Source of the DNA: Peptococcaceae bacterium 1109
GTDB taxonomy: Bacteria; Bacillota; Limnochordia; Darwinibacteriales; Darwinibacteriaceae
Direction: 5' to 3'
Assembly: GCA_001028815.1 (NCBI GenBank)
Contig: LDJB01000003.1
Location: 252,143-316,142, forward strand
Length of the DNA stretch: 64,000 bases
In this document: one piece after another, positions 1-64,000 of the stretch
Position numbering within the stretch: position 1 is the stretch's first letter
Layout: every line of letters starts with the position of its first letter
Translations under genes and position numbers: made by a program
The notes under the pieces: model-generated
The model's database searches: none
What the model saw: only the letters and a program-made list of their open reading frames with translations
Told to the model about the DNA's origin: nothing

Positions 1-255
1 AGAAACCACAGAAAAATAGGCGGTGCGCCACACCGAGTCCCAAAAGGCAGAGTTGGCAAGAATGCTCCGGTAGTTCTTCAGCCCCACAAAGATTTCCCCT
101 CGCCAGGGCTTGGTCAGATCAATATCGTGGAGGGACAGGTAGAATGAACTAACCATGGGGTACACAAACACCGCCCCAATGGCCACCAATGCGGGGAGGA
201 TGAACAGCAATCCCACTCCGTATCTGCGCATCCACTGACTCACAGATGAATACAT
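1..255 (-). CDS. CUT1 sugar ABC transporter permease, MalF-type (partial, N-terminus only)
   Basis: The first 85 codons of an inner-membrane permease; the rest lies beyond the left edge. The ATG at 255 follows a GGAGG-like site. The protein opens with a short basic cytoplasmic stretch (QWMRRYGVG), then a first membrane segment at about residues 13-34 (LLFILPALVAIGAVFVYP) and the typical MalF phrase FVGLKNYRSIL. It follows the SBP gene at 334 and a perfect hairpin at 285-308, as part of the operon that begins with the GntR gene at 4830. The family is clear; the substrate cannot be read from this fragment. Confidence 0.85.
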   Translation of the reverse strand, partial: MYSSVSQWMRRYGVGLLFILPALVAIGAVFVYPMVSSFYLSLHDIDLTKPWRGEIFVGLKNYRSILANSAFWDSVWRTAYFSVVS

Positions 256-284
256 AGTAAGCCTCCTGAACCGAATAGGGGTAC

Positions 285-308
285 CCGGGCAAGCTTGTGC
301 TTGCCCGG
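285..308 (-). promoter_or_regulatory. Intercistronic stem-loop between SBP and permease genes
   Basis: A perfect 10-bp inverted repeat (285-294 with 299-308) with a 4-base loop fills the gap between the SBP stop and the permease start. No T-run follows it on the minus strand, so it looks like a 3' RNA-stabilising or partial-attenuation element, as known between malE and malF, and not a full terminator. Confidence 0.6.
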
Positions 309-333
309 AGGTTGTTGTCCTATCTCAAGCTCC

Positions 334-1578
334 TTAGTCTAGCAGCGCGTTAATCTTGGCGGCAGCATCATCGAGAGCCTGCTGTGGCGACTTGCGCTGC
401 AGCAGTGCATTGTGGATCTCCAGCTGCAGGATATCGGAGATCTCGTTGTACTGCACGACCTTGGGACGGGAATGCCCGTAGCTGAACTGCTCGCCATATA
501 CGGCGAAGTCATCGACCATTTCTGCCAGCTCTGGATCATTGTACAGGTCTTTGTATACAGGGAAGAATCCACCGTTTACAAAGATGGCCTTCTGAACTTC
601 ACGATCCATCATGTACTCTACGAATTTCAGAGCAGCTTCCTTGTTAGGCGCATTGTTCATAATGGCCAAGCCTTCAGGCCCCAAAGTGGTGGAGCTCTTC
701 AGTGGAGGCTGCGCTGGAATCAGGCCAACCCGAACTTGGCCAGGTACCTGGGAGGTGGCTGGGTCATTGGCCTCTTGGACAGCGCCTTCCCAGTTAAAGA
801 TCATGGCTGCTCGGCCTGCGGCCAACGCCTTGTTCACATCGTCTTCGTGGAAGGTCAAGGATGCAGGATCAGCCACTTCATACTTGTGGAGCAGGTCAAC
901 CATGAATTGGAGAGCCTTTACGGCGCCTCCTTGGTTAAATACAGGCCGGCCGTTTTCATCGAACAGCTCCCCATCAGGGTAAGCATAAACTAGGGCAACG
1001 TAGTCGCAGATCAAGCACTCATCTTGAGCCCAAGACCACACGGTGCCCCATACCTTATCCGCGCCGGAACCCTTGGTAACAGCAATGGCATACTCCAAGA
1101 GTTCATCAAGAGTTTGGGGAGGACCGTCAAAGCCTGCATCTTGCAGCATCTTTTCGTTGTAGTAGAACAGTTTGGAGCTGTTGAAGAACGGTAAGCCATA
1201 GATTCTGCCTTGATACGACACCGCATCTACCGCAGCAGGATTAAGCTCAGCCAAGACTTCTGGGTCGAGGTGGTCCGTAATGTCCCAGAGCCAGCCGGCA
1301 GCTGCGAACTGCGGGGTCCAGATAGCATCTAGCTGGATCACATCAAAGGTGCCTACACCGGACATGGCAGAGGTGACGACCTTGTCAAAGCGTTGGTCGT
1401 AGGACACGTTGATAGTGTTAACCTTAATGCCTGTTTCTTCTTCGAACCTAGCGGCGTATTCTGTCCAGATCCCCCGGGTCAGAACATCACCCCACAGCAC
1501 GGTTACTTCTTCCGCTGCCACCTGGAAGACAAACAGCAGCACAACCAGCACAGCTAACACAGTGGTTCTCACTCGCAT
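334..1578 (-). CDS. Extracellular sugar-binding protein, family 1 (CUT1)
   Basis: 414-residue solute-binding protein that should capture a sugar outside the cell and deliver it to the permease downstream. It starts with a clear Sec signal peptide (MRVRTTVLAVLVVLLFVFQV, cleavage near AAEE) and continues with the family-1 SBP fold: VLWGDVLTRGIWTEYAARFEEETG, a central YGLPFFNSSKLFYYNEKMLQ hinge region and a C-terminal EGLAIMNNAPNKEAALKFVEYM stretch. No lipobox cysteine is visible, so anchoring is uncertain. The ATG at 1578 has a GGGAGGA site upstream. It is the fourth gene of a GntR-PfkB-GH4-SBP-permease operon, which suggests that the ligand is the glycoside hydrolysed by the GH4 enzyme. Confidence 0.9.
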   Translation of the reverse strand: MRVRTTVLAVLVVLLFVFQVAAEEVTVLWGDVLTRGIWTEYAARFEEETGIKVNTINVSYDQRFDKVVTSAMSGVGTFDVIQLDAIWTPQFAAAGWLWDITDHLDPEVLAELNPAAVDAVSYQGRIYGLPFFNSSKLFYYNEKMLQDAGFDGPPQTLDELLEYAIAVTKGSGADKVWGTVWSWAQDECLICDYVALVYAYPDGELFDENGRPVFNQGGAVKALQFMVDLLHKYEVADPASLTFHEDDVNKALAAGRAAMIFNWEGAVQEANDPATSQVPGQVRVGLIPAQPPLKSSTTLGPEGLAIMNNAPNKEAALKFVEYMMDREVQKAIFVNGGFFPVYKDLYNDPELAEMVDDFAVYGEQFSYGHSRPKVVQYNEISDILQLEIHNALLQRKSPQQALDDAAAKINALLD

Positions 1579-1677
1579 CGATTACTTTCCTCCCTTAACA
1601 TGATCTTATAACCTGAGCAACTCCAAAAGACATGCACTACCCTACCTGGGCTCCCACACCACCTCCTTTACTAGGAC

Positions 1678-3051
1678 TTATCTCAACTCCGGCATGTAGT
1701 CGCCGTGTTCAGCCAAGTAAGCATCGAGGATAGCCTTCGCGGTCGCGAGATCTGGCACCAGCGGATGGCACGACAGGGCCTGTAGAGCCAAGGAATACGA
1801 GCCCTGCCTTACAGCCTCGATGGTAAGCCGCTCATAACCCTTTACCCGCTGCAGTAGGGTACGGGCGTGAGGCGGCACCTCCACCTTCACAGTAAATGGA
1901 TGGACGCCGTTGGAATCAACAAGGGACTGCACTTCCACTACATCGTCGGCATCGAGACAAGGAAGTGCCCCGTTGTTCCGCACATTAATGGGGATAACTT
2001 GGGGGCTGAGCCCGAGGAGGGCCTCTAGAACCTGGACGGCGATTTCCGAGTACCCCTCTGGCTCCAACAGAGCAGCATCAGATAATTCCGCTGGCCTTTC
2101 CTCGCCGTTCAGTTCACCTTGGCGCTCCACCTGGAAGTAGGACCCACTCCTTTTGCGCAGGTAACGGAAATAGGCGTCTCGAGGCCGTTCCTCAGACTTG
2201 CCATCCGCGATCTCCGCCAGCTGGGAAAAGAGTTCTTGATTCAGGCTATCAATCTGCTGGCTCCGGGTGATCTGCGCCCGCTGAATGTTCTGCACCACAG
2301 ATTGGTGCTTGTAGAAGAAAATCAGGTACTCATTGGGGAGAAGGCCCACCGCTTTTATCAGATCGGGCTCCACAGAGTGGGTTGCCACTTTCTCCAGGGC
2401 CTCATCATCTTGGAGGATGCTCGGGAGAAGCTCTTCGCCCTTGTACTGCACTCCCCCAACCCAACCTAGGTGGTTTATGCCGTAATAATCAAACCACAGC
2501 TCGTTTACTTCGCGCCCCACCGCCTGGGCCGTGGCCTTGAGAAGCTCCGTTGGGCCATCGCAGATCCCCACGATGCGGCCAAAGCCACGATCGGTGACTG
2601 CTTGGGTAATAATGCCCGAGGGGTTGGTCAAATTGACCACCCAGGCTTGGGGAGCAACTTCTTTGATAATATCCACATACTCCAAGACTACCGGAATGGT
2701 CCTAAGCGCCATGGCAAATCCGCCAGGGCCCGTTGTTTCCTGCCCCAGGACATTGTAGCGCAGGGGGACTTGCTCATCGATGATCCGGGCTGCGATATCC
2801 CCCACCCGCATGGTAAAGATCACAAAGGCCGAATAGGCGCAGGCTTCCCTCACATCTGTTGTCGCCGAGAGCGTGACCCCATGGTGCTCAGGGGCGATGT
2901 CATCGATCACATTCTTCATAAGCTCCAGTTTGGTGCCTGCAATATCCATCAAGGCGATCTCCTTGAGGCCTAACCGTTCAGTACTGCGCAGCAGCCGCCT
3001 CACCAGCTGAGGAGTCCTAACCCCTGCGGCACCTAAAATCGCGATTTTCAT
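1678..3051 (-). CDS. GH4 family glycosidase, 6-phospho-beta-glucosidase type
   Basis: 457-residue cytoplasmic GH4 enzyme that uses NAD+ and a divalent metal to cleave glycosides by an oxidation-elimination route. Residues 1-12 hold the dinucleotide-binding start MKIAILGAAGVR. The block RVGDIAARIIDEQVPL and GQETTGPGGFAMALRT (about 82-118) matches the phospho-glycoside branch (LicH/BglT-like). Metal ligands are probably Cys164 (VGICDGP) and His194 (GINHLGW). The ATG at 3051 was chosen over an upstream frame extension because GGGAGGAG lies 7 bases before it and the Rossmann motif starts there. It sits between a PfkB kinase and the SBP. A phospho-glycosidase beside an ABC importer instead of a PTS is odd, because the substrate must be phosphorylated after uptake. 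Confidence 0.88.
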   Translation of the reverse strand: MKIAILGAAGVRTPQLVRRLLRSTERLGLKEIALMDIAGTKLELMKNVIDDIAPEHHGVTLSATTDVREACAYSAFVIFTMRVGDIAARIIDEQVPLRYNVLGQETTGPGGFAMALRTIPVVLEYVDIIKEVAPQAWVVNLTNPSGIITQAVTDRGFGRIVGICDGPTELLKATAQAVGREVNELWFDYYGINHLGWVGGVQYKGEELLPSILQDDEALEKVATHSVEPDLIKAVGLLPNEYLIFFYKHQSVVQNIQRAQITRSQQIDSLNQELFSQLAEIADGKSEERPRDAYFRYLRKRSGSYFQVERQGELNGEERPAELSDAALLEPEGYSEIAVQVLEALLGLSPQVIPINVRNNGALPCLDADDVVEVQSLVDSNGVHPFTVKVEVPPHARTLLQRVKGYERLTIEAVRQGSYSLALQALSCHPLVPDLATAKAILDAYLAEHGDYMPELR

Positions 3052-3149
3052 GCTGAATCTCCTCCCACATAGATGCCCTGAAGCAGCCCCTGGCTGTCCT
3101 TGGACATCCGTCGTCTGACCTCTTCTTTCAAAAAACCAGTCCAGCTTCA

Positions 3150-4082
3150 CTATTTATCGGAGAAGTGGCTAATAGCCGTCTCCAAGCTGCGGGGAAAGGC
3201 CTCAGTGCCGCCCAGGGCGGTAACAGAGAGGGACCCGCATACAATACCCAGCTTAAGGGCCCTTGCCAGGGGCCAGCCTAAGATAACTCCCGTGACAAAA
3301 CCAACGGCAAAGCTGTCTCCAGCACCTGTAGGATCGACAAACTCTACGTCAAGGGCAGGTTCCCGGATAATCTTCCCCGCCTCATCAAAAGTTAGGGCCC
3401 CCTGTTCTCCCAAGGTGACCACGGGATGACAGCCTATCTCCTTGAAGAAGTACAGGGCCTCTTCCGGGGTGTCTTTCCCCGAAAGCCCCTGGGCTTCCAG
3501 TTCGTTGCAGAAGAAGAAATCTGCCTTGCTCAAGGCTTCTGCCAAGGCGGCTTTCCTATCACGGTACTCTTCCACCGCTGGCCAGCCCGTGCTCATAGAG
3601 ATGAGCACGCCAGCTTTCCGGGCTTGTTCCAGATAGCCGTAAAGCTCTTGATCGGACATCAAACCCACATGCATGAGCTTGTAACCTGCAAAGGGCTCAG
3701 GGGAATGGTTCACCCAGTGAGCCAAAAGCTCTGTCGCGCTCAGCTCCGCCCCAGCATAGCTCACAAACCGCCGGTCCCCTTCCAGGACCATGGCCGTAGA
3801 ATGGCTGGTGGACTTGCCTGCTACCCGAACCAGCCCATCCGTGGAGACTCCTTCCCTTTGTAGGCGTTCTTCCACAAACTTGCCGAAGAGGTCATCCCCT
3901 ACCGCAGACACGATCACCGGGGACAATCCAAGCCGCGCCATACCGATGGCGGTAATGGCATACCCGCCCACCGTCACCAGATGCTGGCCGCCATAGACTT
4001 CCTGCCCAGCTTCAGGGATGCGAGGCAGGCCCCCATAGATGGAATCTACGAATACCGGTCCAATCGCTAATACTCTTGCCAT
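3150..4082 (-). CDS. PfkB-family carbohydrate kinase
   Basis: 310-residue cytoplasmic ribokinase-like kinase. It carries the N-terminal glycine-rich segment (GGYAITAIGMARLGL, about 40-54) and the C-terminal PfkB signature DPTGAGDSFAVGF (about 252-264) with the catalytic Asp of GAGD. The ATG at 4082 is preferred to the in-frame GTG at 4097 because GGGGAG lies 6 bases upstream and it sits 4 bases past the GntR stop, a coupled arrangement. It probably phosphorylates the sugar released or imported by this operon. Since the next gene is a phospho-glycoside GH4, it may instead act on the intact glycoside; that is inference. Confidence 0.88.
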   Translation of the reverse strand: MARVLAIGPVFVDSIYGGLPRIPEAGQEVYGGQHLVTVGGYAITAIGMARLGLSPVIVSAVGDDLFGKFVEERLQREGVSTDGLVRVAGKSTSHSTAMVLEGDRRFVSYAGAELSATELLAHWVNHSPEPFAGYKLMHVGLMSDQELYGYLEQARKAGVLISMSTGWPAVEEYRDRKAALAEALSKADFFFCNELEAQGLSGKDTPEEALYFFKEIGCHPVVTLGEQGALTFDEAGKIIREPALDVEFVDPTGAGDSFAVGFVTGVILGWPLARALKLGIVCGSLSVTALGGTEAFPRSLETAISHFSDK

Positions 4083-4086
4083 TCCG

Positions 4087-4830
4087 TCACTCCCCACTAT
4101 CTATCACCATTTTCAAGGTCCAGCGGTCAACGCGATAGATATTCCTCGTCCACAAGACGATGTTGCCTTGGTAGTCGAAGTAGCGGTCATCCATGCGGAG
4201 CAGCGGCACTCCTACCTCTACCTCCAGAAGCCTTGCGAGCTCTGCATCCGCGGTCACAGCGGTAATGTCCATCTCTGAGTACCTGAGCCTCAGCCCATGC
4301 TCCTCGAGGTAAGCAAACAAGCTCTCCCCTAGCTGCTCTACTCGAAAGCCCTCGCCAATAACCTCGGGAGGCATCACATCATAGGCTAGCATGAGAGGCT
4401 CACCATTGGCAGTCCGTACCCGAGTAAGGACCCCTACACGGTCTAAATCCCGCTCAAAGTCCTGTTTGTGTTTGGGGCTAGCCGGTACCCATTCAAAGTG
4501 GGCCAGCTTGGTCCCGGGCTCGTAGCCGAATTTGCGTATGTACTCGGTGTAACTAGTGATGCGTTCCATGCCTGTACCAATGGGCACTCGTTTGTTGTGG
4601 GTGATCCAGGTCCCTACGCCGTGGACTCTTTTGAGGAGCCCTTCCTTCTCTAAAGCGCTTAACGCTTCCCGGACTGTAGTACGGCTCACCCCAAACAGCT
4701 GTGCCAGCTTTTCTTCGGAAGGCAGCCGGTCTTCACCCTTGAAAACGCCTTCCCCAATCTCCTCCCGCAAGCGCTTGGCCACTGTGATGTATAAGGGCTC
4801 CCGGGACTCTCTTATCTTCAAGTCGTGCAT
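4087..4830 (-). CDS. GntR-family transcriptional regulator (HutC/UTRA type)
   Basis: 247-residue repressor with an N-terminal winged helix-turn-helix (RLPSEEKLAQLFGVSRTTVR, about 35-54) and a C-terminal UTRA ligand-binding domain (about 90-245) ending RNIYRVDRWTLKM. It is first in the operon with PfkB, GH4 and the sugar importer, so it most likely responds to a sugar phosphate from that pathway. The ATG at 4830 follows GGAGG at 6 bases; an in-frame extension to 4905 has no ribosome site. Two tandem GTC-n-GAC repeats upstream (4892-4920) are candidate operators. Confidence 0.88.
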   Translation of the reverse strand: MHDLKIRESREPLYITVAKRLREEIGEGVFKGEDRLPSEEKLAQLFGVSRTTVREALSALEKEGLLKRVHGVGTWITHNKRVPIGTGMERITSYTEYIRKFGYEPGTKLAHFEWVPASPKHKQDFERDLDRVGVLTRVRTANGEPLMLAYDVMPPEVIGEGFRVEQLGESLFAYLEEHGLRLRYSEMDITAVTADAELARLLEVEVGVPLLRMDDRYFDYQGNIVLWTRNIYRVDRWTLKMVIDSGE

Positions 4831-4891
4831 CCTAAGCCTCCATCTAGAACCGCAATCAGGGGCAGGTTCCGCCCACTGACTTCTCAGTCCA

Positions 4892-4920
4892 CAGTCGTCT
4901 GACAACTGTCGTTAAGACAA
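4892..4920. promoter_or_regulatory. Candidate operator: tandem GTC/GAC inverted repeats
   Basis: On the minus strand two adjacent imperfect palindromes read TTGTCTTAACGACAG and TTGTCAGACGACTG. They lie about 60-90 bases upstream of the GntR start at 4830 and also upstream of the plus-strand gene at 5067, so they could control both directions. The match to this regulator is inferred from position only. Confidence 0.35.
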
Positions 4921-5066
4921 TGTATAGCATATTACGTCTCTTCGCTAAGCAAGTGCGTTTTCCTGCTTTGCAGCGTAGAATTATTGCTGAAAGCCGTTGC
5001 CCCTGTATACAAGGGAAACTGCCAATGGTTGCCGAAGTAACAGGAAAACCTATAGGAGGGAACTAT

Positions 5067-5534
5067 TTGAGAAAACACATTTTTGTAACGTACGCCCTAG
5101 CACTTGCCCTAATCCTCGCGGTGAGCTTTTCCGCAGCTGCCGACAACCCGAATGTGGAAGAGTTGAACCAGATCCTGAACGACATTAACGTGGTCATGAA
5201 CAACTTGATCGGCAATGGGTTTGTCATCGAGCACCTAGAGCTTGACAGCATCAGCCTAGATGACACCTACCGCATCCCCTACCCTTTCCTTCCCGGCTGG
5301 GAATATATTGTGGTAGGAATCGGGGGCCCCGCGATTGCCGATCTGGATATGTATCTCTATAACTCTGAGGGCGCGTTGGAGTTCAGCGATACAGAACCAG
5401 GCAAGCTTGCCTCCATCTCCCTGTATCTGGATGCCCCTGGGGTTTACCACTCCTTGCTCCACGCCGCCGAGCTTAACGACGGCTACCAGGAAGGGTCACC
5501 GTATTACTTCGCCGTTTTGATTGCTGCGCGCTAG
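5067..5534 (+). CDS. Small exported protein, possible PPC-like beta-sandwich domain
   Basis: 155-residue protein that I do not recognise with certainty. It opens with a signal peptide (LRKHIFVTYALALALILAVS, cleavage near SAAADN), then a short helical stretch (NVEELNQILNDINVVMNNLI) and a strand-rich C-terminal part with DLDMYLYNSEGALEFSD, which resembles the DLDLYLYD-type motif of bacterial pre-peptidase C-terminal domains. The start is a TTG at 5067 placed 6 bases after TATAGGAGGG; a longer frame from 4920 would bury the signal peptide and has no ribosome site. It lies 29 bases upstream of the kinase gene at 5564, so the two are probably co-transcribed. Function unknown; it is secreted or wall-associated. 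Confidence 0.7.
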   Translation: MRKHIFVTYALALALILAVSFSAAADNPNVEELNQILNDINVVMNNLIGNGFVIEHLELDSISLDDTYRIPYPFLPGWEYIVVGIGGPAIADLDMYLYNSEGALEFSDTEPGKLASISLYLDAPGVYHSLLHAAELNDGYQEGSPYYFAVLIAAR

Positions 5535-5563
5535 AGATGAAAGACAAGGAAAGGAAGATGTGA

Positions 5564-6535
5564 ATGCCGTTTCTTGGCGTAGATGGAGGGGGCACCAAGA
5601 CTGCTTTCGCCCTGATCTCCCCATCGGGCAACCTCTTAGGTTCAGCTGTACTGGGCCCCACTCACCCAGACCAGGTAGGGATGGAGAGAGTGAGGGAAAC
5701 GCTCAAGGACGGAGTGGCAGCTGTCTGCCAGCAAGCAGGCATTGAACCGCAGGATGTCAAGTTCGCCTTCTTCGGCTTAGCAGGCTTTGGTGAGAACCTG
5801 GAACACACTGCCCAATTCCAAGCGGTGGCAGGCCAGCTCCTGCCAAACTCCCCCCATCGCTGCGGTAACGATGTGGAGGCTGGGTGGGCCGGGTCCCTAG
5901 CCTGCCAACCAGGAGTCCACTTGGTGGCGGGAACAGGCGCCATCGGTTTCGGGGTGGACCCCAAGGGAAACACCGCTCGGAGCAGCGGCTGGGACTCCCT
6001 CTTCGGTGATGAAGGCTCTGCCTATTGGCTGGGACGGCACCTCTTGGGCCTGTTTACCAAGGAATCTGATGGACGCTTGCCAAAAAGCCCCCTGTATGAC
6101 ATCGTGAAGGAAAAGCTTGGCCTCGAGCGAGACCTGGATCTACTGGCCAAGCTGGATCTGTGGAGCAAGCGGGATGAACTTGCCCGCCTTGCGCTGCTTG
6201 CCCATGCAGCGGCTGAACAGGGCGATAAAAACACCATTGCCTTGTTTAGGGAAGCTGCCTTGGAGCTCAGCCTCGCGGTGAAGGCCATTATCCAGCGGCT
6301 TGAGTATTGTCACAACACACCCATCCCTGTTTCTTACAGCGGCGGGGTGTTTAGGTCGGGAGATTACATCCTGCAGCCACTGAGGGAGTATCTAGAACCC
6401 CTCAACGCCACCTTGGTTGAGCCTAAGCTGAGCCCGATAATGGGCGCGTGCTTGTACGCCATGGTGCTAGCTGGGCATCCAGTGGATGACACCCTCGTGG
6501 GGAAGCTGCAGGAACGGGAAAAAGAGCTGGCTTAA
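5564..6535 (+). CDS. BadF/BadG/BcrA/BcrD-type ATPase, N-acetylglucosamine kinase-like
   Basis: 323-residue cytoplasmic sugar kinase of the ASKHA fold. Visible motifs are the phosphate-1 loop FLGVDGGGTKTAFAL at the N-terminus, the phosphate-2 region VAGTGAIGFGV (about 125-135) and GDEGSAYWLGRHLLG (about 149-163), which are standard for the NagK/MurK-like branch. These enzymes phosphorylate GlcNAc, MurNAc or glucosamine. The ATG at 5564 follows GGAAAGGAAG. Its upstream partner is the exported protein at 5067, and it converges on the rpiB gene across a hairpin at 6543-6563. It is one of two BadF kinases in the window, the other ending at 25204. Confidence 0.85.
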   Translation: MPFLGVDGGGTKTAFALISPSGNLLGSAVLGPTHPDQVGMERVRETLKDGVAAVCQQAGIEPQDVKFAFFGLAGFGENLEHTAQFQAVAGQLLPNSPHRCGNDVEAGWAGSLACQPGVHLVAGTGAIGFGVDPKGNTARSSGWDSLFGDEGSAYWLGRHLLGLFTKESDGRLPKSPLYDIVKEKLGLERDLDLLAKLDLWSKRDELARLALLAHAAAEQGDKNTIALFREAALELSLAVKAIIQRLEYCHNTPIPVSYSGGVFRSGDYILQPLREYLEPLNATLVEPKLSPIMGACLYAMVLAGHPVDDTLVGKLQEREKELA

Positions 6536-6542
6536 AAGAAAG

Positions 6543-6563
6543 GGGGGTACCTATGGTACCCCC
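6543..6563 (-). terminator. Hairpin between convergent kinase and rpiB genes
   Basis: A perfect 9-bp stem (6543-6551 with 6555-6563) with a 3-base loop separates two converging genes. On the minus strand it is followed by CTTTCTTTTA, which suits termination of the LacI-ROK-RpiB unit; it may also slow plus-strand transcription. Confidence 0.6.
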
Positions 6564-7001
6564 TCAGCCTTCCATTTCAGTGATCATATCAACGCGGATG
6601 CCGTGTCGGCCGCCCTCATACTCTGCATTGAGCCACGCGTCTACAATCATCTTCGCGAGCTCTTGCCCTACCACCCGGGACCCAATTGCCAACACATTGG
6701 TGTTGTTGTGCTCCCGGGAAAGCTGTGCCGAATAAGGCTCACTACATACCACGCAGCGAATGCCCTTCACCTTGTTCGCGGCAATGGACATCCCCACACC
6801 TGTTCCGCAGAACAGCATGCCCAAATCGCACCGGCCTGAAGTCACTTCTTCTCCGACCTTTTTGGCGTAATCAGGATAGTGCACCCGGTCTGTGGAGTAG
6901 CAGCCCACATCTACACACTCAATGTCCTTTCCCTCCAGGTACTCCTTAATGTATACCTTCAACTCAATACCGACGTGATCGCTTCCTAAAGCTATACGCA
7001 T
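6564..7001 (-). CDS. rpiB: RpiB/LacA/LacB family sugar-phosphate isomerase
   Basis: 145-residue cytoplasmic aldose-ketose isomerase. Conserved residues are present: substrate-binding Asp8-His9 (ALGSDHVGIELK), the catalytic-base Cys65 in FCGTGVGMSIAANK, and His98 in REHNNTNVLAIGSR. The length is normal for RpiB. It overlaps the upstream ROK gene by 10 bases and has GAGGAGGTACAGAC before its ATG, so translation is coupled. In this operon, with a LacI regulator and a ROK kinase, it may act on a hexose or pentose phosphate such as ribose, allose or galactose 6-phosphate; sequence alone does not decide. Confidence 0.88.
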   Translation of the reverse strand: MRIALGSDHVGIELKVYIKEYLEGKDIECVDVGCYSTDRVHYPDYAKKVGEEVTSGRCDLGMLFCGTGVGMSIAANKVKGIRCVVCSEPYSAQLSREHNNTNVLAIGSRVVGQELAKMIVDAWLNAEYEGGRHGIRVDMITEMEG

Positions 7002-7891
7002 GTCTGTACCTCCTCATTGTCAAAGCAGTACATAGCTGCCCCTAGGCATCCGCCAAGGGGGCCAGCGGTGGAACGCTGCACAACCAGTTGCTTCGCAACT
7101 AGTGGATGGCGCAAGCGGGAGCGCACCTCTTGCTCCAGCTTCTCAAAGGGAAAGCCTTCCATGTTGGCCACTCCGCCCCCCACGATCACCAAACTTGGGT
7201 CAAGAATGGTAATAGCAGTCACCAGCCCCAAGGTGAGGTTCTCCAGCCACTCATCTACGTCCTGCACGTGGGCAGGGTTGACAAAAAAGTCCGCGACATC
7301 GCTGCCTGCCTGAGCAGTGATTTCTGCTATGGCCCTGCCCGCGGCATAGAGCTCCAAACAGCCTGTGTTGCCGCAGCCGCACAAACCGGATTTCCCCTTC
7401 AGAGGAATGTGCCCAAGCTCGCCAGCAAAGCCCCGCTCGCCGGTGATCAGCTGTCCCTTGATCATCATAGCAAAACCCAAGCCTGTGCCGATGTAAAAGC
7501 CGATTGCACTGTCTTGCTGCTTCAGTGCCCCCGATTCGCTGTATAAGATGAAGTTCACGTCCTTCTGGATATGAACGGGGATACCGAACCTGTCCACAAG
7601 GATTTCCCTGAGGTTTACTCCAGTAAGGGCCGGATCAAGGTTTGGGCAGGAGAGGATCTCGCCGCTGCCGCTCACTATCCCCGGTAAGCCTATGCCTATG
7701 GCGCCGACGGGGACTTCTCCCCCATCAATAAACTCCTGCACTGCCCCAGCCAGGAAGCTCACCAGCCCCTCTTGGGCCTCCTCCACCTTAACCTGCAAGG
7801 AACGGAGGACCTTGAGTTCCCGGTCAACTTGGGCCAGCCGGATATTAGTACCACCTATGTCAATGCCTAATACACTCTCCATTCGCGCCAT
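6992..7891 (-). CDS. ROK-family sugar kinase
   Basis: 299-residue ROK kinase. It has the ATP loop GIDIGGTNIRLAQV at residues 9-22, the ROK signature with SAIGFYIGTGLGFAM, the glycine block GERGFAGELGHIPL and the zinc-binding cluster CGCGNTGCLELYAAG typical of bacterial glucokinase- and allose-kinase-like members. No helix-turn-helix precedes it, so it is an enzyme, not a repressor. The ATG at 7891 has GAGGTG 8 bases upstream; an ATG at 7906 is also in frame. It sits between the LacI gene at 8005 and rpiB and probably phosphorylates the sugar isomerised by RpiB. Confidence 0.88.
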   Translation of the reverse strand: MARMESVLGIDIGGTNIRLAQVDRELKVLRSLQVKVEEAQEGLVSFLAGAVQEFIDGGEVPVGAIGIGLPGIVSGSGEILSCPNLDPALTGVNLREILVDRFGIPVHIQKDVNFILYSESGALKQQDSAIGFYIGTGLGFAMMIKGQLITGERGFAGELGHIPLKGKSGLCGCGNTGCLELYAAGRAIAEITAQAGSDVADFFVNPAHVQDVDEWLENLTLGLVTAITILDPSLVIVGGGVANMEGFPFEKLEQEVRSRLRHPLVAKQLVVQRSTAGPLGGCLGAAMYCFDNEEVQTCV

Positions 7892-8004
7892 GGCCTTACA
7901 CCTCATCCGAAACCAAGTTGGAGACGTGCCCGTCCCTGTAAATCACTGATACTGCCACCTTCACTACTGCATCTCTTCCCTTCTGTGTACCGCGGGAAAG
8001 CGGT

Positions 8005-9000
8005 CTAGTATTGTCGTGTTGAAGCCCTTTGGATCAGCTGCACGGGAAGTACCACTGTTGCCGGCTCCTTCTCCGGATCTTCAATGCGCTCAAGGAGGAG
8101 CTCCGCACCCTTTCTTCCCAACGCTTCCTTTTCCTGAGCGATGGTGGTAAGACTGGGGTTGTAGTATTCTGCGGCGGTGATGTTGTCAAATCCCACGATC
8201 TGCACATCTTCTGGGATGCTATACCCTAGCCTGAGCAAGGTGTGTGCGCAGGCTATGGCAAGCACATCCGTAGCGGCAAAGATGCCGTCAAACTCAAGCT
8301 GGCTGTGCATTCTTAAAAGGTACTCCCTGGCTGCCTCCCGCTCTACAGGAATGGACACAACAAGTCCCTCATCATAGGGGATATTGTAATCCTTCAGGCA
8401 ATCTACATAGCCTGCCCAACGAGCTTCCATGGGCGCCACCTGCTTTTGATCCCGCACCATGAGAATCCGGCGGCAGCCACATTCAATAAGGTGCTTCGCG
8501 GCAAGGTAGCCCCCTTCGTAGTTAGCGCTGGTAACAAAGCTGACCCCTTCCAGGTTCGAGCGGCGGTCAATGGCTACCACTGGGATATCACCCTGGAACA
8601 AATCGAGGTTCTCCTCAAATCCTCCCGAGACAAAGATGATCCCGTCCACAAACTTGTCGAGGAGCGCCTTGATGTACCGCCGTTCTTCCTCCCCGTCCTC
8701 ACGGGTGTTGCAGAGAAATAAGTTGTAGTTGTGCTCGTGGAGCACATCCTCGATGGAGCGGGCGATGGTGGCAAAGAACTCGTTGGTTATATCAGGGACG
8801 ACCAGCCCGATCGATTGAAACCGCCTCAGCCTCAGCCCCCGGGCCACCTGATTTGGCCGGTAGCCGCTCTCCTCGATTGCCTGCAGCACCTTCCGCCGAG
8901 TGGATTTCCGCACATTTTTCGAGCCATTCAGCACCCGAGAGACGGTGGCTGGGGATACTCCTGCGAGGCAAGCAACTTCTTTTATGTTCACCGCACTCAC
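8005..9000 (-). CDS. LacI-family transcriptional regulator
   Basis: 331-residue regulator. The helix-turn-helix NIKEVACLAGVSPATVSRVL (residues 5-24) and hinge helix (YRPNQVARGLRLRR) are followed by a periplasmic-binding-protein-like core beginning IGLVVPDITNEFFATIARS. The start is a GTG at 9000, with GAGG close upstream; a second GTG four codons on is equally possible. It heads the ROK kinase and RpiB genes and faces the terminator of the CUT1 importer at 9162-12194, so it may govern both units. A LacI-type palindrome lies at 9059-9074. Confidence 0.88.
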   Translation of the reverse strand: MSAVNIKEVACLAGVSPATVSRVLNGSKNVRKSTRRKVLQAIEESGYRPNQVARGLRLRRFQSIGLVVPDITNEFFATIARSIEDVLHEHNYNLFLCNTREDGEEERRYIKALLDKFVDGIIFVSGGFEENLDLFQGDIPVVAIDRRSNLEGVSFVTSANYEGGYLAAKHLIECGCRRILMVRDQKQVAPMEARWAGYVDCLKDYNIPYDEGLVVSIPVEREAAREYLLRMHSQLEFDGIFAATDVLAIACAHTLLRLGYSIPEDVQIVGFDNITAAEYYNPSLTTIAQEKEALGRKGAELLLERIEDPEKEPATVVLPVQLIQRASTRQY

Positions 9001-9058
9001 ATCCTCACGCCCTTGGCGGAAATCGATTTCACTAAAGCACCCATTCTGTGCCGTTTTC

Positions 9059-9074
9059 TTGATAACGTTTTCCT
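9059..9074. promoter_or_regulatory. LacI/CcpA-type operator-like palindrome
   Basis: TTGATAACGTTTTCCT contains the central CG-symmetric core AACGTT flanked by A/T-rich arms, the usual form of LacI-family and cre sites. It lies about 60 bases upstream of the LacI gene start, consistent with autoregulation or catabolite control. Confidence 0.4.
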
Positions 9075-9132
9075 CACCACTATGGTACTACTTCAGGCTA
9101 GGGCAGTCAACTGCACCAGCTAAAACAGGCTA

Positions 9133-9160
9133 AAGAAAAGGCGGCCCATTAGAGAGCCGC
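9133..9160 (-). terminator. Rho-independent terminator of the CUT1 operon at 9162-12194
   Basis: On the minus strand, directly after the stop of the MalG-type permease, a GCGGC/GCCGC stem (9141-9145 with 9156-9160) is followed by CTTTTCTTTA. Confidence 0.6.
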
Positions 9161-9161
9161 T

Positions 9162-9980
9162 CTACCCTTTTGAACCTGTCAAGGCAATGCCTTCAACAAA
9201 TTGGTTTTGGAGGATGATAAACATCAATATCATGGGGGCAATGGCCATCAGCGAACCGGCCATCAACAAGGGGAAGTCCGTGCCGTACTGTCCTTGGAGT
9301 GTAGACAAGCCTGCGGACAGGGGCATCTTTAGAGGCGAACTGTTCACGATCAAGGGCCACATCAAGTCATTCCAGGACCATAGGGCAACAAAGATCGCCA
9401 GGGCGATCATGCCCGACTTTGCCAGCGGGGCAAAGATCTTGTAGTAGATCTGAAAGTGATTGCAGCCATCTAGGGTCGCGGCTTCTTCCAGCTCAGTGGG
9501 GAGAGACAGGAAGAATTGGCGCAGGAGAAAGGTACCAAAGGAACTAAACAGCCCTGGTACGGTCAGCGCGGTGAGAGTGTTCAGCCAGCCAAGGTCCGCC
9601 ATGAGCAAATAGCGGGGAATGATGTACGCTTGCGATGGCACCATCAAGACTGAGAGTATCAGCAGGAACAAGAAATCCCGCCCGGGAAAGCGAATACGGG
9701 CGAAGGCGTAGGCTGCCATAGAACAGAAGAAAACCTGGCCAACCACTTTTGCCACCGTTGTAGAGAAAGTGTTCCAATAGAACCTCAGGAAGGGGAAGGA
9801 CGTAAACACCCGCAGATAGTTCTGCCAGCGCAGTTCTGACGGTATGATCACCGGCGGAACCCTAGTTGACTCTCCCAAGCTCATAAATGAAGTTAGGATC
9901 ATCCATATGAAGGGGCCTACCATGAGCAAAGCTCCGGCAATCAGGATGAGATGTACCACCAACCTGCCCGTCTTATTCAT
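9162..9980 (-). CDS. CUT1 sugar ABC transporter permease, MalG-type
   Basis: 272-residue inner-membrane permease with six predicted membrane segments, starting with LVVHLILIAGALLMVGPFIW. The cytoplasmic EAA loop that docks the ATPase reads EEAATLDGCNHFQIYYKIFA (about 189-208), and the C-terminus FVEGIALTGSKG is typical of MalG-like proteins. It overlaps the MalF-type gene by 8 bases. No ATPase gene accompanies the pair, so a shared MsmX-like ATPase is expected. Confidence 0.92.
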   Translation of the reverse strand: MNKTGRLVVHLILIAGALLMVGPFIWMILTSFMSLGESTRVPPVIIPSELRWQNYLRVFTSFPFLRFYWNTFSTTVAKVVGQVFFCSMAAYAFARIRFPGRDFLFLLILSVLMVPSQAYIIPRYLLMADLGWLNTLTALTVPGLFSSFGTFLLRQFFLSLPTELEEAATLDGCNHFQIYYKIFAPLAKSGMIALAIFVALWSWNDLMWPLIVNSSPLKMPLSAGLSTLQGQYGTDFPLLMAGSLMAIAPMILMFIILQNQFVEGIALTGSKG

Positions 9981-10944
9981 AGTGCACCCACCTCTTCTGC
10001 AGTCTAAACTGAACGATGGTTACCCCGAGAATGACCACAAAGAGCACTAGTGAGATGGCAGCGGCGTAACCTTTGTCCATATTTACAAAGGCCTGCCGAT
10101 AGAAGTAAAACACGATGCTCTGCGTATGACGGATCACCGGCGAGTTGATGCCGATCATGGTGAAAATCAGTTCGAAAACCTGAAATGATGAGATCAGTGA
10201 TGTGACGGTCACGAAGAATATTGTTGGAGTCAAGAGTGGTAGTGTAATCCGGAAGAACTTCACAAAGGCGTTGGCACCATCGATATCCGCGGACTCGTAG
10301 TACTGCTTGGAGATGCCCTGCAAGCCCGAGAGGAAAATCACCATGTTGTACCCTATGGAACTCCACACCGATACAACGATCAGGGACAGCATAGCGTACT
10401 TCGGATCTGTCAACCAACGGGGGCCTGTAATGCCCACGCTCCGCAGGATGTGGTTTATCAGGCCGAAATCCGCGTTGTAGAGCCACCGCCAGACCATGGC
10501 CACTGCCACCGGCATGGTGACTACAGGCAAGAAATACAGCGTGCGGTAAGTGGACATTCCCCGAATCTTAGTGTTGAGGAGTACGGCCACAATAATGGAT
10601 AGGGCTATGCCAAAGGGCACCGATCCAACAGTAAAGACAAGCGTGTTCCGGAGCGACTGCCATAGAACGGAGTCGCCGAGCATGCGCTCGAAGTTGACTG
10701 TTCCGCCCCATTCATAGAAGCCAAAGGCTCCCCACTCGGTAAAACTGAGATAAAAGGACTGTAACAGAGGCCAGATACTGAAGATGATCGTTCCCGCGAG
10801 GGTCGGGAAAATCATCAAGTATGCCCAAAACCAATCCTGAAGCTTCTTCTTATTGATCCCGCTCACATCGTCCACACCCTTCCCACGAACTTCCTGATCC
10901 ACAAAGGGTTTGGGTGGGCCTCCCCGCATGGGGAGGCCGCTCAT
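9973..10944 (-). CDS. CUT1 sugar ABC transporter permease, MalF-type
   Basis: 323-residue inner-membrane permease. Membrane segments begin with FWAYLMIFPTLAGTIIFSIW (about 40-59); the EAA loop reads YYESADIDGANAFVKFFRIT (about 223-242). The ATG at 10944 has AGAGG 5 bases upstream and starts just after the SBP stop. The first roughly 25 residues are not typical of the family, and their codons include a perfect hairpin (10917-10938). Internal GTG starts at 10875 or 10866 would place that hairpin between the genes, so the true start is open. Confidence 0.9.
   Translation of the reverse strand: MSGLPMRGGPPKPFVDQEVRGKGVDDVSGINKKKLQDWFWAYLMIFPTLAGTIIFSIWPLLQSFYLSFTEWGAFGFYEWGGTVNFERMLGDSVLWQSLRNTLVFTVGSVPFGIALSIIVAVLLNTKIRGMSTYRTLYFLPVVTMPVAVAMVWRWLYNADFGLINHILRSVGITGPRWLTDPKYAMLSLIVVSVWSSIGYNMVIFLSGLQGISKQYYESADIDGANAFVKFFRITLPLLTPTIFFVTVTSLISSFQVFELIFTMIGINSPVIRHTQSIVFYFYRQAFVNMDKGYAAAISLVLFVVILGVTIVQFRLQKRWVHYE
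10917..10938 (-). promoter_or_regulatory. Stem-loop at the SBP-permease junction
   Basis: A perfect 9-bp GC-rich stem (10917-10925 with 10930-10938) with a 4-base loop lies 9 bases past the SBP stop, inside the first codons of the permease as annotated. It is positioned like the hairpins after four other SBP genes in this window and could lower permease expression. Confidence 0.5.
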
Positions 10945-10946
10945 AC

Positions 10947-12194
10947 TTACCTCTTCTCTGAAGCGAGCACTTCCTGAATCTGGGCTTCAGCGTCCCGAGC
11001 TGCATCTTCAATAGATATTTCACCGGACCATGCTGGGATGAGGCAGTCAACGAGGAGCTGCTGCCAGTGGCCTGCCCGCACAGAAGCGGGATAAGGTACC
11101 GCGTAATCCAGCTGATCCATGAAGGCCTTCAGATTAAACTGGGGTATGGATGTTACCCAAGAATCCTGCAGTGCCATGTAAGCGGGGATAACTGTTCCGG
11201 TCTTAGCCTGAATCTCCATTGCCTCCCGAGATCCCAGGAACTCCACAAACTTCCATGCCTCTTCTGGATGCTTTGTGTTTGCAGCGATGACGTTGGAAAG
11301 ACCGTGGATAATGACGGCCCGCTCCTTACCCTTAGGCAGGACCGCTACATCTACCCTGTCTTTCGTGTATTCGTTGTTAGCAAACCGAATTGCGTTCCAA
11401 GAACCGGTGAAGTACATCGCCACACGGCCAGATTCAAACAGGGAAACAGGCTCTGTATCGGTCATTTGAGCCATGCTGGGGGAAACTTTGTGGACGTGGA
11501 TCAAGTCTGTCCAGAATTTCAGCCCTGCAATACCTTCAGGTTCAGCAATACCCGTCTTGGTCCTGTCTTCGTTGATAATATATCCGCCTGCCTGGTGTAC
11601 AGTGTTGCCGAAGCCGCTTTGCAGGTTTAGTTCTGCAGCAATTCCCCATACTTGGTTGGCCTCATCGGTCAAGGCTTTGGCCGCTGCCACCAAATCGTCC
11701 CAGGTCCAGTTCTCATCTGGATAAGCAATGCCTGCTGCATCGAAGAGTTCTGTGTTGTACCAGAGGCCGATGGTGTCCATGTCTTTGGGAATGCCATACT
11801 GCTTGCCCCGATGGTTGTAGATAGCGGCCAGGGCTGCGGGATAGTCATCGATGCTGATCAAATCGCTCTTAGCCAGGCGATCGTCGATGGGCAGCAGCAT
11901 GCCGTTGCCCGCGTAGAGCTCAAAGTTGGGCGCATTCAACCAGAAAATGTCCGGCAAATTCCTGCCTGTTGCCGCTGTCTCCAGGTTGGTCCAGTATTGT
12001 CCCCACGGGATGACCTCAATTTCCACTTTGACGCCAGGGTTCTTTTCCTCGAACGCTCTGGCGATGGCTTCCATAGCAGGTGCCTGGTTAATATCCCAGA
12101 AACGGTAGCTCAGAGTTACCTGGGCCTGTGCCAATGCGGAAAGACCGAGAGCTGCAACTAAAGCCAACAGTAGAACAACCCTAAATCTCTTCAT
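10947..12194 (-). CDS. Extracellular sugar-binding protein, family 1 (CUT1)
   Basis: 415-residue SBP. The signal peptide is MKRFRVVLLLALVAALGLSA with cleavage near AQAQ; the mature part begins VTLSYRFWDINQAPAMEAIA and has the family-1 features PDIFWLNAPNFELYAGNGML and GVAMYF-like ligand loops (ESGRVAMYFTGSWN). The ATG at 12194 sits 7 bases after GGGAGG; the longer frame to 12239 lacks support. It is the first gene of a three-gene importer operon ending at the terminator near 9140. The ligand is unknown; the neighbouring GatZ/GH4 operon lacks its own ABC importer and may use it. Confidence 0.9.
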   Translation of the reverse strand: MKRFRVVLLLALVAALGLSALAQAQVTLSYRFWDINQAPAMEAIARAFEEKNPGVKVEIEVIPWGQYWTNLETAATGRNLPDIFWLNAPNFELYAGNGMLLPIDDRLAKSDLISIDDYPAALAAIYNHRGKQYGIPKDMDTIGLWYNTELFDAAGIAYPDENWTWDDLVAAAKALTDEANQVWGIAAELNLQSGFGNTVHQAGGYIINEDRTKTGIAEPEGIAGLKFWTDLIHVHKVSPSMAQMTDTEPVSLFESGRVAMYFTGSWNAIRFANNEYTKDRVDVAVLPKGKERAVIIHGLSNVIAANTKHPEEAWKFVEFLGSREAMEIQAKTGTVIPAYMALQDSWVTSIPQFNLKAFMDQLDYAVPYPASVRAGHWQQLLVDCLIPAWSGEISIEDAARDAEAQIQEVLASEKR

Positions 12195-12349
12195 GCTTAT
12201 CCTCCCTTGTTTATTTTTTTGAAGTACCGTAGAACGCAAAAACGAGCGACTTACCCTCCTTTCTTCCCAGGAATCCTACATGTCATAACATCATGATAAC
12301 CCACATCTTCTACAGATGTTAGCAATATCCTTCCTTATACCGGCAAAAT

Positions 12350-13582
12350 TCAACAATAGTCATAAATCTTATGTGGTTTCTTAGCACTCGCTGTGAAGTA
12401 GACAATCAGCAGGCCAGCGGCAACAGAAATCAAGGCTGCGGACAAGAACACCACGCGGATGCCAAACTCTTCCCCCACTGCTCCTGCAAGGAGGGGTGCT
12501 ACGAGCTGTGCCCCGCTTGTGATAGTCACCCGCCAGCCCATCACCGAGCCCAAGAACCGGCTGGGTACCTCCCGTGAGATCACTGCGATGATCACCACTT
12601 CCGTGACGGTCATAGCTATCGCGTGGAGCGGCTGGACGAAGTACAACGGTGTAATTCCTCGGACCACGGCCATTAAGATCCAGCGCAATCCTGCCAACAG
12701 CATCCCACCTGCAACCAAGGCCGTATTGGAAACCCGGTCGGAGAGGATGCCCAAGGCGAGCATCAAGGGGACCTCAGGCCACGACTGCACCGAGGACAAG
12801 AGGCCAAACTGCTGGTTCGTCGCTTGCATCTCTTCCCGGAGGAATATGTAGCTCAGGTTCTGCCCCATTGTTTGGGCCAGTGTAAAGATACCCAAGGCCA
12901 CCAGGAGCGCCTTCAGCTGAGGGGGCCACGGGAAGTAGCTCACATCCCCGAGGGACTCACTTGCCAAGGGGACAGGCTCGCTTGCGGTGTCCCTGGTCAA
13001 GAAGACTGTGAGAAGGAGAGCTGCTGCAAAAAGGGCAGCTCCCAAGTAAAAGGTAGCATCCACTCCCCACGCGTCCAGTGCTTTTCCCATAAAGCCCGTT
13101 GCCAAGACCCAACCTACGGAGTAGGAAATCCGGTAAGAACCGTGGAGGCGCCCCATGCCCGTGGGAGTCCCAAAGCGGGACACCCAATTTGCAGCTGTAG
13201 CGTTGAACAAGCTAGCAGATAGCAGATAAAATGCAAGCAAAGCCACGAACATGCTTAGCGTACTGGCATGGGGAAAAAGGACTGCTATGGGTATGCCGAG
13301 CAGCAAAGCGCCTGCCAAGATGGCTTTCCGCTTGTTCAGCCGATCCGATAGCTTCCCAATGTACACCAAACTGGTGATGGACAAGAAGGTGGCAATCCCC
13401 TGGATCACTCCGAACTCTTGCAGGGAAAAGCCTCGGCCAGTAATGAGAATGGAGAACTGGGGGTAGATCAAGCCAAAACCCCCGTATGTCAGCACTCCCA
13501 CAAGCCACAGCACAGAGAACTGCCCGCGATGCTCCAGATGCAGTCCTGAAAGTTTTAGCGTTCTTCTCACCGCATTCACCAT
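12350..13582 (-). CDS. MFS transporter
   Basis: 410-residue major facilitator with about 12 hydrophobic segments. Segments 2-3 carry the loop YIGKLSDRLNKRKAIL (about 76-91), a form of the MFS motif GxLaDrxGrkxxl, and the second half repeats it as LGILSDRVSNTALVAGG. It is the last gene of the operon that starts with the GntR gene at 19188, 44 bases after the amidohydrolase. In context it may import or export a sugar or sugar-acid intermediate. Substrate unknown; the overall look is closest to LacY-like and nucleoside-H+ symporter-like MFS proteins. Confidence 0.82.
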   Translation of the reverse strand: MVNAVRRTLKLSGLHLEHRGQFSVLWLVGVLTYGGFGLIYPQFSILITGRGFSLQEFGVIQGIATFLSITSLVYIGKLSDRLNKRKAILAGALLLGIPIAVLFPHASTLSMFVALLAFYLLSASLFNATAANWVSRFGTPTGMGRLHGSYRISYSVGWVLATGFMGKALDAWGVDATFYLGAALFAAALLLTVFLTRDTASEPVPLASESLGDVSYFPWPPQLKALLVALGIFTLAQTMGQNLSYIFLREEMQATNQQFGLLSSVQSWPEVPLMLALGILSDRVSNTALVAGGMLLAGLRWILMAVVRGITPLYFVQPLHAIAMTVTEVVIIAVISREVPSRFLGSVMGWRVTITSGAQLVAPLLAGAVGEEFGIRVVFLSAALISVAAGLLIVYFTASAKKPHKIYDYC

Positions 13583-13626
13583 ATGCTTCTAGTCCCTTGG
13601 CCCGTAGTCAGTCCCTTGCTGGCCAT

Positions 13627-14679
13627 TCACTTCACCTCAAGGCCGAATATCCGGGCAGCATTCTTATAGTAGATCTTCTCTAGTGCCTCATCGTCCAGGT
13701 GAATACCGTAGATCTTCCAGCGTCCTTGACCGGGGACTTCCCCGCTGCTGTAATCAAAATACTCGTTCCATGTTTCAAAAAACTCATAGTAGCGGAGGTG
13801 CTCATACCAGCCAGGCCCGCAGTCCGTGCCAAACAGCACCCGGTCTTGGTACTTGGTAAAGAACTTCCGAGAGGTATAGGGCTGACGGCCAAATTCTGCG
13901 AGCCGGGCCGCGGTATCGATATACATGTTGGGGTACTTGTCCAGGCACTCAGCTACCCAGCCTAGATTCTCACTGTAAGAACCGCCGTGGGCAATGATGA
14001 AGGTGGTGTGAGGGTTTTGAGCCAGCATGTTCTCCTGCTGTTCCATGAGCTCTTCAAAGGTGAAGAGGCCGGGCTTACAAAAAGACCATTCAGGATGGGC
14101 CTGCAGCTCTTCCCAGCGTTCGTTGTACTGATCGATGGGTTTAAAGAAGGCTACGGGATCAGCAATGTGGATGATGATGGGGAGGTTTAGCTCTGCAGCC
14201 CAATCCCAGATGGGTTTTAGACGCTTGTCATCAATGGGGATATACTTCCCAGCTTTGTCTTTCATGCCCAAACTGATATCTTTCCAGAGCTTGAGCCCGC
14301 GAATGCCATTTGCTTTGAACCCCTTCAAAGTCTCTTCAACGTGCTTGGAAAAGCCTGGTTCATCTAGGCGCTCGATATTCACCGCACCGAAAGTGAGGAT
14401 AAAGTCATCATAGGGTTTGATTTTTTCCACCACTTTTTCCAGTTCTGCGCCCCACAAGGTTTCCAAGTTGGTAATGTACACAATGCCTAGCTGCTTGAGC
14501 CTTTCCACCTCTGTCTTTGTGTCAAAACGGGCCGCATAGTCTGGCCCAAGGGTGAGCGGCCCAAAGTGCGCATGAGCATCGATGACTGGGAACTTGGGGC
14601 CTGTAATCTCTTCCCGTTCTACCACTAGTTCACTTCTTGGTTTGTACTCAGTGAGCAGTAAGCCGTTCTCCTTTGCCAT
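13627..14679 (-). CDS. Amidohydrolase family protein (TIM-barrel metal hydrolase, COG2159-like)
   Basis: 350-residue cytoplasmic metal-dependent hydrolase. The HxH metal motif is in PVIDAHAHFGPLTLG (about 31-45), the metal histidine in LPIIIHIADP, a further histidine in FIIAHGGSYSENLG and the catalytic Asp in RVLFGTDCGPGW. The ATG at 14679 follows AGAGGTGG at 5 bases. It lies 17 bases after gatZ. Family members act as decarboxylases, lactonases or sugar-acid hydrolases; here a deacetylase or lactonase step is possible but unproven. Confidence 0.82.
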   Translation of the reverse strand: MAKENGLLLTEYKPRSELVVEREEITGPKFPVIDAHAHFGPLTLGPDYAARFDTKTEVERLKQLGIVYITNLETLWGAELEKVVEKIKPYDDFILTFGAVNIERLDEPGFSKHVEETLKGFKANGIRGLKLWKDISLGMKDKAGKYIPIDDKRLKPIWDWAAELNLPIIIHIADPVAFFKPIDQYNERWEELQAHPEWSFCKPGLFTFEELMEQQENMLAQNPHTTFIIAHGGSYSENLGWVAECLDKYPNMYIDTAARLAEFGRQPYTSRKFFTKYQDRVLFGTDCGPGWYEHLRYYEFFETWNEYFDYSSGEVPGQGRWKIYGIHLDDEALEKIYYKNAARIFGLEVK

Positions 14680-14696
14680 CTGTACCACCTCTTCAA

Positions 14697-16010
14697 TTAA
14701 TCTCGTGGAATTGTCGCAAAGCGGTATTTTTCAAGGACTTCTCCGATCCGATCTTTGATCAAGGCCTCAGGCTCCTTAGGGAGTTCCTCTGCCCTGACTT
14801 TCCGGTACTGACGGGGAAGATACTGACTGAGTAGGCTTAAGGGTATATCTACCCCTCTAAGGTTGTCCAGGAGCCGTTGTACAGCCGCCGCGGCCTTAGG
14901 ATGAGCCCAATAGTACCTAATGCGGTCGGACAGGCTGTAGTTGCGGGCAAAGCGGACCGCCATTTCGCTGCCTTTATAGTATGGAGCCCAGTGCTGTGGC
15001 TCAGCGAGCATCACCTCTTCCATGACACCCTGTAAATTGGACAGCTCCGCCCCAGCTAGGTCCGGAACTTGTTCCTCAATGTGTTCCAGAAGGAAGAGCG
15101 CTTCCCGCAGCACATAGGTTAGTTCTGGGCCTACCTTGAGGATCGCTACCCCATCCTCGACCATCTCCCTGAGAGCCTCTGGCTGTTGGTAGTCGGTGGA
15201 ATGCCCTTCAAACACCAAGCCAGGGTAGTGCTCCAAAGTGCGGCTGAGCTCTTGTGCTTCCGCCCGGTTGTACTCTTGAATGAAGTCATCGCCAAATTCC
15301 ACCCCTGGCTGGACCACAACTCCCACAACCTGGGGCCAGGCCGCCTCTAAACCGTGCCTAGAAAAGGCTTCCCGGGTAAGGCGAACTGTGGCGTGAAAGT
15401 CTTCGGGGGCTGTCACGTTCATTCCTTCGTTTTCGCTCATAGAGCCACCGGGTACGGGCACCTCCGTGCCAATGATGTATACAGGCCGTTGAGCATGGGG
15501 CACAGAGGCAAGACGTTCCCGGTACCCTTCCTCCGCGGCCAAGCAAAGCCGAGCAGTCCGTTCTGCAATAAGAGTGGGATCCAGGGGAACACTCCGGCTC
15601 CCATCTCCTCCAAGGTGCATGCTGGCATCCAGGTGGATCTTGGTGAACCCAGCCCGCACATACTCCCTGACTAAGGCTTCAGCCTTGGCCATTGCTTCTT
15701 CTTTGGGCTCCCCCTTCCAAGGGTTGGGGCCGAGGTGATCCCCTCCCAAGAGCACCTTCTCCTTAGGAAAGCCCACTCTTTCCCCTATGCCGTCCACGAA
15801 CTTCACGAAATCAGCCGGGGCCATGCCCGTATACCCACCAAACTGGTTCACTTGGTTACACGTTGCTTCCACCAGGACAACCTCGCCGTGCTTTTTCCCG
15901 AACTCCAGCAACGCTTCGATAACAAACTCATTGGCGCTGCACACAGAGAAAATGCCCTGAGGGGTGCCAGCCTTGTACCTTCTGATGAGTTCTTGTAAGT
16001 AATGGGCCAC
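14697..16010 (-). CDS. gatZ: GatZ/KbaZ-family protein (tagatose-bisphosphate aldolase Z subunit or tagatose-6-phosphate epimerase)
   Basis: 437-residue cytoplasmic class-II-aldolase-like TIM barrel. Diagnostic stretches are GIFSVCSANEFVIEALLEFG, VLVEATCNQVNQFGGYTGM and KVLLGGDHLGPNPWKGEP, with IHLDASMH. The GTG at 16010 is preferred because GGAGG lies 7 bases upstream; a TTG at 16025 is in frame. In enterobacteria GatZ/KbaZ stabilises the catalytic aldolase GatY/KbaY, but no GatY/KbaY is present here. Stand-alone family members have been assigned D-tagatose-6-phosphate 4-epimerase activity, which would give fructose 6-phosphate and fit this setting. Neighbours: GH4 upstream, amidohydrolase downstream. 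Confidence 0.88.
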   Translation of the reverse strand: MAHYLQELIRRYKAGTPQGIFSVCSANEFVIEALLEFGKKHGEVVLVEATCNQVNQFGGYTGMAPADFVKFVDGIGERVGFPKEKVLLGGDHLGPNPWKGEPKEEAMAKAEALVREYVRAGFTKIHLDASMHLGGDGSRSVPLDPTLIAERTARLCLAAEEGYRERLASVPHAQRPVYIIGTEVPVPGGSMSENEGMNVTAPEDFHATVRLTREAFSRHGLEAAWPQVVGVVVQPGVEFGDDFIQEYNRAEAQELSRTLEHYPGLVFEGHSTDYQQPEALREMVEDGVAILKVGPELTYVLREALFLLEHIEEQVPDLAGAELSNLQGVMEEVMLAEPQHWAPYYKGSEMAVRFARNYSLSDRIRYYWAHPKAAAAVQRLLDNLRGVDIPLSLLSQYLPRQYRKVRAEELPKEPEALIKDRIGEVLEKYRFATIPRD

Positions 16011-16027
16011 CTTCCGCCCTCCCAAAG

Positions 16028-17326
16028 CTAGTTTAGTTCAGCAATGTACGCTTTCTCCGCCTCGTAAAGCTCGTCAAACATCGCCTTGATCTCATCCAAG
16101 GAGCATACAGCCGCGGTTAGGGGATCGAGCATCAGAGCCTGCGTGGCCATTTGCCGATCCTTTTGGAGCACTGCCTCAACCGCGAGCTCAAAGAAGGCCA
16201 TGTTGCTCCGGTTCAAGGCCGCGAGGTGCTCAGGAAGGCGGCCATAGTAGCAGGGATTAATCCCGTTGCGGTTGATCATGCATGCCACTTCCACAATGCC
16301 GTCCTGAGGCAGGTTCTCAATGAGGCCTGTGTTTTTCACATTGCCGTAGATCACTTTGGGATCGTTCTTCACCATGGCCTCGATAATCACCGCTGCGTAC
16401 TCATGGCTTTTCTCCAAGGACAACTCCTTCTCACCCGCGATGAGCTGCTGGATTTCCCGATCGGTGTTCGCCCGCCAAGTGGGCCATTCGTTGGCATAGA
16501 ATCCAGTAGCACCGTTGTATCCCACGCTGCAGTGTTTGTCGATGAGGTCTTGGCGTTTGCGGTAATAGGGTATGTACTCGGAAAAGTGCCCGCTGGATTC
16601 GGTCACAAAGGCGCCCAAGTACAGCATGGCATCGAGTCGCACTGGATCGAGGGCAAGGAACTCTGGGTCTTTGGCCTTCTCCCGCAAGACTGGGTACATA
16701 TCTCTGCCATTGTGCTCCAGCGTGGTGAACCACGACATGTGGTTGATCCCCGCGCATTCCCATTTCAGCTCTTCATAGGGGACCTCAAGCATGTCCGCTA
16801 GTTTTTGGCTGGTGCCTTGCACCGAGTGACACAAGCCCACAATGGGAATGTCAGTGATGCGAGTCGTTGCTAGTGTCACAGCGGACATGGGGTTGGTGTA
16901 GTTCAGGATGGTTGTGTTAGGTGCTAGGTCTTCAATGTCTCGGACGATGTCAATCCATGCCGGGAGAGTCCGCAGGGTCTTAAAGAGCCCACCTGGCCCT
17001 AAGGTATCGCCGATGCACTGCTTGACACCGTACTTGAGGGGGATTTCAAACTCAAGCTTGACAGTGTCAAGGCCGTGGACTTCAATTTGGTTGATGACAA
17101 AATCGGCCCCAGCGAGAGCGTCCCGGCGCTCAGTGGATGAGCGCACCTTCCAGTTCTTCCCCAGCCTATTGATGACCATTTCCACCAGCTTGTGGGCAAG
17201 CTCCAAGCGCTTGGGATCGATATCCACAAGGGCAAACTCCCCCTCATCGAGCCCTGCGATGCTGAGAATGTCCACAGCCAGATGCCGGGTAAACATGCTC
17301 CCTGCACCAATAATAGCGATCTTCAT
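16028..17326 (-). CDS. GH4 family glycosidase, MelA-type alpha-galactosidase-like
   Basis: 432-residue NAD- and metal-dependent GH4 enzyme. The dinucleotide motif is KIAIIGAGSMFTRHL; further family blocks are CIGDTLGPGGLFKTLRTLPA (104-123), NYTNPMSAVT (142-151), GLCHSVQGT (164-172) and ECAGINHMSWF (190-200). Metal ligands are inferred as Cys166 and His196. The GDTLGPGG and CHSVQG forms match the MelA branch acting on unphosphorylated alpha-galactosides. Beside an AgaS-like isomerase and GatZ, the substrate may be an alpha-galactoside or alpha-N-acetylgalactosaminide. The ATG at 17326 follows GGGAGGAACGG. Confidence 0.88.
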   Translation of the reverse strand: MKIAIIGAGSMFTRHLAVDILSIAGLDEGEFALVDIDPKRLELAHKLVEMVINRLGKNWKVRSSTERRDALAGADFVINQIEVHGLDTVKLEFEIPLKYGVKQCIGDTLGPGGLFKTLRTLPAWIDIVRDIEDLAPNTTILNYTNPMSAVTLATTRITDIPIVGLCHSVQGTSQKLADMLEVPYEELKWECAGINHMSWFTTLEHNGRDMYPVLREKAKDPEFLALDPVRLDAMLYLGAFVTESSGHFSEYIPYYRKRQDLIDKHCSVGYNGATGFYANEWPTWRANTDREIQQLIAGEKELSLEKSHEYAAVIIEAMVKNDPKVIYGNVKNTGLIENLPQDGIVEVACMINRNGINPCYYGRLPEHLAALNRSNMAFFELAVEAVLQKDRQMATQALMLDPLTAAVCSLDEIKAMFDELYEAEKAYIAELN

Positions 17327-17343
17327 ACTCCGTTCCTCCCCTC

Positions 17344-18381
17344 TTAGTTACCAAGGTCAATCATGGGTTCTAAGCCCGCAGGCAGGTCCGGGTTGAGGCC
17401 CTTGTTGAGAGCTTTGTAAAGCCCCACTGCTTGCGGTATAAAGATGAAGGGTATGCCCGCAACCCCGTAGTTTGCATAGCGGGGGACATCCACTTGCCAG
17501 TCAGAACCCCAATCAGCCCCAGTGTGGCTTATGGTTACTACCTTAGCCCCTCGCCCCTTCAGATCTCTGATCAAGTCCCGCTGCAAGGTATACTCCTCGG
17601 GAGATAGGGCCACGACAGCCAAAGTCTTCTCATCCACCAAAACCATGGGGCCGTGGCGCACGTCCAGGACGTGGTAGTAGTTTGCGGCGATCTGGGGGAT
17701 CTCTGAAAAGGCGATGGCAGCTTCCTTGGCGATGCCATCCAGCTCAGAATCGGCCAGCACTATAACCTTCTCCCAGTCCGCGGCGGCGATCTCCTTTGCC
17801 AAACCAGTGTACTTCTCCATGAAACCTGGGCCGCCGTTGATAGCCTCATCGATTTCCGCCAGAAGGCGCTGATCGTTAGCAAGGATCGCGATAAGCACTA
17901 GGTTAGCAGCATACAGGTTTGTGACGGTACGGGTTTGGCAGACACTTTCGTCAAAAGCCCAGGGAATCTCCAGGCTGAGGTCTGCAAGCTCCCCAAGGGG
18001 TGAGCCTTCCTTCGCAGAAATCCCGATAACAGGCACCCCCATAGCCTTGGCCTTCTTTACAGCCAGGACAACTTCACTAGTACCGCCGGACCTGGAAGGG
18101 GCAATTAGCATTGAACCTTGCAGGAGTTGCTCGTAGTGTGCGAAGTTCACCAAGAGGTCCCCGCCCGCTACAGCGTTTGCAGGTAGGCCTAAGCGCAGCT
18201 TGGTGGATGTCTCTGCAGCCTGACACAAGCAGTAGCCAGAACCGCATCCCACAAAGGTGAGGCTCCGCGGTTTATGGCCCTCATACAATTTCCGCACCTG
18301 TTGGGCGTTGGCGAGCAGATAATCGTAAGTCTGGCGCAGTGCATGGTATTGGCTAAAGATTTCTTTCTCAGTGAGATACAT
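17344..18381 (-). CDS. Tandem-SIS sugar-phosphate isomerase/deaminase (AgaS/GlmS-like)
   Basis: 345-residue cytoplasmic protein with two SIS domains. Domain 1 (about 35-170) has the phosphosugar loop LTFVGCGSGYC and APSRSGGTSEVVLAVKKAKA; domain 2 (about 195-340) has IQ-type IAFSEIPQIAANYYHVLDVRHG with the Glu-His segment RHGPMVLV, seen in AgaS and the isomerase half of GlmS. No glutaminase domain is present, so it is an AgaS-type amino-sugar-phosphate deaminase or isomerase. It is the second gene of the GntR-SIS-GH4-GatZ operon; galactosamine 6-phosphate to tagatose 6-phosphate would link it directly to GatZ. Confidence 0.85.
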   Translation of the reverse strand: MYLTEKEIFSQYHALRQTYDYLLANAQQVRKLYEGHKPRSLTFVGCGSGYCLCQAAETSTKLRLGLPANAVAGGDLLVNFAHYEQLLQGSMLIAPSRSGGTSEVVLAVKKAKAMGVPVIGISAKEGSPLGELADLSLEIPWAFDESVCQTRTVTNLYAANLVLIAILANDQRLLAEIDEAINGGPGFMEKYTGLAKEIAAADWEKVIVLADSELDGIAKEAAIAFSEIPQIAANYYHVLDVRHGPMVLVDEKTLAVVALSPEEYTLQRDLIRDLKGRGAKVVTISHTGADWGSDWQVDVPRYANYGVAGIPFIFIPQAVGLYKALNKGLNPDLPAGLEPMIDLGN

Positions 18382-18462
18382 AGCCCTCGTCCTTCCTGTT
18401 ATATTGTCATGACAAGAAGTGCTGTAAACAAAGGAAACACTGAGGTTTCCTCGTTAGACTGC

Positions 18463-19188
18463 CTATTTAAGATTGACTTCAAAGCGGAAGCGGTCGCCTC
18501 TCACAACCCCCACTGTGTACTCCACGCAGAGGCCGCCCGCATAGGTGAAACGCTCAAGATCCAGCGCGGGGCTGCCTGGAGGCAGCTTAAACAGCTCCCC
18601 TTCTCGGCGGTTAATGGCCACGGCCCCAAAGGTCTCTTTGGCTGAGTCCACTACCACACCGTACTTATTGCGCAGCACATCATAGAGCGGGGTAGTATCC
18701 AGTTCGTCTTTGGAAAGATCCGGGAACAGATTCACAGGCAAGTAAGTGGATTCAATAGCCATCAAGGTATCATCTGCGAAGCGCAGCCGCTTGAGGTAAT
18801 AGACTTCATCGCTTTCCCGCAAGTTCAAAGCTTCCGCGATCTTAGGCGTGGGGTGCCCCACCTTAAACTTCTCCACTTCATTGCGAGGGTTTAGCCCCCG
18901 CTTGCGAAACTCCTGGGAAAAGCTGTAGAAGCTGGTGAGCTGCTGTTCTATCTTAGGAACAGTCACAAAGGTGCCTACTCCCTGGCGGCGCCTGACTAAG
19001 CCGTCCCTTTCCAGTTCAGCCAAGGCCTGCCGAACTGTAATCCGGCTCACGCCGTACTCTTTACACAGTTCAAACTCGGACGGCAGCCGATCGCCCACTT
19101 GCCACTCGTTGTTCATAATCTTCTGGGCGAGGATGGTCTTTAGCTGATGATATAACGCCACCGGTGAGTTTTCCTTGATCAGTGCCAT
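18463..19188 (-). CDS. GntR-family transcriptional regulator (HutC/UTRA type)
   Basis: 241-residue repressor. The winged helix motif is RLPSEFELCKEYGVSRITVR (about 34-53) with wing RRRQGVGTFV; the UTRA effector domain spans about 85-238. It begins the operon with the SIS isomerase, GH4 and GatZ. Its ATG at 19188 follows AAGGAG. A strong promoter with a CATTA-n5-TAATG palindrome over its -10 box lies just upstream, consistent with autorepression; the effector is probably an amino-sugar phosphate. Confidence 0.88.
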   Translation of the reverse strand: MALIKENSPVALYHQLKTILAQKIMNNEWQVGDRLPSEFELCKEYGVSRITVRQALAELERDGLVRRRQGVGTFVTVPKIEQQLTSFYSFSQEFRKRGLNPRNEVEKFKVGHPTPKIAEALNLRESDEVYYLKRLRFADDTLMAIESTYLPVNLFPDLSKDELDTTPLYDVLRNKYGVVVDSAKETFGAVAINRREGELFKLPPGSPALDLERFTYAGGLCVEYTVGVVRGDRFRFEVNLK

Positions 19189-19218
19189 AATGTCTCCTTA
19201 ATCTATTAGTTGTAATAA

Positions 19219-19247
19219 CATTATACCGTAATGCAATAATTTATCAA
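19219..19247 (-). promoter_or_regulatory. Sigma-A promoter with overlapping palindromic operator
   Basis: On the minus strand TTGATA (19242-19247), a 16-base spacer and a perfect TATAAT (19220-19225) precede the GntR gene at 19188. The inverted repeat CATTA-n5-TAATG (19219-19233) covers the -10 box, an arrangement expected for repression by the adjacent GntR protein. Confidence 0.65.
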
Positions 19248-19270
19248 GGCAAGATTTCCCCTGAGCGCGC

Positions 19271-19298
19271 AGAAAGAGAGCCGGAAACCCGGCTCTCT
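19271..19298 (-). terminator. Rho-independent terminator of the 20-27 kb operon
   Basis: A perfect 10-bp stem (19275-19284 with 19289-19298) with a 4-base loop lies 15 bases after the SBP stop and is followed on the minus strand by TTTCT. It closes the operon that starts with the GntR gene at 26933. Confidence 0.7.
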
Positions 19299-19312
19299 TC
19301 CGAAGGAGGTTC

Positions 19313-20563
19313 TTAGAACAGGCTCTTTGTAGCCTGATCCAATGCTTTTACAGCTTCCTCTACACTGCGCTCGCCGCTCCACATGGTATCAAACTCACGG
19401 GTCATGGCAGCGTAGAACTGATCACTCTGGACAAACAGTGGGAACGGCTTGGCGTGTTCCATTACGTCCAGGAAGTACACCTTGTGCTCAGGCTTGCCTT
19501 CCAGCCCAGCAAAGGCAGGCCCGTAGGCAAGTTCCTCAATGGCTGGAATACCCATGCGAGTCTCGCCAACAATGCGCTGGCCTTCTTCGCTGATCAGGAA
19601 TGTGAGGAACTGGAAGGCCGCATCGGCGTTCTTGGCACCCTTAGGCATGGTCCAGTAGTTTACCCACAGGCGAGTGGACGGCTCGCTGTCCTCATCCCAG
19701 AGCGGTAGCGGCACAACGTCCCACTCCAAGTCTTCGGCGTTGGCGAAGCTGTTGGCCCAGCCAACGGTGGTCACGTACATCGCTGTCCTCTGGCTGAGGA
19801 AAGCACCGGAAGCGTTGGAGAAGGTGCTGGTCAAGGCAGGGGCAGGGGCAATACCTTCCACAACCATGCCTTGGAGGAACTCTAGGACTTCAACCGCGTT
19901 AGGCAGGTGCAATCCGCTGCCAGTCCCATCTGGGTTGATGACGCTAGCACCGTTCAGGTACAGCCAGTCGATGAACCCGTCAGAGAAGGTGTCGAAAGCG
20001 TAGCCATAGACCTTTGTCTGAGAGCCATCCTTCTGGACCAGAGCACGGGCGGTCTCAAGGAACTCTTCCCTGGTCCAACCGGGCTGAGGATAAGGCACGC
20101 CAGCTTCATCAAATAGCTTCTTGTTGTATGCAACTACACTGGTTGTTGCATCTCGGGGGAATGCATAGATGCCGCCATCGATTTCAATGGCATCAACCAC
20201 TGCTGGGAAGAAAGCGTCCAAGTTAACGCTGTACTTCTCCATGTATGGGCGAAGATCTTGGAGTGCACCCCGAGGTACCCAGGTTCCCAGTTTGTCCATA
20301 CCCAGCATGGCCACATCGGGAGGGGTGCCGCCGGCAACCATGGTGAGCACCTTGGTGTAATATTCAGATGAGGGGATCTGAACGAACTCGACTTCAATCT
20401 CAGGATTCTGTGCCTCAAAGGCATTCTTCAGTGCATCCAGGGAGCTGCCGCTTTCAAAACTCCACCACGAAGCAACTTGAATCTTGGTTTTTGCTGCTGC
20501 TGGCAGTGCTGTGAAGGCAAAGATCAAGGTCAGAGCAAGAGCAATGTGCAGTAGTCTTTTCAC
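19313..20563 (-). CDS. Extracellular sugar-binding protein, family 1 (CUT1)
   Basis: 416-residue SBP with signal peptide VKRLLHIALALTLIFAFTAL (cleavage near PAAAK) and mature start TKIQVASWWSFESGSSLDAL. Family-1 features include GGTPPDVAMLGMDKLGTWV, YAFPRDATTSVVAYNKKLFD and the C-terminal FQFLTFLISEEGQRIVGE. The GTG at 20563 is chosen because AAAAAGGAGG lies 7 bases upstream; an in-frame ATG at 20587 would put that site inside the gene. It is the last gene of its operon, after both permeases, the reverse of the other importers here, and is followed directly by a terminator. Confidence 0.9.
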   Translation of the reverse strand: MKRLLHIALALTLIFAFTALPAAAKTKIQVASWWSFESGSSLDALKNAFEAQNPEIEVEFVQIPSSEYYTKVLTMVAGGTPPDVAMLGMDKLGTWVPRGALQDLRPYMEKYSVNLDAFFPAVVDAIEIDGGIYAFPRDATTSVVAYNKKLFDEAGVPYPQPGWTREEFLETARALVQKDGSQTKVYGYAFDTFSDGFIDWLYLNGASVINPDGTGSGLHLPNAVEVLEFLQGMVVEGIAPAPALTSTFSNASGAFLSQRTAMYVTTVGWANSFANAEDLEWDVVPLPLWDEDSEPSTRLWVNYWTMPKGAKNADAAFQFLTFLISEEGQRIVGETRMGIPAIEELAYGPAFAGLEGKPEHKVYFLDVMEHAKPFPLFVQSDQFYAAMTREFDTMWSGERSVEEAVKALDQATKSLF

Positions 20564-20614
20564 TTGACATCCTCCTTTTTTTGTCATCAGAATACACAGC
20601 TTACTTCCAGTACC

Positions 20615-21460
20615 TTACCGGCCGCCAAACCCTGACAGGGCAATCCCTTGGGTAAAGAAGCGCTGTCCTAGGGCAAAGACAACCAGCGTTGGAATGAGCG
20701 CAATCAAGGTCCCGGCAAGCATCACCTCCCACTCTACACTGTACATCCCTCTAAAGAACGACAACCCAACTTGAACTGGCATCTTGGAGGTATCGTTTAC
20801 CACAATCAAAGGCCACAAGAATGCGTTCCACTGCGAGCGGAACGTGAAGATGGCCAAGGATGCCAAGGCCGGTTTGGCCAGGGGCAAGATGATCCTCCAA
20901 TAGAGGCCGAAGCGGGAACAGCCGTCGATGCGCGCGGCCTCTTCCAGCTCGTAGGGAACTGTCAAGAAGAACTGCCGCAGCAAGAACGTGCCAAAGGCGG
21001 AAAAGGCTGATGGCAAAATCATGGCAGTATACGTGTTCAGCCAGCCCAAGTAGCGCATCAATATGAAGTTGGGGATGATCACTACCTGGCCGGGAATCAT
21101 CAAGGTTCCCAGGTACAACAAGAACAGCTGATCCCGCCCAGGAAACTTCATCCGGGCAAAGGCATAGGCAGATAGCGAGCACGTTACAAGCTGCAAAATC
21201 ACTACGGCCACGGTGGTGTAAAAGCTGTTCAGCAAGAACCTGCCGAAGGGAACCCGATGCCACGCGGTGGCGAAGTTCCTCAAGGTTGCAGGATTGGGTA
21301 TCCACTGCGGCGGATACACCAGGGCGTTCCCAGAAGTCTTCAACGCCGTGGACACGGTCCACAGGAAAGGCAGAACCATGCCGCCAGCTACGAGAATGAG
21401 GATCACGTAGGCCCACAGCCTGCCCCACTTCTGTCCAGGTGCAGTGCGTTGTTTATTCAT
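20615..21460 (-). CDS. CUT1 sugar ABC transporter permease, MalG-type
   Basis: 281-residue inner-membrane permease with six predicted membrane segments; the first is LWAYVILILVAGGMVLPFLW. The EAA loop is EEAARIDGCSRFGLYWRIIL (about 194-213) and the C-terminus FFTQGIALSGFGGR is typical. It overlaps the MalF-type gene by 8 bases and precedes the SBP gene by 51 bases. No ATPase is encoded nearby. It should transport the substrate of the glycosidase-like protein at 22334. Confidence 0.92.
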   Translation of the reverse strand: MNKQRTAPGQKWGRLWAYVILILVAGGMVLPFLWTVSTALKTSGNALVYPPQWIPNPATLRNFATAWHRVPFGRFLLNSFYTTVAVVILQLVTCSLSAYAFARMKFPGRDQLFLLYLGTLMIPGQVVIIPNFILMRYLGWLNTYTAMILPSAFSAFGTFLLRQFFLTVPYELEEAARIDGCSRFGLYWRIILPLAKPALASLAIFTFRSQWNAFLWPLIVVNDTSKMPVQVGLSFFRGMYSVEWEVMLAGTLIALIPTLVVFALGQRFFTQGIALSGFGGR

Positions 21461-22337
21461 AATGCACCCACCTTCCTTGATACTTAAACTGAATCAGGGT
21501 CAAAGCAAACACCATAATAAACAAGACCCACGCCACCGCTGAGGCATACCCCATGTTGAACCACTGAAAAGCATTGCTGTAGATGTAGTAAACAATGGTC
21601 TCAGTGGAGCCCGAAGGCCCGCCGTTGGTCATGATGAACGGCTGTTCAAAGATGTTGAACACCCCGATCATCTTCATAACCACTACAAAAAACATCGTCG
21701 GAGACAACAGGGGCAGGGTAATCTTCCAGAACTGCTGCCACTTGGAGGCGCCATCTAGTTCTGCTGCCTCATAGAGCTGTCCGGGAATGGACTGCAGCCC
21801 TGCCAGGAAGATCACCATGTAATAGCCCGCGTACTGCCAGATGTGCATTAGAATCAAGGACGGCTTAGCCCAGGTAACAGATCCGAGCCAGTTAGGCGGG
21901 TTCGCCCACCCGAGTGAGCGCAAGAGGTAGTTCAGCACGCCGAACTGGGGGTCAAGGAGCCAGATCCACACGATTCCCACGGCAATGGTGGAACTCACTG
22001 AGGGCAGGTACATGATGGTGCGGAACAGCGTCATGCCCTTGAGAGTCCTGTTGCAGATGAGCGCCAACAACAGCGATACGGCCGTTCCCAGTGGCACGAT
22101 CCCCACCACAAAGTACAACGTATTCAGGAGTACCCTGCGAAAGTCTCTGTCAGCCTGGATGAGCTGGAAGAAGTTCCGCAGGCCCACATAAGCGGGAGTG
22201 CTGAACAGATCCCATTTGTGCACACTGATCCACAAGGAAAACAGCACTGCAAAAACTGTAAATGCGAGAAAGCCGATTAGGTTGGGCAAGAGAAAGGCCC
22301 ACGCCTCCCACGTTTCTCTGCGCCTTCTGCGCTTCAT
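21453..22337 (-). CDS. CUT1 sugar ABC transporter permease, MalF-type
   Basis: 294-residue inner-membrane permease: basic N-terminus KRRRRRETWEAWAFLLPNLI, six membrane segments, and EAA loop YEAAELDGASKWQQFWKITL (about 190-209). Its start overlaps the stop of the 693-residue protein gene by 4 bases (ATGA), so translation is coupled. It forms a pair with the MalG-type gene at 20615. Confidence 0.92.
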   Translation of the reverse strand: MKRRRRRETWEAWAFLLPNLIGFLAFTVFAVLFSLWISVHKWDLFSTPAYVGLRNFFQLIQADRDFRRVLLNTLYFVVGIVPLGTAVSLLLALICNRTLKGMTLFRTIMYLPSVSSTIAVGIVWIWLLDPQFGVLNYLLRSLGWANPPNWLGSVTWAKPSLILMHIWQYAGYYMVIFLAGLQSIPGQLYEAAELDGASKWQQFWKITLPLLSPTMFFVVVMKMIGVFNIFEQPFIMTNGGPSGSTETIVYYIYSNAFQWFNMGYASAVAWVLFIMVFALTLIQFKYQGRWVHYE

Positions 22338-24415
22338 TGTTCGCTCCCCTCCACGTGCCAGCGCACTGCGCTAAACAGCGCAGGGGGCACCTGAATCACT
22401 ATATGTCCGTCAACTGCAACAGCTCGATGCTCTTGCCACGCTCCGGTGGTTCCGTCTAGCACCTGCAGGGCCACGTCGCTCTCTCCAGGCAGCTCTACCT
22501 TAAGCTCACCAGGCTCACCACTGGAATTGGCTGCCAAGAGGACTGTGCTGCCATCTCTTGCCTGCCACCGTGTCGCCGTGATGCCTTCTGCCGCTGTTAG
22601 GCCTTGGCTATCCAGGAAAGTGCCAGTCCCGATAAACCTCTGCACCTCACCTCTAACTCGCAGCGCCTGGTGCAGGCGGCTCAGCATGGCTTCCAGGCGG
22701 CCTTCATCGCTGACCCGCTTGCGGAACACCTCACCCTCAAACCAGAACACGCTCCCGAGGACAAACGCTCGCACCAGGTCAGCCATGAACATCTGCTCCT
22801 GCTCTTCTGGAGTGAGGCCTGGCATCACCCTAGGGGCAATCATGTTCACCAAGGTGTGCTCGGGGAAGGTGTACTTGTAGAGGTTGAAGTACTCATCGTA
22901 GGCTGTGCCGTTCCAAGCAAGGCTCCCCCACAAGCGGCTGGAATAGATGTCACCGCAGTTTTCAATCATGAGGAAGCTGTCTTCCCGCACCTTGCGGATC
23001 TTCTCCGTTGTGCTCTCGATGAGGTCCATATACCCTTGGTTGAATCCGGAAGAACCAGCTGCCGGCCCATGTTCGTGATCGCTGTAGCACGGATAGGGAG
23101 TGGCAGAACCGAGCTGATCATAGTAGATTCCTCTAGCGCCATAAGCCTGAACCATCCACACGGCGAAATCCTCAAGCATCTGCCGCCATTCTGGATTGGA
23201 CGGGCAGAGGACAAACGTCTCCGCTGGGCCGTATACTTCGTAGATGGGGCTTTGCTCTAGGGTGCGCAGCATCAAACGCTCCCCGAGGGTTTCAGCATAT
23301 TCAGAGTACTTATCCATAATGCGGGCATTGATGTAAAACGTCACAAAGCGCCCCTTGGAGTTCACATAATCCACTCCCCGCTTGAGGGACATGGGCGTGC
23401 CAAGCTCAAGGTCAGGGTTGTAGTTGGGGTAGTGGCTGTCAAAGCCCATATGGTTCCACCCAGCCATGAAAAAGTGACGGCTGCCAAACTCATCGAAGTC
23501 CCCATCGGACATCTCGGGGATATCCGCAAAAGTGTGATCAATGCCGTCGAAGCGCCGGAAGTTGTAGTGCGGCGACAAGACAAATTCTTGGCTTAAATCC
23601 GCGGGGTGCTCCACCTGTTCCACAACTGTATCAAACCATGCCCGATACCTGTGGGCGGAGAGGTGCCAATCACCGCCGTGAAACGCCCACACAATGGGGG
23701 CTGAGGTGTAAGACTGCCCAGGTTCGATATCAACGTATTTGCGGAAGCTTAAGCTGACCCACCGGTTCGCTGGGCCCCCTGTCTCGATTCTCAGGCCCGT
23801 TACGGGAAAGCCTGGATCGTGGGAAGCCACATAGACCCCGTAGTCCCCATCAGAGAGATCCATGTACGTCATAGATGCGAGGCCGCAGTAGTTAATCTCC
23901 CGTTCAAATCCGAAATCTGTGGGCTTACTCTCCGCCCGCCAAAACTTCTGATACTTCTCGCTGGCCAAGGCAGCAGGTACATCCACGATCCGCTCCCCAG
24001 CGTGATGGGGATACATTAGCTCTGCCTGCTCAGATACGTAGATTTGAGGAAGGCGGGGATAGAGGACCTCACAGATGGGAAGTCCACACCCGTTATGAAG
24101 CTCCAGCCCCCAGGTGCCCGTACCATCCTCTGCCACCATCAGCCTCAGTTTACCTGCGATGGGATATGTCTCACCGCAGGATGCCTTGCACTTGTCAAAC
24201 TCCCACTGGGCTGCGTGCCCTTGTTGATCCGCCCGTAGATCCTCCGGGATAACCACGATGCGCTCTGTGCCGTCCCGCAAGGCAAACTCTACGAGAGGAA
24301 GCTGAGCTTGTTCCTTGATTGGTAAAGACTTGCCCTGCAACTTCCAATTTCTAAAGGACCCTGAACTGTGCTCCAACGCGAACTGCATATCTTTCCGCTG
24401 TATCCACGACATCAT
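22334..24415 (-). CDS. Large cytoplasmic glycosidase-like protein (DUF6259-type, TIM barrel)
   Basis: 693-residue protein with no signal peptide. It has an N-terminal beta-sandwich (about 1-260), a central barrel (about 275-610) and a C-terminal small beta domain (about 625-690). Barrel strand motifs such as GRFVTFYINARIMDKY, GARGIYYDQLGSATPYPCY and SFLMIENCGDIYSS look like retaining glycosidases of the broad GH-D/GH101-like type; Asp433 and Glu485 are candidate nucleophile and acid/base. I believe this is the DUF6259 group, but cannot confirm. It is coupled to an ABC importer and follows a SIS protein and a NagK-like kinase, so an intracellular alpha-glycoside of an amino sugar is a fair guess. 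Tandem ATGs at 24412-24415 follow GAGGGGGGAG. Confidence 0.7.
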   Translation of the reverse strand: MMSWIQRKDMQFALEHSSGSFRNWKLQGKSLPIKEQAQLPLVEFALRDGTERIVVIPEDLRADQQGHAAQWEFDKCKASCGETYPIAGKLRLMVAEDGTGTWGLELHNGCGLPICEVLYPRLPQIYVSEQAELMYPHHAGERIVDVPAALASEKYQKFWRAESKPTDFGFEREINYCGLASMTYMDLSDGDYGVYVASHDPGFPVTGLRIETGGPANRWVSLSFRKYVDIEPGQSYTSAPIVWAFHGGDWHLSAHRYRAWFDTVVEQVEHPADLSQEFVLSPHYNFRRFDGIDHTFADIPEMSDGDFDEFGSRHFFMAGWNHMGFDSHYPNYNPDLELGTPMSLKRGVDYVNSKGRFVTFYINARIMDKYSEYAETLGERLMLRTLEQSPIYEVYGPAETFVLCPSNPEWRQMLEDFAVWMVQAYGARGIYYDQLGSATPYPCYSDHEHGPAAGSSGFNQGYMDLIESTTEKIRKVREDSFLMIENCGDIYSSRLWGSLAWNGTAYDEYFNLYKYTFPEHTLVNMIAPRVMPGLTPEEQEQMFMADLVRAFVLGSVFWFEGEVFRKRVSDEGRLEAMLSRLHQALRVRGEVQRFIGTGTFLDSQGLTAAEGITATRWQARDGSTVLLAANSSGEPGELKVELPGESDVALQVLDGTTGAWQEHRAVAVDGHIVIQVPPALFSAVRWHVEGSEQ

Positions 24416-24426
24416 AGCTCCCCCCT

Positions 24427-25173
24427 CTAGTAACCTTGCTCTTCATAACGAGCCCGCGCCGCAGCGTTAAGCTTACCCGCATCGGGAAGGTGGTTGCTCA
24501 CGTATGCGCTGGGTTTGAGGCCCCGGGCTACCAGCTGCTCCACCACTTCTGCTTGCAGAGCCCAGTTAATGTACGAAGCGGCAATCCCCGAGGCGGGGCA
24601 GATCTTCTGGCCGCCCAACTCTTCCACCTCAACCAACGCATCTCCGTACGGAACACAGTTATCGATCACCAGATCTGCCATCTCAAAGAGGCGCTTTCCC
24701 GAAGGGTGCTTGCTCTGGAACCGCTTCGATGCACCCACGCTTGTTAGAGCGATGGTCTTAATCCCCCGCTCCCGGGCAAGGCAAGCCATCTCAACTGACA
24801 TAACATTGATGCCCGAAACGGATCCAATCAGGATCACATCCCCTGCCTGCACTTTCGCTTGCCCTAAAATATACCGAGGCAGGTCCGCGATCTGATCCAT
24901 AAAGAACGGTTCGGGATTAGGAGGAAGCGGGCGCGGCCTTACAGGATGGGCCACCCGGATTTCGCTGTGAATAGGCGTTACCATCATCAGGCCCCCAGCC
25001 CTTCCCACTGCCTCGAACATGAGCATGTGTCCAGTATCAAAGAGGTGCCAGACTCCCCCGTTCACCACCGACTCCACAATGGCCTCCGCGGCCGCCCGGA
25101 TCGGCTCCTTCTGGGTCTGCTCGATTGCTTCCAATACGTTCTTCATCTCAACGAAGTAGCGCTCTGCCAGCAT
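24427..25173 (-). CDS. SIS-domain protein, UPF0309-like sugar-phosphate binding
   Basis: 248-residue cytoplasmic protein with a single SIS domain (about 20-190). Motifs: GGVWHLFDTGHMLMFEAVGR, the phosphosugar loop ILIGSVSGINVMSVEMACLA and IALTSVGASKRFQSKHPSGK, and DLVIDNCVPYGDALVEVE. This matches the uncharacterised UPF0309/YgfZ-unrelated SIS group often found with sugar importers. It lies between the BadF kinase and the glycosidase-like gene, 11 bases from the latter. It may isomerise or deaminate the sugar phosphate made by the kinase; the precise reaction is unknown. Confidence 0.8.
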   Translation of the reverse strand: MLAERYFVEMKNVLEAIEQTQKEPIRAAAEAIVESVVNGGVWHLFDTGHMLMFEAVGRAGGLMMVTPIHSEIRVAHPVRPRPLPPNPEPFFMDQIADLPRYILGQAKVQAGDVILIGSVSGINVMSVEMACLARERGIKTIALTSVGASKRFQSKHPSGKRLFEMADLVIDNCVPYGDALVEVEELGGQKICPASGIAASYINWALQAEVVEQLVARGLKPSAYVSNHLPDAGKLNAAARARYEEQGY

Positions 25174-25203
25174 ATATATCTCCTCCAGCCTTTCCCCAAA
25201 TAT

Positions 25204-26196
25204 CTATTGCGCTTCCCACATGGCCGCGGCATTCTCGCCGATGGCCTGCACCCGTTCGGGAGTGACTTCCGCCTGAGCCAGTTCGTAACCGAGAATAATG
25301 GCCCCGATCCATGGTTCATACTGAGGGGATACATATCGTGCCTGGGGAACCATCCGGGATAGGGCATCCTGAAATGCCTCCACCACCAGCGGGTTGCAAA
25401 GGGGTACCCCCCCAACCAACGAAATATTCACAGGCTCACTGCCAACCCCCAGGCGCTCGCTCAAGTTAGCCGCGAGCCGAGCCAGCTCTATCCCTGCCCG
25501 GCGCAGAATGTCTTGCGCGATCTGATCCCCATCCCGGGCCGCCTGAGCCACTAATGTAGTCAAGGCTGAAATCCGCTGCCTGTTCACATACCGTGAATAG
25601 ACAAACACCCGGAGTTCGGCATCGAAAGAATAGTGCAGAGCCCGGCGGAAAATTCCCTGCAATGATGTCCTGGGGCCCCGTCCATCTGCTGCGAGGGCCA
25701 CTGCCTTCAAGGCCTCAAGTCCAATCCAGTAACCGCTCCCTTCGTCTCCAAGGAGCGGGCCCCAGCCTCCGTTAGTAAGCCATTTGCCCTTCCACAAGCC
25801 TGCGGCAAAGGAACCAGTCCCGGAAAGGGACACGATGCCATCACCATAGGGAAGGGCACCCCGGAAAGCCGCGGGAGCATCCCCTTCCACCTTAATCACT
25901 GCATTAGGGCACAGATCCCGCAGAGCCATCTCTGCCACAGCATCAGGAAAGCCTGGAGCAGATATATAGATCGCCTTTACGGCCGGTTCTGGGCTTGGGT
26001 CCTTTGCTGACCGTCCCAGCGATGCGGCAACTGCGCCTCGCATAGATGCGATAGCATCTTGGTCGGAAACAAAATGGGTATTGGTGGCACCGCCGTATCC
26101 CATGCCCACCAAGCGACCACCTAGAGTAACAGTGCCAGCGATTGTCTTGGTCCCGCCGCTGTCAACGCCAATTATTAGAGTGTCTTCTGCCGCCAT
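25204..26196 (-). CDS. BadF/BadG/BcrA/BcrD-type ATPase, GlcNAc/MurNAc kinase-like
   Basis: 330-residue ASKHA sugar kinase. Visible motifs are LIIGVDSGGTKTIAGTV (phosphate-1), VSLSGTGSFAAGLWKGK, and GDEGSGYWIGLEALKAVAL; the C-terminal adenosine loop is INISLVGGVPLCNPLV-like (VNISLVGGVPLCNP). The ATG at 26196 with GAGAGGTGG 5 bases upstream is preferred; an ATG at 26214 overlapping the GntR stop as ATGA is in frame but weaker. The group includes N-acetylglucosamine and N-acetylmuramic acid kinases (MurK). It belongs to the GntR-kinase-SIS-glycosidase-importer operon and lies 900 bases from the murQ/mupG cluster, to which it might also supply phosphorylated amino sugar. Confidence 0.86.
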   Translation of the reverse strand: MAAEDTLIIGVDSGGTKTIAGTVTLGGRLVGMGYGGATNTHFVSDQDAIASMRGAVAASLGRSAKDPSPEPAVKAIYISAPGFPDAVAEMALRDLCPNAVIKVEGDAPAAFRGALPYGDGIVSLSGTGSFAAGLWKGKWLTNGGWGPLLGDEGSGYWIGLEALKAVALAADGRGPRTSLQGIFRRALHYSFDAELRVFVYSRYVNRQRISALTTLVAQAARDGDQIAQDILRRAGIELARLAANLSERLGVGSEPVNISLVGGVPLCNPLVVEAFQDALSRMVPQARYVSPQYEPWIGAIILGYELAQAEVTPERVQAIGENAAAMWEAQ

Positions 26197-26210
26197 GACT
26201 GCCACCTCTC

Positions 26211-26933
26211 TCATTCCCGTTTCAAGTTGAAGTGAAGGATGTACCGATCCGCTCGATAAAAGGTGCGGTTGTACATTACCCGCTGATCCCCCACGCCGTC
26301 GATCTGCCGCTCTACCACAAGAATGACCAAGTTGTCCTCTCCTGGCCCCAGCAGTTCGGTCTCTACGGGTGTTGCCATGCGGGCGGTGACGAATTCTTCT
26401 GCGTGGACGAGGCTTAAGTGGTAGTCCTCGTCAAGCAGGCGTTCCACATCTACGCCGGCGAGGTTGTGGGAGAAAAGATTAGGACAAAGGCCTGCGGGAA
26501 TGTAAATGTGATCCACCGCCACAGGGGTGTTGTCTGCCAGGCGCAGCCGGGCGATATAATACACTTCACTTTCTTCCGATATCTGAAGATGCCAGGCCAG
26601 CTCTCCCCTCACTTTGGTTTTCTCCTGTGCGATGAGTTGGCTGCTGGGCATAAGGCCCCGGCTTCGCATTTCTTCAGTAAAGCTGCGCAAGGGGTTCCGC
26701 ACACGGGATACCCGGACAAAGGTTCCCCTGCCCGGGGTCCTTTCCACCAATCCATCGGCCACCAGCACGCCGATGGCTCGTTTCACCGTGGAAGTGCTCA
26801 CGTTGAACTCCTGGCTGAGCTCCTCCTCAGAGGGAAAGCGGTCGCCAGCCTTGAGCTGTCCAGAGATAATCCTGCGCTCTAGTTCGTTCTTGATAGCTAG
26901 ATAATGGGGCAAGCTGCCTTTCTGCTGAGCCAT
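26211..26933 (-). CDS. GntR-family transcriptional regulator (HutC/UTRA type)
   Basis: 240-residue repressor. The helix-turn-helix is RFPSEEELSQEFNVSTSTVK (about 33-52) with wing RTPGRGTFVRV, and the UTRA domain covers about 85-238. The ATG at 26933 follows GAGGAG. It opens the operon down to the terminator at 19271. TAATG-type repeats overlap its own promoter (26956-26992), similar in half-site to those before the GntR gene at 18463. Confidence 0.88.
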   Translation of the reverse strand: MAQQKGSLPHYLAIKNELERRIISGQLKAGDRFPSEEELSQEFNVSTSTVKRAIGVLVADGLVERTPGRGTFVRVSRVRNPLRSFTEEMRSRGLMPSSQLIAQEKTKVRGELAWHLQISEESEVYYIARLRLADNTPVAVDHIYIPAGLCPNLFSHNLAGVDVERLLDEDYHLSLVHAEEFVTARMATPVETELLGPGEDNLVILVVERQIDGVGDQRVMYNRTFYRADRYILHFNLKRE

Positions 26934-26955
26934 AAGCAACTCCTCATCTTCATTG

Positions 26956-26992
26956 CATTAATGCTATTAATGACATTATTAGACGGAATCAA
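26956..26992 (-). promoter_or_regulatory. Candidate promoter and operator of the GntR operon
   Basis: On the minus strand TTGATT (26987-26992), a 17-base spacer and TAATAG (26964-26969) form a weak sigma-A-type promoter. The inverted repeat CATTA-n7-TAATG (26956-26972) overlaps the -10 box, and TAATG-n-CATTA occurs just beside it. The layout suggests autorepression. Confidence 0.4.
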
Positions 26993-27044
26993 CAGAATCC
27001 CTTCTGGAAACCTCGCTTTTTTTCAACGAATTTTCAGGAACGCG

Positions 27045-27071
27045 AAAAAAGGGAGCGCTGTTCGCGCTCCC
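27045..27071 (-). terminator. Rho-independent terminator of the mup/mur operon
   Basis: A perfect 8-bp stem (27051-27058 with 27064-27071) followed on the minus strand by TTTTTT lies 16 bases after the nucleotidase-like gene. It ends the long operon that starts with mupG at 37720. Confidence 0.8.
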
Positions 27072-27086
27072 ACGTGGAGATGAATG

Positions 27087-27698
27087 TTATCCTAGCCGTT
27101 TGACATTGACTCTGGGGTGCATATCTAGAAACTGTTGGGCATGCATCCTGATATCCTCCCAAGAGTAGACTACCGTCATCGATTCCTGCTTATCCACATT
27201 GTGACTTGCATGAAACATCAATGTGTAAATATTGTGTGCCTTCAGATCCACGCAGTTCTCATAGTGGTCATCAACAAAGAACTCCACTCCAAGCCTCTGG
27301 CACAGCTCCCCCTTGGAAAAGGGCCTAGTAATATCCTCCCGCATGTACAGCCGGTGATAAGGGATCTCATGCGCTGCGAGCCAGCGCAAGGTCACCGGCC
27401 TGAACTGCGCTCGCCGGGCAGTAATGAGATAGATTAGGTGACCCTGGGCAATCAGCTCATGGAGTACCTCGCGGCACAGCGGGCGTGGTGGCATCGCCTC
27501 CAAAACCGCCTCGGCCTGTGTGGCCACAAAATCATCCACCTGCTCCCGAGTAACCTTGAAGGCTTCCTGCAGAGAATATACATTCTCCACTATGGGCAGG
27601 TCGAAGTAGATACTGGCTGCCTTCAGCCAACGATTCTCTTTCCCGTCATCTTCGTTAGTCAGTACGCAGTCGATATCAAACCCGAAAATGATGCTCAT
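27087..27698 (-). CDS. HAD-superfamily 5'-nucleotidase-like protein (NT5C type)
   Basis: 203-residue cytoplasmic HAD phosphatase. Motif I is FGFDIDCVLTNE with Asp8 and Asp10; motif II is LIYLITARR (Thr); motif III/IV is VEFFVDDHYENCVDL. The family includes deoxyribonucleotidases (PF06941-like) and many uncharacterised bacterial phosphatases. Its ATG overlaps the RpiR gene stop by 4 bases, so it is a coupled final member of the mup/mur operon. In this setting it may dephosphorylate a sugar phosphate or nucleotide sugar; no direct evidence. Confidence 0.78.
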   Translation of the reverse strand: MSIIFGFDIDCVLTNEDDGKENRWLKAASIYFDLPIVENVYSLQEAFKVTREQVDDFVATQAEAVLEAMPPRPLCREVLHELIAQGHLIYLITARRAQFRPVTLRWLAAHEIPYHRLYMREDITRPFSKGELCQRLGVEFFVDDHYENCVDLKAHNIYTLMFHASHNVDKQESMTVVYSWEDIRMHAQQFLDMHPRVNVKRLG

Positions 27699-28507
27699 TC
27701 TGTACTCCTGTTGACGTTTTTCCCGCGCTGGCTACGCAAAGCAACCCCAACAGCCAGCACCTCCACAGCACATAACTGAACGATCCTGGCAGATAGAAGG
27801 CTGCTGTCCACCGTATTCTCTGCAAATGATGTCAGCAAGACAATGTCCGCGGCTCTCGCCAAAGGTGAATCCACCGTTGCGGTCATTCCTATGGTGGCCG
27901 CACCGGCCTGTCTCGCGATAGTCATTGCATGGCATACCTCGTACGTATAGCCTCGGGCTGAAATGCCGACTACCACCTGACTCGGGTCCAGCAAGGCTGC
28001 ACGGGTTAGCTGCATATGCGTATCTGTAACTGCTAGCGCCCTTAGGCCAATTTGCGCCAGCTTCTCCTCCCCCTCCTTGGCTACTAATCCGGAAGCACCC
28101 AAACCGAACAGGTACACTTTGTCCGCCGCGCATATGGCACGAATCGCCCTGTCTAGCTCCTTGACATTAAGCATGCAGGCAGTGTCCCGCAAAGCATTGA
28201 TGTGCATCTGCAATGTCTTCTGCTTAACATCCTCCACTGCATCAGCTTTTTGGATCTGGGAACTCCCATGGGGATATCTCACGGCAATAGCTTGAGCCAG
28301 TGCCATCCTAAACTGCGAAAACCCTTGGTAACCCAACGTTTGGCAAAACTTGACGACAGTGCCATTACTGACCTGCGCTGATTCTGCAACCTGACTGATG
28401 GTTGATCTCACAACAGCACCAGGATGACCGAGGATTCGCTCTGCAATCCTGCGGAATGCAGGGTGAAGTGTGGGGAGCGTCGCGCGTATAGCCAGCAGCG
28501 GGTCCAT
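27695..28507 (-). CDS. murR: RpiR/MurR-family transcriptional regulator
   Basis: 270-residue regulator with an N-terminal HTH_6 domain (about 1-77; STISQVAESAQVSNGTVVKF is the DNA-binding part) and a C-terminal SIS domain (about 110-245; KVYLFGLGASGLVAKEGEEK and VVGISARGYTYEVCHAMTIA). MurR-type proteins sense MurNAc 6-phosphate, and the gene lies 11 bases downstream of murQ. It is placed late in the operon it probably controls. Palindromes upstream of mupG (37784-37798, 37886-37898) are possible targets. The symbol reflects context more than sequence proof. Confidence 0.8.
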   Translation of the reverse strand: MDPLLAIRATLPTLHPAFRRIAERILGHPGAVVRSTISQVAESAQVSNGTVVKFCQTLGYQGFSQFRMALAQAIAVRYPHGSSQIQKADAVEDVKQKTLQMHINALRDTACMLNVKELDRAIRAICAADKVYLFGLGASGLVAKEGEEKLAQIGLRALAVTDTHMQLTRAALLDPSQVVVGISARGYTYEVCHAMTIARQAGAATIGMTATVDSPLARAADIVLLTSFAENTVDSSLLSARIVQLCAVEVLAVGVALRSQRGKNVNRSTE

Positions 28508-28518
28508 AGCAAATCTCC

Positions 28519-29445
28519 TTACGTATCAGTGGTACTGCTAAGGGCCAACTTCAAAGCGTGGCCTAGGATGCCTTGGCCTTGCCGCAAGTACTCGCTAGCC
28601 TGGGAAAGGGTACAGCCTGCCAACTGCATGACAACCGCTTCTTTGATGCGCCAATCAGAGAGTTTAAGCAGGCGTGCTGCCTCCTCAAGTGACGCCCCAG
28701 TAAGCTCTGCTACCATCCGCATTGCCCTAAGGCGCAGCTTTTCATTGGTCACCAGCATATCAACAAGGAAATTCTGATACACGCGACCGAGCTTGATCAT
28801 CACCGTTGTGCTCAGTAGATTGAGCACGATTTTCTGCGCCGTCCCTGCTTTCATGCGAGTGGAACCAGTGACGATTTCAGGCCCAACTACCACTTCGATG
28901 GCCACATCCGAGAGCTCAGCGATGGGCGCATTGCGGTTGCACGTCAACCCGATGGTGGCAGCTCCCACTTCCCTCGCTTTCGCCAAGCCCCCTAATACGT
29001 ATGGGGTTCTCCCACTAGCTGTAATGCCCACTACTGCATCAACGCTGCTGAGGCCGTCCGCCGACAGCTCCTTTGCCCCCGCTTCAGCATCGTCCTCAGC
29101 GAACTCTACAGCTTGTTGAATGGCCCTGGGGCCGCCAGCAATAAACGCCTTGACCATTTCTGAACCGGCTCCAAAAGTGGGCAACAGCTCAGCAGCATCG
29201 AGGATTCCCAGCCTACCGCTGGTCCCTGCTCCGAGATAGAACATCCGGCCCCCCTGCTTCAGTCGTTCGGCGATTAGGTCGATGGCTGCCACAATGCTAG
29301 GAATCTGGTCAATCACCGCTGGCAGCACTTTGCTCTCTTCTCCGCATGCTAACCGCACAATCTCCTCTGTGGACAAGCTATCGATCCACAATGACTCTGT
29401 GTTCCGCACCTCCGTTATCAGACCGGCTAAATCGGCTATCGTCAT
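28519..29445 (-). CDS. murQ: N-acetylmuramic acid 6-phosphate etherase
   Basis: 308-residue cytoplasmic etherase that removes D-lactate from MurNAc 6-phosphate, giving GlcNAc 6-phosphate. The SIS domain has MFYLGAGTSGRLGILDAAEL (68-87) with Glu85, a second acid at Glu114 (QAVEFAEDD), and VGITASGRTPYVLGGLAKAR; a three-helix CUE-like C-terminus ends the protein. These match the acid pair described for E. coli MurQ (Glu83/Glu114). The length is typical. It follows the DppF-type ATPase gene by 39 bases in the operon with mupG and the ABC importer, which defines the cluster as a peptidoglycan-sugar pathway. Confidence 0.93.
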   Translation of the reverse strand: MTIADLAGLITEVRNTESLWIDSLSTEEIVRLACGEESKVLPAVIDQIPSIVAAIDLIAERLKQGGRMFYLGAGTSGRLGILDAAELLPTFGAGSEMVKAFIAGGPRAIQQAVEFAEDDAEAGAKELSADGLSSVDAVVGITASGRTPYVLGGLAKAREVGAATIGLTCNRNAPIAELSDVAIEVVVGPEIVTGSTRMKAGTAQKIVLNLLSTTVMIKLGRVYQNFLVDMLVTNEKLRLRAMRMVAELTGASLEEAARLLKLSDWRIKEAVVMQLAGCTLSQASEYLRQGQGILGHALKLALSSTTDT

Positions 29446-29484
29446 ACAGTAAACTACCTTTCCAAACGTAATGTGCAGGTCATC

Positions 29485-30498
29485 TTAAGACACGCCGCGC
29501 AGCGAAAGCTGACTGGCAAAATGGCAGGCGGCTGCGTGATCGCTGTCTCCGCTCACCTCGCTTAATTCCGGTCTTTCCCGTTTACAGATATCTGTCGCAT
29601 ACTTGCAGCGTGGGTGGAAATGACACCCTTGGGGCGGATTTGCGGGGTCCGGTACCTCTCCTTCCAGCAGAATCTCATCTTTGTCCGCTGTAGCACTTGC
29701 TCGGGGGACCGCCGCCAAGAGCGCCTCGGTGTAAGGATGCCGTGGATTGGAGAACAACTCGACCGTATCAGCCACCTCTACAATGCGCCCAACATACATT
29801 ACCGCAACTCGATCGCTGATGTGCTCAACCACACTTAGGTCATGGGCAATAAACAAGTACGTGAGGTTTAGCTTCTCCTGCAGATCCTGAAGCAAGTTCA
29901 GGATCTGGGCCTGTATGGACACATCCAAAGCTGAGACCGTCTCATCGCAGACTATGAAACTGGGATCTAGGGCCAGTGCTCTGGCAATACCGATTCGCTG
30001 CCGCTGGCCGCCGCTAAAGGCATGTGGATAGCGGTTCATATACTCTGGCCTGATCCCCACCTGTTTGAGGAGCTCCCGCACCCTTGCATCCCGCTCCTGG
30101 CGGTCCTTCACGCCGTGAATCAGGAGGGGTTCTCCTACGATTTCCCGTACCGTCATGCGTGGATTTAGTGACGAATAGGGATCTTGGAAAATCAACTGCA
30201 TCTGACGCCGCATAGCCCGGAGAGAGTCATCTTGCAGGGCGGTAATATCTATAGCGCCGTTGTCAGCATGGTAGTAGACTTTTCCCGCGGTAGGCTTGAT
30301 GGCCCGGAGGATACACCTCCCCACCGTTGTCTTACCGCAACCGCTCTCTCCCACTAATCCTAGGGTCTCGCCTTGGCGTATCGTAAAGCTCACATCATCA
30401 ACAGCCCTGACGTGCCCTACGGTCCGGCGGAAGAAACCTGATGTAATGGGGAAATACTTCTTTAGACCTTGAACCTCAAGCAAGACCCTACCCTGCAT
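29485..30498 (-). CDS. Opp/Dpp-type ABC transporter ATP-binding protein (DppF-like)
   Basis: 337-residue cytoplasmic ATPase. It has Walker [13 protein letters not shown], signature [14 protein letters not shown], Walker [15 protein letters not shown], and the Opp/Dpp C-terminal extension [13 protein letters not shown] with the cysteine block [16 protein letters not shown]. The ATG at 30498 follows GAGGTGG and overlaps the DppD-type gene by 11 bases. A longer hydrophobic frame to 30687 lies antisense-like inside the neighbour and is not part of the gene. It pairs with the other ATPase to power the importer at 31515-33639. Confidence 0.92.
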
Positions 30499-31504
30499 CT
30501 TTAGCCACCTCACTATACAACAGGCAACTGACTTCGTGATCGGGGGAGATTTGGACTGGGCGCGGCTTATGCACATTGCACAAGCCATCCATAAAACGAT
30601 CGCAACGGGGATGGAAAGGGCAGCCAGGAGGAACCCGGGATATGTCAGGGACCATGCCCTTAATGGAAGCCAGCCGCTTTCTCTCATTCCGCTTCTTACT
30701 GCCCAGTACTGGCAAAGACGTCAACAGAGCTTGAGTATAAGGATGAAGCGACTCCTCAAAGAGGCGCTTTACAGGCAGGCTCTCCACAATCCGGCCCATG
30801 TACATGACCACAACACGATCAGCCATCTCACCAATCACTCCGAGATTGTGGGTGATCAACATGATAGAAGTGTCCATTTCGTCCTTTAGCTGCCGCATCA
30901 GCCGCAGTATCTGGGCTTGAATGGTCACATCTAGCGCGGTTGTTGGCTCATCGGCGATTAAGATTCTAGGCCGGCAGGAGAGGGCCATCGCGATCATGGC
31001 CCTTTGACGCATACCACCACTGAGCTGGTGCGGGTAAGCATCGATCCGCTGCTCCGGATGGGGAATCCTGACTTTGCCCAGCATTTCAACGGCAGCTTCC
31101 CGTGCAGCTTTCTTGCTCAGGCCTTGGTGATGCCTGATAACCTCCATGATCTGATTGCCGATGGTATAGACTGGGCTGAAGGATGTCATGGGTTCCTGAA
31201 AGATCATGGAGATCTCTTTCCCTCTGATCTTGCGAATCATGGGCCCAGACGGATCCAGCTTGCTCAGTTCCACTTCTCCATCATCCTGGTACAGCGTGAT
31301 CTCACCATTGGTGATCTTGCCTTTCGAGCCTAGCAATCCCAAGGTGGACAGGGCAGTAACGCTCTTTCCGCAGCCACTCTCTCCCACCACACCAAGCACT
31401 TCCCCTTTGCGTATGTCAAAGCTTACTCCGTCCAACACCTGGACAGTGCCTTCGGTGGTGGCAAAACAAACCTCGAGATCCTTTACCCGCAAGACACGAG
31501 TCAT
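30488..31504 (-). CDS. Opp/Dpp-type ABC transporter ATP-binding protein (DppD-like)
   Basis: 338-residue cytoplasmic ATPase with Walker [18 protein letters not shown]-loop [15 protein letters not shown], signature [17 protein letters not shown], Walker [15 protein letters not shown] and the C-terminal [12 protein letters not shown] plus [16 protein letters not shown] block. It lies 10 bases after the DppC-type permease. The family imports peptides, but in Thermotogae and related anaerobes close relatives import oligosaccharides, which fits this mur-gene context. Confidence 0.92.
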
Positions 31505-31514
31505 CGTCTTTCAC

Positions 31515-32642
31515 CTACCTAACGTAGGGATCGGCCGCATCTCTCAATCCGTCCCCAACGAAGTTAAATGCCAAGATAGTGATAATAACCATGAATCCTG
31601 GCGCCAAGAGCCACGGCGTCAGAGCAATGGTCCTCACGTTTTGTGCCTCCTGAAGCAGAACACCCCAGCTGATAACAGGCGCTCTGAGGCCCAGCCCTAG
31701 GAAACTCAGGCTCGTTTCACCAAGAATCATCGAAGGAATGGACAGCGTCACCGAGGCGATGATATGGCTCATGAAAGATGGCACCATGTGCCTGAAGATG
31801 ATCCTAAGCCGGCTGGCACCAAGGAGATTTGCAGCCATCACGAAGTCTTCTTCCCGCAAAGCTAGGAACTTACTGCGCACCACTCGGGCCAACCCCGTCC
31901 ATCCTATGAACGAGAGAATCACCGTAATCCCCATGTAGACTTGAATTGGCGTCCAGTTGCGAGGGAGTGCGGCACTAAGAGCCATCCACAAGGGAATTGT
32001 AGGCACTGAGCGCAGAAACTCGATGAGGCGCTGCACCAGGGTATCAACTATCCCTCCGTAGTAGCCCGAAAAGCCACCTATGATAATCCCTAGGAGTAAG
32101 CTCAAAAAGACTCCGATCAGCCCTATGGAAGTGGAAACTCGTGTACCATAAACGATGCGAGAAAACACGCACCTGCCCAAACGGTCCGTTCCCAAAGGAA
32201 AGAAAGTGCCATCCTCAACCCCAAACAGGTGGATATCCGTTTCCCAAAGCCCAAGGAACTTGTAAGGGTGTCCCTTTACAAAGAACTTCAGGTAATTTAC
32301 TTGATCAGGGTCTGGGACATAAGATCTCCGCAGCGTATAGGGATCGACCTCTGACTTGTAACCGTAGACAAAAGGCCTTAAGCTAAACCCGTCTTCTCCT
32401 ATGAAACGAATCCTTTGGGGGGGAGCGTGCACAACTCTCCGGTTATTCTCGTGTGGATCGTTTGGAGCTAAAAACTCCGCGAACAGGCCGACGCTGTACA
32501 CAATTACCAGCACAACTGCACTGATGACAGCCAAGCGATGACGCTTGAACTTCAGCCACATCAATCGCCATTGGGAAGCCACATCCAGATTATCGGCCTG
32601 AATCTCAGCAGTAGATGTCCGTAAAGGCGTTTCCGCAGACAA
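31515..32642 (-). CDS. Opp/Dpp-type ABC transporter permease (DppC-like)
   Basis: 375-residue inner-membrane permease. The first membrane segment is LAVISAVVLVIVYSVGLFAE; an unusually long periplasmic insert of about 110 residues follows (containing FLGLWETDIHLFGVEDGTFF) before the conserved PLGTDRLGRCVFSRIVYGTR. The remaining segments and the EAA-like loop LGASRLRIIFRHMVPS complete the domain. A TTG at 32642, 6 bases after GAGGAGGGG, is the likely start. The insert occurs in the subgroup linked to sugar-type ligands; that is family recollection, not proof. Confidence 0.9.
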   Translation of the reverse strand: MSAETPLRTSTAEIQADNLDVASQWRLMWLKFKRHRLAVISAVVLVIVYSVGLFAEFLAPNDPHENNRRVVHAPPQRIRFIGEDGFSLRPFVYGYKSEVDPYTLRRSYVPDPDQVNYLKFFVKGHPYKFLGLWETDIHLFGVEDGTFFPLGTDRLGRCVFSRIVYGTRVSTSIGLIGVFLSLLLGIIIGGFSGYYGGIVDTLVQRLIEFLRSVPTIPLWMALSAALPRNWTPIQVYMGITVILSFIGWTGLARVVRSKFLALREEDFVMAANLLGASRLRIIFRHMVPSFMSHIIASVTLSIPSMILGETSLSFLGLGLRAPVISWGVLLQEAQNVRTIALTPWLLAPGFMVIITILAFNFVGDGLRDAADPYVR

Positions 32643-32655
32643 GGCCCACCCCTCC

Positions 32656-33639
32656 TCAACTATACCTAATCCTAGGATCAACCCAGGCCAGTAAGATGTC
32701 TGAGATAAAGGTCCCCACGAGTGTGAGAACGCTGAGCATCAGAATGAAACTTCCCGCCAAGTACATGTCTTGGCTCTGCAGCGACCTAAGCAGCAGTGGG
32801 CCAGTGGTGGGCAAGTTCAGGACCACCGCAACGATGGTCTCGCCCGATATCAGCTGGGGAAGTGTCCAGCCCACCGTACTGATGAAAGGGATCAGGGCCA
32901 CCCTCACGGGATATTTGAAGAGGATCCAGGTATCCTTCAGACCTTTAGATTTAGCTGTGGTAACATAGGGCTTCTGGATCTCGTCGAGCAAATTAGCCCG
33001 CAGAGTCCGTATTAAACTGGCCGTTCCCGACGTCCCGATGACGATCATTGGTATTAGAGCATGTTTTGCCAAGTCAAGCAGCTTCGCGAGACTCCAAGGA
33101 GCCTCCGCGTATTCGGGAGAAAAGAGGCCGCCCACAGACAACCCAAAATAGCGGTGTCCCAACCACATTAAGATCAAGGCGAGCATAAAATTGGGGATAG
33201 CAAGCCCCATAAAGCCCACTGTGGTAAAGACATAGTCACCAATAGAATACTGGTGCGTGGCGGAATAGACCCCTATAGGGAACGCAACAATCCATGTGAA
33301 AAGCAAAGTGAGAGTTGAAACGGAGACAGTCAACCCCAGTCTCTCCCAAATGAGCTCGTTCACAGGACGGTTCCATTCAAAGGAGTAACCGAAGTCCCCC
33401 TTGAGCACCCCGGTTATCCAGCGCACGTACTGCGTATGGAAAGGTCTATCCAAGCCATAGCGCTGGCGCAGGGCTTCCACTTCTGCCAGATTGACGCTGC
33501 CTCCAGAGGCTTCCTTGTTGGCGATATAGTTCGTCAGGTAGTCTCCAGGCGGCAGTTGTATGAGAAAGAAGGATAGAATCGATATGAAGATCAGTGTTGG
33601 AATCATCAACAACGTGCGCTTGACGATATAGTTTAGCAA
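32656..33639 (-). CDS. Opp/Dpp-type ABC transporter permease (DppB-like)
   Basis: 327-residue inner-membrane permease. It starts LLNYIVKRTLLMIPTLIFIS, has the canonical first periplasmic region PPGDYLTNYI and RQRYGLDRPFHTQYVRWITG, then five further membrane segments and the loop YVTTAKSKGLKDTWILFKYP. The TTG at 33639 lies 9 bases after GGGGAGG; the longer frame to 33675 has no site. It is preceded by a stem-loop (33683-33704) after the TIM-barrel gene. Confidence 0.9.
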   Translation of the reverse strand: MLNYIVKRTLLMIPTLIFISILSFFLIQLPPGDYLTNYIANKEASGGSVNLAEVEALRQRYGLDRPFHTQYVRWITGVLKGDFGYSFEWNRPVNELIWERLGLTVSVSTLTLLFTWIVAFPIGVYSATHQYSIGDYVFTTVGFMGLAIPNFMLALILMWLGHRYFGLSVGGLFSPEYAEAPWSLAKLLDLAKHALIPMIVIGTSGTASLIRTLRANLLDEIQKPYVTTAKSKGLKDTWILFKYPVRVALIPFISTVGWTLPQLISGETIVAVVLNLPTTGPLLLRSLQSQDMYLAGSFILMLSVLTLVGTFISDILLAWVDPRIRYS

Positions 33640-33682
33640 GCTATCACTCCTCCCCGACCTCTCCGCGACGAGCATTGGATGG

Positions 33683-33704
33683 GGGGCGGCGTGGTCACCG
33701 CCCC
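33683..33704 (-). promoter_or_regulatory. Intercistronic stem-loop upstream of the DppB-like gene
   Basis: A 7-bp GC stem (33683-33689 with 33698-33704) lies between the TIM-barrel gene stop and the DppB-like start. No T-run follows on the minus strand. It could protect the SBP-side mRNA or reduce read-through into the membrane genes. Confidence 0.45.
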
Positions 33705-33714
33705 TCTCCGAATC

Positions 33715-34617
33715 CTATTTTACACAACAGCAGGACCAACCTGCCGGGCTTACCACCACAACGTGGCCACAGTCGCGGCAGTGCACATAGCCTGCTTTTC
33801 CCTCCGGTCCCGGGCAGGTTAGCAAACTACCAGAAAACAGCGCCTTGGTCTCCAAAACCAAGTTATCCCAGCCTGCCTTGCCCCAAGGTAAGGCTTCAAT
33901 GGTGATGGGCCCTGAGAAACCAGACCGCTGTACAGCTTCTTGAAACCAGAGCCAATCAATGGTGCCATACGGGGGAGGCAGATGGGCATCCTGCCTTCCG
34001 CCATTGTCATTCACATGAAAATCAACTAGAAATGGTTCTGCCATGCTGAACTCTTCCTTGATATCCCCGAAGACATGCCCGTGGCCCGTGTCGAAGCAGA
34101 TTCCGAGCCAAGGCGAGTTAAAGCGCTCTAAAATGCCGCAGACATCTGCTGTTGACCCTGGAGCATACGGCATGTTCTCGATGGCGATGCGCACTCGGCA
34201 GCGTTCAGCTATTGGTAAAAGCGATTCTAAACTCCTGCTAAACACGTCTATCTGGCTGTCTAGCAGTGAACCTTCCGAGGTAGGTTTGTGGGTGGGGTGG
34301 ACATGGACTATGTCCACCCCTAGGAAAGGTAGCTTCTGAATCACTTGGGCGAGAAAAGCGACATTTTTCAGGCGCATGTCCTCGTCCTCGTGAGCCAAGG
34401 ACTCAGGTGTAGAGAAAGGGGCATGCAACGCCCTCAGGACAATACCTGCCCCTTCGAAGGCACCCCCGATCCTGGCCAGTTCCTCCTCATCTGCCTCGGC
34501 GATGAACTTGTTCTGCAGGTGGTTCAGGGTGGCGCACTCAATGCCATCCCGCTGCAGATTACTGATCATGTTCGCGTAGTCATCCAGGCCTCTAGCGAAA
34601 AAGGAGAATTCAGGCAT
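33715..34617 (-). CDS. Xylose-isomerase-like TIM-barrel protein with cysteine-rich tail
   Basis: 300-residue cytoplasmic protein of the AP-endonuclease-2/sugar-phosphate isomerase-epimerase fold. Metal-site regions include VLRALHAPFSTPE, IAIENMPYAPGS, LGICFDTGHGHVFG, LVDFHVNDNGGRQDAHLPP and ITIEALPWG, so the His/Glu/Asp set looks complete. The last 36 residues are unusual: Cys268, Cys280-x2-Cys283 and Cys296-Cys297-Cys298, perhaps a metal site. The ATG at 34617 (GGAAG 8 bases upstream) is preferred to 34632. It lies directly after the SBP gene and before the permeases, an unusual place for an enzyme. Reaction unknown; epimerisation or isomerisation of an imported sugar is plausible. Confidence 0.75.
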   Translation of the reverse strand: MPEFSFFARGLDDYANMISNLQRDGIECATLNHLQNKFIAEADEEELARIGGAFEGAGIVLRALHAPFSTPESLAHEDEDMRLKNVAFLAQVIQKLPFLGVDIVHVHPTHKPTSEGSLLDSQIDVFSRSLESLLPIAERCRVRIAIENMPYAPGSTADVCGILERFNSPWLGICFDTGHGHVFGDIKEEFSMAEPFLVDFHVNDNGGRQDAHLPPPYGTIDWLWFQEAVQRSGFSGPITIEALPWGKAGWDNLVLETKALFSGSLLTCPGPEGKAGYVHCRDCGHVVVVSPAGWSCCCVK

Positions 34618-34635
34618 GGCCAGCACTTCCATCGC

Positions 34636-36522
34636 TTACTGGGCGAAGTAATACTGGACGGTGTCGGTATGGGCGATGTGCTGCAGGATAAACTCCACCA
34701 CATCCCGTTCCGGTACGTTGCGCAGCTTGTTGTGGACAATGATGGGCGTGGGCGCAACGCCGACCGTTCCAATGGACCAGATGTTCTCCGCGCTCATTCT
34801 CACGATCTTCTTCCCAATCTCATGGCGTGCATCAAAGTCTGTTGCTACCAGATACTCATCGTAAAGAGCCATAATCTCCTTCATCTCCGCTGGAGGCTCG
34901 ATACCCGCTTCCCCTCTCGTGGTGTACCAAGTGGAATACTCAGGAGCACCAGTTGTTCTCAGGTAGGGGAACATGAAGGTTGGTTCGATTAATGGATGCA
35001 AGCCTCTGCCCCAAGCCCAGATCATCACATCAAAGTCGCCGGATCCGCGGCGCTGGGTGTAGAGCGTGCCAGAGACTACATCGAAATCAACCTTGAGGCC
35101 GATGTCGTTCCAATAGCCTGTCACAAGGTCCACGATGTCGACCCAAGGCCCGTAGTTGGAGGAGTCAGTGCAGAGAATACGGAACTCCAGAACCTCGCCA
35201 TCTGGGCGGAGCCTGTAGCCATCCCGGTTCCGCTTGTCAAGGCCGAGGCTGTCAAGGATCTCATTGGCTTTCTTAACGTCGTAGTCCGCATAGAGGCCCG
35301 GAAGGTCCTCCTCGAAGTAGGCGGAACCCTCAAGGACCGTAGCCTGCCGCGGCTGCGCCAAGCCAAGGTATCCGAAGTCGTTGATCTCTTCCCGATCGAT
35401 CGCGTAGGACAAGGCAATCCGGAAATCTCTGTTGTTAAACAGCTCGTTCAAATATTGATCTGGATGGTTCAGGTTGGGCATCAAGGCCATGCTGGAACCA
35501 ACAGTTGTATCCCACAATTTCACAGTGTAGTTGCCAGCGCTCTCGTTTTCTCTGAAGAGCGTAAGGTCTGCCAGGCTGATCCTGTTAAACTGGAAGTTGA
35601 TCTCTCCAGCCACGATCTTCATCGCGATTGTTTCAGGATCTAGTACAACATCAATGACCACTTCATCGATGTACGGCAGTTGGTTGCCAGCGGTATCCAC
35701 TTTCCAGTAATATGGGTTTCTCACCATAACTTGGCGTGTCCCAGGTGTTTGGAGGACCCACCCGTGAATCACGGGGATTTCAGGGTTCAGCCGGAAATCA
35801 AACTTATTCTGGAACAGATTGACCCAAGAATCGTAGTTTGCTTGGCTGACCAGGGCCTGTAGTTCATCTGCTGGTACATAGTTGGGGTGAAACTGTTTCA
35901 GATAGTGCTTGGGATGAATCATCATCAGAAGGGGCCGGCCGCCACTCTGGAACGCTATTTGCTCCAAGAACAACAGGTAGGGCTGGCTGAAGTGGAATTC
36001 TACGGTGTAGTCGTCGACCTTCTTGACATACTCCAGGGTAGCCAGCCAGGTAGGGATGACCGGGGTGAACTCTTCGTTCATGAGCAGGTCTTCATACCAG
36101 AACATGATGTCATCAACAGTGAGGGGCTCGCCGTCAGACCATTTGATTCCCTCAACCAAGTGGAAAGTGAAGGTCCGGGCGTCTTCAGAAACCTCCCAGC
36201 TGCGGGCAACGTTCGGGATAACGGCGTTGCCGGCGCGGTTCCAGCGCACTAGGGGTTCGTTCACGTATGGAAGGAACGATGTTTCTCCACCTTGCTGGAT
36301 TTCAGCAGCGATGATGCGGCCACCGTATTGGCCAACCTCATCTAGAGGCTCAATAACCACTGGATCCGCTGGCAGCCTCTGCTCCACAGGGGGCAGTTTC
36401 CCGTGGCTTACCAGCTCAGCCAGGGCTGGCGCTTCATTGTACTGCGCAAACACTGGTGCGGTAGCCAAGAGCAGTGCGGAAACAAGGAAAACAGCCAACA
36501 CAAAACTCTGCTTGGTTTTCAT
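34636..36522 (-). CDS. Family 5 extracellular solute-binding protein (Opp/Dpp type)
   Basis: 628-residue SBP. The signal peptide is MKTKQSFVLAVFLVSALLLA, cleaved near VFAQ, with no lipobox Cys. SBP_bac_5 features include LVRWNRAGNAVIPNVARSWE, FTFHLVEGIKWSDGEPLTVD and FRIALSYAIDREEINDFGYL. It is longer than typical DppA (about 535), as in the group that binds oligosaccharides in Thermotogae. The ATG at 36522 follows GAGGAGG. It is second in the mupG operon. Ligand prediction from context: MurNAc-containing disaccharide or muropeptide. Confidence 0.9.
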   Translation of the reverse strand: MKTKQSFVLAVFLVSALLLATAPVFAQYNEAPALAELVSHGKLPPVEQRLPADPVVIEPLDEVGQYGGRIIAAEIQQGGETSFLPYVNEPLVRWNRAGNAVIPNVARSWEVSEDARTFTFHLVEGIKWSDGEPLTVDDIMFWYEDLLMNEEFTPVIPTWLATLEYVKKVDDYTVEFHFSQPYLLFLEQIAFQSGGRPLLMMIHPKHYLKQFHPNYVPADELQALVSQANYDSWVNLFQNKFDFRLNPEIPVIHGWVLQTPGTRQVMVRNPYYWKVDTAGNQLPYIDEVVIDVVLDPETIAMKIVAGEINFQFNRISLADLTLFRENESAGNYTVKLWDTTVGSSMALMPNLNHPDQYLNELFNNRDFRIALSYAIDREEINDFGYLGLAQPRQATVLEGSAYFEEDLPGLYADYDVKKANEILDSLGLDKRNRDGYRLRPDGEVLEFRILCTDSSNYGPWVDIVDLVTGYWNDIGLKVDFDVVSGTLYTQRRGSGDFDVMIWAWGRGLHPLIEPTFMFPYLRTTGAPEYSTWYTTRGEAGIEPPAEMKEIMALYDEYLVATDFDARHEIGKKIVRMSAENIWSIGTVGVAPTPIIVHNKLRNVPERDVVEFILQHIAHTDTVQYYFAQ

Positions 36523-36613
36523 TTTGTACCTCCTCAGACTGCTTGATAGTGATGCTGCACAATCCATGGACACGTAACTAACACAAACCGAGCTCTTGTC
36601 CCTAACCTAACCC

Positions 36614-37720
36614 CTAGACCACCTCCACGAAACAGAAGTACTCATAAGCTGAATTGCCAATCAGGTCAATCAGCGGTAAGTCCTCATCAATGATCCGGCC
36701 AACCACGTTAACCCGGGAATCAGCGGGCAGATCCCGCAAGGCGATCTGTAGCTCTCCAACATACCGGCCGTAGTTCGAGTTATCGATGGTGACCGTTCCA
36801 TAGGGCCTAGGCACATTGTAGTTCCGGGGTTGGATAATCAAGTTCTTGTCGCGGCGGACAGCACTTCTGATAACATCCCTGTACATACCAGCCGTCCGCT
36901 GGCGGTGCTTATTCCCAAAGACAATCTCCTTTTCCCGAGGCGAAAGCTCTCCTGCAAGTTGAAGGCGGATTTCCAGACAGTCGAGTCCACTGATCCTGAC
37001 TAATTCCTCTAACTCTTCCCTTGGCGTGAGAGGATCCCCTACAGAAACGGCGTCGATTACACCAGTTGCAAACAAGCGCATGGCCGCCCGGGCTGGCTCA
37101 AGAAAGCGATGCTCTTCCACTGTGGGCAGCCCTTCGAATAGGGGTGCTCTTTTGCTTACCTGTGAAGCTACAAAAGCTCCAACAGTAATACCGTATTCCT
37201 TGAGCATCTTGGCCTGGCGCACTGTGTATTCCATGGACAAACCAGACTCAATCCGAGGATAGAAGTTGTGGGACGCATGGAGTTTGGAAAGATTCACGCC
37301 ATGGGCCTTCAGTTCCTCAAGAAGCGCCCTATCAATATCCGTTGCGTTGATTACGATGTTGAGGTGCTCAGGGTTGTTAACCATGGCCTTGAGTTCATCG
37401 TTGGAGAACCCAAAATCTACTCGTAGACCCGCCAGTCCAAGATCAGCAAATGCCTTGAGATCATATGGATTGGCTTGGATGATCTCAAACGTGTACGGTG
37501 ATACGTCAGCGGTAACTTCCATTCCCAGGGCGTTTGCAAGCCCACACATATAACGGCAATCCTCCACAGTCGCCTTGGGATTTGCCTCTGGTATGTGCAG
37601 CGATGTAAAAACCTGAGTAACATTAAGCGAAGCCGCAGTGTGCAGTGCCTTTTCTATATCCTCTTTCGAGTTGTACAGGCCTGGGTACAGCGATATCCCT
37701 ACAATCCTAGTCTTTGCCAC
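36614..37720 (-). CDS. mupG: MupG-family 6-phospho-N-acetylmuramidase (DUF871)
   Basis: 368-residue cytoplasmic protein. The N-terminal TIM barrel opens VAKTRIVGISLYPGLYNSKE and includes VTADVSPYTFEII, LRVDFGFSNDELKAMV, and LSKLHASHNFYPR; the C-terminal cyclophilin-like domain carries TVTIDNSNYGRYVGELQIAL and IIDEDLPLIDLIGNS. This two-domain layout is that of MupG, which splits MurNAc-6-phosphate-GlcNAc in Gram-positives. The GTG at 37720 follows GGGAGGGAGAGG; the longer frame to 37861 lacks a site. It heads the operon with an Opp/Dpp-type importer, murQ and a MurR-type regulator. Confidence 0.9.
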   Translation of the reverse strand: MAKTRIVGISLYPGLYNSKEDIEKALHTAASLNVTQVFTSLHIPEANPKATVEDCRYMCGLANALGMEVTADVSPYTFEIIQANPYDLKAFADLGLAGLRVDFGFSNDELKAMVNNPEHLNIVINATDIDRALLEELKAHGVNLSKLHASHNFYPRIESGLSMEYTVRQAKMLKEYGITVGAFVASQVSKRAPLFEGLPTVEEHRFLEPARAAMRLFATGVIDAVSVGDPLTPREELEELVRISGLDCLEIRLQLAGELSPREKEIVFGNKHRQRTAGMYRDVIRSAVRRDKNLIIQPRNYNVPRPYGTVTIDNSNYGRYVGELQIALRDLPADSRVNVVGRIIDEDLPLIDLIGNSAYEYFCFVEVV

Positions 37721-37783
37721 AGCCTCTCCCTCCCACATTTTGTTACGCGCCTGCATCGTTTTGGTTATCCTTCTACGTCTTGA

Positions 37784-37798
37784 GTGAAATTCCTTCAC
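37784..37798. promoter_or_regulatory. Palindrome upstream of mupG, candidate MurR-type operator
   Basis: GTGAA-ATTCC-TTCAC is a perfect 5-bp-arm inverted repeat 64 bases upstream of the mupG start. Position suggests control by the RpiR-type regulator at 27695; no binding consensus was compared. Confidence 0.35.
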
Positions 37799-37885
37799 AG
37801 ATGCGGAAAAACAGACGAAAGATTTTTTGCCGCCTTCTAGGTAGTTAACTTTACTCACCAAAAAGGATGTGGAATTTGTCTATCA

Positions 37886-37898
37886 ATTGGATTCCAAT
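37886..37898. promoter_or_regulatory. Second palindrome upstream of mupG
   Basis: ATTGGA-T-TCCAAT is a perfect 6-bp-arm inverted repeat between the terminator of the URO-D gene and the mupG promoter region. It could be a regulator site for the mupG operon. Confidence 0.3.
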
Positions 37899-37900
37899 AA

Positions 37901-37934
37901 AGAAAGCGCATCGGTGTAAAGCCCACCAATGCGC
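37901..37934 (-). terminator. Rho-independent terminator after the URO-D-family gene
   Basis: An 11-bp stem with one G-U pair (37906-37916 with 37924-37934) and a 7-base loop is followed on the minus strand by TTTCTTT. It closes the Rbs-like operon and separates it from mupG. Confidence 0.75.
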
Positions 37935-37958
37935 CTCAATCGCTTGCCCGCCTCGCGG

Positions 37959-38954
37959 TTATTGATTTTGCACTACTTCTATGAAGGCAACAATGTTTTC
38001 TGGCGGAATATCACCGGGCATTGAGTGGGTGGGGGCTACAATGTAACCGCCGCCCTGCCCTACCTTGTCCATCATCTCCCGGACGTTTCGCTTTACCTCA
38101 TCCGGAGTGGCAAAGGGCAAGACCCGCTGCGTGCTGATGCCGCCGTAAAACGTTAGATGCTTTCCATACTCCCGCTTCATGAACTCAGGGTCCATAAGCT
38201 CCGGCTGGAAAGTGTTGAAGATATCCAGGCCCATATCAATGAGATCGGGGAACAGCTCCTTCACATCGCCGCAGGAATGCAGCATTACGTGTTTCCCGCT
38301 GTCTTTTACCATCTGGAACATCTTTTTGTATGCTGGCTGGATAAACCTCTGCCAGAGCTTCTTCCCAAAGATCAAACCCTGCTGCATCCCCCAGTCATCG
38401 CCAAAGCGGATGCAGTCGATATCGTGCTCCAGCGTCCTTTTAATCAGGGTTATATTGTACTCCGTAATACGTTCGATCAGTTCATCAACAAAAGCTGGGT
38501 GTAAGTACATGTCCATGAGCAGGTTTTCCATGCCCCGTAGAGTCCAGGCTCGCTCAAACACGGCAAAACCGATACTGGCCACCCGAAACCTCTGCTCGTT
38601 ATTCCGGACAAACTCCTCTAGGCCTTCCGCAAGGGGGCACAGGTGCGGATCGGGAAACTCATAGCCGGCCAGAGTGGGCTCTTTCAAAAGATAATCCTCT
38701 ACAACCCCGATATCCTTGTCAACAGTCCGGTTCCACACCACGCCAAAGTGGTCCTTAAAGAAGTTAGGACGGACCTCTTCAAAACCACCCCAGTCGTTGA
38801 TGGCCAAGTGATTGCCAATCTTCTCCATAAAATCCGGATCGCCAAGGTACTCTGCGGTTTGCTCCGCTGCCCGCTGGGTGAAGTCCAGTTGATACGGGAC
38901 AATGTCAGTGTCCCTATGGGCAACCGCCTCTAGGACCCGCTCCCTTTCAGTCAT
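37959..38954 (-). CDS. Uroporphyrinogen decarboxylase (URO-D/MtaA) family protein
   Basis: 331-residue cytoplasmic TIM-barrel protein. It begins MTERERVLEAVAHRDTDIVP, has IRFGDDWGMQQGLIFGKKLW, the metal-type motif VMLHSCGDVKELFPDLIDMG (His-x-Cys) and YIVAPTHSMPGDIPPENIVA. The HxC segment and the lack of the haem-pathway N-terminal arginine pattern favour the methyltransferase-like (MtaA/MtbA) branch over true HemE. It is the last gene of an Rbs-like importer operon with a zinc dehydrogenase. Such pairings are common in sugar loci, yet the reaction is unknown; methyl transfer from a methylated sugar is one hypothesis. Confidence 0.82.
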   Translation of the reverse strand: MTERERVLEAVAHRDTDIVPYQLDFTQRAAEQTAEYLGDPDFMEKIGNHLAINDWGGFEEVRPNFFKDHFGVVWNRTVDKDIGVVEDYLLKEPTLAGYEFPDPHLCPLAEGLEEFVRNNEQRFRVASIGFAVFERAWTLRGMENLLMDMYLHPAFVDELIERITEYNITLIKRTLEHDIDCIRFGDDWGMQQGLIFGKKLWQRFIQPAYKKMFQMVKDSGKHVMLHSCGDVKELFPDLIDMGLDIFNTFQPELMDPEFMKREYGKHLTFYGGISTQRVLPFATPDEVKRNVREMMDKVGQGGGYIVAPTHSMPGDIPPENIVAFIEVVQNQ

Positions 38955-38979
38955 GCGCTCGTCCCCCTCTCAAAGCACA

Positions 38980-39999
38980 TTACGGCTTTACCAACACCTT
39001 AATGGAATCAGGATCGCTTTGCTTGCGGATTGCTTCCTCTACTTGATCCAGGCCGTAGCGATGAGTGATCAGGGGGCTGATGTTCACCTTCCCTGCGTTA
39101 ATCAGGTTAACGGCCCGCTGGTGCGTATCGGGATTTATAAAAGAGCCCATGATGCGCAGTTCTTTGCGGAACACATCAAAAAGCTTTACGGGAAACTCCG
39201 CATCAGGCTTGGGTACACTAAACAGTACAATCGCTGCGCCTTTCCCAGCCACGGCGAAGGCTTGCGCTGTTGCCTTCTGGTTTCCCGCGCATTCGATAAC
39301 CACATCCACGCCCCGGCCGTTGATCTTCCGTACCGCTTGAGCCACATCCTCCTGGAAGGGATCCACTGCGTAATCTGCCCCATTCTCTAGGGCAATCTGC
39401 CGCCGCTGAGCCACAGGTTCACTGAGGAAAACCCGGGATGCACCGGCAAGCTTCGCGAGCTGCACCATGAGCTGGCCAATGGCCCCTCCGCCGATTACGC
39501 ACACCGTATCACCAGGCCTAATCTGCGCGAGATCAATGCCATGAAGGCAACATGCCAGAGGTTCGGCCATGGCTCCCGCCTCAAAATCCACTGTATCCCC
39601 GAGGCGGAAGGCCTGTTGCTCCGGTATTACACTATACTCAGCAAAGCCGCCGTTGCGGTTGACGCCGATCGCAGTGAGGTTTTCACAGAGGTGTTTTCGG
39701 CCGTTGCGGCAGTAGTAGCATGTCCCGCAGTAGATGTTGGGGTCAACTGCCACCCTATCCCCTACTTGGAACCCAGTCACCGCCCGGCCCACAGCCACCA
39801 CTTCGCCAGCATATTCATGGCCTAGGACTACCGGGGGCTTTACATCCGCGGAACCTTTCTCCCCGTGGAAGATATGGATGTCAGTACCGCAGACGCCCAC
39901 TGCCATGTTTCGGACCTTTATCTCATGGTCTTGCACCTCCAAGTCGTCCAGGGTAGTTGTCTCGATTACTCCCCTTCCCATGAACACTGCTGCTTTCAT
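38980..39999 (-). CDS. Zinc-dependent medium-chain alcohol/polyol dehydrogenase
   Basis: 339-residue cytoplasmic MDR dehydrogenase. Catalytic zinc ligands are Cys37 (GVCGTD), His61 and Glu62 (LGHEYAGEV); structural zinc is held by Cys91, Cys94, Cys97 and Cys105 (YCGTCYYCRNGRKHLC). The Rossmann motif is VCVIGGGAIGQLMVQLAK. The ATG at 39999 follows AGGAGG at 6 bases. It lies directly after the RbsC-like gene, so it probably oxidises the imported sugar or polyol at a secondary alcohol, as sorbitol, galactitol or inositol dehydrogenases do. Confidence 0.88.
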   Translation of the reverse strand: MKAAVFMGRGVIETTTLDDLEVQDHEIKVRNMAVGVCGTDIHIFHGEKGSADVKPPVVLGHEYAGEVVAVGRAVTGFQVGDRVAVDPNIYCGTCYYCRNGRKHLCENLTAIGVNRNGGFAEYSVIPEQQAFRLGDTVDFEAGAMAEPLACCLHGIDLAQIRPGDTVCVIGGGAIGQLMVQLAKLAGASRVFLSEPVAQRRQIALENGADYAVDPFQEDVAQAVRKINGRGVDVVIECAGNQKATAQAFAVAGKGAAIVLFSVPKPDAEFPVKLFDVFRKELRIMGSFINPDTHQRAVNLINAGKVNISPLITHRYGLDQVEEAIRKQSDPDSIKVLVKP

Positions 40000-40012
40000 G
40001 CGCGACCTCCTG

Positions 40013-41056
40013 TTATACGTTATCTTTCCTCTGGAACAGCACCGCCGCGATAACGATGAGACCCTTCGCCGCTTCCCGTAAGAAGGGCGGTACCCCAAAG
40101 AGGTTGAGGAGGTTGTTCATCACCGCGATAATCAGCATGCCCAGCACCGTACCGATAATGGTACCCCTGCCGCCCCGCATGCTAGTGCCGCCCACTACCG
40201 CCGCCGCGATAGCATCCATCTCGTAGCCGCTCCCTGCGTTAGCAAAGTCCATGGTACCGATGCGGGCCACTTGAATGATGGAGGCAATGGCTACCAAAAT
40301 GCCTGTGAGGGCATAGGCTCCCACTTTGACCCTGTCAACGTTCACACCGGAAAGCTGCGCGGCCCGTTCGTTGGAGCCAACGGCTATTACTTGCCGGCCA
40401 AAGACTGTCCGCTGGGACACATAGATGAGCACCGCGGCAATGGCCAGCCAGTAGATGATGGGCATAAACATCAGGCCGCCCACTTGAAGGTTGGAGATTT
40501 GCAAGAAGTCCCGGGGGACTCTGGGATTGTAGCCCTGCATAAAGTGCTGGGTAACGCTGCGCAGAATCTTCATGGTACCCAATGTAGCCACAAAAGGTGC
40601 GATCCGGCCCTTGGTAATGAGCAGGCCTGTCAAAGCCCCCAGGATAAGGCCCATGAGGATCGCGCAAATGATGGTAATCGCGTATGCAAACGGGCCTGTA
40701 ACCCCTAGATTGCCTAAAAATCCCTTAGGCCCGATATCGATCATCATCATGCTTGCCGCGCCAATGGCCACCAAGGTGGAACCGACAGCCAAATCAATTC
40801 CCCCTGTGATGATGACAAATGTCATCCCGAGGGCGATGATGCCGATGGCCGCGTTGTTGCGCAGAATGTTGATCCAGTTTCGGCCCCAAGCGCTAAACCA
40901 GTGGCCAACAGAGTCGTAGTCAAACCCCAGTACCAAGGTCTGCAAAATGATCATGACCACCAGGACCACCACGGTACCGGTATGGGATTCTGTTGACCAG
41001 CGCGGGCTGAACAGCCTGCTGAGTCCAGTTTTCCTGCCAGTCTCCATCACTTTCAT
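40013..41056 (-). CDS. CUT2 sugar ABC transporter permease (RbsC-like)
   Basis: 347-residue inner-membrane permease with about ten membrane segments. Signature stretches are NAAIGIIALGMTFVIITGGI, LAVGSTLVAIGAASM, GALTGLLITKGRIAPFVATL and GSGYEMDAIAAAVVGGTSMR with GGRGTIIGTVLG. These match the ribose/galactose/xylose permease family. It lies 15 bases after the ATPase gene and forms a full importer with the genes at 41072 and 42650. Confidence 0.92.
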   Translation of the reverse strand: MKVMETGRKTGLSRLFSPRWSTESHTGTVVVLVVMIILQTLVLGFDYDSVGHWFSAWGRNWINILRNNAAIGIIALGMTFVIITGGIDLAVGSTLVAIGAASMMMIDIGPKGFLGNLGVTGPFAYAITIICAILMGLILGALTGLLITKGRIAPFVATLGTMKILRSVTQHFMQGYNPRVPRDFLQISNLQVGGLMFMPIIYWLAIAAVLIYVSQRTVFGRQVIAVGSNERAAQLSGVNVDRVKVGAYALTGILVAIASIIQVARIGTMDFANAGSGYEMDAIAAAVVGGTSMRGGRGTIIGTVLGMLIIAVMNNLLNLFGVPPFLREAAKGLIVIAAVLFQRKDNV

Positions 41057-41071
41057 GTTCCTATCCGTCCT

Positions 41072-42562
41072 TTAACCTGCATTCAGGATGCCTCCTGTAG
41101 CAAGTTTCATAATATCGTGTTCGTTCATGGTACTGCCTGAGACTTCCCCTTGAATATGGCCTTGGTACATCACTAAGGCCCTATCGCACAGCCGAATGAT
41201 TTCCTGAGCCTCGCTGGACAAGACAATAATGGCCATGCCCTCCTCTGCCAGCGCAAGGATAACATCATAGATCTCTTCCTTGGCACCCACATCCACCCCT
41301 TGGGTGGGGTTATCCAGGATGAGGACTTTAGGCCTAGCTGCCAGCCACTTGGCCAGGACAATCTTTTGCTGGTTACCCCCCGAGAGGGTACTGATGTTAT
41401 CGGTGAGGCGCTGCATTCTGATGCCCATTTGCTCTCGTTGGCGAGCAAAAATCGCCTCCTGCCGGGTTTTATCGATAACGCCCCGCTTGGAGTACATGGG
41501 CCACGTGACGATGGTAGCGTTTTCAAAGATGTTCATATCCTTAATGATACCGTTTTCCTTGCGATTGCGGGGCAGATAGCCAATGCCCAGTTCTAAGGCT
41601 TGCTCAGTGCTGTGAATCCGCACCTCTTTGCCGTCCAGGAACACTTTCCCAGAAGCAACGGCATCCGCGCCAAAGATGGCTTGAAACAGTTCGCTGCGGC
41701 CATCGCCAAGGAGCCCTGTAAAGCCCAGGATTTCGCCGCGCCGCACGGCAAAGCTCACGTTGCGGAAGGCGTGCTTGTGGCTGAGATTCTCTACCCGCAA
41801 GATCTCATTGCCAATTTGCATAACCCTGCTGAGCTGTTCTGAGCGGACGTCGTGGCCCACCATGAACCGGGCCAAAGCATCGGGTGTGACGTCCTGCACC
41901 TGCCCTTCTGCCACCAGTTCCCCATCCCTGAGCACCATGTACCGTTCGCAGATCTCCATCACTTCATTAAGCTTGTGAGAAATAAAAATAATGCCGACCC
42001 CTTGGTCTCTCAGGGTTTCCATCATCTGAAAGACCCGCTTAATCTCGGGTTCAGTCAACGATGTGGTGGGCTCATCCATGATAATAATCGAAGCGTCCAT
42101 TAAGATAGCCCGGCAGATCTCCACGATCTGTTTGTAGGAAGCATCCAGGTCCCGGACCATAGCTCTAGGATCAAGGTCAATATTCATCCGTTTGAAAAGA
42201 TCCTCTGTCTTGGCCATCATGGTTTCCAGGTCGAGGGTACCGCCGCGGCGCCTTATTTCCCGCCCTAAGAACATGTTTTCAAACACAGGTAAGTCATTTA
42301 CCAGGTTGAGCTCTTGATGGATAAAGGCGATGCCAGCCCTGAGGGACTCCGCAGGATTGGCGAACTGCACCGGCTGCCCTTTGAGGTAGATGGTCCCAGA
42401 GTCTGCAGGCAAAACTCCCCCGAGGATGTTCATCAAGGTGGATTTCCCCGCACCGTTTTCTCCAATCAGGGCACAGATTTCACCGCTATTGATGGTGATG
42501 GACACATCCTTAAGTACCTGGTTGCTCCCGAATGACTTCCAGATATTCTTCATACTGATCAT
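41072..42562 (-). CDS. CUT2 sugar ABC transporter ATP-binding protein (RbsA-like)
   Basis: 496-residue tandem ATPase. The first cassette has Walker A GENGAGKSTLMNILGG and Walker B ASIIIMDEPTTSLTEPE; its signature region DLDASYKQIVEICRAIL is of the degenerate RbsA kind. The second cassette has FTGLLGDGRSELFQAIFG, signature LSGGNQQKIVLAKWLA and Walker B KVLILDNPTQGVDVGAKEE. Degeneracy of the second P-loop is normal in RbsA/MglA. Two ATGs (42562 and 42553) are possible; both follow a weak site. It is the only importer here besides the Opp/Dpp one that carries its own ATPase. Confidence 0.92.
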   Translation of the reverse strand: MISMKNIWKSFGSNQVLKDVSITINSGEICALIGENGAGKSTLMNILGGVLPADSGTIYLKGQPVQFANPAESLRAGIAFIHQELNLVNDLPVFENMFLGREIRRRGGTLDLETMMAKTEDLFKRMNIDLDPRAMVRDLDASYKQIVEICRAILMDASIIIMDEPTTSLTEPEIKRVFQMMETLRDQGVGIIFISHKLNEVMEICERYMVLRDGELVAEGQVQDVTPDALARFMVGHDVRSEQLSRVMQIGNEILRVENLSHKHAFRNVSFAVRRGEILGFTGLLGDGRSELFQAIFGADAVASGKVFLDGKEVRIHSTEQALELGIGYLPRNRKENGIIKDMNIFENATIVTWPMYSKRGVIDKTRQEAIFARQREQMGIRMQRLTDNISTLSGGNQQKIVLAKWLAARPKVLILDNPTQGVDVGAKEEIYDVILALAEEGMAIIVLSSEAQEIIRLCDRALVMYQGHIQGEVSGSTMNEHDIMKLATGGILNAG

Positions 42563-42601
42563 GCAATCACATCCACAGACGAAATAGGCGAATACGGGGA
42601 A

Positions 42602-42633
42602 CTGCAAGAGGGGGCCTAGGCCGCCTCTTGCAG
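42602..42633 (-). promoter_or_regulatory. Intercistronic stem-loop between RbsB-like and RbsA-like genes
   Basis: A perfect 10-bp stem (42602-42611 with 42624-42633) encloses a further self-complementary core GGCCTAGGCC. No T-run follows on the minus strand. It lies 17 bases after the SBP stop and probably stabilises SBP mRNA or limits read-through. Confidence 0.6.
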
Positions 42634-42649
42634 TGTTCCGCAGAAAATC

Positions 42650-43585
42650 TTAGTATGGAGAATTTGCATCCAGGAAATCTTGGTAGTTGGTGCGGTCAAC
42701 GATGGTGGTGGGGATAATCTTGACCGGCTCTACCTCTTCCCCCTTGAGCACTGCCAGGGCAACATCGACAGCGTCCTTCACCATGGCTGGGCTGTACAGC
42801 GCAGATTGCACCCAGATGTCCTGGTAATCAGGCATGAGCAGGAAGTAGTCCTGCATGCCGCCACCGCCGGTGATGACCTTAATGTCGGTACGGCCAGCCT
42901 CAAGGATAGCCTGGAGAGCACCCTTGGAGGTCTCATCGTCCATGGAGTAAACGGCATCAATCTTGGAATGGCGCATCAAGATGTCAGCCATATCCTTCAA
43001 GCCATCCTCAACTGTAAACTTGGTTGCATAGGTGTGGATGGTAAGGTTGGGGGCGATTTCTGCAACGGTATCCAAGAACCCAGCCTTCCGCAGAGCAGAA
43101 ACAGACCCGGAAGAAGGTACTTCCAGCATAACAACTGTTGCTTCGGGGCCAACCTTCTCCACAATGTAATGGGCACCTTGGACGCCCATGTCATAGTTGT
43201 CGCCAGAAACGCGGTAGATTCCCTCTACATCGATGACGATGTCGAAGTTAACTACGATGATCCCCGAGTCAACTGCTCTTTGGATGGGGACTTCCATACC
43301 TTCCCATTGAGGGAAAGCTACGATGGCATCGGCGCCCCAGGTCATGAGGTCGTCGAGCTGAGCGGTCATCTCTTCAGCATTGTTACTGGTCTGGATGTTG
43401 TAATCTACTTCATCGGCAAGCTCCTTGAGGCGGCCTTCTGCATGATAGGCCACAGCCGCTACCCAACCATGGGTTACTGCAGGAGCCAATACACCGATTT
43501 TAAACTTCGCTGCCGCTGGCTGAGCGAATACTAAAGATGAAAATACCAGCGCGAGCACTAAAACCAGCAGAGTGATACGTTTCAT
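42650..43585 (-). CDS. CUT2 periplasmic/extracellular sugar-binding protein (RbsB-like)
   Basis: 311-residue SBP of the Peripla_BP_4 type. The signal peptide is MKRITLLVLVLALVFSSLVF, cleaved near AQPAAA; the mature start is KFKIGVLAPAVTHGWVAAVA. Ligand-side motifs are NIQTSNNAEEMTAQLDDLMT, GADAIVAFPQWEGMEVPIQR, VNFDIVIDVEGIYRVSGDNY and VYSMDDETSKGALQAILEAG. It is the first gene of the operon with RbsA/RbsC-like proteins, a zinc dehydrogenase and a URO-D-family protein. Ligand unknown; a polyol or unusual hexose is likely. Confidence 0.9.
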   Translation of the reverse strand: MKRITLLVLVLALVFSSLVFAQPAAAKFKIGVLAPAVTHGWVAAVAYHAEGRLKELADEVDYNIQTSNNAEEMTAQLDDLMTWGADAIVAFPQWEGMEVPIQRAVDSGIIVVNFDIVIDVEGIYRVSGDNYDMGVQGAHYIVEKVGPEATVVMLEVPSSGSVSALRKAGFLDTVAEIAPNLTIHTYATKFTVEDGLKDMADILMRHSKIDAVYSMDDETSKGALQAILEAGRTDIKVITGGGGMQDYFLLMPDYQDIWVQSALYSPAMVKDAVDVALAVLKGEEVEPVKIIPTTIVDRTNYQDFLDANSPY

Positions 43586-43849
43586 TTACCTTCTCCTCTC
43601 AAATGTAGTTACTTATCACTGTTCCTCAGCAAGCAACAACTCGAGAAGCAGCATGGTTCCCCTCCCAAGCACCACCCCCTGAGACATTCCAATGCATATA
43701 GTTCTAGCATAGTATTTCTGTAACAATTAGGGTGAATCCTCCCCTGGTTGGGCAAAACTGCCCTTCTGTTTGGTGTTTTGTTGTGCTGTTATCAAAATTT
43801 GTTTTTTTAGCACACTCGGTATTGTTTCCTCGCTCGCATCAGCCAATGG

Positions 43850-45208
43850 CTAATCTTCAGTGACATAACCGGTGGTCCCGTTTTGCCTTTTCCGCCAGTA
43901 AGATGCCCAGCGTTCTTCGATGCCCTCGCGCCAGGCCTCTGCTTCCTTATGGAGATGGGCAGTAATATGGGGAAACTCATCCTTGAGATTAGCTGTTTCA
44001 CCCATATCTTCATCCAGGTTGGCAAGGTGCACCCTGTCCTGGGGCGGTTCTCCTTCCACAAGTTGGCCGTTTAGGACCAGCTTCCAGTTCCCATGCCTCA
44101 CCGCGGTCTGCCCTTCCATCTCCCAGAAGAGGTAATCATGGGGGGAAGGAGCTTTGTGGCAGAGGACTTCCGAGATATCCAGCCCATCTAGTTCATACTC
44201 TGAGGGATCGCCTCCCGCCATGGTAAGGAATGTTGGGAAAACATCCATGGCAGCTCCCATCTCGTGAATTACCTGCTGTGCTGGGATGGCCCCCGGCCAG
44301 CTGAAGATGCCTGGGACCCGAATCCCACCCTCAAACAGGCTGAACTTGTGCCCCTTTAAGGGGCCCGCAGACCCTCCGTAATACGCGCGATCTCCACCGT
44401 CCAGCCAGTTGCGGGTTTCACGGGACGGCCCGTTGTCGCTCTGGTAGAACACAACGGTGTTCTCTGCCATGCCCTGGCGGCGGACTTCTGCCATAATGGC
44501 ACCCACACTGTCGTCCACAGCACTGAGCATTGCGGCCATGATCCGCCTTTCCCAAGGCAGGCCAGGGAACCTATCTAAGTACTCCTCGGGGGCGTGCATG
44601 GGATAGTGCGGGGCGTTATAGGGGACGTACAGGAAAAACGGCCGCCCATCTGCAGCGGCACGCTGGATGTAATCTACGGCCCGTTCCGTAATGAGTTCTG
44701 TGAAGTAGCGGCCGTTGGCGTAAATCTCCTGGCCGTTTTCCCACAGATCATGAATGGGATCCATGCCCCCATCAGACATGCCCCAATAGAAGATATGGGA
44801 ATAGTAATCAATGCATCCTGCGAGAAAGCCAAACCATTCGTCAAATCCGTGGTCGTGTGGCCTGGACCCTTCCGCCAGCCCTAAGTGCCACTTCCCGAAC
44901 ATGGCCGTCTGATACCCCAGCTTTTTCAGGGCAGAAGCCAGTGTGGGCACCTCTTGAGGCAGCCCTGGCGCAGTGCGGTGGCCTGCCAAAATGGAGCGCA
45001 CCCCCGCATTCCCTGGATACCTCCCTGTAAGCAGCGCTGCCCTGGAGGGAGAACACACCGGGGAGTTGGCATACCAGTTAGTCATGCGGGCCCCTGAGTG
45101 AGCCAGGGCATCAATATGGGGTGTTTTGAGGTCTTCCGCCCCCATGCAGGAAAGATCGTAGTACCCTTGATCGTCTGTGAGGAACACAATGAAGTTCGGT
45201 TTGCTCAA
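43850..45208 (-). CDS. Type I sulfatase (formylglycine-dependent, no signal peptide)
   Basis: 452-residue alkaline-phosphatase-fold sulfatase. It begins MSKPNFIVFLTDDQGYYDLS with metal ligands Asp12 and Asp13; the formylglycine site is Cys52 in SPVCSPSRAALLTGRYP, the C-x-P-S-R form. Later residues WHLGLAEGSRPHDHGFDEW and VFYQSDNGPSRETRNWL give the active-site Lys/His and Asp-Asn pair. No signal peptide is seen, so it acts in the cytoplasm on an imported sulfated sugar. Maturation of the Cys needs an anSME or FGE enzyme, and neither is in the window. It stands between the Rbs-like operon and the nucleoside phosphorylase gene. Confidence 0.88.
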   Translation of the reverse strand: MSKPNFIVFLTDDQGYYDLSCMGAEDLKTPHIDALAHSGARMTNWYANSPVCSPSRAALLTGRYPGNAGVRSILAGHRTAPGLPQEVPTLASALKKLGYQTAMFGKWHLGLAEGSRPHDHGFDEWFGFLAGCIDYYSHIFYWGMSDGGMDPIHDLWENGQEIYANGRYFTELITERAVDYIQRAAADGRPFFLYVPYNAPHYPMHAPEEYLDRFPGLPWERRIMAAMLSAVDDSVGAIMAEVRRQGMAENTVVFYQSDNGPSRETRNWLDGGDRAYYGGSAGPLKGHKFSLFEGGIRVPGIFSWPGAIPAQQVIHEMGAAMDVFPTFLTMAGGDPSEYELDGLDISEVLCHKAPSPHDYLFWEMEGQTAVRHGNWKLVLNGQLVEGEPPQDRVHLANLDEDMGETANLKDEFPHITAHLHKEAEAWREGIEERWASYWRKRQNGTTGYVTED

Positions 45209-45272
45209 ATCTTACAGCCTCCTTCCAGCTTACGCCGGAATTCTCTACAATCCACCACAGTGATTCTCCCCT

Positions 45273-46631
45273 TTACCTGGATAAACCTTGTCCGTACGGC
45301 CGCTCCACGCCTGCGTGGGTCACCCGTGCATGAATCAGGGGCGGGGTTTGCATCGGCTCGGAGCCGATCTTAAGAGCTTCCCGGAGCTTGGCTCCCCCGA
45401 GCTCAAAGAGTGTTTCATCGGAGGTGTACAGCTTGGCAAGGGCCTGCCCCTTCTCTACTCTAGTCCCCAGGCTGACCTCTAGGACAATTCCCGCGCTGTG
45501 GTCGATTTCATCCTCCAGCTTATGCCGGCCAGCACCTAGGAGCACTGAAGCAAGTCCACAGGCTTCTGTGTCAATCTTGGTGATCCAGCCATCCTGCTCT
45601 GCCTTCACTTCCCTGACCAGAGGAGCTTCCCTGAAGAAGCTGGGATTCTCGATGACCCGCACATCTCCCCCTTGCGCTCGGACCATCTCCTTCAGCTTCT
45701 CCAGGGCGGTGCCTGTCCGCACCGCCTCATCTGCCAGAGCCAGGCATTCCGCCAAGCTGCCCTTACCCGCGAGGCACAACATGTTAGCCGCAAGGTGGAG
45801 GCAAACTTCCGTTAGGTCCTCTGGGCCTCTCCCTTCGAGGGTAGCGATGGCTTCTTTTACCTCGAGGGCATTGCCGATGGCCCGCCCTAAGGGCCGGTCC
45901 ATGTCAGTGATGAGGGCAATGGTCCGCTTCCCCACATGTTCCCCAATGGAAACCATGGCTTGGGCCAATGCAATGGAATTGTCGATTGTTTTCATAAAGG
46001 CGCCGCTGCCCGTCTTCACATCCAGGACAATGGCGTCCGAACCTGCTGCCAGTTTCTTGCTCATGATGCTAGAAGCAATCAGGGAGATGTTATCCACTGT
46101 GGCGGTCACGTCCCTAAGGGCATATAGCTTTTTGTCCGCAGGGACCAAGTTCCCCGTCTGCCCAACCACGCTCAGGCCAATGTCTTTCACATTCCGCAAG
46201 AACTGATCCGGGGCCAGCGCTGTATTGAAGCCTGGGATAGATTCTAGCTTATCTAAGGTTCCTCCGGTGTGGCCTAATCCTCGCCCAGACATTTTCGCAA
46301 CAGGCACGCCGCACGCGGCCACGATGGGGCCCAGGACCAAGGTGGTCTTGTCCCCGACCCCGCCGGTGCTGTGTTTATCTACTTTAACCCCAGGGATCTC
46401 CGAGAGGTCCACCACATCCCCAGACTCCACCATAGCCATTGTGAGCTCCGCTGTTTCCACCTCGTTCATCCCTTGGAAATAGACAGCCATCAAGAAGGCG
46501 GCAGCTTGGTAATCTGGGATCTCCCCCCTCGTGTACCCTTCCACAAAGAACCTGATCTCCTGGGCAGAAAGGGCCTGGCCGTGCTTCTTCTTAGCAATAA
46601 TATCGATCATGCGCAGAGGTGATGCTCCCAT
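45273..46631 (-). CDS. pdp: Pyrimidine-nucleoside (thymidine) phosphorylase
   Basis: 452-residue cytoplasmic phosphorylase that splits thymidine, deoxyuridine or uridine to base and (deoxy)ribose 1-phosphate. The helical domain has EIRFFVEGYTRGEIPDYQ; the phosphate site is VDKHSTGGVGDKTTLVLGP; the family signature is AKMSGRGLGHTGGTLDKLE. The C-terminal barrel-sandwich domain follows. The ATG at 46631 is likely, with GAGGGG about 10 bases upstream; an ATG at 46610 and a longer frame to 46649 are alternatives. It lies 23 bases after the chemoreceptor stop and may share its transcript. Confidence 0.92.
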   Translation of the reverse strand: MGASPLRMIDIIAKKKHGQALSAQEIRFFVEGYTRGEIPDYQAAAFLMAVYFQGMNEVETAELTMAMVESGDVVDLSEIPGVKVDKHSTGGVGDKTTLVLGPIVAACGVPVAKMSGRGLGHTGGTLDKLESIPGFNTALAPDQFLRNVKDIGLSVVGQTGNLVPADKKLYALRDVTATVDNISLIASSIMSKKLAAGSDAIVLDVKTGSGAFMKTIDNSIALAQAMVSIGEHVGKRTIALITDMDRPLGRAIGNALEVKEAIATLEGRGPEDLTEVCLHLAANMLCLAGKGSLAECLALADEAVRTGTALEKLKEMVRAQGGDVRVIENPSFFREAPLVREVKAEQDGWITKIDTEACGLASVLLGAGRHKLEDEIDHSAGIVLEVSLGTRVEKGQALAKLYTSDETLFELGGAKLREALKIGSEPMQTPPLIHARVTHAGVERPYGQGLSR

Positions 46632-46654
46632 TTTCCCAAATCCCCTCACTTCAT

Positions 46655-48496
46655 CTAGATCTTAAATCCCTCCGTGAGCCGCATGAGCAGCTCTGCTTGC
46701 TGTGCGAGTTCGTTGGCGGAGTTGGTGATTTCCTGTAAAGTGGCAGCCTGCTCTTCTGTGGCCGCAGCCATCTCTTCCGAGCCGCTGCTGAGTTCCAAAG
46801 CGTAGGAAGCCACATCCCTAATGCGCCCGCTGATGCTGGCAATGCCTTCACCAATCTGGGCAAAGGTCTCTCCCGCGATTTGCACCCTTTCTGAGCCTTC
46901 CTTCACTTCTGTAATACTCTCGTTGGCCCCACTCATCACTTCTTTAATCTGGAGATTCACTTCCCGCAGCAGGTTGGCAATCTGCTCCGTGGCGTCCATG
47001 GCCTGTTCCGCGAGAGTGCGTACTTCCTCCGCAACTACAGCAAAGCCGCGTCCCTGCTCGCCGGCGCGAGCAGCCTCAATGGCCGCGTTCAAGGCCAGAA
47101 GGTTAGTCTGGTCGGAGATACCACGGATGAGGTCGGTGATCTTCCCGATCTCTGTGGATTTCACGCTCAGCTCCTCCACACGCCTGTGCAAGCGGCTAAA
47201 GCTCTCCACTAGGTTCTGCATCTGAGCCACTGCTTCGTGGATCACCGCTTGGCCCCTCTTGGAAATCTCCCTAATCGCCGCGCCTTCTTCGTCAATGGAC
47301 TGGACGTGATCACTGGTCCGCTGCACAGACCCGGCAAACTCGCTTGTCGTGGCTGCCATCTCTTCGGTAGAAGCGCTAATCTCCTGACTGGAGCGGAACA
47401 CCGCCCGGCTGAGCTCTGCAGTGGCGTTACTTGCGGCCTTCACGTCACCAATTAGTTTGCCTAGATCTCGCTGAAGCTTCCTGAAAGTCTCCGCAAGGAC
47501 GCCTAATTCATCAGCTTTTTCCAGGGTAACCTCAGTAGTGAAGTCTCCTTGGCCGATCTTTTCTGCTGCAGATGCCAAGCCAAGGACAGGCCTCACCAAG
47601 AGATAATTAGCAAACAACGACCCGATGAGGAAGGCGGCTACAAGCAGCACGACGGCGATGAGGAGGAGCCGCCGGAGAGAACTCTGCACGTACTCATCTG
47701 CTTCCTCGTAAGAACCTAAAGCTCCCAGGGACCACCCGGTCCGTTCCACCAGGGAGAATGCGGCGAACATCTTGCTTGATTCTTCGTAATCAAATTCCCC
47801 GTAAGAGACGCCGAGTACCCGGTTTGCCACTTCCGTGCCGAGCATCGACTGGCCAATTATATCTGCATTGGGATGGGCTAGTACCTGCCCGTTATCATCC
47901 ATAAGGACAAGGTAGCCCTTTGTGCCAACTTTGCGGCTGGAAATTAGGTCAGCGAGTCGCTGGAGGGTCACATCGATCCCCACTACTCCAAGGGGCTCCT
48001 TACCGCTCCCCTGATACACCGGCATGGCCGCAGTGACAACTAGCTCGCCACTTCCTGTATCCACATAAGGATCAGTCCAGATGATCTTCCCCGCCTGCAC
48101 CGCTTGGGTGTACCATGGCCGGGTTGTGGCGTCAAAGCCTGGGGGCAGCCCGCCAGGCGGGAAGGGGTCCACGTAGAACTCCCCCTCTTTAGTGCCATAA
48201 TACACGTTTTCGATATCCCCGTGAGAGCTCCGGTATGCCTGGAATATCTCCTCCAGGTTTTCCCCTGCTTCCCCAAGAACCATCTTGTTCAGCATCACCA
48301 CCGCCTCTTCTGCCGAGCGGAGGAAACTGTCGGCTGCCTCTAGCCCGCCCTGCAAAGCTTCGTAAGTGGTGGTCCGCATCATGTCCGCGATGAGATTGCG
48401 CGTCGTCCAGTAATGGTCAACTCCTAAAATCAGCACCGGTGCAATGATCAAACCGAAAACCACAAGCAGCATCTTCCAGCGGAGCGACAGTTTCAT
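46655..48496 (-). CDS. Methyl-accepting chemotaxis protein with dCache sensor domain
   Basis: 613-residue membrane chemoreceptor: membrane segment 1 at about 9-26, an extracellular double-Cache domain at about 30-270, membrane segment 2 at about 277-297, HAMP at about 298-352 and a signalling coiled coil to the end, with the tip motif [20 protein letters not shown]. In the sensor, Arg126, Trp128, Tyr129, Tyr144, Asp146 and Asp175 match the amino-acid-binding pattern of dCache_1AA receptors such as PctA, with Phe121 in place of Tyr. It indicates a motile cell. AGGAGG lies before the ATG at 48496. Confidence 0.92.
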
Positions 48497-48667
48497 TTTT
48501 CATACCTCCTGGTATGGGAGTTGGGGTATTGTTTGATTCTTTACGCTTTTGTGGAACTCCTCCACACTGGAAAATGCTCCTGATTTCACTAATGAATTCC
48601 TGCAGGATAAGGTGGCGTGGTGCCAGAATCTGTAGAAAACCATACTCGTGACTTGAGGAGATTCACC

Positions 48668-49324
48668 ATGGCAGAAGACCGCTTTTTTACCTATGGCACG
48701 GAAGAAATGGAATATCTCACCGCGAGGGATCCCAAGCTTGGGCAGGCCATAGCGCGAATTGGAGTGATTAAGCGCACCGTAGAACCAGACCTCTTTCAGT
48801 CTCTAGTCCGGGCCATCGTGGGCCAGCAGATTTCCGGGAAAGCCCAGGCGGCCATCTGGGGGCGTATGCTGGAGCGCTTTTCGCCCCTGACTCCCGAGAA
48901 GCTCGCCTCCGTTCCCATGGAAGATCTGCAAAGCTGCGGCACCTCTCTGCGCAAGGCAGAGTACATCAAAGATATTACCCGAGCTGTCCTGGAGGGAGAA
49001 GTGGACCTAGAGGCACTCAAGACCATGTCTGATGCGGAAGTGTGCGCGGAGCTCACAAAACTTAAAGGGATCGGGCCGTGGACCGCGGAGATGCTCCTTA
49101 TCTTCACCCTAGAGCGCCCAGATGTGGTCAGCTTCGGTGATTTGGCCATTCAACGAGGAATGCGCATGCTCTACCGGCACCGCCGCATAACACCGGAGCT
49201 GTTCAGGAAATACCGCAGGCGCTACTCCCCGTACGGAACGGTGGCAAGCCTCTACCTCTGGGCAATCTCTGGAGGGGCCTTGCCAGAACTAACTGATCCT
49301 GCTCCGAAAGGCGTCCGTAAATAG
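48668..49324 (+). CDS. DNA-3-methyladenine glycosylase II (AlkA-like, HhH-GPD)
   Basis: 218-residue base-excision repair glycosylase that removes alkylated purines. The helix-hairpin-helix is LKGIGPWTAEMLLIFTLERP (132-151) and the catalytic Asp is Asp158 in FGDLAIQRG. The N-terminal part has QSLVRAIVGQQISGKAQAAI, typical of the family. It lacks the N-terminal beta domain of E. coli AlkA, as do many bacterial short forms, and has no Fe-S cysteine cluster. The ATG at 48668 follows GAGGAG; an in-frame start at 48617 is weaker. It is a stand-alone housekeeping gene among the sugar genes. Confidence 0.88.
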   Translation: MAEDRFFTYGTEEMEYLTARDPKLGQAIARIGVIKRTVEPDLFQSLVRAIVGQQISGKAQAAIWGRMLERFSPLTPEKLASVPMEDLQSCGTSLRKAEYIKDITRAVLEGEVDLEALKTMSDAEVCAELTKLKGIGPWTAEMLLIFTLERPDVVSFGDLAIQRGMRMLYRHRRITPELFRKYRRRYSPYGTVASLYLWAISGGALPELTDPAPKGVRK

Positions 49325-49416
49325 CTGGCCCCCGAGGGAGAGCAGGGTTATCAGGGTTCTTGAGGAAATATGTATGTGGCCTTAAGGCCGAAAAACCCAT
49401 AAAAGGATGAATGTGA

Positions 49417-50157
49417 TTGACAGCCCGTTACCGCTTACTAGCTCTTGATCTAGATGGAACAACACTTACACCAGAAGGGGCCATCTCTCCAGAAACAAGG
49501 CATTGGATTAGCAAAGCAACCGAAGCCGGCGTGGTGGTGATGTGCGCCACAGGCAGGGGCTTGCCTAATGCAGAAGAGATTTGGAATGAGCTCTTCCCTG
49601 GCTCACCGGCTGTACTGGCCAATGGCGCGGAAGTGTGGCTGAGCCCCCGCACTCTTCTCGAGCGCTATTTCATTGACACTGAGCATGTTTTCAGATTGTA
49701 CGACTTGGCCACGGACCGTGGATTGAGGTATTGGGCATACAGCGCTAACGGCTTGGTGAAGGATGGAAAACTCGAGGAACACGAACCAGGGGAAGGCTGG
49801 TTCAAGTTCGGCATCTATCACCCTGATCCAGAGCAAGTCGCTGAAATATGGAGCTCAATCTCCCATTGGGAAGGGATCACTGTCACTAGCTCGCACCCGT
49901 CCCTGCTCGAAATCTCCGCCCAAGGCGTGTCCAAGAAGTCCGGGGTGGAGCGGGTGTGTGCTGAGCTAAACATTTCTATGGCTGAAGTGATGGCCATCGG
50001 AGACAACTACAACGATCTGGAGCTCATCCAAGGCGCAGGCCTGGGAGTGGCCGTGGACAACGCCACTGCAGAAGTAAAGGCCGCGGCTGATAGACTCACC
50101 AAATCCAATGGCGAAGACGGCGTAGCCCATGCCATCCAGCAGTTTTTGCTCAGCTAA
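49417..50157 (+). CDS. Cof-type HAD-superfamily sugar phosphatase
   Basis: 246-residue cytoplasmic HAD-IIB phosphatase. Motif I is LLALDLDGTTLTPEG with Asp11 and Asp13; motif II VVVMCATGRG; the cap spans about 85-185; motif IV is VMAIGDNYNDLELIQGAG. Members dephosphorylate sugar phosphates, pyridoxal phosphate or FMN. The start is a TTG at 49417 after AAAGGATG. A bidirectional terminator follows the stop. It may serve as a safety valve for sugar phosphates made in this region. Confidence 0.86.
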   Translation: MTARYRLLALDLDGTTLTPEGAISPETRHWISKATEAGVVVMCATGRGLPNAEEIWNELFPGSPAVLANGAEVWLSPRTLLERYFIDTEHVFRLYDLATDRGLRYWAYSANGLVKDGKLEEHEPGEGWFKFGIYHPDPEQVAEIWSSISHWEGITVTSSHPSLLEISAQGVSKKSGVERVCAELNISMAEVMAIGDNYNDLELIQGAGLGVAVDNATAEVKAAADRLTKSNGEDGVAHAIQQFLLS

Positions 50158-50197
50158 AAAGGCAGGCCCAGAGGTCTTCTGGGAACCTGCCCTTTTT
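50156..50197 (+). terminator. Bidirectional rho-independent terminator
   Basis: A 12-bp stem (50161-50172 with 50178-50191, one bulge) is flanked by A5 and T5 runs, so it can end both the HAD gene and the converging cupin gene. Confidence 0.8.
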
Positions 50198-50258
50198 CAT
50201 CGTCTCTCAGGTTTTTCTTGGTAGCTCAACCTTGGGCTTCCAGTAGTCTTACTTGGCA

Positions 50259-50606
50259 TTAGTATGTGAGGATTACTGCCATGAGTTCCAGGGCTTCATC
50301 GCCAATGTTGGCGATGGAATGGCTGCGGCCATCGCCAGTCAGAACCGCATCACCTGGTTTGAGTTCCCGTTCTTCCCCGTCATCCACCACTTTAGCCCGC
50401 CCCTGGAGGATGTAGTACACTTCTTCCTCACTTTCATGGGCATGGAGCCCAATAGAGCTGTTTGGCTCGAGGGTTATTAGGGCAAACAGGCGGCATTTGC
50501 CTTTAAGTTCCGTCTGTTCAAAGACATGTCTTATCTGCACCGTGCCCTCTCCGCCCCGCATGCGTTCTCTTAACTCGGTGCGCATATCTGCAGCGCTCTT
50601 AATCAT
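50259..50606 (-). CDS. Cupin-domain protein
   Basis: 115-residue single-domain cupin. Motif 1 is GLHAHESEEEVYYILQG (metal His/Glu set) and motif 2 is LKPGDAVLTGDGRSHSIAN with a His. The N-terminus MIKSAADMRTELRERMRGGE is typical of small cupins of unknown enzyme activity. The ATG at 50606 follows AGGAGGGG; a longer frame to 50690 lacks support. It lies about 110 bases after the ridA gene on the same strand and may be co-transcribed with it. Confidence 0.82.
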   Translation of the reverse strand: MIKSAADMRTELRERMRGGEGTVQIRHVFEQTELKGKCRLFALITLEPNSSIGLHAHESEEEVYYILQGRAKVVDDGEERELKPGDAVLTGDGRSHSIANIGDEALELMAVILTY

Positions 50607-50714
50607 GCCAATCCCCTCCTGTAATAATCTTCCGATAGCTCCATTTCTCTCCAGTTTGTCTAATGCCTGCTCGAAGTTGTGGATGAGCACCTGGCCGTTT
50701 GCCTGAGCAGCTTC

Positions 50715-51071
50715 TTACTGCAAGGCAACTGCTTCAATTTCAATCTTCGCATCAATCACAAGGCCCGCGACTACACAGGCCCGGGAAGGGCGGTTCTCTG
50801 GGAAGTACTGGACATACACTTCATTCATCGCGGCAAAATCGGCCTTATCAGTAATGTAGACAGTGGTCTTCACCACTTTATCCATGGAACTGCCCGCTTC
50901 CTCCAAGATGGCCTTGACCTTGTCCAGGCACAGAGCGGTTTGCTCTCTGATGCCCCCTTGCACTGCTCCGTTGGCATCAGTGGGCAGCTGCCCGGAAACG
51001 AAAATGAAGCCTCCCGCCTTCACCGCGGCTGAGTATGGCACTCTCGGTTTTTGGCCGATGCATTCCTTCAT
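50715..51071 (-). CDS. RidA/YjgF-family enamine/imine deaminase
   Basis: 118-residue trimeric RidA-like protein that hydrolyses reactive enamine/imine intermediates from PLP enzymes. Family blocks: YSAAVKAGGFIFVSGQLPTD, TALCLDKVKAILEEAGSSMD, and the catalytic-Arg region NRPSRACVVAGL. It ends with the usual KIEIEAVAL. The ATG at 51071 follows GGAGGAG. Upstream lies the gene-free, repeat-rich segment at 51096-51380, which could be its 5' leader on this strand. Confidence 0.9.
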   Translation of the reverse strand: MKECIGQKPRVPYSAAVKAGGFIFVSGQLPTDANGAVQGGIREQTALCLDKVKAILEEAGSSMDKVVKTTVYITDKADFAAMNEVYVQYFPENRPSRACVVAGLVIDAKIEIEAVALQ

Positions 51072-51395
51072 TGGCACTCCTCCAATCTAGAGTAGTTAAG
51101 CAAATACTTCTCCCTTACCGCCTGAAACCTTTCTGGTTCTGCCACTCAAGGCATACTTTTTGGGACAGGCGCACCGTACCAGGCCGCAAAGTGAAGCTCT
51201 GGGTGCCGATAGCGGTTTACGAAAACCGCATTGATGGGAGAGCCACGCCGTTCGAAGTTGTTGGAGCACAGCACCTAAGGCGGCCCGAGTTGGCCCACGG
51301 CCCCGCGCCAGATAGTGGCCATATGGGATTCTGTCCCGCTTGTCCAACCCTCATTCCAGCCTCTAAGCAATCCTTTTTGTGAACGAATTAGCATA
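51072..51395. other. Gene-free segment rich in inverted repeats (possible structured RNA)
   Basis: No convincing gene lies here. On the plus strand, GCTCT (near 51209) pairs with AGAGC (near 51241) around a hairpin GCGGTTT/AAACCGC, and GC-rich repeats follow at about 51285-51310. Short frames exist on the minus strand, one of 83 and one of 42 codons, without ribosome sites. It lies between the ridA start and a sigma-A promoter that faces away. A minus-strand leader RNA or an independent small RNA are the main options; no known RNA family was recognised. Confidence 0.35.
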
Positions 51396-51424
51396 TTGAC
51401 ATTATACGTCCCTTCACCTATGAT
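51396..51424 (+). promoter_or_regulatory. Strong sigma-A promoter for the DUF2294-dehydrogenase operon
   Basis: A perfect TTGACA (51396-51401), 17-base spacer and TATGAT (51419-51424, 5 of 6 matches) sit 70 bases upstream of the start at 51494. Transcription should begin near 51431. Confidence 0.8.
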
Positions 51425-51493
51425 AATTTTAGAACAATCTTACATTTCTTTCGTTAGCATGGTGGTCCGCCGATGAATAGGAGGTCAAAGCTC

Positions 51494-51754
51494 ATGTCAT
51501 CGGTAGAAGCGCTGCCAGCTCACAAGCGGCTGGATGAGAAGAAACGCCGCAAAGTCCAGCATGAACTCAAGCTCTATATGGAGAAATACTTCAAATCTAT
51601 GCTCGGCAAAGGGGTTGACAAAACCACCGTCACCCTCTGGGAAGACGTACTGATCATCAGAGGCGAGGGCAGCTGGTCTTTTTTGTTTGGAAAGGGGGGA
51701 ACGATGAAAAGACTACCGGCTAATCCACTGCAGCACACTATTATAGGAGGTTGA
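51494..51754 (+). CDS. DUF2294-like protein, C-terminally shortened
   Basis: 86-residue protein. The stretch LYMEKYFKSMLGKGVDKTTV and VTLWEDVLIIRGEG matches the start of DUF2294 (usually about 115-120 residues), but the expected C-terminal half is replaced by WSFLFGKGGTMKRLPANPLQ and an early stop. A run of six G near 51700 is a likely frameshift point. The ATG at 51494 follows AGGAGG at 9 bases; an upstream ATG at 51473 would overlap this site. It lies 4 bases before the dehydrogenase gene, under the promoter at 51396. Either a real short variant or a decaying gene. Confidence 0.6.
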   Translation: MSSVEALPAHKRLDEKKRRKVQHELKLYMEKYFKSMLGKGVDKTTVTLWEDVLIIRGEGSWSFLFGKGGTMKRLPANPLQHTIIGG

Positions 51755-51758
51755 GTAA

Positions 51759-52814
51759 ATGAGTGAAGCCATGATGAAAGCCTATGTCTATCATGGGCCA
51801 GAGAAGATGAGCCTCGATGAGGTGCCCAAACCAAAGATTCTCAAACCCACAGATGCGATTGTAAAGGTCACCACGTCCACCATCTGCGGCACCGACAAAC
51901 ACATCCGCCACGGCGGACTTCCAGAGGTGGAGCCAGGCCGCATCATAGGCCATGAGTTCTGCGGAATTGTAGATGAGGTGGGCCCTGCGGTGACCAAGTT
52001 CAGGCCAGGGGATCGGGTAGCAGTCTCGTGCGTTACCCAGTGCATGCAGTGCTACTACTGCCGCCGGGGGATGTATTCCCAGTGCGTTGATGGCAGCTGG
52101 ATCTTCGGCTACATGATTGACGGCTGTCAAGCAGATTACGTCCGGGTACCCTATGCCGATTCAGGCATGCACCTCATTCCTGAGAGCCTTGAGGATGAGG
52201 ATGTCCTCTTCGTAGGGGATATTCTCTCCACAGGTTACTTCGGAGCAGAAAACGGCAACATCCAGCCTGGAGATACTGTAGCAGTATTTGGCAGCGGGCC
52301 TGTGGGGATGTGCGCCATGGCAACTGCGCGCCTGTGGGGCCCTGCTCGCATCGTGGCAGTGGATATCGACGATTCCCGCCTCGAATTTGCCAAGGAACAG
52401 GGCTGGGCAGATTACGGCCTGAATCCTAACAAGGTTGATGTGGCGGAGGAACTGAGGAAAATGACGGGCGGCCGGGGAGCGGATGTGACCATTGAAGCCA
52501 ACGGCTTTGAACCTACCTTTAAGGGGGCCATCAGCGGAGTCCGGCCCGGCGGCACTGTCTCCATCATTGGCGTGTTTGAAAAGCCGCAGGTAGTGGAGAT
52601 GAACAAACTCTGGATCAAGAACATTGCCATCAAGATGGGGCTTGTTAATGCTAACCGCATCCCTGAGCTGATTGACCTCATCCAGGAAGGCAAGCTGAAC
52701 ATGCGGCCCTTGATCACCCACTCACTGCCCTTATCCAAAGTGGCTGAAGGCTACGACATCTTCGAAGAACGCCGGGATAATGCCTTGAAGGTTGTCCTCA
52801 AAGCTGATGCCTAA
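51759..52814 (+). CDS. Zinc-dependent medium-chain alcohol dehydrogenase
   Basis: 351-residue cytoplasmic MDR dehydrogenase. Catalytic zinc ligands are Cys43 (TICGTDKH), His65 and Glu66 (IGHEFCG); structural zinc ligands Cys95, Cys98, Cys101 and Cys109 are present. The NAD(P) motif is VAVFGSGPVGMCAMATAR. It resembles secondary-alcohol and sorbitol-type dehydrogenases; the sequence GDILSTGYFGAENGNIQPGD is common in isopropanol/glutathione-independent formaldehyde dehydrogenase-like groups. The ATG at 51759 follows TATAGGAGG. A terminator follows at 52834. Substrate unknown. Confidence 0.88.
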   Translation: MSEAMMKAYVYHGPEKMSLDEVPKPKILKPTDAIVKVTTSTICGTDKHIRHGGLPEVEPGRIIGHEFCGIVDEVGPAVTKFRPGDRVAVSCVTQCMQCYYCRRGMYSQCVDGSWIFGYMIDGCQADYVRVPYADSGMHLIPESLEDEDVLFVGDILSTGYFGAENGNIQPGDTVAVFGSGPVGMCAMATARLWGPARIVAVDIDDSRLEFAKEQGWADYGLNPNKVDVAEELRKMTGGRGADVTIEANGFEPTFKGAISGVRPGGTVSIIGVFEKPQVVEMNKLWIKNIAIKMGLVNANRIPELIDLIQEGKLNMRPLITHSLPLSKVAEGYDIFEERRDNALKVVLKADA

Positions 52815-52833
52815 CTTGAAGAACCAATCTCAT

Positions 52834-52870
52834 AACCACCTGTCACGAAAAAATGTGATGGGTGGTTTTT
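52834..52870 (+). terminator. Rho-independent terminator after the alcohol dehydrogenase gene
   Basis: AACCACC (52834-52840) pairs with GGTGGTT (52861-52867), extended inward by GTCAC/GTGA, and is followed by a T-run. Confidence 0.75.
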
Positions 52871-52978
52871 CCTGTCCTGCCGCTCGGGGGCAGGACATTT
52901 TGTTAAGCATCAAGAAATCTTTCTAGAAATCGGCAGTGGAACTTAACGCAATCCCGTGGAGTGAAAGGAGAGAACCCA

Positions 52979-54031
52979 TTGGAAAGGACCAAGCCCTTCA
53001 AGGTGGCAGTACTCGGAACAGGAAACAGTGCACACGACCACGTAAACGGATTTCTTAAAGCCGGCGTTGAAGTGGTGGCTGTGCACGGCAGCAACCCAGA
53101 GCGACGCGATTCCTTTGCCAAGCAGTACGGCATACCCATCCAAGTCAGCGACTACCGGGAACTGCTCCACATGGCAGAGATTGACGCAGTGGCAATCTGC
53201 CTGCCGAATTATCTCCACGCCCCAATTGCTATCGACGCTATGCGAGCTGGCAAGCACGTTCTTACAGAAAAGCCCATGGCCTTGGACGGAGCCTCTGCAG
53301 CAGAAATGGTGCGGGTGCAAAAGGAAACGAACAAGACTTTGATGGTATCCTTACAGGTTCGCTACAGCCCCGCTGTACGCCTGGCCAAACAGTTTGCGGC
53401 AGAATTTGGTGAAATCTACTACGGAAAATGTGCTTACACTCGCCGGAGCGGTATTCCGGGGTGGGGCAGCTGGTTTACTCGGAAGGAACAGGCGGGCGGC
53501 GGCCCCACGGTAGATGTTGCCATCCACGTCCTGGACCAGTGCCTCTACTTAATGGGGTATCCAAGGCCCCTTTATGTCTCAGCCCATACATATGCGAAGT
53601 TCGGCGTGCGGGGCCAGGGCAAGGGCCCGTGGGGTACCCCCGACCCAACGGGGTACTGCGATGTAGAAGACCTAGCATCCGCTTTAATCACGCTGGAAAA
53701 CGGCGGCGTGATTGCCTTAGAGACCAGCTGGGCTTACCACGGCCCGGACAAGCGGTCCGTGGAGGTGTTCGGCACTGAGGGGGGCCTCTCCCTAGATATG
53801 ATGACTTCCCTCACGGTTTACAAGAACCAATTTGATACCCCTGTAACCCTGAACCCCACCCTCCCGGAGGAGGACGAGCGGGCCAACATGGCCAAGCACT
53901 TCGTGGAGTGCTGTACCACAGGGAAAACGCCCGACACCTCTCCTGAGCACGGCCTCATCCTGAACAAGATCTTTGATGCCATTTACAAATCTGGCGACGC
54001 AAACGGCAAACAAGTGAAAGTCGATCTGTAA
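52979..54031 (+). CDS. Gfo/Idh/MocA-family oxidoreductase
   Basis: 350-residue NAD(P)-dependent sugar oxidoreductase. The Rossmann motif is VAVLGTGNSAHDHVNGFLKA; the family lysine is in LTEKPMALDGASAAEM; the C-terminal domain includes the His-bearing GGGPTVDVAIHVLDQCLYLM. These enzymes oxidise or reduce sugars such as inositol, glucose or 1,5-anhydrosugars. The TTG at 52979 follows AAAGGAGAG at 6 bases and the domain begins soon after; a GTG at 52961 would precede that site. It is a single-gene unit between two terminators, next to the CUT1 operon at 54307. Confidence 0.88.
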   Translation: MERTKPFKVAVLGTGNSAHDHVNGFLKAGVEVVAVHGSNPERRDSFAKQYGIPIQVSDYRELLHMAEIDAVAICLPNYLHAPIAIDAMRAGKHVLTEKPMALDGASAAEMVRVQKETNKTLMVSLQVRYSPAVRLAKQFAAEFGEIYYGKCAYTRRSGIPGWGSWFTRKEQAGGGPTVDVAIHVLDQCLYLMGYPRPLYVSAHTYAKFGVRGQGKGPWGTPDPTGYCDVEDLASALITLENGGVIALETSWAYHGPDKRSVEVFGTEGGLSLDMMTSLTVYKNQFDTPVTLNPTLPEEDERANMAKHFVECCTTGKTPDTSPEHGLILNKIFDAIYKSGDANGKQVKVDL

Positions 54032-54038
54032 GTTCAAG

Positions 54039-54076
54039 AACCCAGCTAGAAGCAATACTGCTTAGCTGGGTTTTTT
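54039..54076 (+). terminator. Rho-independent terminator after the Gfo/Idh/MocA gene
   Basis: A perfect 10-bp stem (54039-54048 with 54063-54072) followed by TTTTTT lies 7 bases past the stop. Confidence 0.85.
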
Positions 54077-54161
54077 GTCCTCGAAAGAAGGAAAATATCT
54101 TCGTTTATCTTTAAGATTTAGGAAGGTATTTACCCGTGGACAAAGAATAGGTAATAAAATA

Positions 54162-54272
54162 TCGAACAAAGGCTAGGCGATCCGACAACAAACGGACGGG
54201 CCGCTGGCATAGGGCCCTGGGAAAAGGGGGAGTGGTAAGCGGAAAACTGAATAGTGTGCAATGTCGAACAAA
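54162..54272. repeat. Direct repeats TCGAACAAA in the leader of the CUT1 operon
   Basis: TCGAACAAA occurs at 54162-54170 and 54264-54272, with a related TCCGACAACAAA between them. They lie in the gap before the SBP gene and might be regulator half-sites. Confidence 0.3.
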
Positions 54273-54306
54273 TTAACTCACAATACTACACAAGGAGGAT
54301 GTACGC

Positions 54307-55584
54307 TTGAAGAGGAAGAGTATTCTAAGTATGGCCCTGCTGCTAGTAGTGCTCTTTAGTGCATTCCCCGTAAACGCCCAATTGGTTCGGCTCACGTATT
54401 ACTACCCCGTAGGCGTTGCGGGCCCCTTGGCAAGAGTAATGAATGAGTATGTTGAGGAGTTTAATGCCCTGCATCCCAACATTGAGGTTGTACCGGTCTA
54501 CTCTGGGGACTATGACCCCACCATGCAGAAAGTCCAAACTGCAGTCCGGGGCGGCAACCCTCCCGATGTGTTCATCGTGGAGATTTCCGAACTGCCTACC
54601 CTCTTGGCTATGAACGCGATTGAACCCTTGGACGAATTTGTGACCGATGAGTTCCTCTCCGACTTCTTCCCAGCGTTCCTCGAGAACGGCTACAGCGATG
54701 GGCATATCTGGGGCATCCCCTTCCAGCGCAGTACTCCAGTGTTCTACTGGAACAAAGCGCACTTTGAGGAAGCGGGCCTGGATCCTGAGAAGCCCCCCAC
54801 AACCTGGGATGAGCTGAGAGAATACGCTGAGAAGCTCACAGTACGTGATCCTCAAACAGGCGAAGTCATTCGCTGGGGTGTCACAATCTCTGGTGGATGG
54901 AACGACTGGCTCTTCCAATGCTTCGTACGGCAAAACGGGTCGAAGCTCATTGATTACCAAGAGCGGACCGCGGTATTTAACTCGCCAGAAGCTGTTGAAG
55001 CTCTGGAGTTCTGGGTAGATTTGACCCAAAACCTCAAAGTGGCTCCGCCTCACAGCACCTGGGCTTCTACTCCCCCCGATTTCGTGGCGGGACGCACCTC
55101 CATGCTCTACCATTCCACGGGCGTGCTCACCTTCATCATGGACTCTGCCCAGTTTGATTTCGGCGTCGGCTTCCTGCCTGGCAAGGTATCCTACGGCGCA
55201 GAGGTAGGCGGCGGCAACCTGTTCATCGGCAAGGGCATCCCCCAAGAGCGCAAAGAGGCTGCTTGGAAGTTCATTGAGTTCCTCACCACTCCCGAAATGG
55301 CTGCCCGTTGGAGCCGTGATTCTGGTTACGTAGCCACCCGCAAATCTGCCTATGAAGTACCGGAAATGGTGGAATACACCAACGAGAATCCAGAGTACCT
55401 TGTAGCACGGGACCAGCTGCAGTACGCGGCAGGCAAGATGATGAGCCCCGCCTTCCAGAGAGTCCGTGAAATCCTCAAGACCGCTCTGGACGAGGCCACC
55501 GCTGGGCGCACAACTCCTAAGGCTGCCCTCGATCAAGCTCAAACTCAAATCAACCGACTGCTTGGCCAGTGGCTGCAGCAGTAG
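54307..55584 (+). CDS. Extracellular sugar-binding protein, family 1 (CUT1, UgpB-like)
   Basis: 425-residue SBP. The signal peptide is LKRKSILSMALLLVVLFSAF, cleaved near PVNAQ; the mature start is LVRLTYYYPVGVAGPLARVM. Family features include VYSGDYDPTMQKVQTAVRGG and NPPDVFIVEISELPTLLAMN, and the glycerol-phosphate-like YWNKAHFEEAGLDPEKPPTT. The start is a TTG at 54307 after AAGGAGG. It opens a plus-strand operon with two permeases and a 2-hydroxyacid dehydrogenase. A long open frame on the opposite strand is a shadow of this gene. Confidence 0.9.
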   Translation: MKRKSILSMALLLVVLFSAFPVNAQLVRLTYYYPVGVAGPLARVMNEYVEEFNALHPNIEVVPVYSGDYDPTMQKVQTAVRGGNPPDVFIVEISELPTLLAMNAIEPLDEFVTDEFLSDFFPAFLENGYSDGHIWGIPFQRSTPVFYWNKAHFEEAGLDPEKPPTTWDELREYAEKLTVRDPQTGEVIRWGVTISGGWNDWLFQCFVRQNGSKLIDYQERTAVFNSPEAVEALEFWVDLTQNLKVAPPHSTWASTPPDFVAGRTSMLYHSTGVLTFIMDSAQFDFGVGFLPGKVSYGAEVGGGNLFIGKGIPQERKEAAWKFIEFLTTPEMAARWSRDSGYVATRKSAYEVPEMVEYTNENPEYLVARDQLQYAAGKMMSPAFQRVREILKTALDEATAGRTTPKAALDQAQTQINRLLGQWLQQ

Positions 55585-55596
55585 TGCTGACTGCCT

Positions 55597-55624
55597 AACA
55601 GAGGGAGGGCCTCCTCCCTCTGTT
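55597..55624 (+). promoter_or_regulatory. Intercistronic stem-loop after the SBP gene
   Basis: A perfect 12-bp stem (55597-55608 with 55613-55624) with a 4-base loop lies 13 bases after the SBP stop and 34 bases before the permease start. Only a short pyrimidine stretch follows, so read-through is expected. Confidence 0.6.
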
Positions 55625-55657
55625 TCCTGCCAAACCGGAAAAAAGAGGTGACCCCAC

Positions 55658-56548
55658 TTGAGCAGTAGTCGACTCAACTTGACAAAAATTAGGCCTTACC
55701 TTTACCTGGTTCCCAGCTTAGCCTTGTTGTCCGTTTTCACCTACTTCCCCATCCTTTACTCCACGTACCTGAGCTTTTTTCGGCAAAACGTGTTCACTTT
55801 GGAGCCAGTCTTCGATTGGTTTGCCAATTACGCGGCGGTCTTTGAAGAGCCGGTCTTCAAGATCGTTGTCCGCAATACAGTTGTGTATGCGCTGGGCACG
55901 ATTCCCATTACCATGTTTCTCGCCCTGCTGATGGCTATTCTTCTCAACGAACAGCTTGGCTGGATTCGGGACATCTACCGGGTAGCATGCTTCTACCCCA
56001 CCATGATCCCCATGGCCGCCGCGGGCATGCTGGCGGTGTGGCTGTTCAACCCAGGTATTGGCCTGATCAACCACTACCTAAAGATGTTCGGCGTACCCAC
56101 CATCGAGTGGCTGTACGACATGAAATGGGCTTTACCAGCAATTATGTTAACTGCTATCTGGAAAAACTTCGGCTATTTCATGTTGATTTACCTAGCAGGC
56201 CTGCAGAACATCCCCGGCGAGCTGTACGAATCAGCATCCATTGAGGGCTGTGGGTTCTGGAGCCGGCTGCGCTACATCACCCTTCCCTTACTAGGGCCCA
56301 CCACGGTGTTTGTGGTGATTCAAGGGATTATCACTTCGTTCCAGGTGTTTGACTTAGTGTACGTTATGACTCAAGGCGGCCCTGCAGACCGCACCAATGT
56401 GTTCGTGTACTATATCTACCAAAACGCCTTTAGGTTCTGGGACTTCGGCCAGGCATCGGCACTCACAGTTATGTTCGTGATTGTCCTGCTTATCCTGGTG
56501 TTCATCTTGACAAGGTTTATGGAAAGGAGGGTGCACTATGAAGTCTAA
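55658..56548 (+). CDS. CUT1 sugar ABC transporter permease, MalF/UgpA-type
   Basis: 296-residue inner-membrane permease with six segments; the first is YLYLVPSLALLSVFTYFPIL. The EAA loop is YESASIEGCGFWSRLRYITL (about 188-207) and the family phrase FQVFDLVYVMTQGGPADRTN follows. The TTG at 55658 follows AAGAGGTG. Its stop overlaps the start of the next permease gene by 11 bases. Confidence 0.92.
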   Translation: MSSSRLNLTKIRPYLYLVPSLALLSVFTYFPILYSTYLSFFRQNVFTLEPVFDWFANYAAVFEEPVFKIVVRNTVVYALGTIPITMFLALLMAILLNEQLGWIRDIYRVACFYPTMIPMAAAGMLAVWLFNPGIGLINHYLKMFGVPTIEWLYDMKWALPAIMLTAIWKNFGYFMLIYLAGLQNIPGELYESASIEGCGFWSRLRYITLPLLGPTTVFVVIQGIITSFQVFDLVYVMTQGGPADRTNVFVYYIYQNAFRFWDFGQASALTVMFVIVLLILVFILTRFMERRVHYEV

Positions 56549-57416
56549 TACGCAGCAAACTCCCAAATTTGGCCCGCTAGAAAAGGCATTCCGGTTTATT
56601 GGAGTAAACAGGATTCACATCCACATCCTGCTCATCCTGGTCTCAGGCGTGACGCTGGCCCCGTACCTGTGGGCCCTGTCGACGTCCCTGAAGTACAGAG
56701 TGAACGTCTTTACCGAGACGCCCCAGTGGATTCCCAACCCCGTTAACTTGGGCAACTACAAAGAAGTGTTCCGGATGGCACCCTTCGGCCTCTACCTTGT
56801 GAACACTATCGTCGTGGTAGTAGGCATCTTGGCTATCCAGATCCTGACCATGAGCACCGCGGCTTACGCATTCTCCAGGCTGCGCTTTAGAGGCAGCGAA
56901 GGGTTGTTCTTCCTGTTTATTGTGCAGATGATGCTCCCAGTACACGCCACCATTGTTCCTAACTACCTCATAGTGAACAAGCTTGGCCTTTTGGACTCAC
57001 GCCTGGCCCTGATGGTTCCTTTCTGGGCAACGGGCTATGGCACGTTCCTCTTGCGCCAATCCTTTAGGCAAGTACCCAGGGATTTTGAAGATGCGGCTAT
57101 GATTGACGGCTGCAGCGGCCTGCGCTTCCTCTACAGCATTCTTTTGCCTATGGCAAAACCGACCCTGGTAGCCTTCTCTCTAATTAGTATTGTTACCCAC
57201 TGGAACGACTTTTTCTGGCCATTGGTTGTCACGGACAGCCCTGCAGTACGCACCCTGACTATGGGCCTTGCCATGTTTGTGCAACAAGAAAGCGGCGCCG
57301 ACTGGACATTGCTCATGGCCGCCACCATCTTCGTGACTGCTCCGTTGATGGTCTTGTTCCTCATCTACCAGCGGAAGTTCATCGAAAGCTTCATGTCTGC
57401 GGGCATTAAGGGATAA
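56538..57416 (+). CDS. CUT1 sugar ABC transporter permease, MalG/UgpE-type
   Basis: 292-residue inner-membrane permease with six segments, first ILLILVSGVTLAPYLWALST. The EAA loop is FEDAAMIDGCSGLRFLYSIL (about 195-214; an Asp replaces the second Glu). It overlaps the preceding gene by 11 bases with AAGGAGGG before its ATG. It is followed after 29 bases by a dehydrogenase gene. Confidence 0.92.
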   Translation: MKSNTQQTPKFGPLEKAFRFIGVNRIHIHILLILVSGVTLAPYLWALSTSLKYRVNVFTETPQWIPNPVNLGNYKEVFRMAPFGLYLVNTIVVVVGILAIQILTMSTAAYAFSRLRFRGSEGLFFLFIVQMMLPVHATIVPNYLIVNKLGLLDSRLALMVPFWATGYGTFLLRQSFRQVPRDFEDAAMIDGCSGLRFLYSILLPMAKPTLVAFSLISIVTHWNDFFWPLVVTDSPAVRTLTMGLAMFVQQESGADWTLLMAATIFVTAPLMVLFLIYQRKFIESFMSAGIKG

Positions 57417-57445
57417 TCAGCATTACCTGTGGGAGGCACTGCTAC

Positions 57446-58399
57446 ATGAAGAAGGTATTGGTCACAGCACGCTCCTTCGGTAAGATCGCGGAAACACCGT
57501 TCCAGGTCCTGCGGGATGGGGGCCTAGAGGTGGTAATGCACCCCCGGCGCGGCCCCTTAGAAAAGCACGAGATGATTCCCCTCATAGAGGACGTGGAAGG
57601 GATCATTGTGGGCACGGACATCATCGATGATGAGGTACTGTCCCATGCCCCCCTGCTCAAAGTAGTATCAAAGCACGGTGTAGGTGTGGATAACATCGAC
57701 CTTGAGGCCGCACGCAGGCGGAACATCGTGGTAACTAACACGCCAGGGGCAAACAGCGTTGCTGTGGCGGAAATGGCCCTGTGCGCAATGTTAGCTCTGA
57801 GCAGAAATGTTGTGGAAGGCGACCGCAGGGTGCGCTCGGGCCAGTGGGGCACCATCACTGGGGCCGAGCTGTCTCGGAAGAAGGTAGGCATTGTGGGCTT
57901 CGGGGCTATCGGCCGCTGCTTAGCCCGCCTCTTGAAGGGCTTTGCCTGTGAAATCTACGCCTATGACCCATATGCAGATAAAGAAGCCGCCGGGGCGCTC
58001 GGTGTTAGCCTTGTTTCCCTAGACGAACTCTTGGACGCATCGGACTATGTATCCCTGCACGTTCCAAACACGCAGGAAACAAGGAACATGTTCTCCGCGG
58101 AGACCTTTGCCAAGATGAAGAAGACCGCCTTCCTCATTAACCTAGCAAGGGGCGGGGTCGTGGATGAGCTTGCTTTAGCTCAAGCCTTGGAGGCGGGGCA
58201 AATCGCGGGAGCGGCAGTGGATGTATTTAGCGAAGAACCACCGCCCCTAGACCATCCCCTTTTCCAGGCCCCCAATGTAATTGTCACCCCTCACATCGGC
58301 GCCCACAGCCGAGAGGCTATGAACAACATGAGTACAATGGCAGCCCAAAACGTGGTTGCAGTACTAACGGGCCAAGGAAGCCCACACATTGTAAGATAA
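57446..58399 (+). CDS. D-isomer-specific 2-hydroxyacid dehydrogenase (phosphoglycerate dehydrogenase-like)
   Basis: 317-residue cytoplasmic NAD-dependent dehydrogenase. The nucleotide motif is VGIVGFGAIGRCLARLLKGF (147-166) and the catalytic set is Arg235 (NLARGGVVDE), Glu264 (VFSEEPPP) and His283 (VTPHIGAHS). It has no ACT or regulatory domain, so it is a short SerA or hydroxypyruvate/glyoxylate reductase-like form. The ATG follows GGGAGG. As the last gene of the SBP-permease operon it may reduce a 2-keto acid from the imported sugar acid. A terminator follows at 58414. Confidence 0.88.
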   Translation: MKKVLVTARSFGKIAETPFQVLRDGGLEVVMHPRRGPLEKHEMIPLIEDVEGIIVGTDIIDDEVLSHAPLLKVVSKHGVGVDNIDLEAARRRNIVVTNTPGANSVAVAEMALCAMLALSRNVVEGDRRVRSGQWGTITGAELSRKKVGIVGFGAIGRCLARLLKGFACEIYAYDPYADKEAAGALGVSLVSLDELLDASDYVSLHVPNTQETRNMFSAETFAKMKKTAFLINLARGGVVDELALAQALEAGQIAGAAVDVFSEEPPPLDHPLFQAPNVIVTPHIGAHSREAMNNMSTMAAQNVVAVLTGQGSPHIVR

Positions 58400-58413
58400 G
58401 CGACAACAGCAGA

Positions 58414-58440
58414 GCGGCCCGGGAGGGCCGCCTCAATTTT
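58414..58440 (+). terminator. Terminator of the plus-strand CUT1 operon
   Basis: GCGGCCC (58414-58420) pairs with GGGCCGC (58425-58431), followed by CTCAATTTT. It ends the operon 54307-58399. Confidence 0.65.
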
Positions 58441-58458
58441 GGCAGGGGGAATAGCAAA

Positions 58459-58487
58459 GGACCTCTACCTTGTGGTGGTAGAGGTCC
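58459..58487 (-). terminator. Terminator of the minus-strand CUT1 operon
   Basis: A perfect 11-bp stem (58459-58469 with 58477-58487) lies 18 bases past the MalG-type gene stop and is followed on the minus strand by TTTGCTATT. It mirrors the plus-strand terminator at 58414. Confidence 0.6.
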
Positions 58488-58505
58488 CATTCAGTTACGG
58501 CGTCC

Positions 58506-59378
58506 TTACTTTTCCTCCGACAGCCCCACACCAGCCATGAAGTACTCGTGGAGTACCAACAGGATGACAAGGGGAGGAACGGCGACGATGAGGGCACCAG
58601 CCATCACCACGCCCCAGTTCTGCACTCCCTGTGCGCCTCCGCCAGAGAGGATCTTTAGGCCCACCTGGACCACCTGCTTTGCAGGCTCAGAGATAACGAT
58701 GAGGGGCCAGAGGTACTCGTTCCAGAGATAGATAAACTGAATCACAACCATGGCGCCGATGACGTTGGTGGACATGGGCACCAAGATCTTCACCAAAAAG
58801 CCCACAGGCCCTACCCCATCCATGCGAGCAGCATCTACGATGGACTGGGGGATGGACATAAAGTGCTGCTGGAACAAGAACACACCGGTAGCACTCGCAA
58901 GATACGGAACAGTCAGGGCGTAGTAGGTGTTTACCCAGCGGAGCTTCGCCATCACGTTGTACAAAGGCACGATAATCACCGGCATGGGTAGCATCAGAGT
59001 CAGAAGTACAAAGTAGAACCACAGCATTTTACCAGGGAACTCGAAGTACACAAAGGCGAGGGCCCCAAGGAGGGCAGTGACGATCTTACCCGATGAGCCG
59101 ATCACAGCAATGAGGCCGCTGTTCAGCATGTTCTTGCCCAGGCCGTAGTCGATGAGCGCAGCCTTGAAGTTCGCGAGGGCACTCTTGCCAAAGGTGAGCA
59201 TGGGCGGGTACTGCAGCACTTGCTGTGAAGTTTGGGTGCTCTTAATCACCGCAAAGACCACAGGCGCGGCGATAATGACCAACAGCAAAAACAGAACGGT
59301 GTAAACTAAGGCAGTGCCCAGTGCCTTCTTCCGCCTGGCTCGGGTGGGGTTGACTCTCCCTGTGACATCAACTGCCAT
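58506..59378 (-). CDS. CUT1 sugar ABC transporter permease, MalG-type
   Basis: 290-residue inner-membrane permease with six segments, first LVYTVLFLLLVIIAAPVVFA. The EAA-type loop reads IVDAARMDGVGPVGFLVKIL, in which Val-Asp replaces the usual Glu-Glu; the C-terminus is FMAGVGLSEEK. The ATG at 59378 follows GGAAGGATGG and overlaps the MalF-type gene by 11 bases; the longer frame to 59438 is not needed. Confidence 0.9.
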   Translation of the reverse strand: MAVDVTGRVNPTRARRKKALGTALVYTVLFLLLVIIAAPVVFAVIKSTQTSQQVLQYPPMLTFGKSALANFKAALIDYGLGKNMLNSGLIAVIGSSGKIVTALLGALAFVYFEFPGKMLWFYFVLLTLMLPMPVIIVPLYNVMAKLRWVNTYYALTVPYLASATGVFLFQQHFMSIPQSIVDAARMDGVGPVGFLVKILVPMSTNVIGAMVVIQFIYLWNEYLWPLIVISEPAKQVVQVGLKILSGGGAQGVQNWGVVMAGALIVAVPPLVILLVLHEYFMAGVGLSEEK

Positions 59379-60252
59379 AGTGCACCATCCTTCCCGTGGT
59401 CCGGAACTGGAGCAGTGTAAGCCCAACCACAAAGACAAACAAGATCAAGGACTGGGCTGCAGCAAGGCCCGAGTTGAAGTTCTGGAACCCGTCTTTATAC
59501 AGCTGGTAAATGAGCATGTTAGTGGCGTTAGCCGGGCCACCTTTGGTCATCACATCCACCATACCAACAGTATCGAAGAAGGCATAGTTGATGTTAATCA
59601 CCAACAAGAAGAAGATGGTTGGAGACAAGAGTGGGATGGTCACATGGAACAACTGCCTCCAGAAGGATGCCCCGTCCACCTCTGCGGCTTCCATAAACGA
59701 ATCAGAAATGTTCTGGAGGCCCGCCAAGAAGAACACTAGGTTATACCCGAAGTTGTTCCAGATGGATGTGACGATCAGCATGGTCAAGGCCAGGGTCGGG
59801 TGAGAGAACCAATCTGGCTTGTTACTGAAGAGCAGATCCAAAAGGTAGTTTACTAAACCCGAATGGGGGTTAAAAAGAAAAAGCCAAATCGTACCGGCCA
59901 CAGCTGGCGATAGAGCATAAGGCCAAACAAGTGCAACCCGTAGCGCCTTCGCTGCATGAAGTTTGCGGTTAAGGAGCACCGCAATAAGCAGTGATAGGCT
60001 GAGCCCGATGGCCACCACCAGAAACACAAACCACAAGGTGATGCCCATGCTGCGCAGGTAGTTTGGGGATGTGAGAAGCCGGGTGAAGTTTTGGATTCCC
60101 ACAAACCGCTGTCTAGCACCGAAGAACAGGCTTTGGTACATACTTGTGCGGAAAGTCATGGCCGCGGGATAATATATAAAGAGGCCGCAGATGATTATCG
60201 TCGGCAAGAGGAATATGTAAGGGAGTAGCTTACCAGGAAACTTAGCTTGCAT
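59368..60252 (-). CDS. CUT1 sugar ABC transporter permease, MalF-type
   Basis: 294-residue inner-membrane permease. Membrane segment 1 is LLPYIFLLPTIIICGLFIYY; a conserved VGIQNFTRLLTSPNY loop follows; the EAA loop is FMEAAEVDGASFWRQLFHVT (about 190-209). It lies 76 bases after the SBP gene, with a strong stem-loop between. No ATPase gene accompanies it. Confidence 0.92.
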   Translation of the reverse strand: MQAKFPGKLLPYIFLLPTIIICGLFIYYPAAMTFRTSMYQSLFFGARQRFVGIQNFTRLLTSPNYLRSMGITLWFVFLVVAIGLSLSLLIAVLLNRKLHAAKALRVALVWPYALSPAVAGTIWLFLFNPHSGLVNYLLDLLFSNKPDWFSHPTLALTMLIVTSIWNNFGYNLVFFLAGLQNISDSFMEAAEVDGASFWRQLFHVTIPLLSPTIFFLLVININYAFFDTVGMVDVMTKGGPANATNMLIYQLYKDGFQNFNSGLAAAQSLILFVFVVGLTLLQFRTTGRMVHYGS

Positions 60253-60290
60253 CGTTAGTCTCGCCTCACTTTCTGTATCACTGTTTCAAG

Positions 60291-60316
60291 GCTCGGCCGC
60301 CCAAAGGCGGCCGAGC
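60291..60316 (-). promoter_or_regulatory. Intercistronic stem-loop between SBP and MalF-type genes
   Basis: A perfect 11-bp GC-rich stem (60291-60301 with 60306-60316) with loop CAAA lies 12 bases past the SBP stop. The T5 run is on the plus strand side (60317-60321), precedes the stem in minus-strand transcription, and therefore does not form a minus-strand terminator. A stabilising or attenuating role is likely. Confidence 0.6.
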
Positions 60317-60328
60317 TTTTTGTTAGAG

Positions 60329-61642
60329 TTAGAAGAGGCTGTTGTAGTCTGCAAAGGACCGCTCCACTTGCGTCTTTGCCTCAGCCAAGGCTGCCTCTAC
60401 AGTAGAGCCGCCCATAACCATCTGGAATGCTTCCTCGAGGATGTTCCGGACCTCTTGGAAACGGCCGATGAAGGCGCCCTGGGTGCCAACGTTTGGGAGT
60501 GTCTCGAGGACTTGATCCAAGGCTACCCGGAAGTTCGGGTTCTCTTTGAACCAGCCTTCAGCTTCCAGCATCTCGATAGCGCTCTTCCGGATTGGGAAGT
60601 ACCCAGTGGACTTATGCCATCTCACTTGTTGCTCAGGAGAGCTCATCCACTTGAGGAACTTCACTGCAGCTTCTTGCTCTTCCCGAGGCTTGTTCCCAAT
60701 CAACCAGATGGAAGCGCCGCCAGGAACTACACCATGCCGCGGTACGTCATCGGGCACAGGCATTTCAGCGCAGATCACTTCAAAGCCAGCTTCCCGCCCT
60801 GCATTGGTCAGGAAGGTAACATCTGATGTTGAGGTAATCTCCATGGCTACCTGCTGGCCCATGAAGTAAGCATTGGCTTGGTCCCAATCCTCAACGCCAG
60901 GATTGATCCACAGGCCTTCATCATAGAGCTCTTTCCACCACTCGAAAATGCGGCGCATTTCAGGGGTGTCGGTGTTGATGGTGGTTGGACGTGCGCTGCG
61001 GCCGTTGTCGTTGTTGACAAGGGGAGCGCCCTGCTCAGCCATCCACTGTTCTACGAACCAGGTGTGGAGCGGCCAGGTGATGCCGTATGGAGCCACACCG
61101 GATTCAACAATCTTCCGGCTAGCTTCGATGATTTCCGAGAAGGTCTTGGGTGGGTTATCGGGATCCAGTCCAGCCTTGCGGAACATGTCCGCATTAATGT
61201 AAAGAATTGCACTGGAGGAGTTGAAGGGCATGGACCATTGGGTATCCCCAACGCGGTAGTAGTTCATCACAGCATCCACATAGTCGTCCCAATCTACCTC
61301 ATCAGGGCCGATGAACTGGTCGATGGGAACGAACACGCCTGAATCAATCGCGGCCAGGCTGCCCACTTCGTAAATCTGGACTACTGTAGGAGCTGTGCCT
61401 GCCATAGCAGAAGCAATGGTGGAATTCAATACTTCAGGATAGGCTCCCCGGAAGACTGATTCCACATAGACTTCAGACTGGGAAGCATTGTAGTCGTCAA
61501 TCATAGCCTCCATGTTGCGGCCGATGTCGCCACCCATGGCGTGCCAGAACGTCACCTTCACGGGTGCCGCGAATACGGCTGCCGAACCAATCAGAGCCAG
61601 CACGAGGGCTGTGCATACCACTATCCAACGTAACTTCCGCAT
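60329..61642 (-). CDS. Extracellular sugar-binding protein, family 1 (CUT1, UgpB-like)
   Basis: 437-residue SBP with signal peptide MRKLRWIVVCTALVLALIGS (cleavage near VFAAP) and mature start VKVTFWHAMGGDIGRNMEAM. UgpB-like features are the opening WHAMGG, VESVFRGAYPEVLNSTIASA, PFNSSSAILYINADMFRKAG and GGASIWLIGNKPREEQEAAV. UgpB-type proteins bind glycerol-phosphate or small oligosaccharides. The ATG at 61642 follows AAAGGGG. It begins the operon whose permeases lie at 58506-60252 and is divergent from the BCCT gene. Confidence 0.9.
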   Translation of the reverse strand: MRKLRWIVVCTALVLALIGSAAVFAAPVKVTFWHAMGGDIGRNMEAMIDDYNASQSEVYVESVFRGAYPEVLNSTIASAMAGTAPTVVQIYEVGSLAAIDSGVFVPIDQFIGPDEVDWDDYVDAVMNYYRVGDTQWSMPFNSSSAILYINADMFRKAGLDPDNPPKTFSEIIEASRKIVESGVAPYGITWPLHTWFVEQWMAEQGAPLVNNDNGRSARPTTINTDTPEMRRIFEWWKELYDEGLWINPGVEDWDQANAYFMGQQVAMEITSTSDVTFLTNAGREAGFEVICAEMPVPDDVPRHGVVPGGASIWLIGNKPREEQEAAVKFLKWMSSPEQQVRWHKSTGYFPIRKSAIEMLEAEGWFKENPNFRVALDQVLETLPNVGTQGAFIGRFQEVRNILEEAFQMVMGGSTVEAALAEAKTQVERSFADYNSLF

Positions 61643-61864
61643 CTAAAATACCCCTTTCCTATTACTCTAATCCTTATTGTCTATGCAGATGTTTCTTAAC
61701 AACAATACTCTTTACCCCACCTCCCTGTGAAAAAGATGAACTGCCTAAGGTTTTTATTAAGTTCTTCGCCCAAACCAATAATCCTTCTTTCTTGCATTAT
61801 TCACAAAGGCAAGGCAAAATAGATTTATGCGGTGAGCATTACAAGCTAGTGAAAGGTGCTAGAT

Positions 61865-63379
61865 ATGGGGAGAAAACTGGACTTATCCATTATGTTGGTG
61901 CCGCTGGGGGGAATCTTGACGGTGGCGGCCCTCGTTGCTGCCCGGCCTGAACAAGCCTTTTCTGCCCTAGCACAGCTGCGGGGCCTTTTCGGCAATCAAT
62001 TGGGAGCGTATTACATCGTGGTGGGGTTGGGCGTGTTTTTGTCTTCCCTCTACATGGCCTTTTCCCGCTACGGCAATATCGTCTTGGGGAAAACAAACAA
62101 GCCCCGCTACCCAAATCTGCAGTGGGGCCTAATGGTATTCTCTGCCACCATGGGGGCAGATATTATCTACTGGTCGCTCATCGAATGGGCGTACTATATG
62201 AGCGAACCTCGCATAGCCCAGCTTGGGGGCGGGCAAGAATGGGCTTCGACCTATCCCTTATTCCATTGGGGGCCGATTCCTTGGAGCTTCTACATCACCC
62301 TGGCGGTGGTCTTCGGATTTATGCTGCACGTGCGGGAAAACGGCAGACAAAAAATCTCCGAAACCTGCCGGCCGCTGTTGGGCAACAAGGTAGATGGCTG
62401 GATGGGAAAGGCCATCAACCTGGTTGCAGTCTTCGGCCTTTTGGCAGGTACTACTACCACCCTCGCAGTGGTGATGCCCCTCCTCTCAGAGATTGTCAGC
62501 ACCATAACAGGCATCCCAGGGAGCATGGGCCTCACTCTGGCCATCCTGTTCTGCATCGCCCTCATCTACACCCTGGCGGTGTGGTTCGGCATTGAGGGCA
62601 TATCAAAGCTCTCCACGGTATGTGCAGGGATGTTTGCCGGGCTCCTCCTCTATGTGCTCCTCTTCGGCGGCGAGGGCCGCTACATATTGGAAACGGGCAT
62701 TCAATCTGTGGGTAACATGGGGCAGCACTTTTTCTCCCTGGCCACCTACCTAGATCCTTTGCGCCACTCTGGGGACGGAACTGCCGGCTTCACCCAGACC
62801 TGGACCGTATTCTACTGGTCCTACTGGATGGTGTGGTGCACGGCCACGCCGCTGTTTATCGGCACCATCAGCCAAGGGCGGACCATCCGCAGCACGGTGC
62901 TGGGCGGCTATTTCTGGGGGCTGGCGGGCACTTTTGCATCCTTCATTATCCTGGGGAACTTCGGCTTGGCACAGGAGATGCGGGGTGCGATCGCAGTGGC
63001 CAGCCGCCTGAGCACTGGGGAAGCGCCAGCAGCCTTGATTCTAGAAATCTTCCAGCGCCTGCCCCTGGCAAACCTTGGGCTGGTACTGGTTGCAGTAAGC
63101 ATGGTAATGTTCTACACCACCGTCTTTGACGCCCTTACCTTGGTCTTATCCACGTATTCCTACAAGGAGCTCAAAGTATTAAAGGAGCCGGATAAAAAAG
63201 TGCGCACCTTCTGGGCACTCCTCTTTATCCTGCTCCCTGCTGCTTTGCTATTCTCTGAGGGCACCTTATCTAGTTTCCAGACCGTGCCCATCATCGCCGC
63301 TTTCCCCATCGGGATTGTCATCATCCTCGCTATCCGGAGCTTTTTCCGGGACGGGGGAGACTTCCTTGAGGGGCGCTAG
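61865..63379 (+). CDS. BCCT-family transporter (betaine/carnitine/choline type)
   Basis: 504-residue membrane transporter with about 12 membrane segments. The BCCT signature region is WTVFYWSYWMVWCTATPLF with GTISQGRTIRS (about 308-340), and MGADIIYWSLIEWAYYM matches the TM2-3 substrate region. The usual WSPFVG of Na+-coupled members is replaced by WCTATPLF, so coupling and substrate may differ. The ATG at 61865 has AAAGGTG 7 bases upstream; a GTG at 61856 is also possible. It imports a quaternary amine or related solute. Its stop overlaps the convergent nucleoside hydrolase stop. Confidence 0.88.
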   Translation: MGRKLDLSIMLVPLGGILTVAALVAARPEQAFSALAQLRGLFGNQLGAYYIVVGLGVFLSSLYMAFSRYGNIVLGKTNKPRYPNLQWGLMVFSATMGADIIYWSLIEWAYYMSEPRIAQLGGGQEWASTYPLFHWGPIPWSFYITLAVVFGFMLHVRENGRQKISETCRPLLGNKVDGWMGKAINLVAVFGLLAGTTTTLAVVMPLLSEIVSTITGIPGSMGLTLAILFCIALIYTLAVWFGIEGISKLSTVCAGMFAGLLLYVLLFGGEGRYILETGIQSVGNMGQHFFSLATYLDPLRHSGDGTAGFTQTWTVFYWSYWMVWCTATPLFIGTISQGRTIRSTVLGGYFWGLAGTFASFIILGNFGLAQEMRGAIAVASRLSTGEAPAALILEIFQRLPLANLGLVLVAVSMVMFYTTVFDALTLVLSTYSYKELKVLKEPDKKVRTFWALLFILLPAALLFSEGTLSSFQTVPIIAAFPIGIVIILAIRSFFRDGGDFLEGR

Positions 63380-64000
63380 GCGCAGATCCTGCCCAAGAGA
63401 AACTCGAAAAACGCTTTTCCATCTACATCCACAGCGATGCCCACAGGTGCGTCCGCCTGAGGGTAGAACATGGCCTTCCCGGCCAAGTCCCCTTCGCACA
63501 CAACTTCTACCCTGCCCCGCCGCACCTTAAGAAACTCAGGGCGGACAGCTGCGGCCACCGCTAAAGGGTCGTGCATGGGGCTGCTCTGGATCTCCAGGAG
63601 CCCCCACCAAAGCTCAGCCATGCGGCTGAGGACATCCCCTGCGGGGTTGTTGGAAGTGCGCAGCTGTTGGAGCTGCCCTTTGGTGAGCTGGACCTTGGTG
63701 GTGACGTCCAATGGAATGAGAAGGGTGTCGCACCCGGCTGAGAGCACAATCTCCGCGGCCTCTGGGTCACTGCCGATGTTGTACTCCACCTGGGGCAAGC
63801 TCGGATCCCCTTCCCCAAAGACCCCTCCCATCAAGATGAGCCCCTTAATCTTCCTCGCCACCCCTGGATCCTTGGTAAACGCCTTGGCGAGGTTGGTTAG
63901 GGGCCCGATGCCTACCACCACAACTTCCCCGGGATTGGCGTTCACCACCTTAAGGAGAAGGTCTTCTCCTGGAAGGGGGCTCGGCCTCCCGTGGGGTTTA
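63376..64000 (-). CDS. Inosine-uridine-preferring nucleoside hydrolase (partial, C-terminal part)
   Basis: About 208 residues of a cytoplasmic nucleoside N-ribohydrolase; the N-terminus lies beyond the right edge, because the frame stays open to base 64000 (RPSPLPGEDLLLKVVNANPG). Recognisable blocks are VVVVGIGPLTNLAKAFTKDP, KGLILMGGVFGEGDPSLPQV with EYNIGSDPEAAEIVLSAG, and the metal/ribose-site MHDPLAVAAAV (His-Asp). The N-terminal DTDxGxDD motif would be off-window. It releases the base from a nucleoside and gives ribose; the pyrimidine phosphorylase at 45273 is a related salvage function. Confidence 0.88.
   Translation of the reverse strand, partial: KPHGRPSPLPGEDLLLKVVNANPGEVVVVGIGPLTNLAKAFTKDPGVARKIKGLILMGGVFGEGDPSLPQVEYNIGSDPEAAEIVLSAGCDTLLIPLDVTTKVQLTKGQLQQLRTSNNPAGDVLSRMAELWWGLLEIQSSPMHDPLAVAAAVRPEFLKVRRGRVEVVCEGDLAGKAMFYPQADAPVGIAVDVDGKAFFEFLLGRICA

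Follow-up and report, generated by a model that had tools for sequence, protein, structure and literature searches.

A DUF6259 protein encoded with an ABC importer, a BadF-family kinase and a UPF0309 protein: a predicted intracellular alpha-glycosidase

Gene organization of the locus

The window (the whole stretch of 64,000 nucleotides that was analyzed) contained an operon transcribed from one strand in the order GntR regulator, BadF kinase, SIS protein, DUF6259 protein, two permeases and sugar-binding protein (Table 1). The coupling of the DUF6259 gene to an ABC importer, described in the first-pass annotation, was borne out by the two permeases and the binding protein, all on the same strand, and the BadF kinase, SIS protein and GntR regulator that it had named were also present on that strand. 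The reported overlap between the DUF6259 stop and the MalF-type permease start amounted to 4 bp (ATGA). No ABC ATPase gene was found in the operon, and the nearest solved chains of the sugar-binding protein were assorted sugar binders, which did not reveal its ligand. An Rfam scan of the window gave no match.

The inverted repeat located just 5' of the GntR gene, for which 0.12 matches would be expected in the window when 2 mismatches are allowed, had no second site in the 2.7 Mb genome with 1 mismatch or fewer, and was found at a similar place before the GntR gene of three related loci (exact in L097, near in L019 and L105; L numbers designate loci of the comparison). This uniqueness, together with the shared position in L097, L019 and L105, suggests from sequence that the operon, with its putative GntR operator, is dedicated and self-regulated.

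Table 1. Features of the DUF6259 operon and of the region directly upstream. Positions are those of the window.
Feature	Position	Strand	Evidence or remark
Extracellular sugar-binding protein, hydrophobic N-terminal signal	19313..20587	-	SBP_bac_1 158 bits
MalG-type ABC permease	20615..21460	-	ORF; conserved beside DUF6259 gene in related loci
MalF-type ABC permease	21453..22337	-	ORF; recognizable permease neighbors in 27/30 clade I loci
DUF6259 protein, predicted intracellular alpha-glycosidase	22334..24415	-	PF19773 97.6 bits; model pLDDT 92.4; NagBb Z 25
SIS_2 protein, UPF0309, subfamily SIS2a	24427..25173	-	PRK02947 219 bits
BadF-family sugar kinase	25204..26214	-	BcrAD_BadFG 122 bits
GntR/UTRA repressor, first gene of the operon	26211..26939	-	Pfam UTRA 99 bits, GntR 74 bits; overlaps kinase start
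Putative GntR operator, inverted repeat CATTAAT-AGC-ATTAATG	26956..26972	.	Exact palindrome, just 5' of GntR gene
Intrinsic-terminator-like hairpin closing the upstream MurQ/MurR/HAD genes	27051..27071	-	8-bp stem then TTTTTT
NT5C-like HAD phosphatase	27087-27698	-	
RpiR/MurR-type regulator	27695-28507	-	
MurQ	28519-29445	-	
Family 5 binding protein	34636-36573	-	Opp-type ABC genes in the same set
MupG 6-phospho-N-acetylmuramidase	36614-37861	-	

A peptidoglycan-salvage set (27087-37861, minus strand) was located directly upstream of the operon. Its MupG/MurQ/MurR-type genes form a transcription unit separate from the DUF6259 operon, and no MurQ/MurR-type gene set was seen beside the closest relatives of the window locus. 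A second sugar unit (13627-19188, minus strand), composed of genes for a GntR regulator, a GlmD/AgaS-like SIS protein, a GH4 enzyme, a GatZ/KbaZ-like aldolase subunit and an amidohydrolase, resembled amino-sugar or galactose-type catabolism. These downstream GntR/SIS/GH4/GatZ genes were considered as part of the DUF6259 operon and rejected, because a second regulator and a gap intervene and the closest relatives do not carry them. Elsewhere in the window, a sulfatase (PF00884) adjoined a pyrimidine nucleoside phosphorylase (43850-46649, minus strand), and a GntR regulator, a PfkB kinase and a second GH4 enzyme were encoded in a row (1678-4905, minus strand).

The DUF6259 gene and its family

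The DUF6259 gene encoded 693 amino acids, as originally proposed, from an ATG start and was immediately preceded by a purine-rich ribosome-binding stretch (GAGGGGGGAGC). By eye, the N-terminus of the protein (MMSWIQRKDMQF...) was without a hydrophobic signal segment, in agreement with the lack of a signal peptide noted earlier. The family assignment proposed then was borne out by hmmscan: the protein matched DUF6259 (PF19773) over residues 241-502 with 97.6 bits, against a Pfam gathering cut-off of 28.7. PF19773 matches were present in 25 of the 299 sampled genomes of the phylum (E 0.001 or better, about 8%), which establishes a real gene in a widespread family rather than a chance ORF. The NCBIfam search of the protein gave no match, and plain phmmer against the PDB gave chance matches only. 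A literature search found no paper naming DUF6259 or PF19773, and no reported activity for any member of the family.

Predicted fold and candidate catalytic residues

The AlphaFold2 model, built with 37 homologues (pLDDT 92.4, pTM 0.93), consisted of a beta-sandwich, a barrel and a C-terminal beta-domain, the layout given in the first-pass annotation, and the barrel carried the two proposed acids at D433 and E485. VIA placed the GH129 alpha-N-acetylgalactosaminidase NagBb at the top of the ranking (Z 24.7-25.0, 3.6-3.8 Å, 549-567 residues), followed by the galactosaminidase FpGalNase (Z about 22, 598 residues) and ZgGH129 (Z about 21); GH13 and GH36 chains appeared at Z about 20 and lower (about 19 in the case of GH36). 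The best PDB matches in Foldseek (FpGalNase, GH36 enzymes and ZgGH129) belonged to the same fold group as those of VIA. The structural neighbors of the predicted model name this group as GH129, FpGalNase/GH36 and GH101, with an identity to the characterized neighbors of only 10-12%. The Pfam models for GH129 (PF11308), GH101 (PF12905) and GH36 did not match the protein in hmmscan (GH129 was unlisted at E up to 1), nor did any Pfam model of a characterized CAZy family, and a wider-family DUF6259 profile matched ZgGH129 with E 3.5e-4, covering the N-terminal sandwich. By sequence models the protein lies outside GH129, GH101 and GH36; its mode of action is most likely that of an enzyme of this fold group. 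Searches for GH129 genes (149 genomes of the phylum) and for FpGalNase relatives (query, an 88-residue piece), run without a positive control, were both empty.

The residues singled out as catalytic in the first reading, D433 (in GIYYDQLG) and E485 (in MIENCGD), were both invariant across the 37 homologues (23-61% identity), and C404, C443, H447, H449, C487 and D489 were likewise invariant down to 23% identity. From the DSSP string, with strands counted by hand, D433 and E485 were each located at the end of a barrel strand, the former on strand 4 (429-436) and the latter on strand 5 (481-486). In a profile alignment with FpGalNase, D433 was paired with D463, C487 with C513, and H447/H449 with H476/H478; the hhalign E of 4.9e-6 applies to a preselected FpGalNase fragment and is not a database E-value, the database-search E being only 0.33. 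The D463A and C513A replacements nearly abolished FpGalNase activity (PMC11762096). FpGalNase has C511 at the E485 position, and no clear counterpart was seen for its essential D532.

GH101 enzymes showed the same Asp/Glu order: the Asp lies in YVDVWGN and the Glu in VVTNEF, one strand further on, and these residues are marked by the SpGH101 mutants D764N and E796Q listed in PDB titles. This correspondence was made by eye and from strand order, because hhalign with a single GH101 sequence left the catalytic motifs unaligned (DUF6259 family, E 0.24, wrong register, not significant). Judging from the sequences, D433 is, with good confidence, the candidate nucleophile; conservation and strand order point, with moderate confidence, to E485 as the candidate acid/base.

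The kinase and SIS partners

The best solved relative of the BadF kinase was the MurNAc/GlcNAc kinase 8zo3 (E 2e-30), with a hexokinase and human NAGK (E 5e-16) next; the NCBIfam NagK model scored 101 bits, under its equivalog cut-off of 370. The SIS protein matched the putative isomerase 3cvj (E 4e-30) and NagS 9eol (E 2e-22). NagS (SCO4393 from Streptomyces) is a GlcNAc-6P dehydratase which acts less well on ManNAc-6P and does not bind GalNAc-6P, and relatives of about 30% identity have no NagS activity (PMC12680351). Three of the four essential NagS residues (H53, R64, E94 and D179) were kept in the SIS protein of the window, which has Asp in place of E94 and does not carry the complete NagS set. 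Concerning the import-cleave-phosphorylate-isomerize unit of the first-pass annotation, the genes stood and the “isomerize” step is unproven, because NagS, in the same UPF0309 family, is a dehydratase.

Two SIS2 subfamilies were distinguished in the cassettes: SIS2a, the window type (D-T-G-H-M-L-M), and SIS2b, which keeps most or all of the NagS residues and was present in 16 of 30 clade I cassettes (see below). A SIS2b paralogue, more NagS-like, was encoded in the genome of the window about 70 kb away from it, adjoining another GntR-like gene, and NagA and a NagB-like gene were present elsewhere in the genome. At locus L121 (8157-12608), a NagS-like SIS2b gene stood beside a GntR-like gene, and a nearby GH4 gene was close to alpha-galactosidases (603 bits).

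Two clades, a conserved cassette and recurrent phosphoesterases

In a maximum-likelihood tree, 47 DUF6259 sequences were divided into 35 clade I rows (motif ENCGD) and 12 clade II rows (EGCGD or similar), the clade I split being supported 100/100. The window gene belonged to clade I, with L019 and L020 as closest relatives (60-61% identity). Usable flanks were available for 30 clade I loci, of which 29 carried a UPF0309 SIS gene, 27 a permease, 24 a BadF kinase and 23 a GntR regulator; the 12 clade II loci had a permease in one case and no SIS, BadF or GntR gene of such types. A distinct clade II group (about 660 amino acids; L095, L100, L101, L107 and L110) was mostly found beside opposite-strand genes for sugar-binding proteins, without kinase or SIS genes. 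MurQ was encoded inside 4 of the 30 clade I cassettes, all from the Paenibacillus group.

A phosphoesterase was encoded within 10 kb in 18 of 30 clade I loci vs. 0 of 12 clade II loci; these counts are descriptive, since the probes were drawn from those same loci, and the sole control is clade II, searched with identical probes. The types varied: in the Paenibacillus branch, an MBL-fold hydrolase and a secreted, beta-propeller-bearing calcineurin-like phosphoesterase; in another clade I branch, a secreted alkaline phosphatase fused to an endo/exonuclease-phosphatase domain and a PHP protein; and in L019, L097 and L105, which are among the closest relatives, a cytosolic calcineurin-like protein encoded directly after the binding-protein gene. 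No phosphoesterase genes of such types were present in the operon of the window, and the L019 phosphoesterase was not found in the genome of the window in a search run without a positive control.

Two of the secreted proteins may be described here. That of L022 (12671-16237) and its homologues had 1,188 residues and joined a GH114-associated domain, a calcineurin-like phosphoesterase and a PQQ-type beta-propeller, a combination which looks unusual. The fusion of secreted alkaline phosphatase with an endonuclease/exonuclease/phosphatase domain was encoded at L046 (4347-7250) and L093 (1051-3990).

The DUF6259 clade split, the conserved clade I cassette and the phosphoesterase link are newly found here. 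As unrelated phosphoesterases have been recruited to one cassette, the pattern is best explained by a phosphate in the clade I substrate. The recurrence of these genes around the relatives was outside the view of the first-pass annotation and alters the likely substrate.

Proposed pathway and alternative explanations

With a confidence slightly better than even, the DUF6259 protein is proposed to be an intracellular retaining alpha-glycosidase which acts on an imported glycan fragment, one that probably bears phosphate, and frees a (N-acetyl)hexosamine from it. We infer the following steps, their direction included. A MalEFG-type ABC importer, with its ATPase encoded elsewhere, would import a short glycan fragment, phosphate-bearing or phosphate-trimmed; the fragment probably carries phosphate, given the recurrence of phosphoesterases, secreted as well as cytosolic, in these cassettes. 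The DUF6259 enzyme would cleave off, with retention, a terminal amino sugar in alpha linkage, either GalNAc, GlcNAc or the free amine, D433 (end of beta-4) acting as nucleophile and E485 (end of beta-5) probably as acid/base. The N-acetylhexosamine set free would then be phosphorylated at O6 by the BadF kinase, and the resulting sugar 6-phosphate may be dehydrated, or altered in a related way, by the UPF0309 SIS protein. A teichoic-acid-like wall polymer is the preferred source of the substrate, suggested by the phosphoesterases, by MurQ in the four Paenibacillus-group cassettes and by the upstream MupG/MurQ/MurR-type genes. A more ambitious version, tentative and rather doubtful as a whole, is that clade I cassettes constitute a dedicated, undescribed pathway in which secreted phosphodiesterases cut an amino-sugar-decorated phosphopolymer (for example teichoic acids), the ABC system brings glycosyl-polyol or glycosyl-phosphate pieces into the cell, and DUF6259, as a new CAZy family, frees the alpha-linked amino sugar there and makes it available for phosphorylation and dehydration.

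GH36 alpha-galactosidases occupied much of the Foldseek list, and a GH4 relative of alpha-galactosidases was encoded downstream in the window, observations that would fit an intracellular alpha-galactosidase, or another neutral-sugar alpha-glycosidase, of GH36-like descent, with the kinase and SIS protein serving some other step or sugar. Such an activity is unlikely, however, given that VIA ranked GH129 and FpGalNase over GH36, that the GH36 lysine preceding the nucleophile (K461 in FpGalNase) is an invariant Tyr431 in DUF6259, that both conserved partners, the kinase and the SIS protein, are similar to N-acetylhexosamine enzymes, and that related loci did not show the GH4 gene alongside the cassette. 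Salvage of peptidoglycan amino sugars is a further alternative, but the linkages of peptidoglycan are beta-1,4 and those cut by the fold group are alpha. In that pathway a muropeptide or anhydro-sugar would be imported, the kinase would form MurNAc-6P/GlcNAc-6P, MurQ would remove the lactate, and DUF6259 would split a glycosidic bond in the fragment. The MupG, MurQ and MurR-type genes adjoining the operon, the MurQ genes within four Paenibacillus-group cassettes and the similarity of the kinase to a MurNAc/GlcNAc kinase are all in its favor, but no more than 4 of the 30 cassettes contain MurQ and the recurrent phosphoesterases are not required for such salvage, and we regard this role too as improbable.

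A non-hydrolytic or degenerate protein, binding or sensing carbohydrates with a barrel fold, is very unlikely: the invariance of D433, E485 and the six further residues (C404, C443, H447, H449, C487 and D489) down to 23% identity is the pattern of a kept active site, even though DUF6259 has no known activity and the Cys of FpGalNase at the E485 place indicates that mechanistic residues vary within the group.

The intracellular alpha-glycosidase reading assigns DUF6259 to the GH129/FpGalNase fold group and names candidates for its catalytic residues, so that it can be tested directly as a new family of glycosidases; enzymes of this group are of interest for stripping alpha-GalNAc/GalN off blood cells and mucins. 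A concrete hypothesis of soil and digester bacteria feeding on phosphate-bearing glycans, perhaps wall teichoic acid, is provided by the clade I cassette, which also supplies a pathway context for UPF0309 sugar-phosphate enzymes.

Comparison with known systems

The partners of the DUF6259 enzyme may be compared with characterized amino-sugar enzymes. MurK (8zo3) and NAGK were the closest solved relatives of the BadF kinase, pointing at the sequence level to homology with N-acetylhexosamine kinases. The SIS partner, a member of UPF0309, was like NagS in keeping H53, R64 and D179, and differed in that SIS2a carries Asp instead of E94 and His instead of N228, its GHML loop being shortened.

As for the enzyme itself, GH129 NagBb (5wzn, 5wzp) was alike in fold over the whole length (Z 25, 3.7 Å over 552-567 residues) and in its three-domain layout, and the 3,6-anhydro-D-galactosidase ZgGH129 (8rzk) was similar in whole-length fold (Z 21), in its three domains and in the profile match (E 3.5e-4); GH129 enzymes differed in having only 10-12% identity to the DUF6259 protein, and PF11308 was unmatched. 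FpGalNase from Flavonifractor plautii (8x1b, 9awt) shared the fold (Z 22 over 598 residues) and the aligned D463, C513 and CY-x3-H-x-H motif, but had 12% identity, an essential D532 with no clear counterpart, and C511 where DUF6259 has E485. It acts on the blood group A antigen jointly with a deacetylase (PMC11762096), whereas the DUF6259 protein is predicted to be cytosolic and is encoded with an importer. The model had the overall fold of the GH36/FpGalNase group (Z 22 for FpGalNase, about 19 for GH36), without the GH36 Lys-x-Asp motif, of which the Asp aligns and the Lys is replaced by Tyr431, and with no clear counterpart of the GH36 acid/base Asp (D532 in FpGalNase). The GH101 endo-alpha-N-acetylgalactosaminidases EngBF and SpGH101 resembled the DUF6259 protein in the beta-4 Asp, the next-strand Glu and the preceding stretch G(W/Y)..-GxD...P, but are much larger enzymes, with no significant profile comparison and no match to the Pfam GH101 model.
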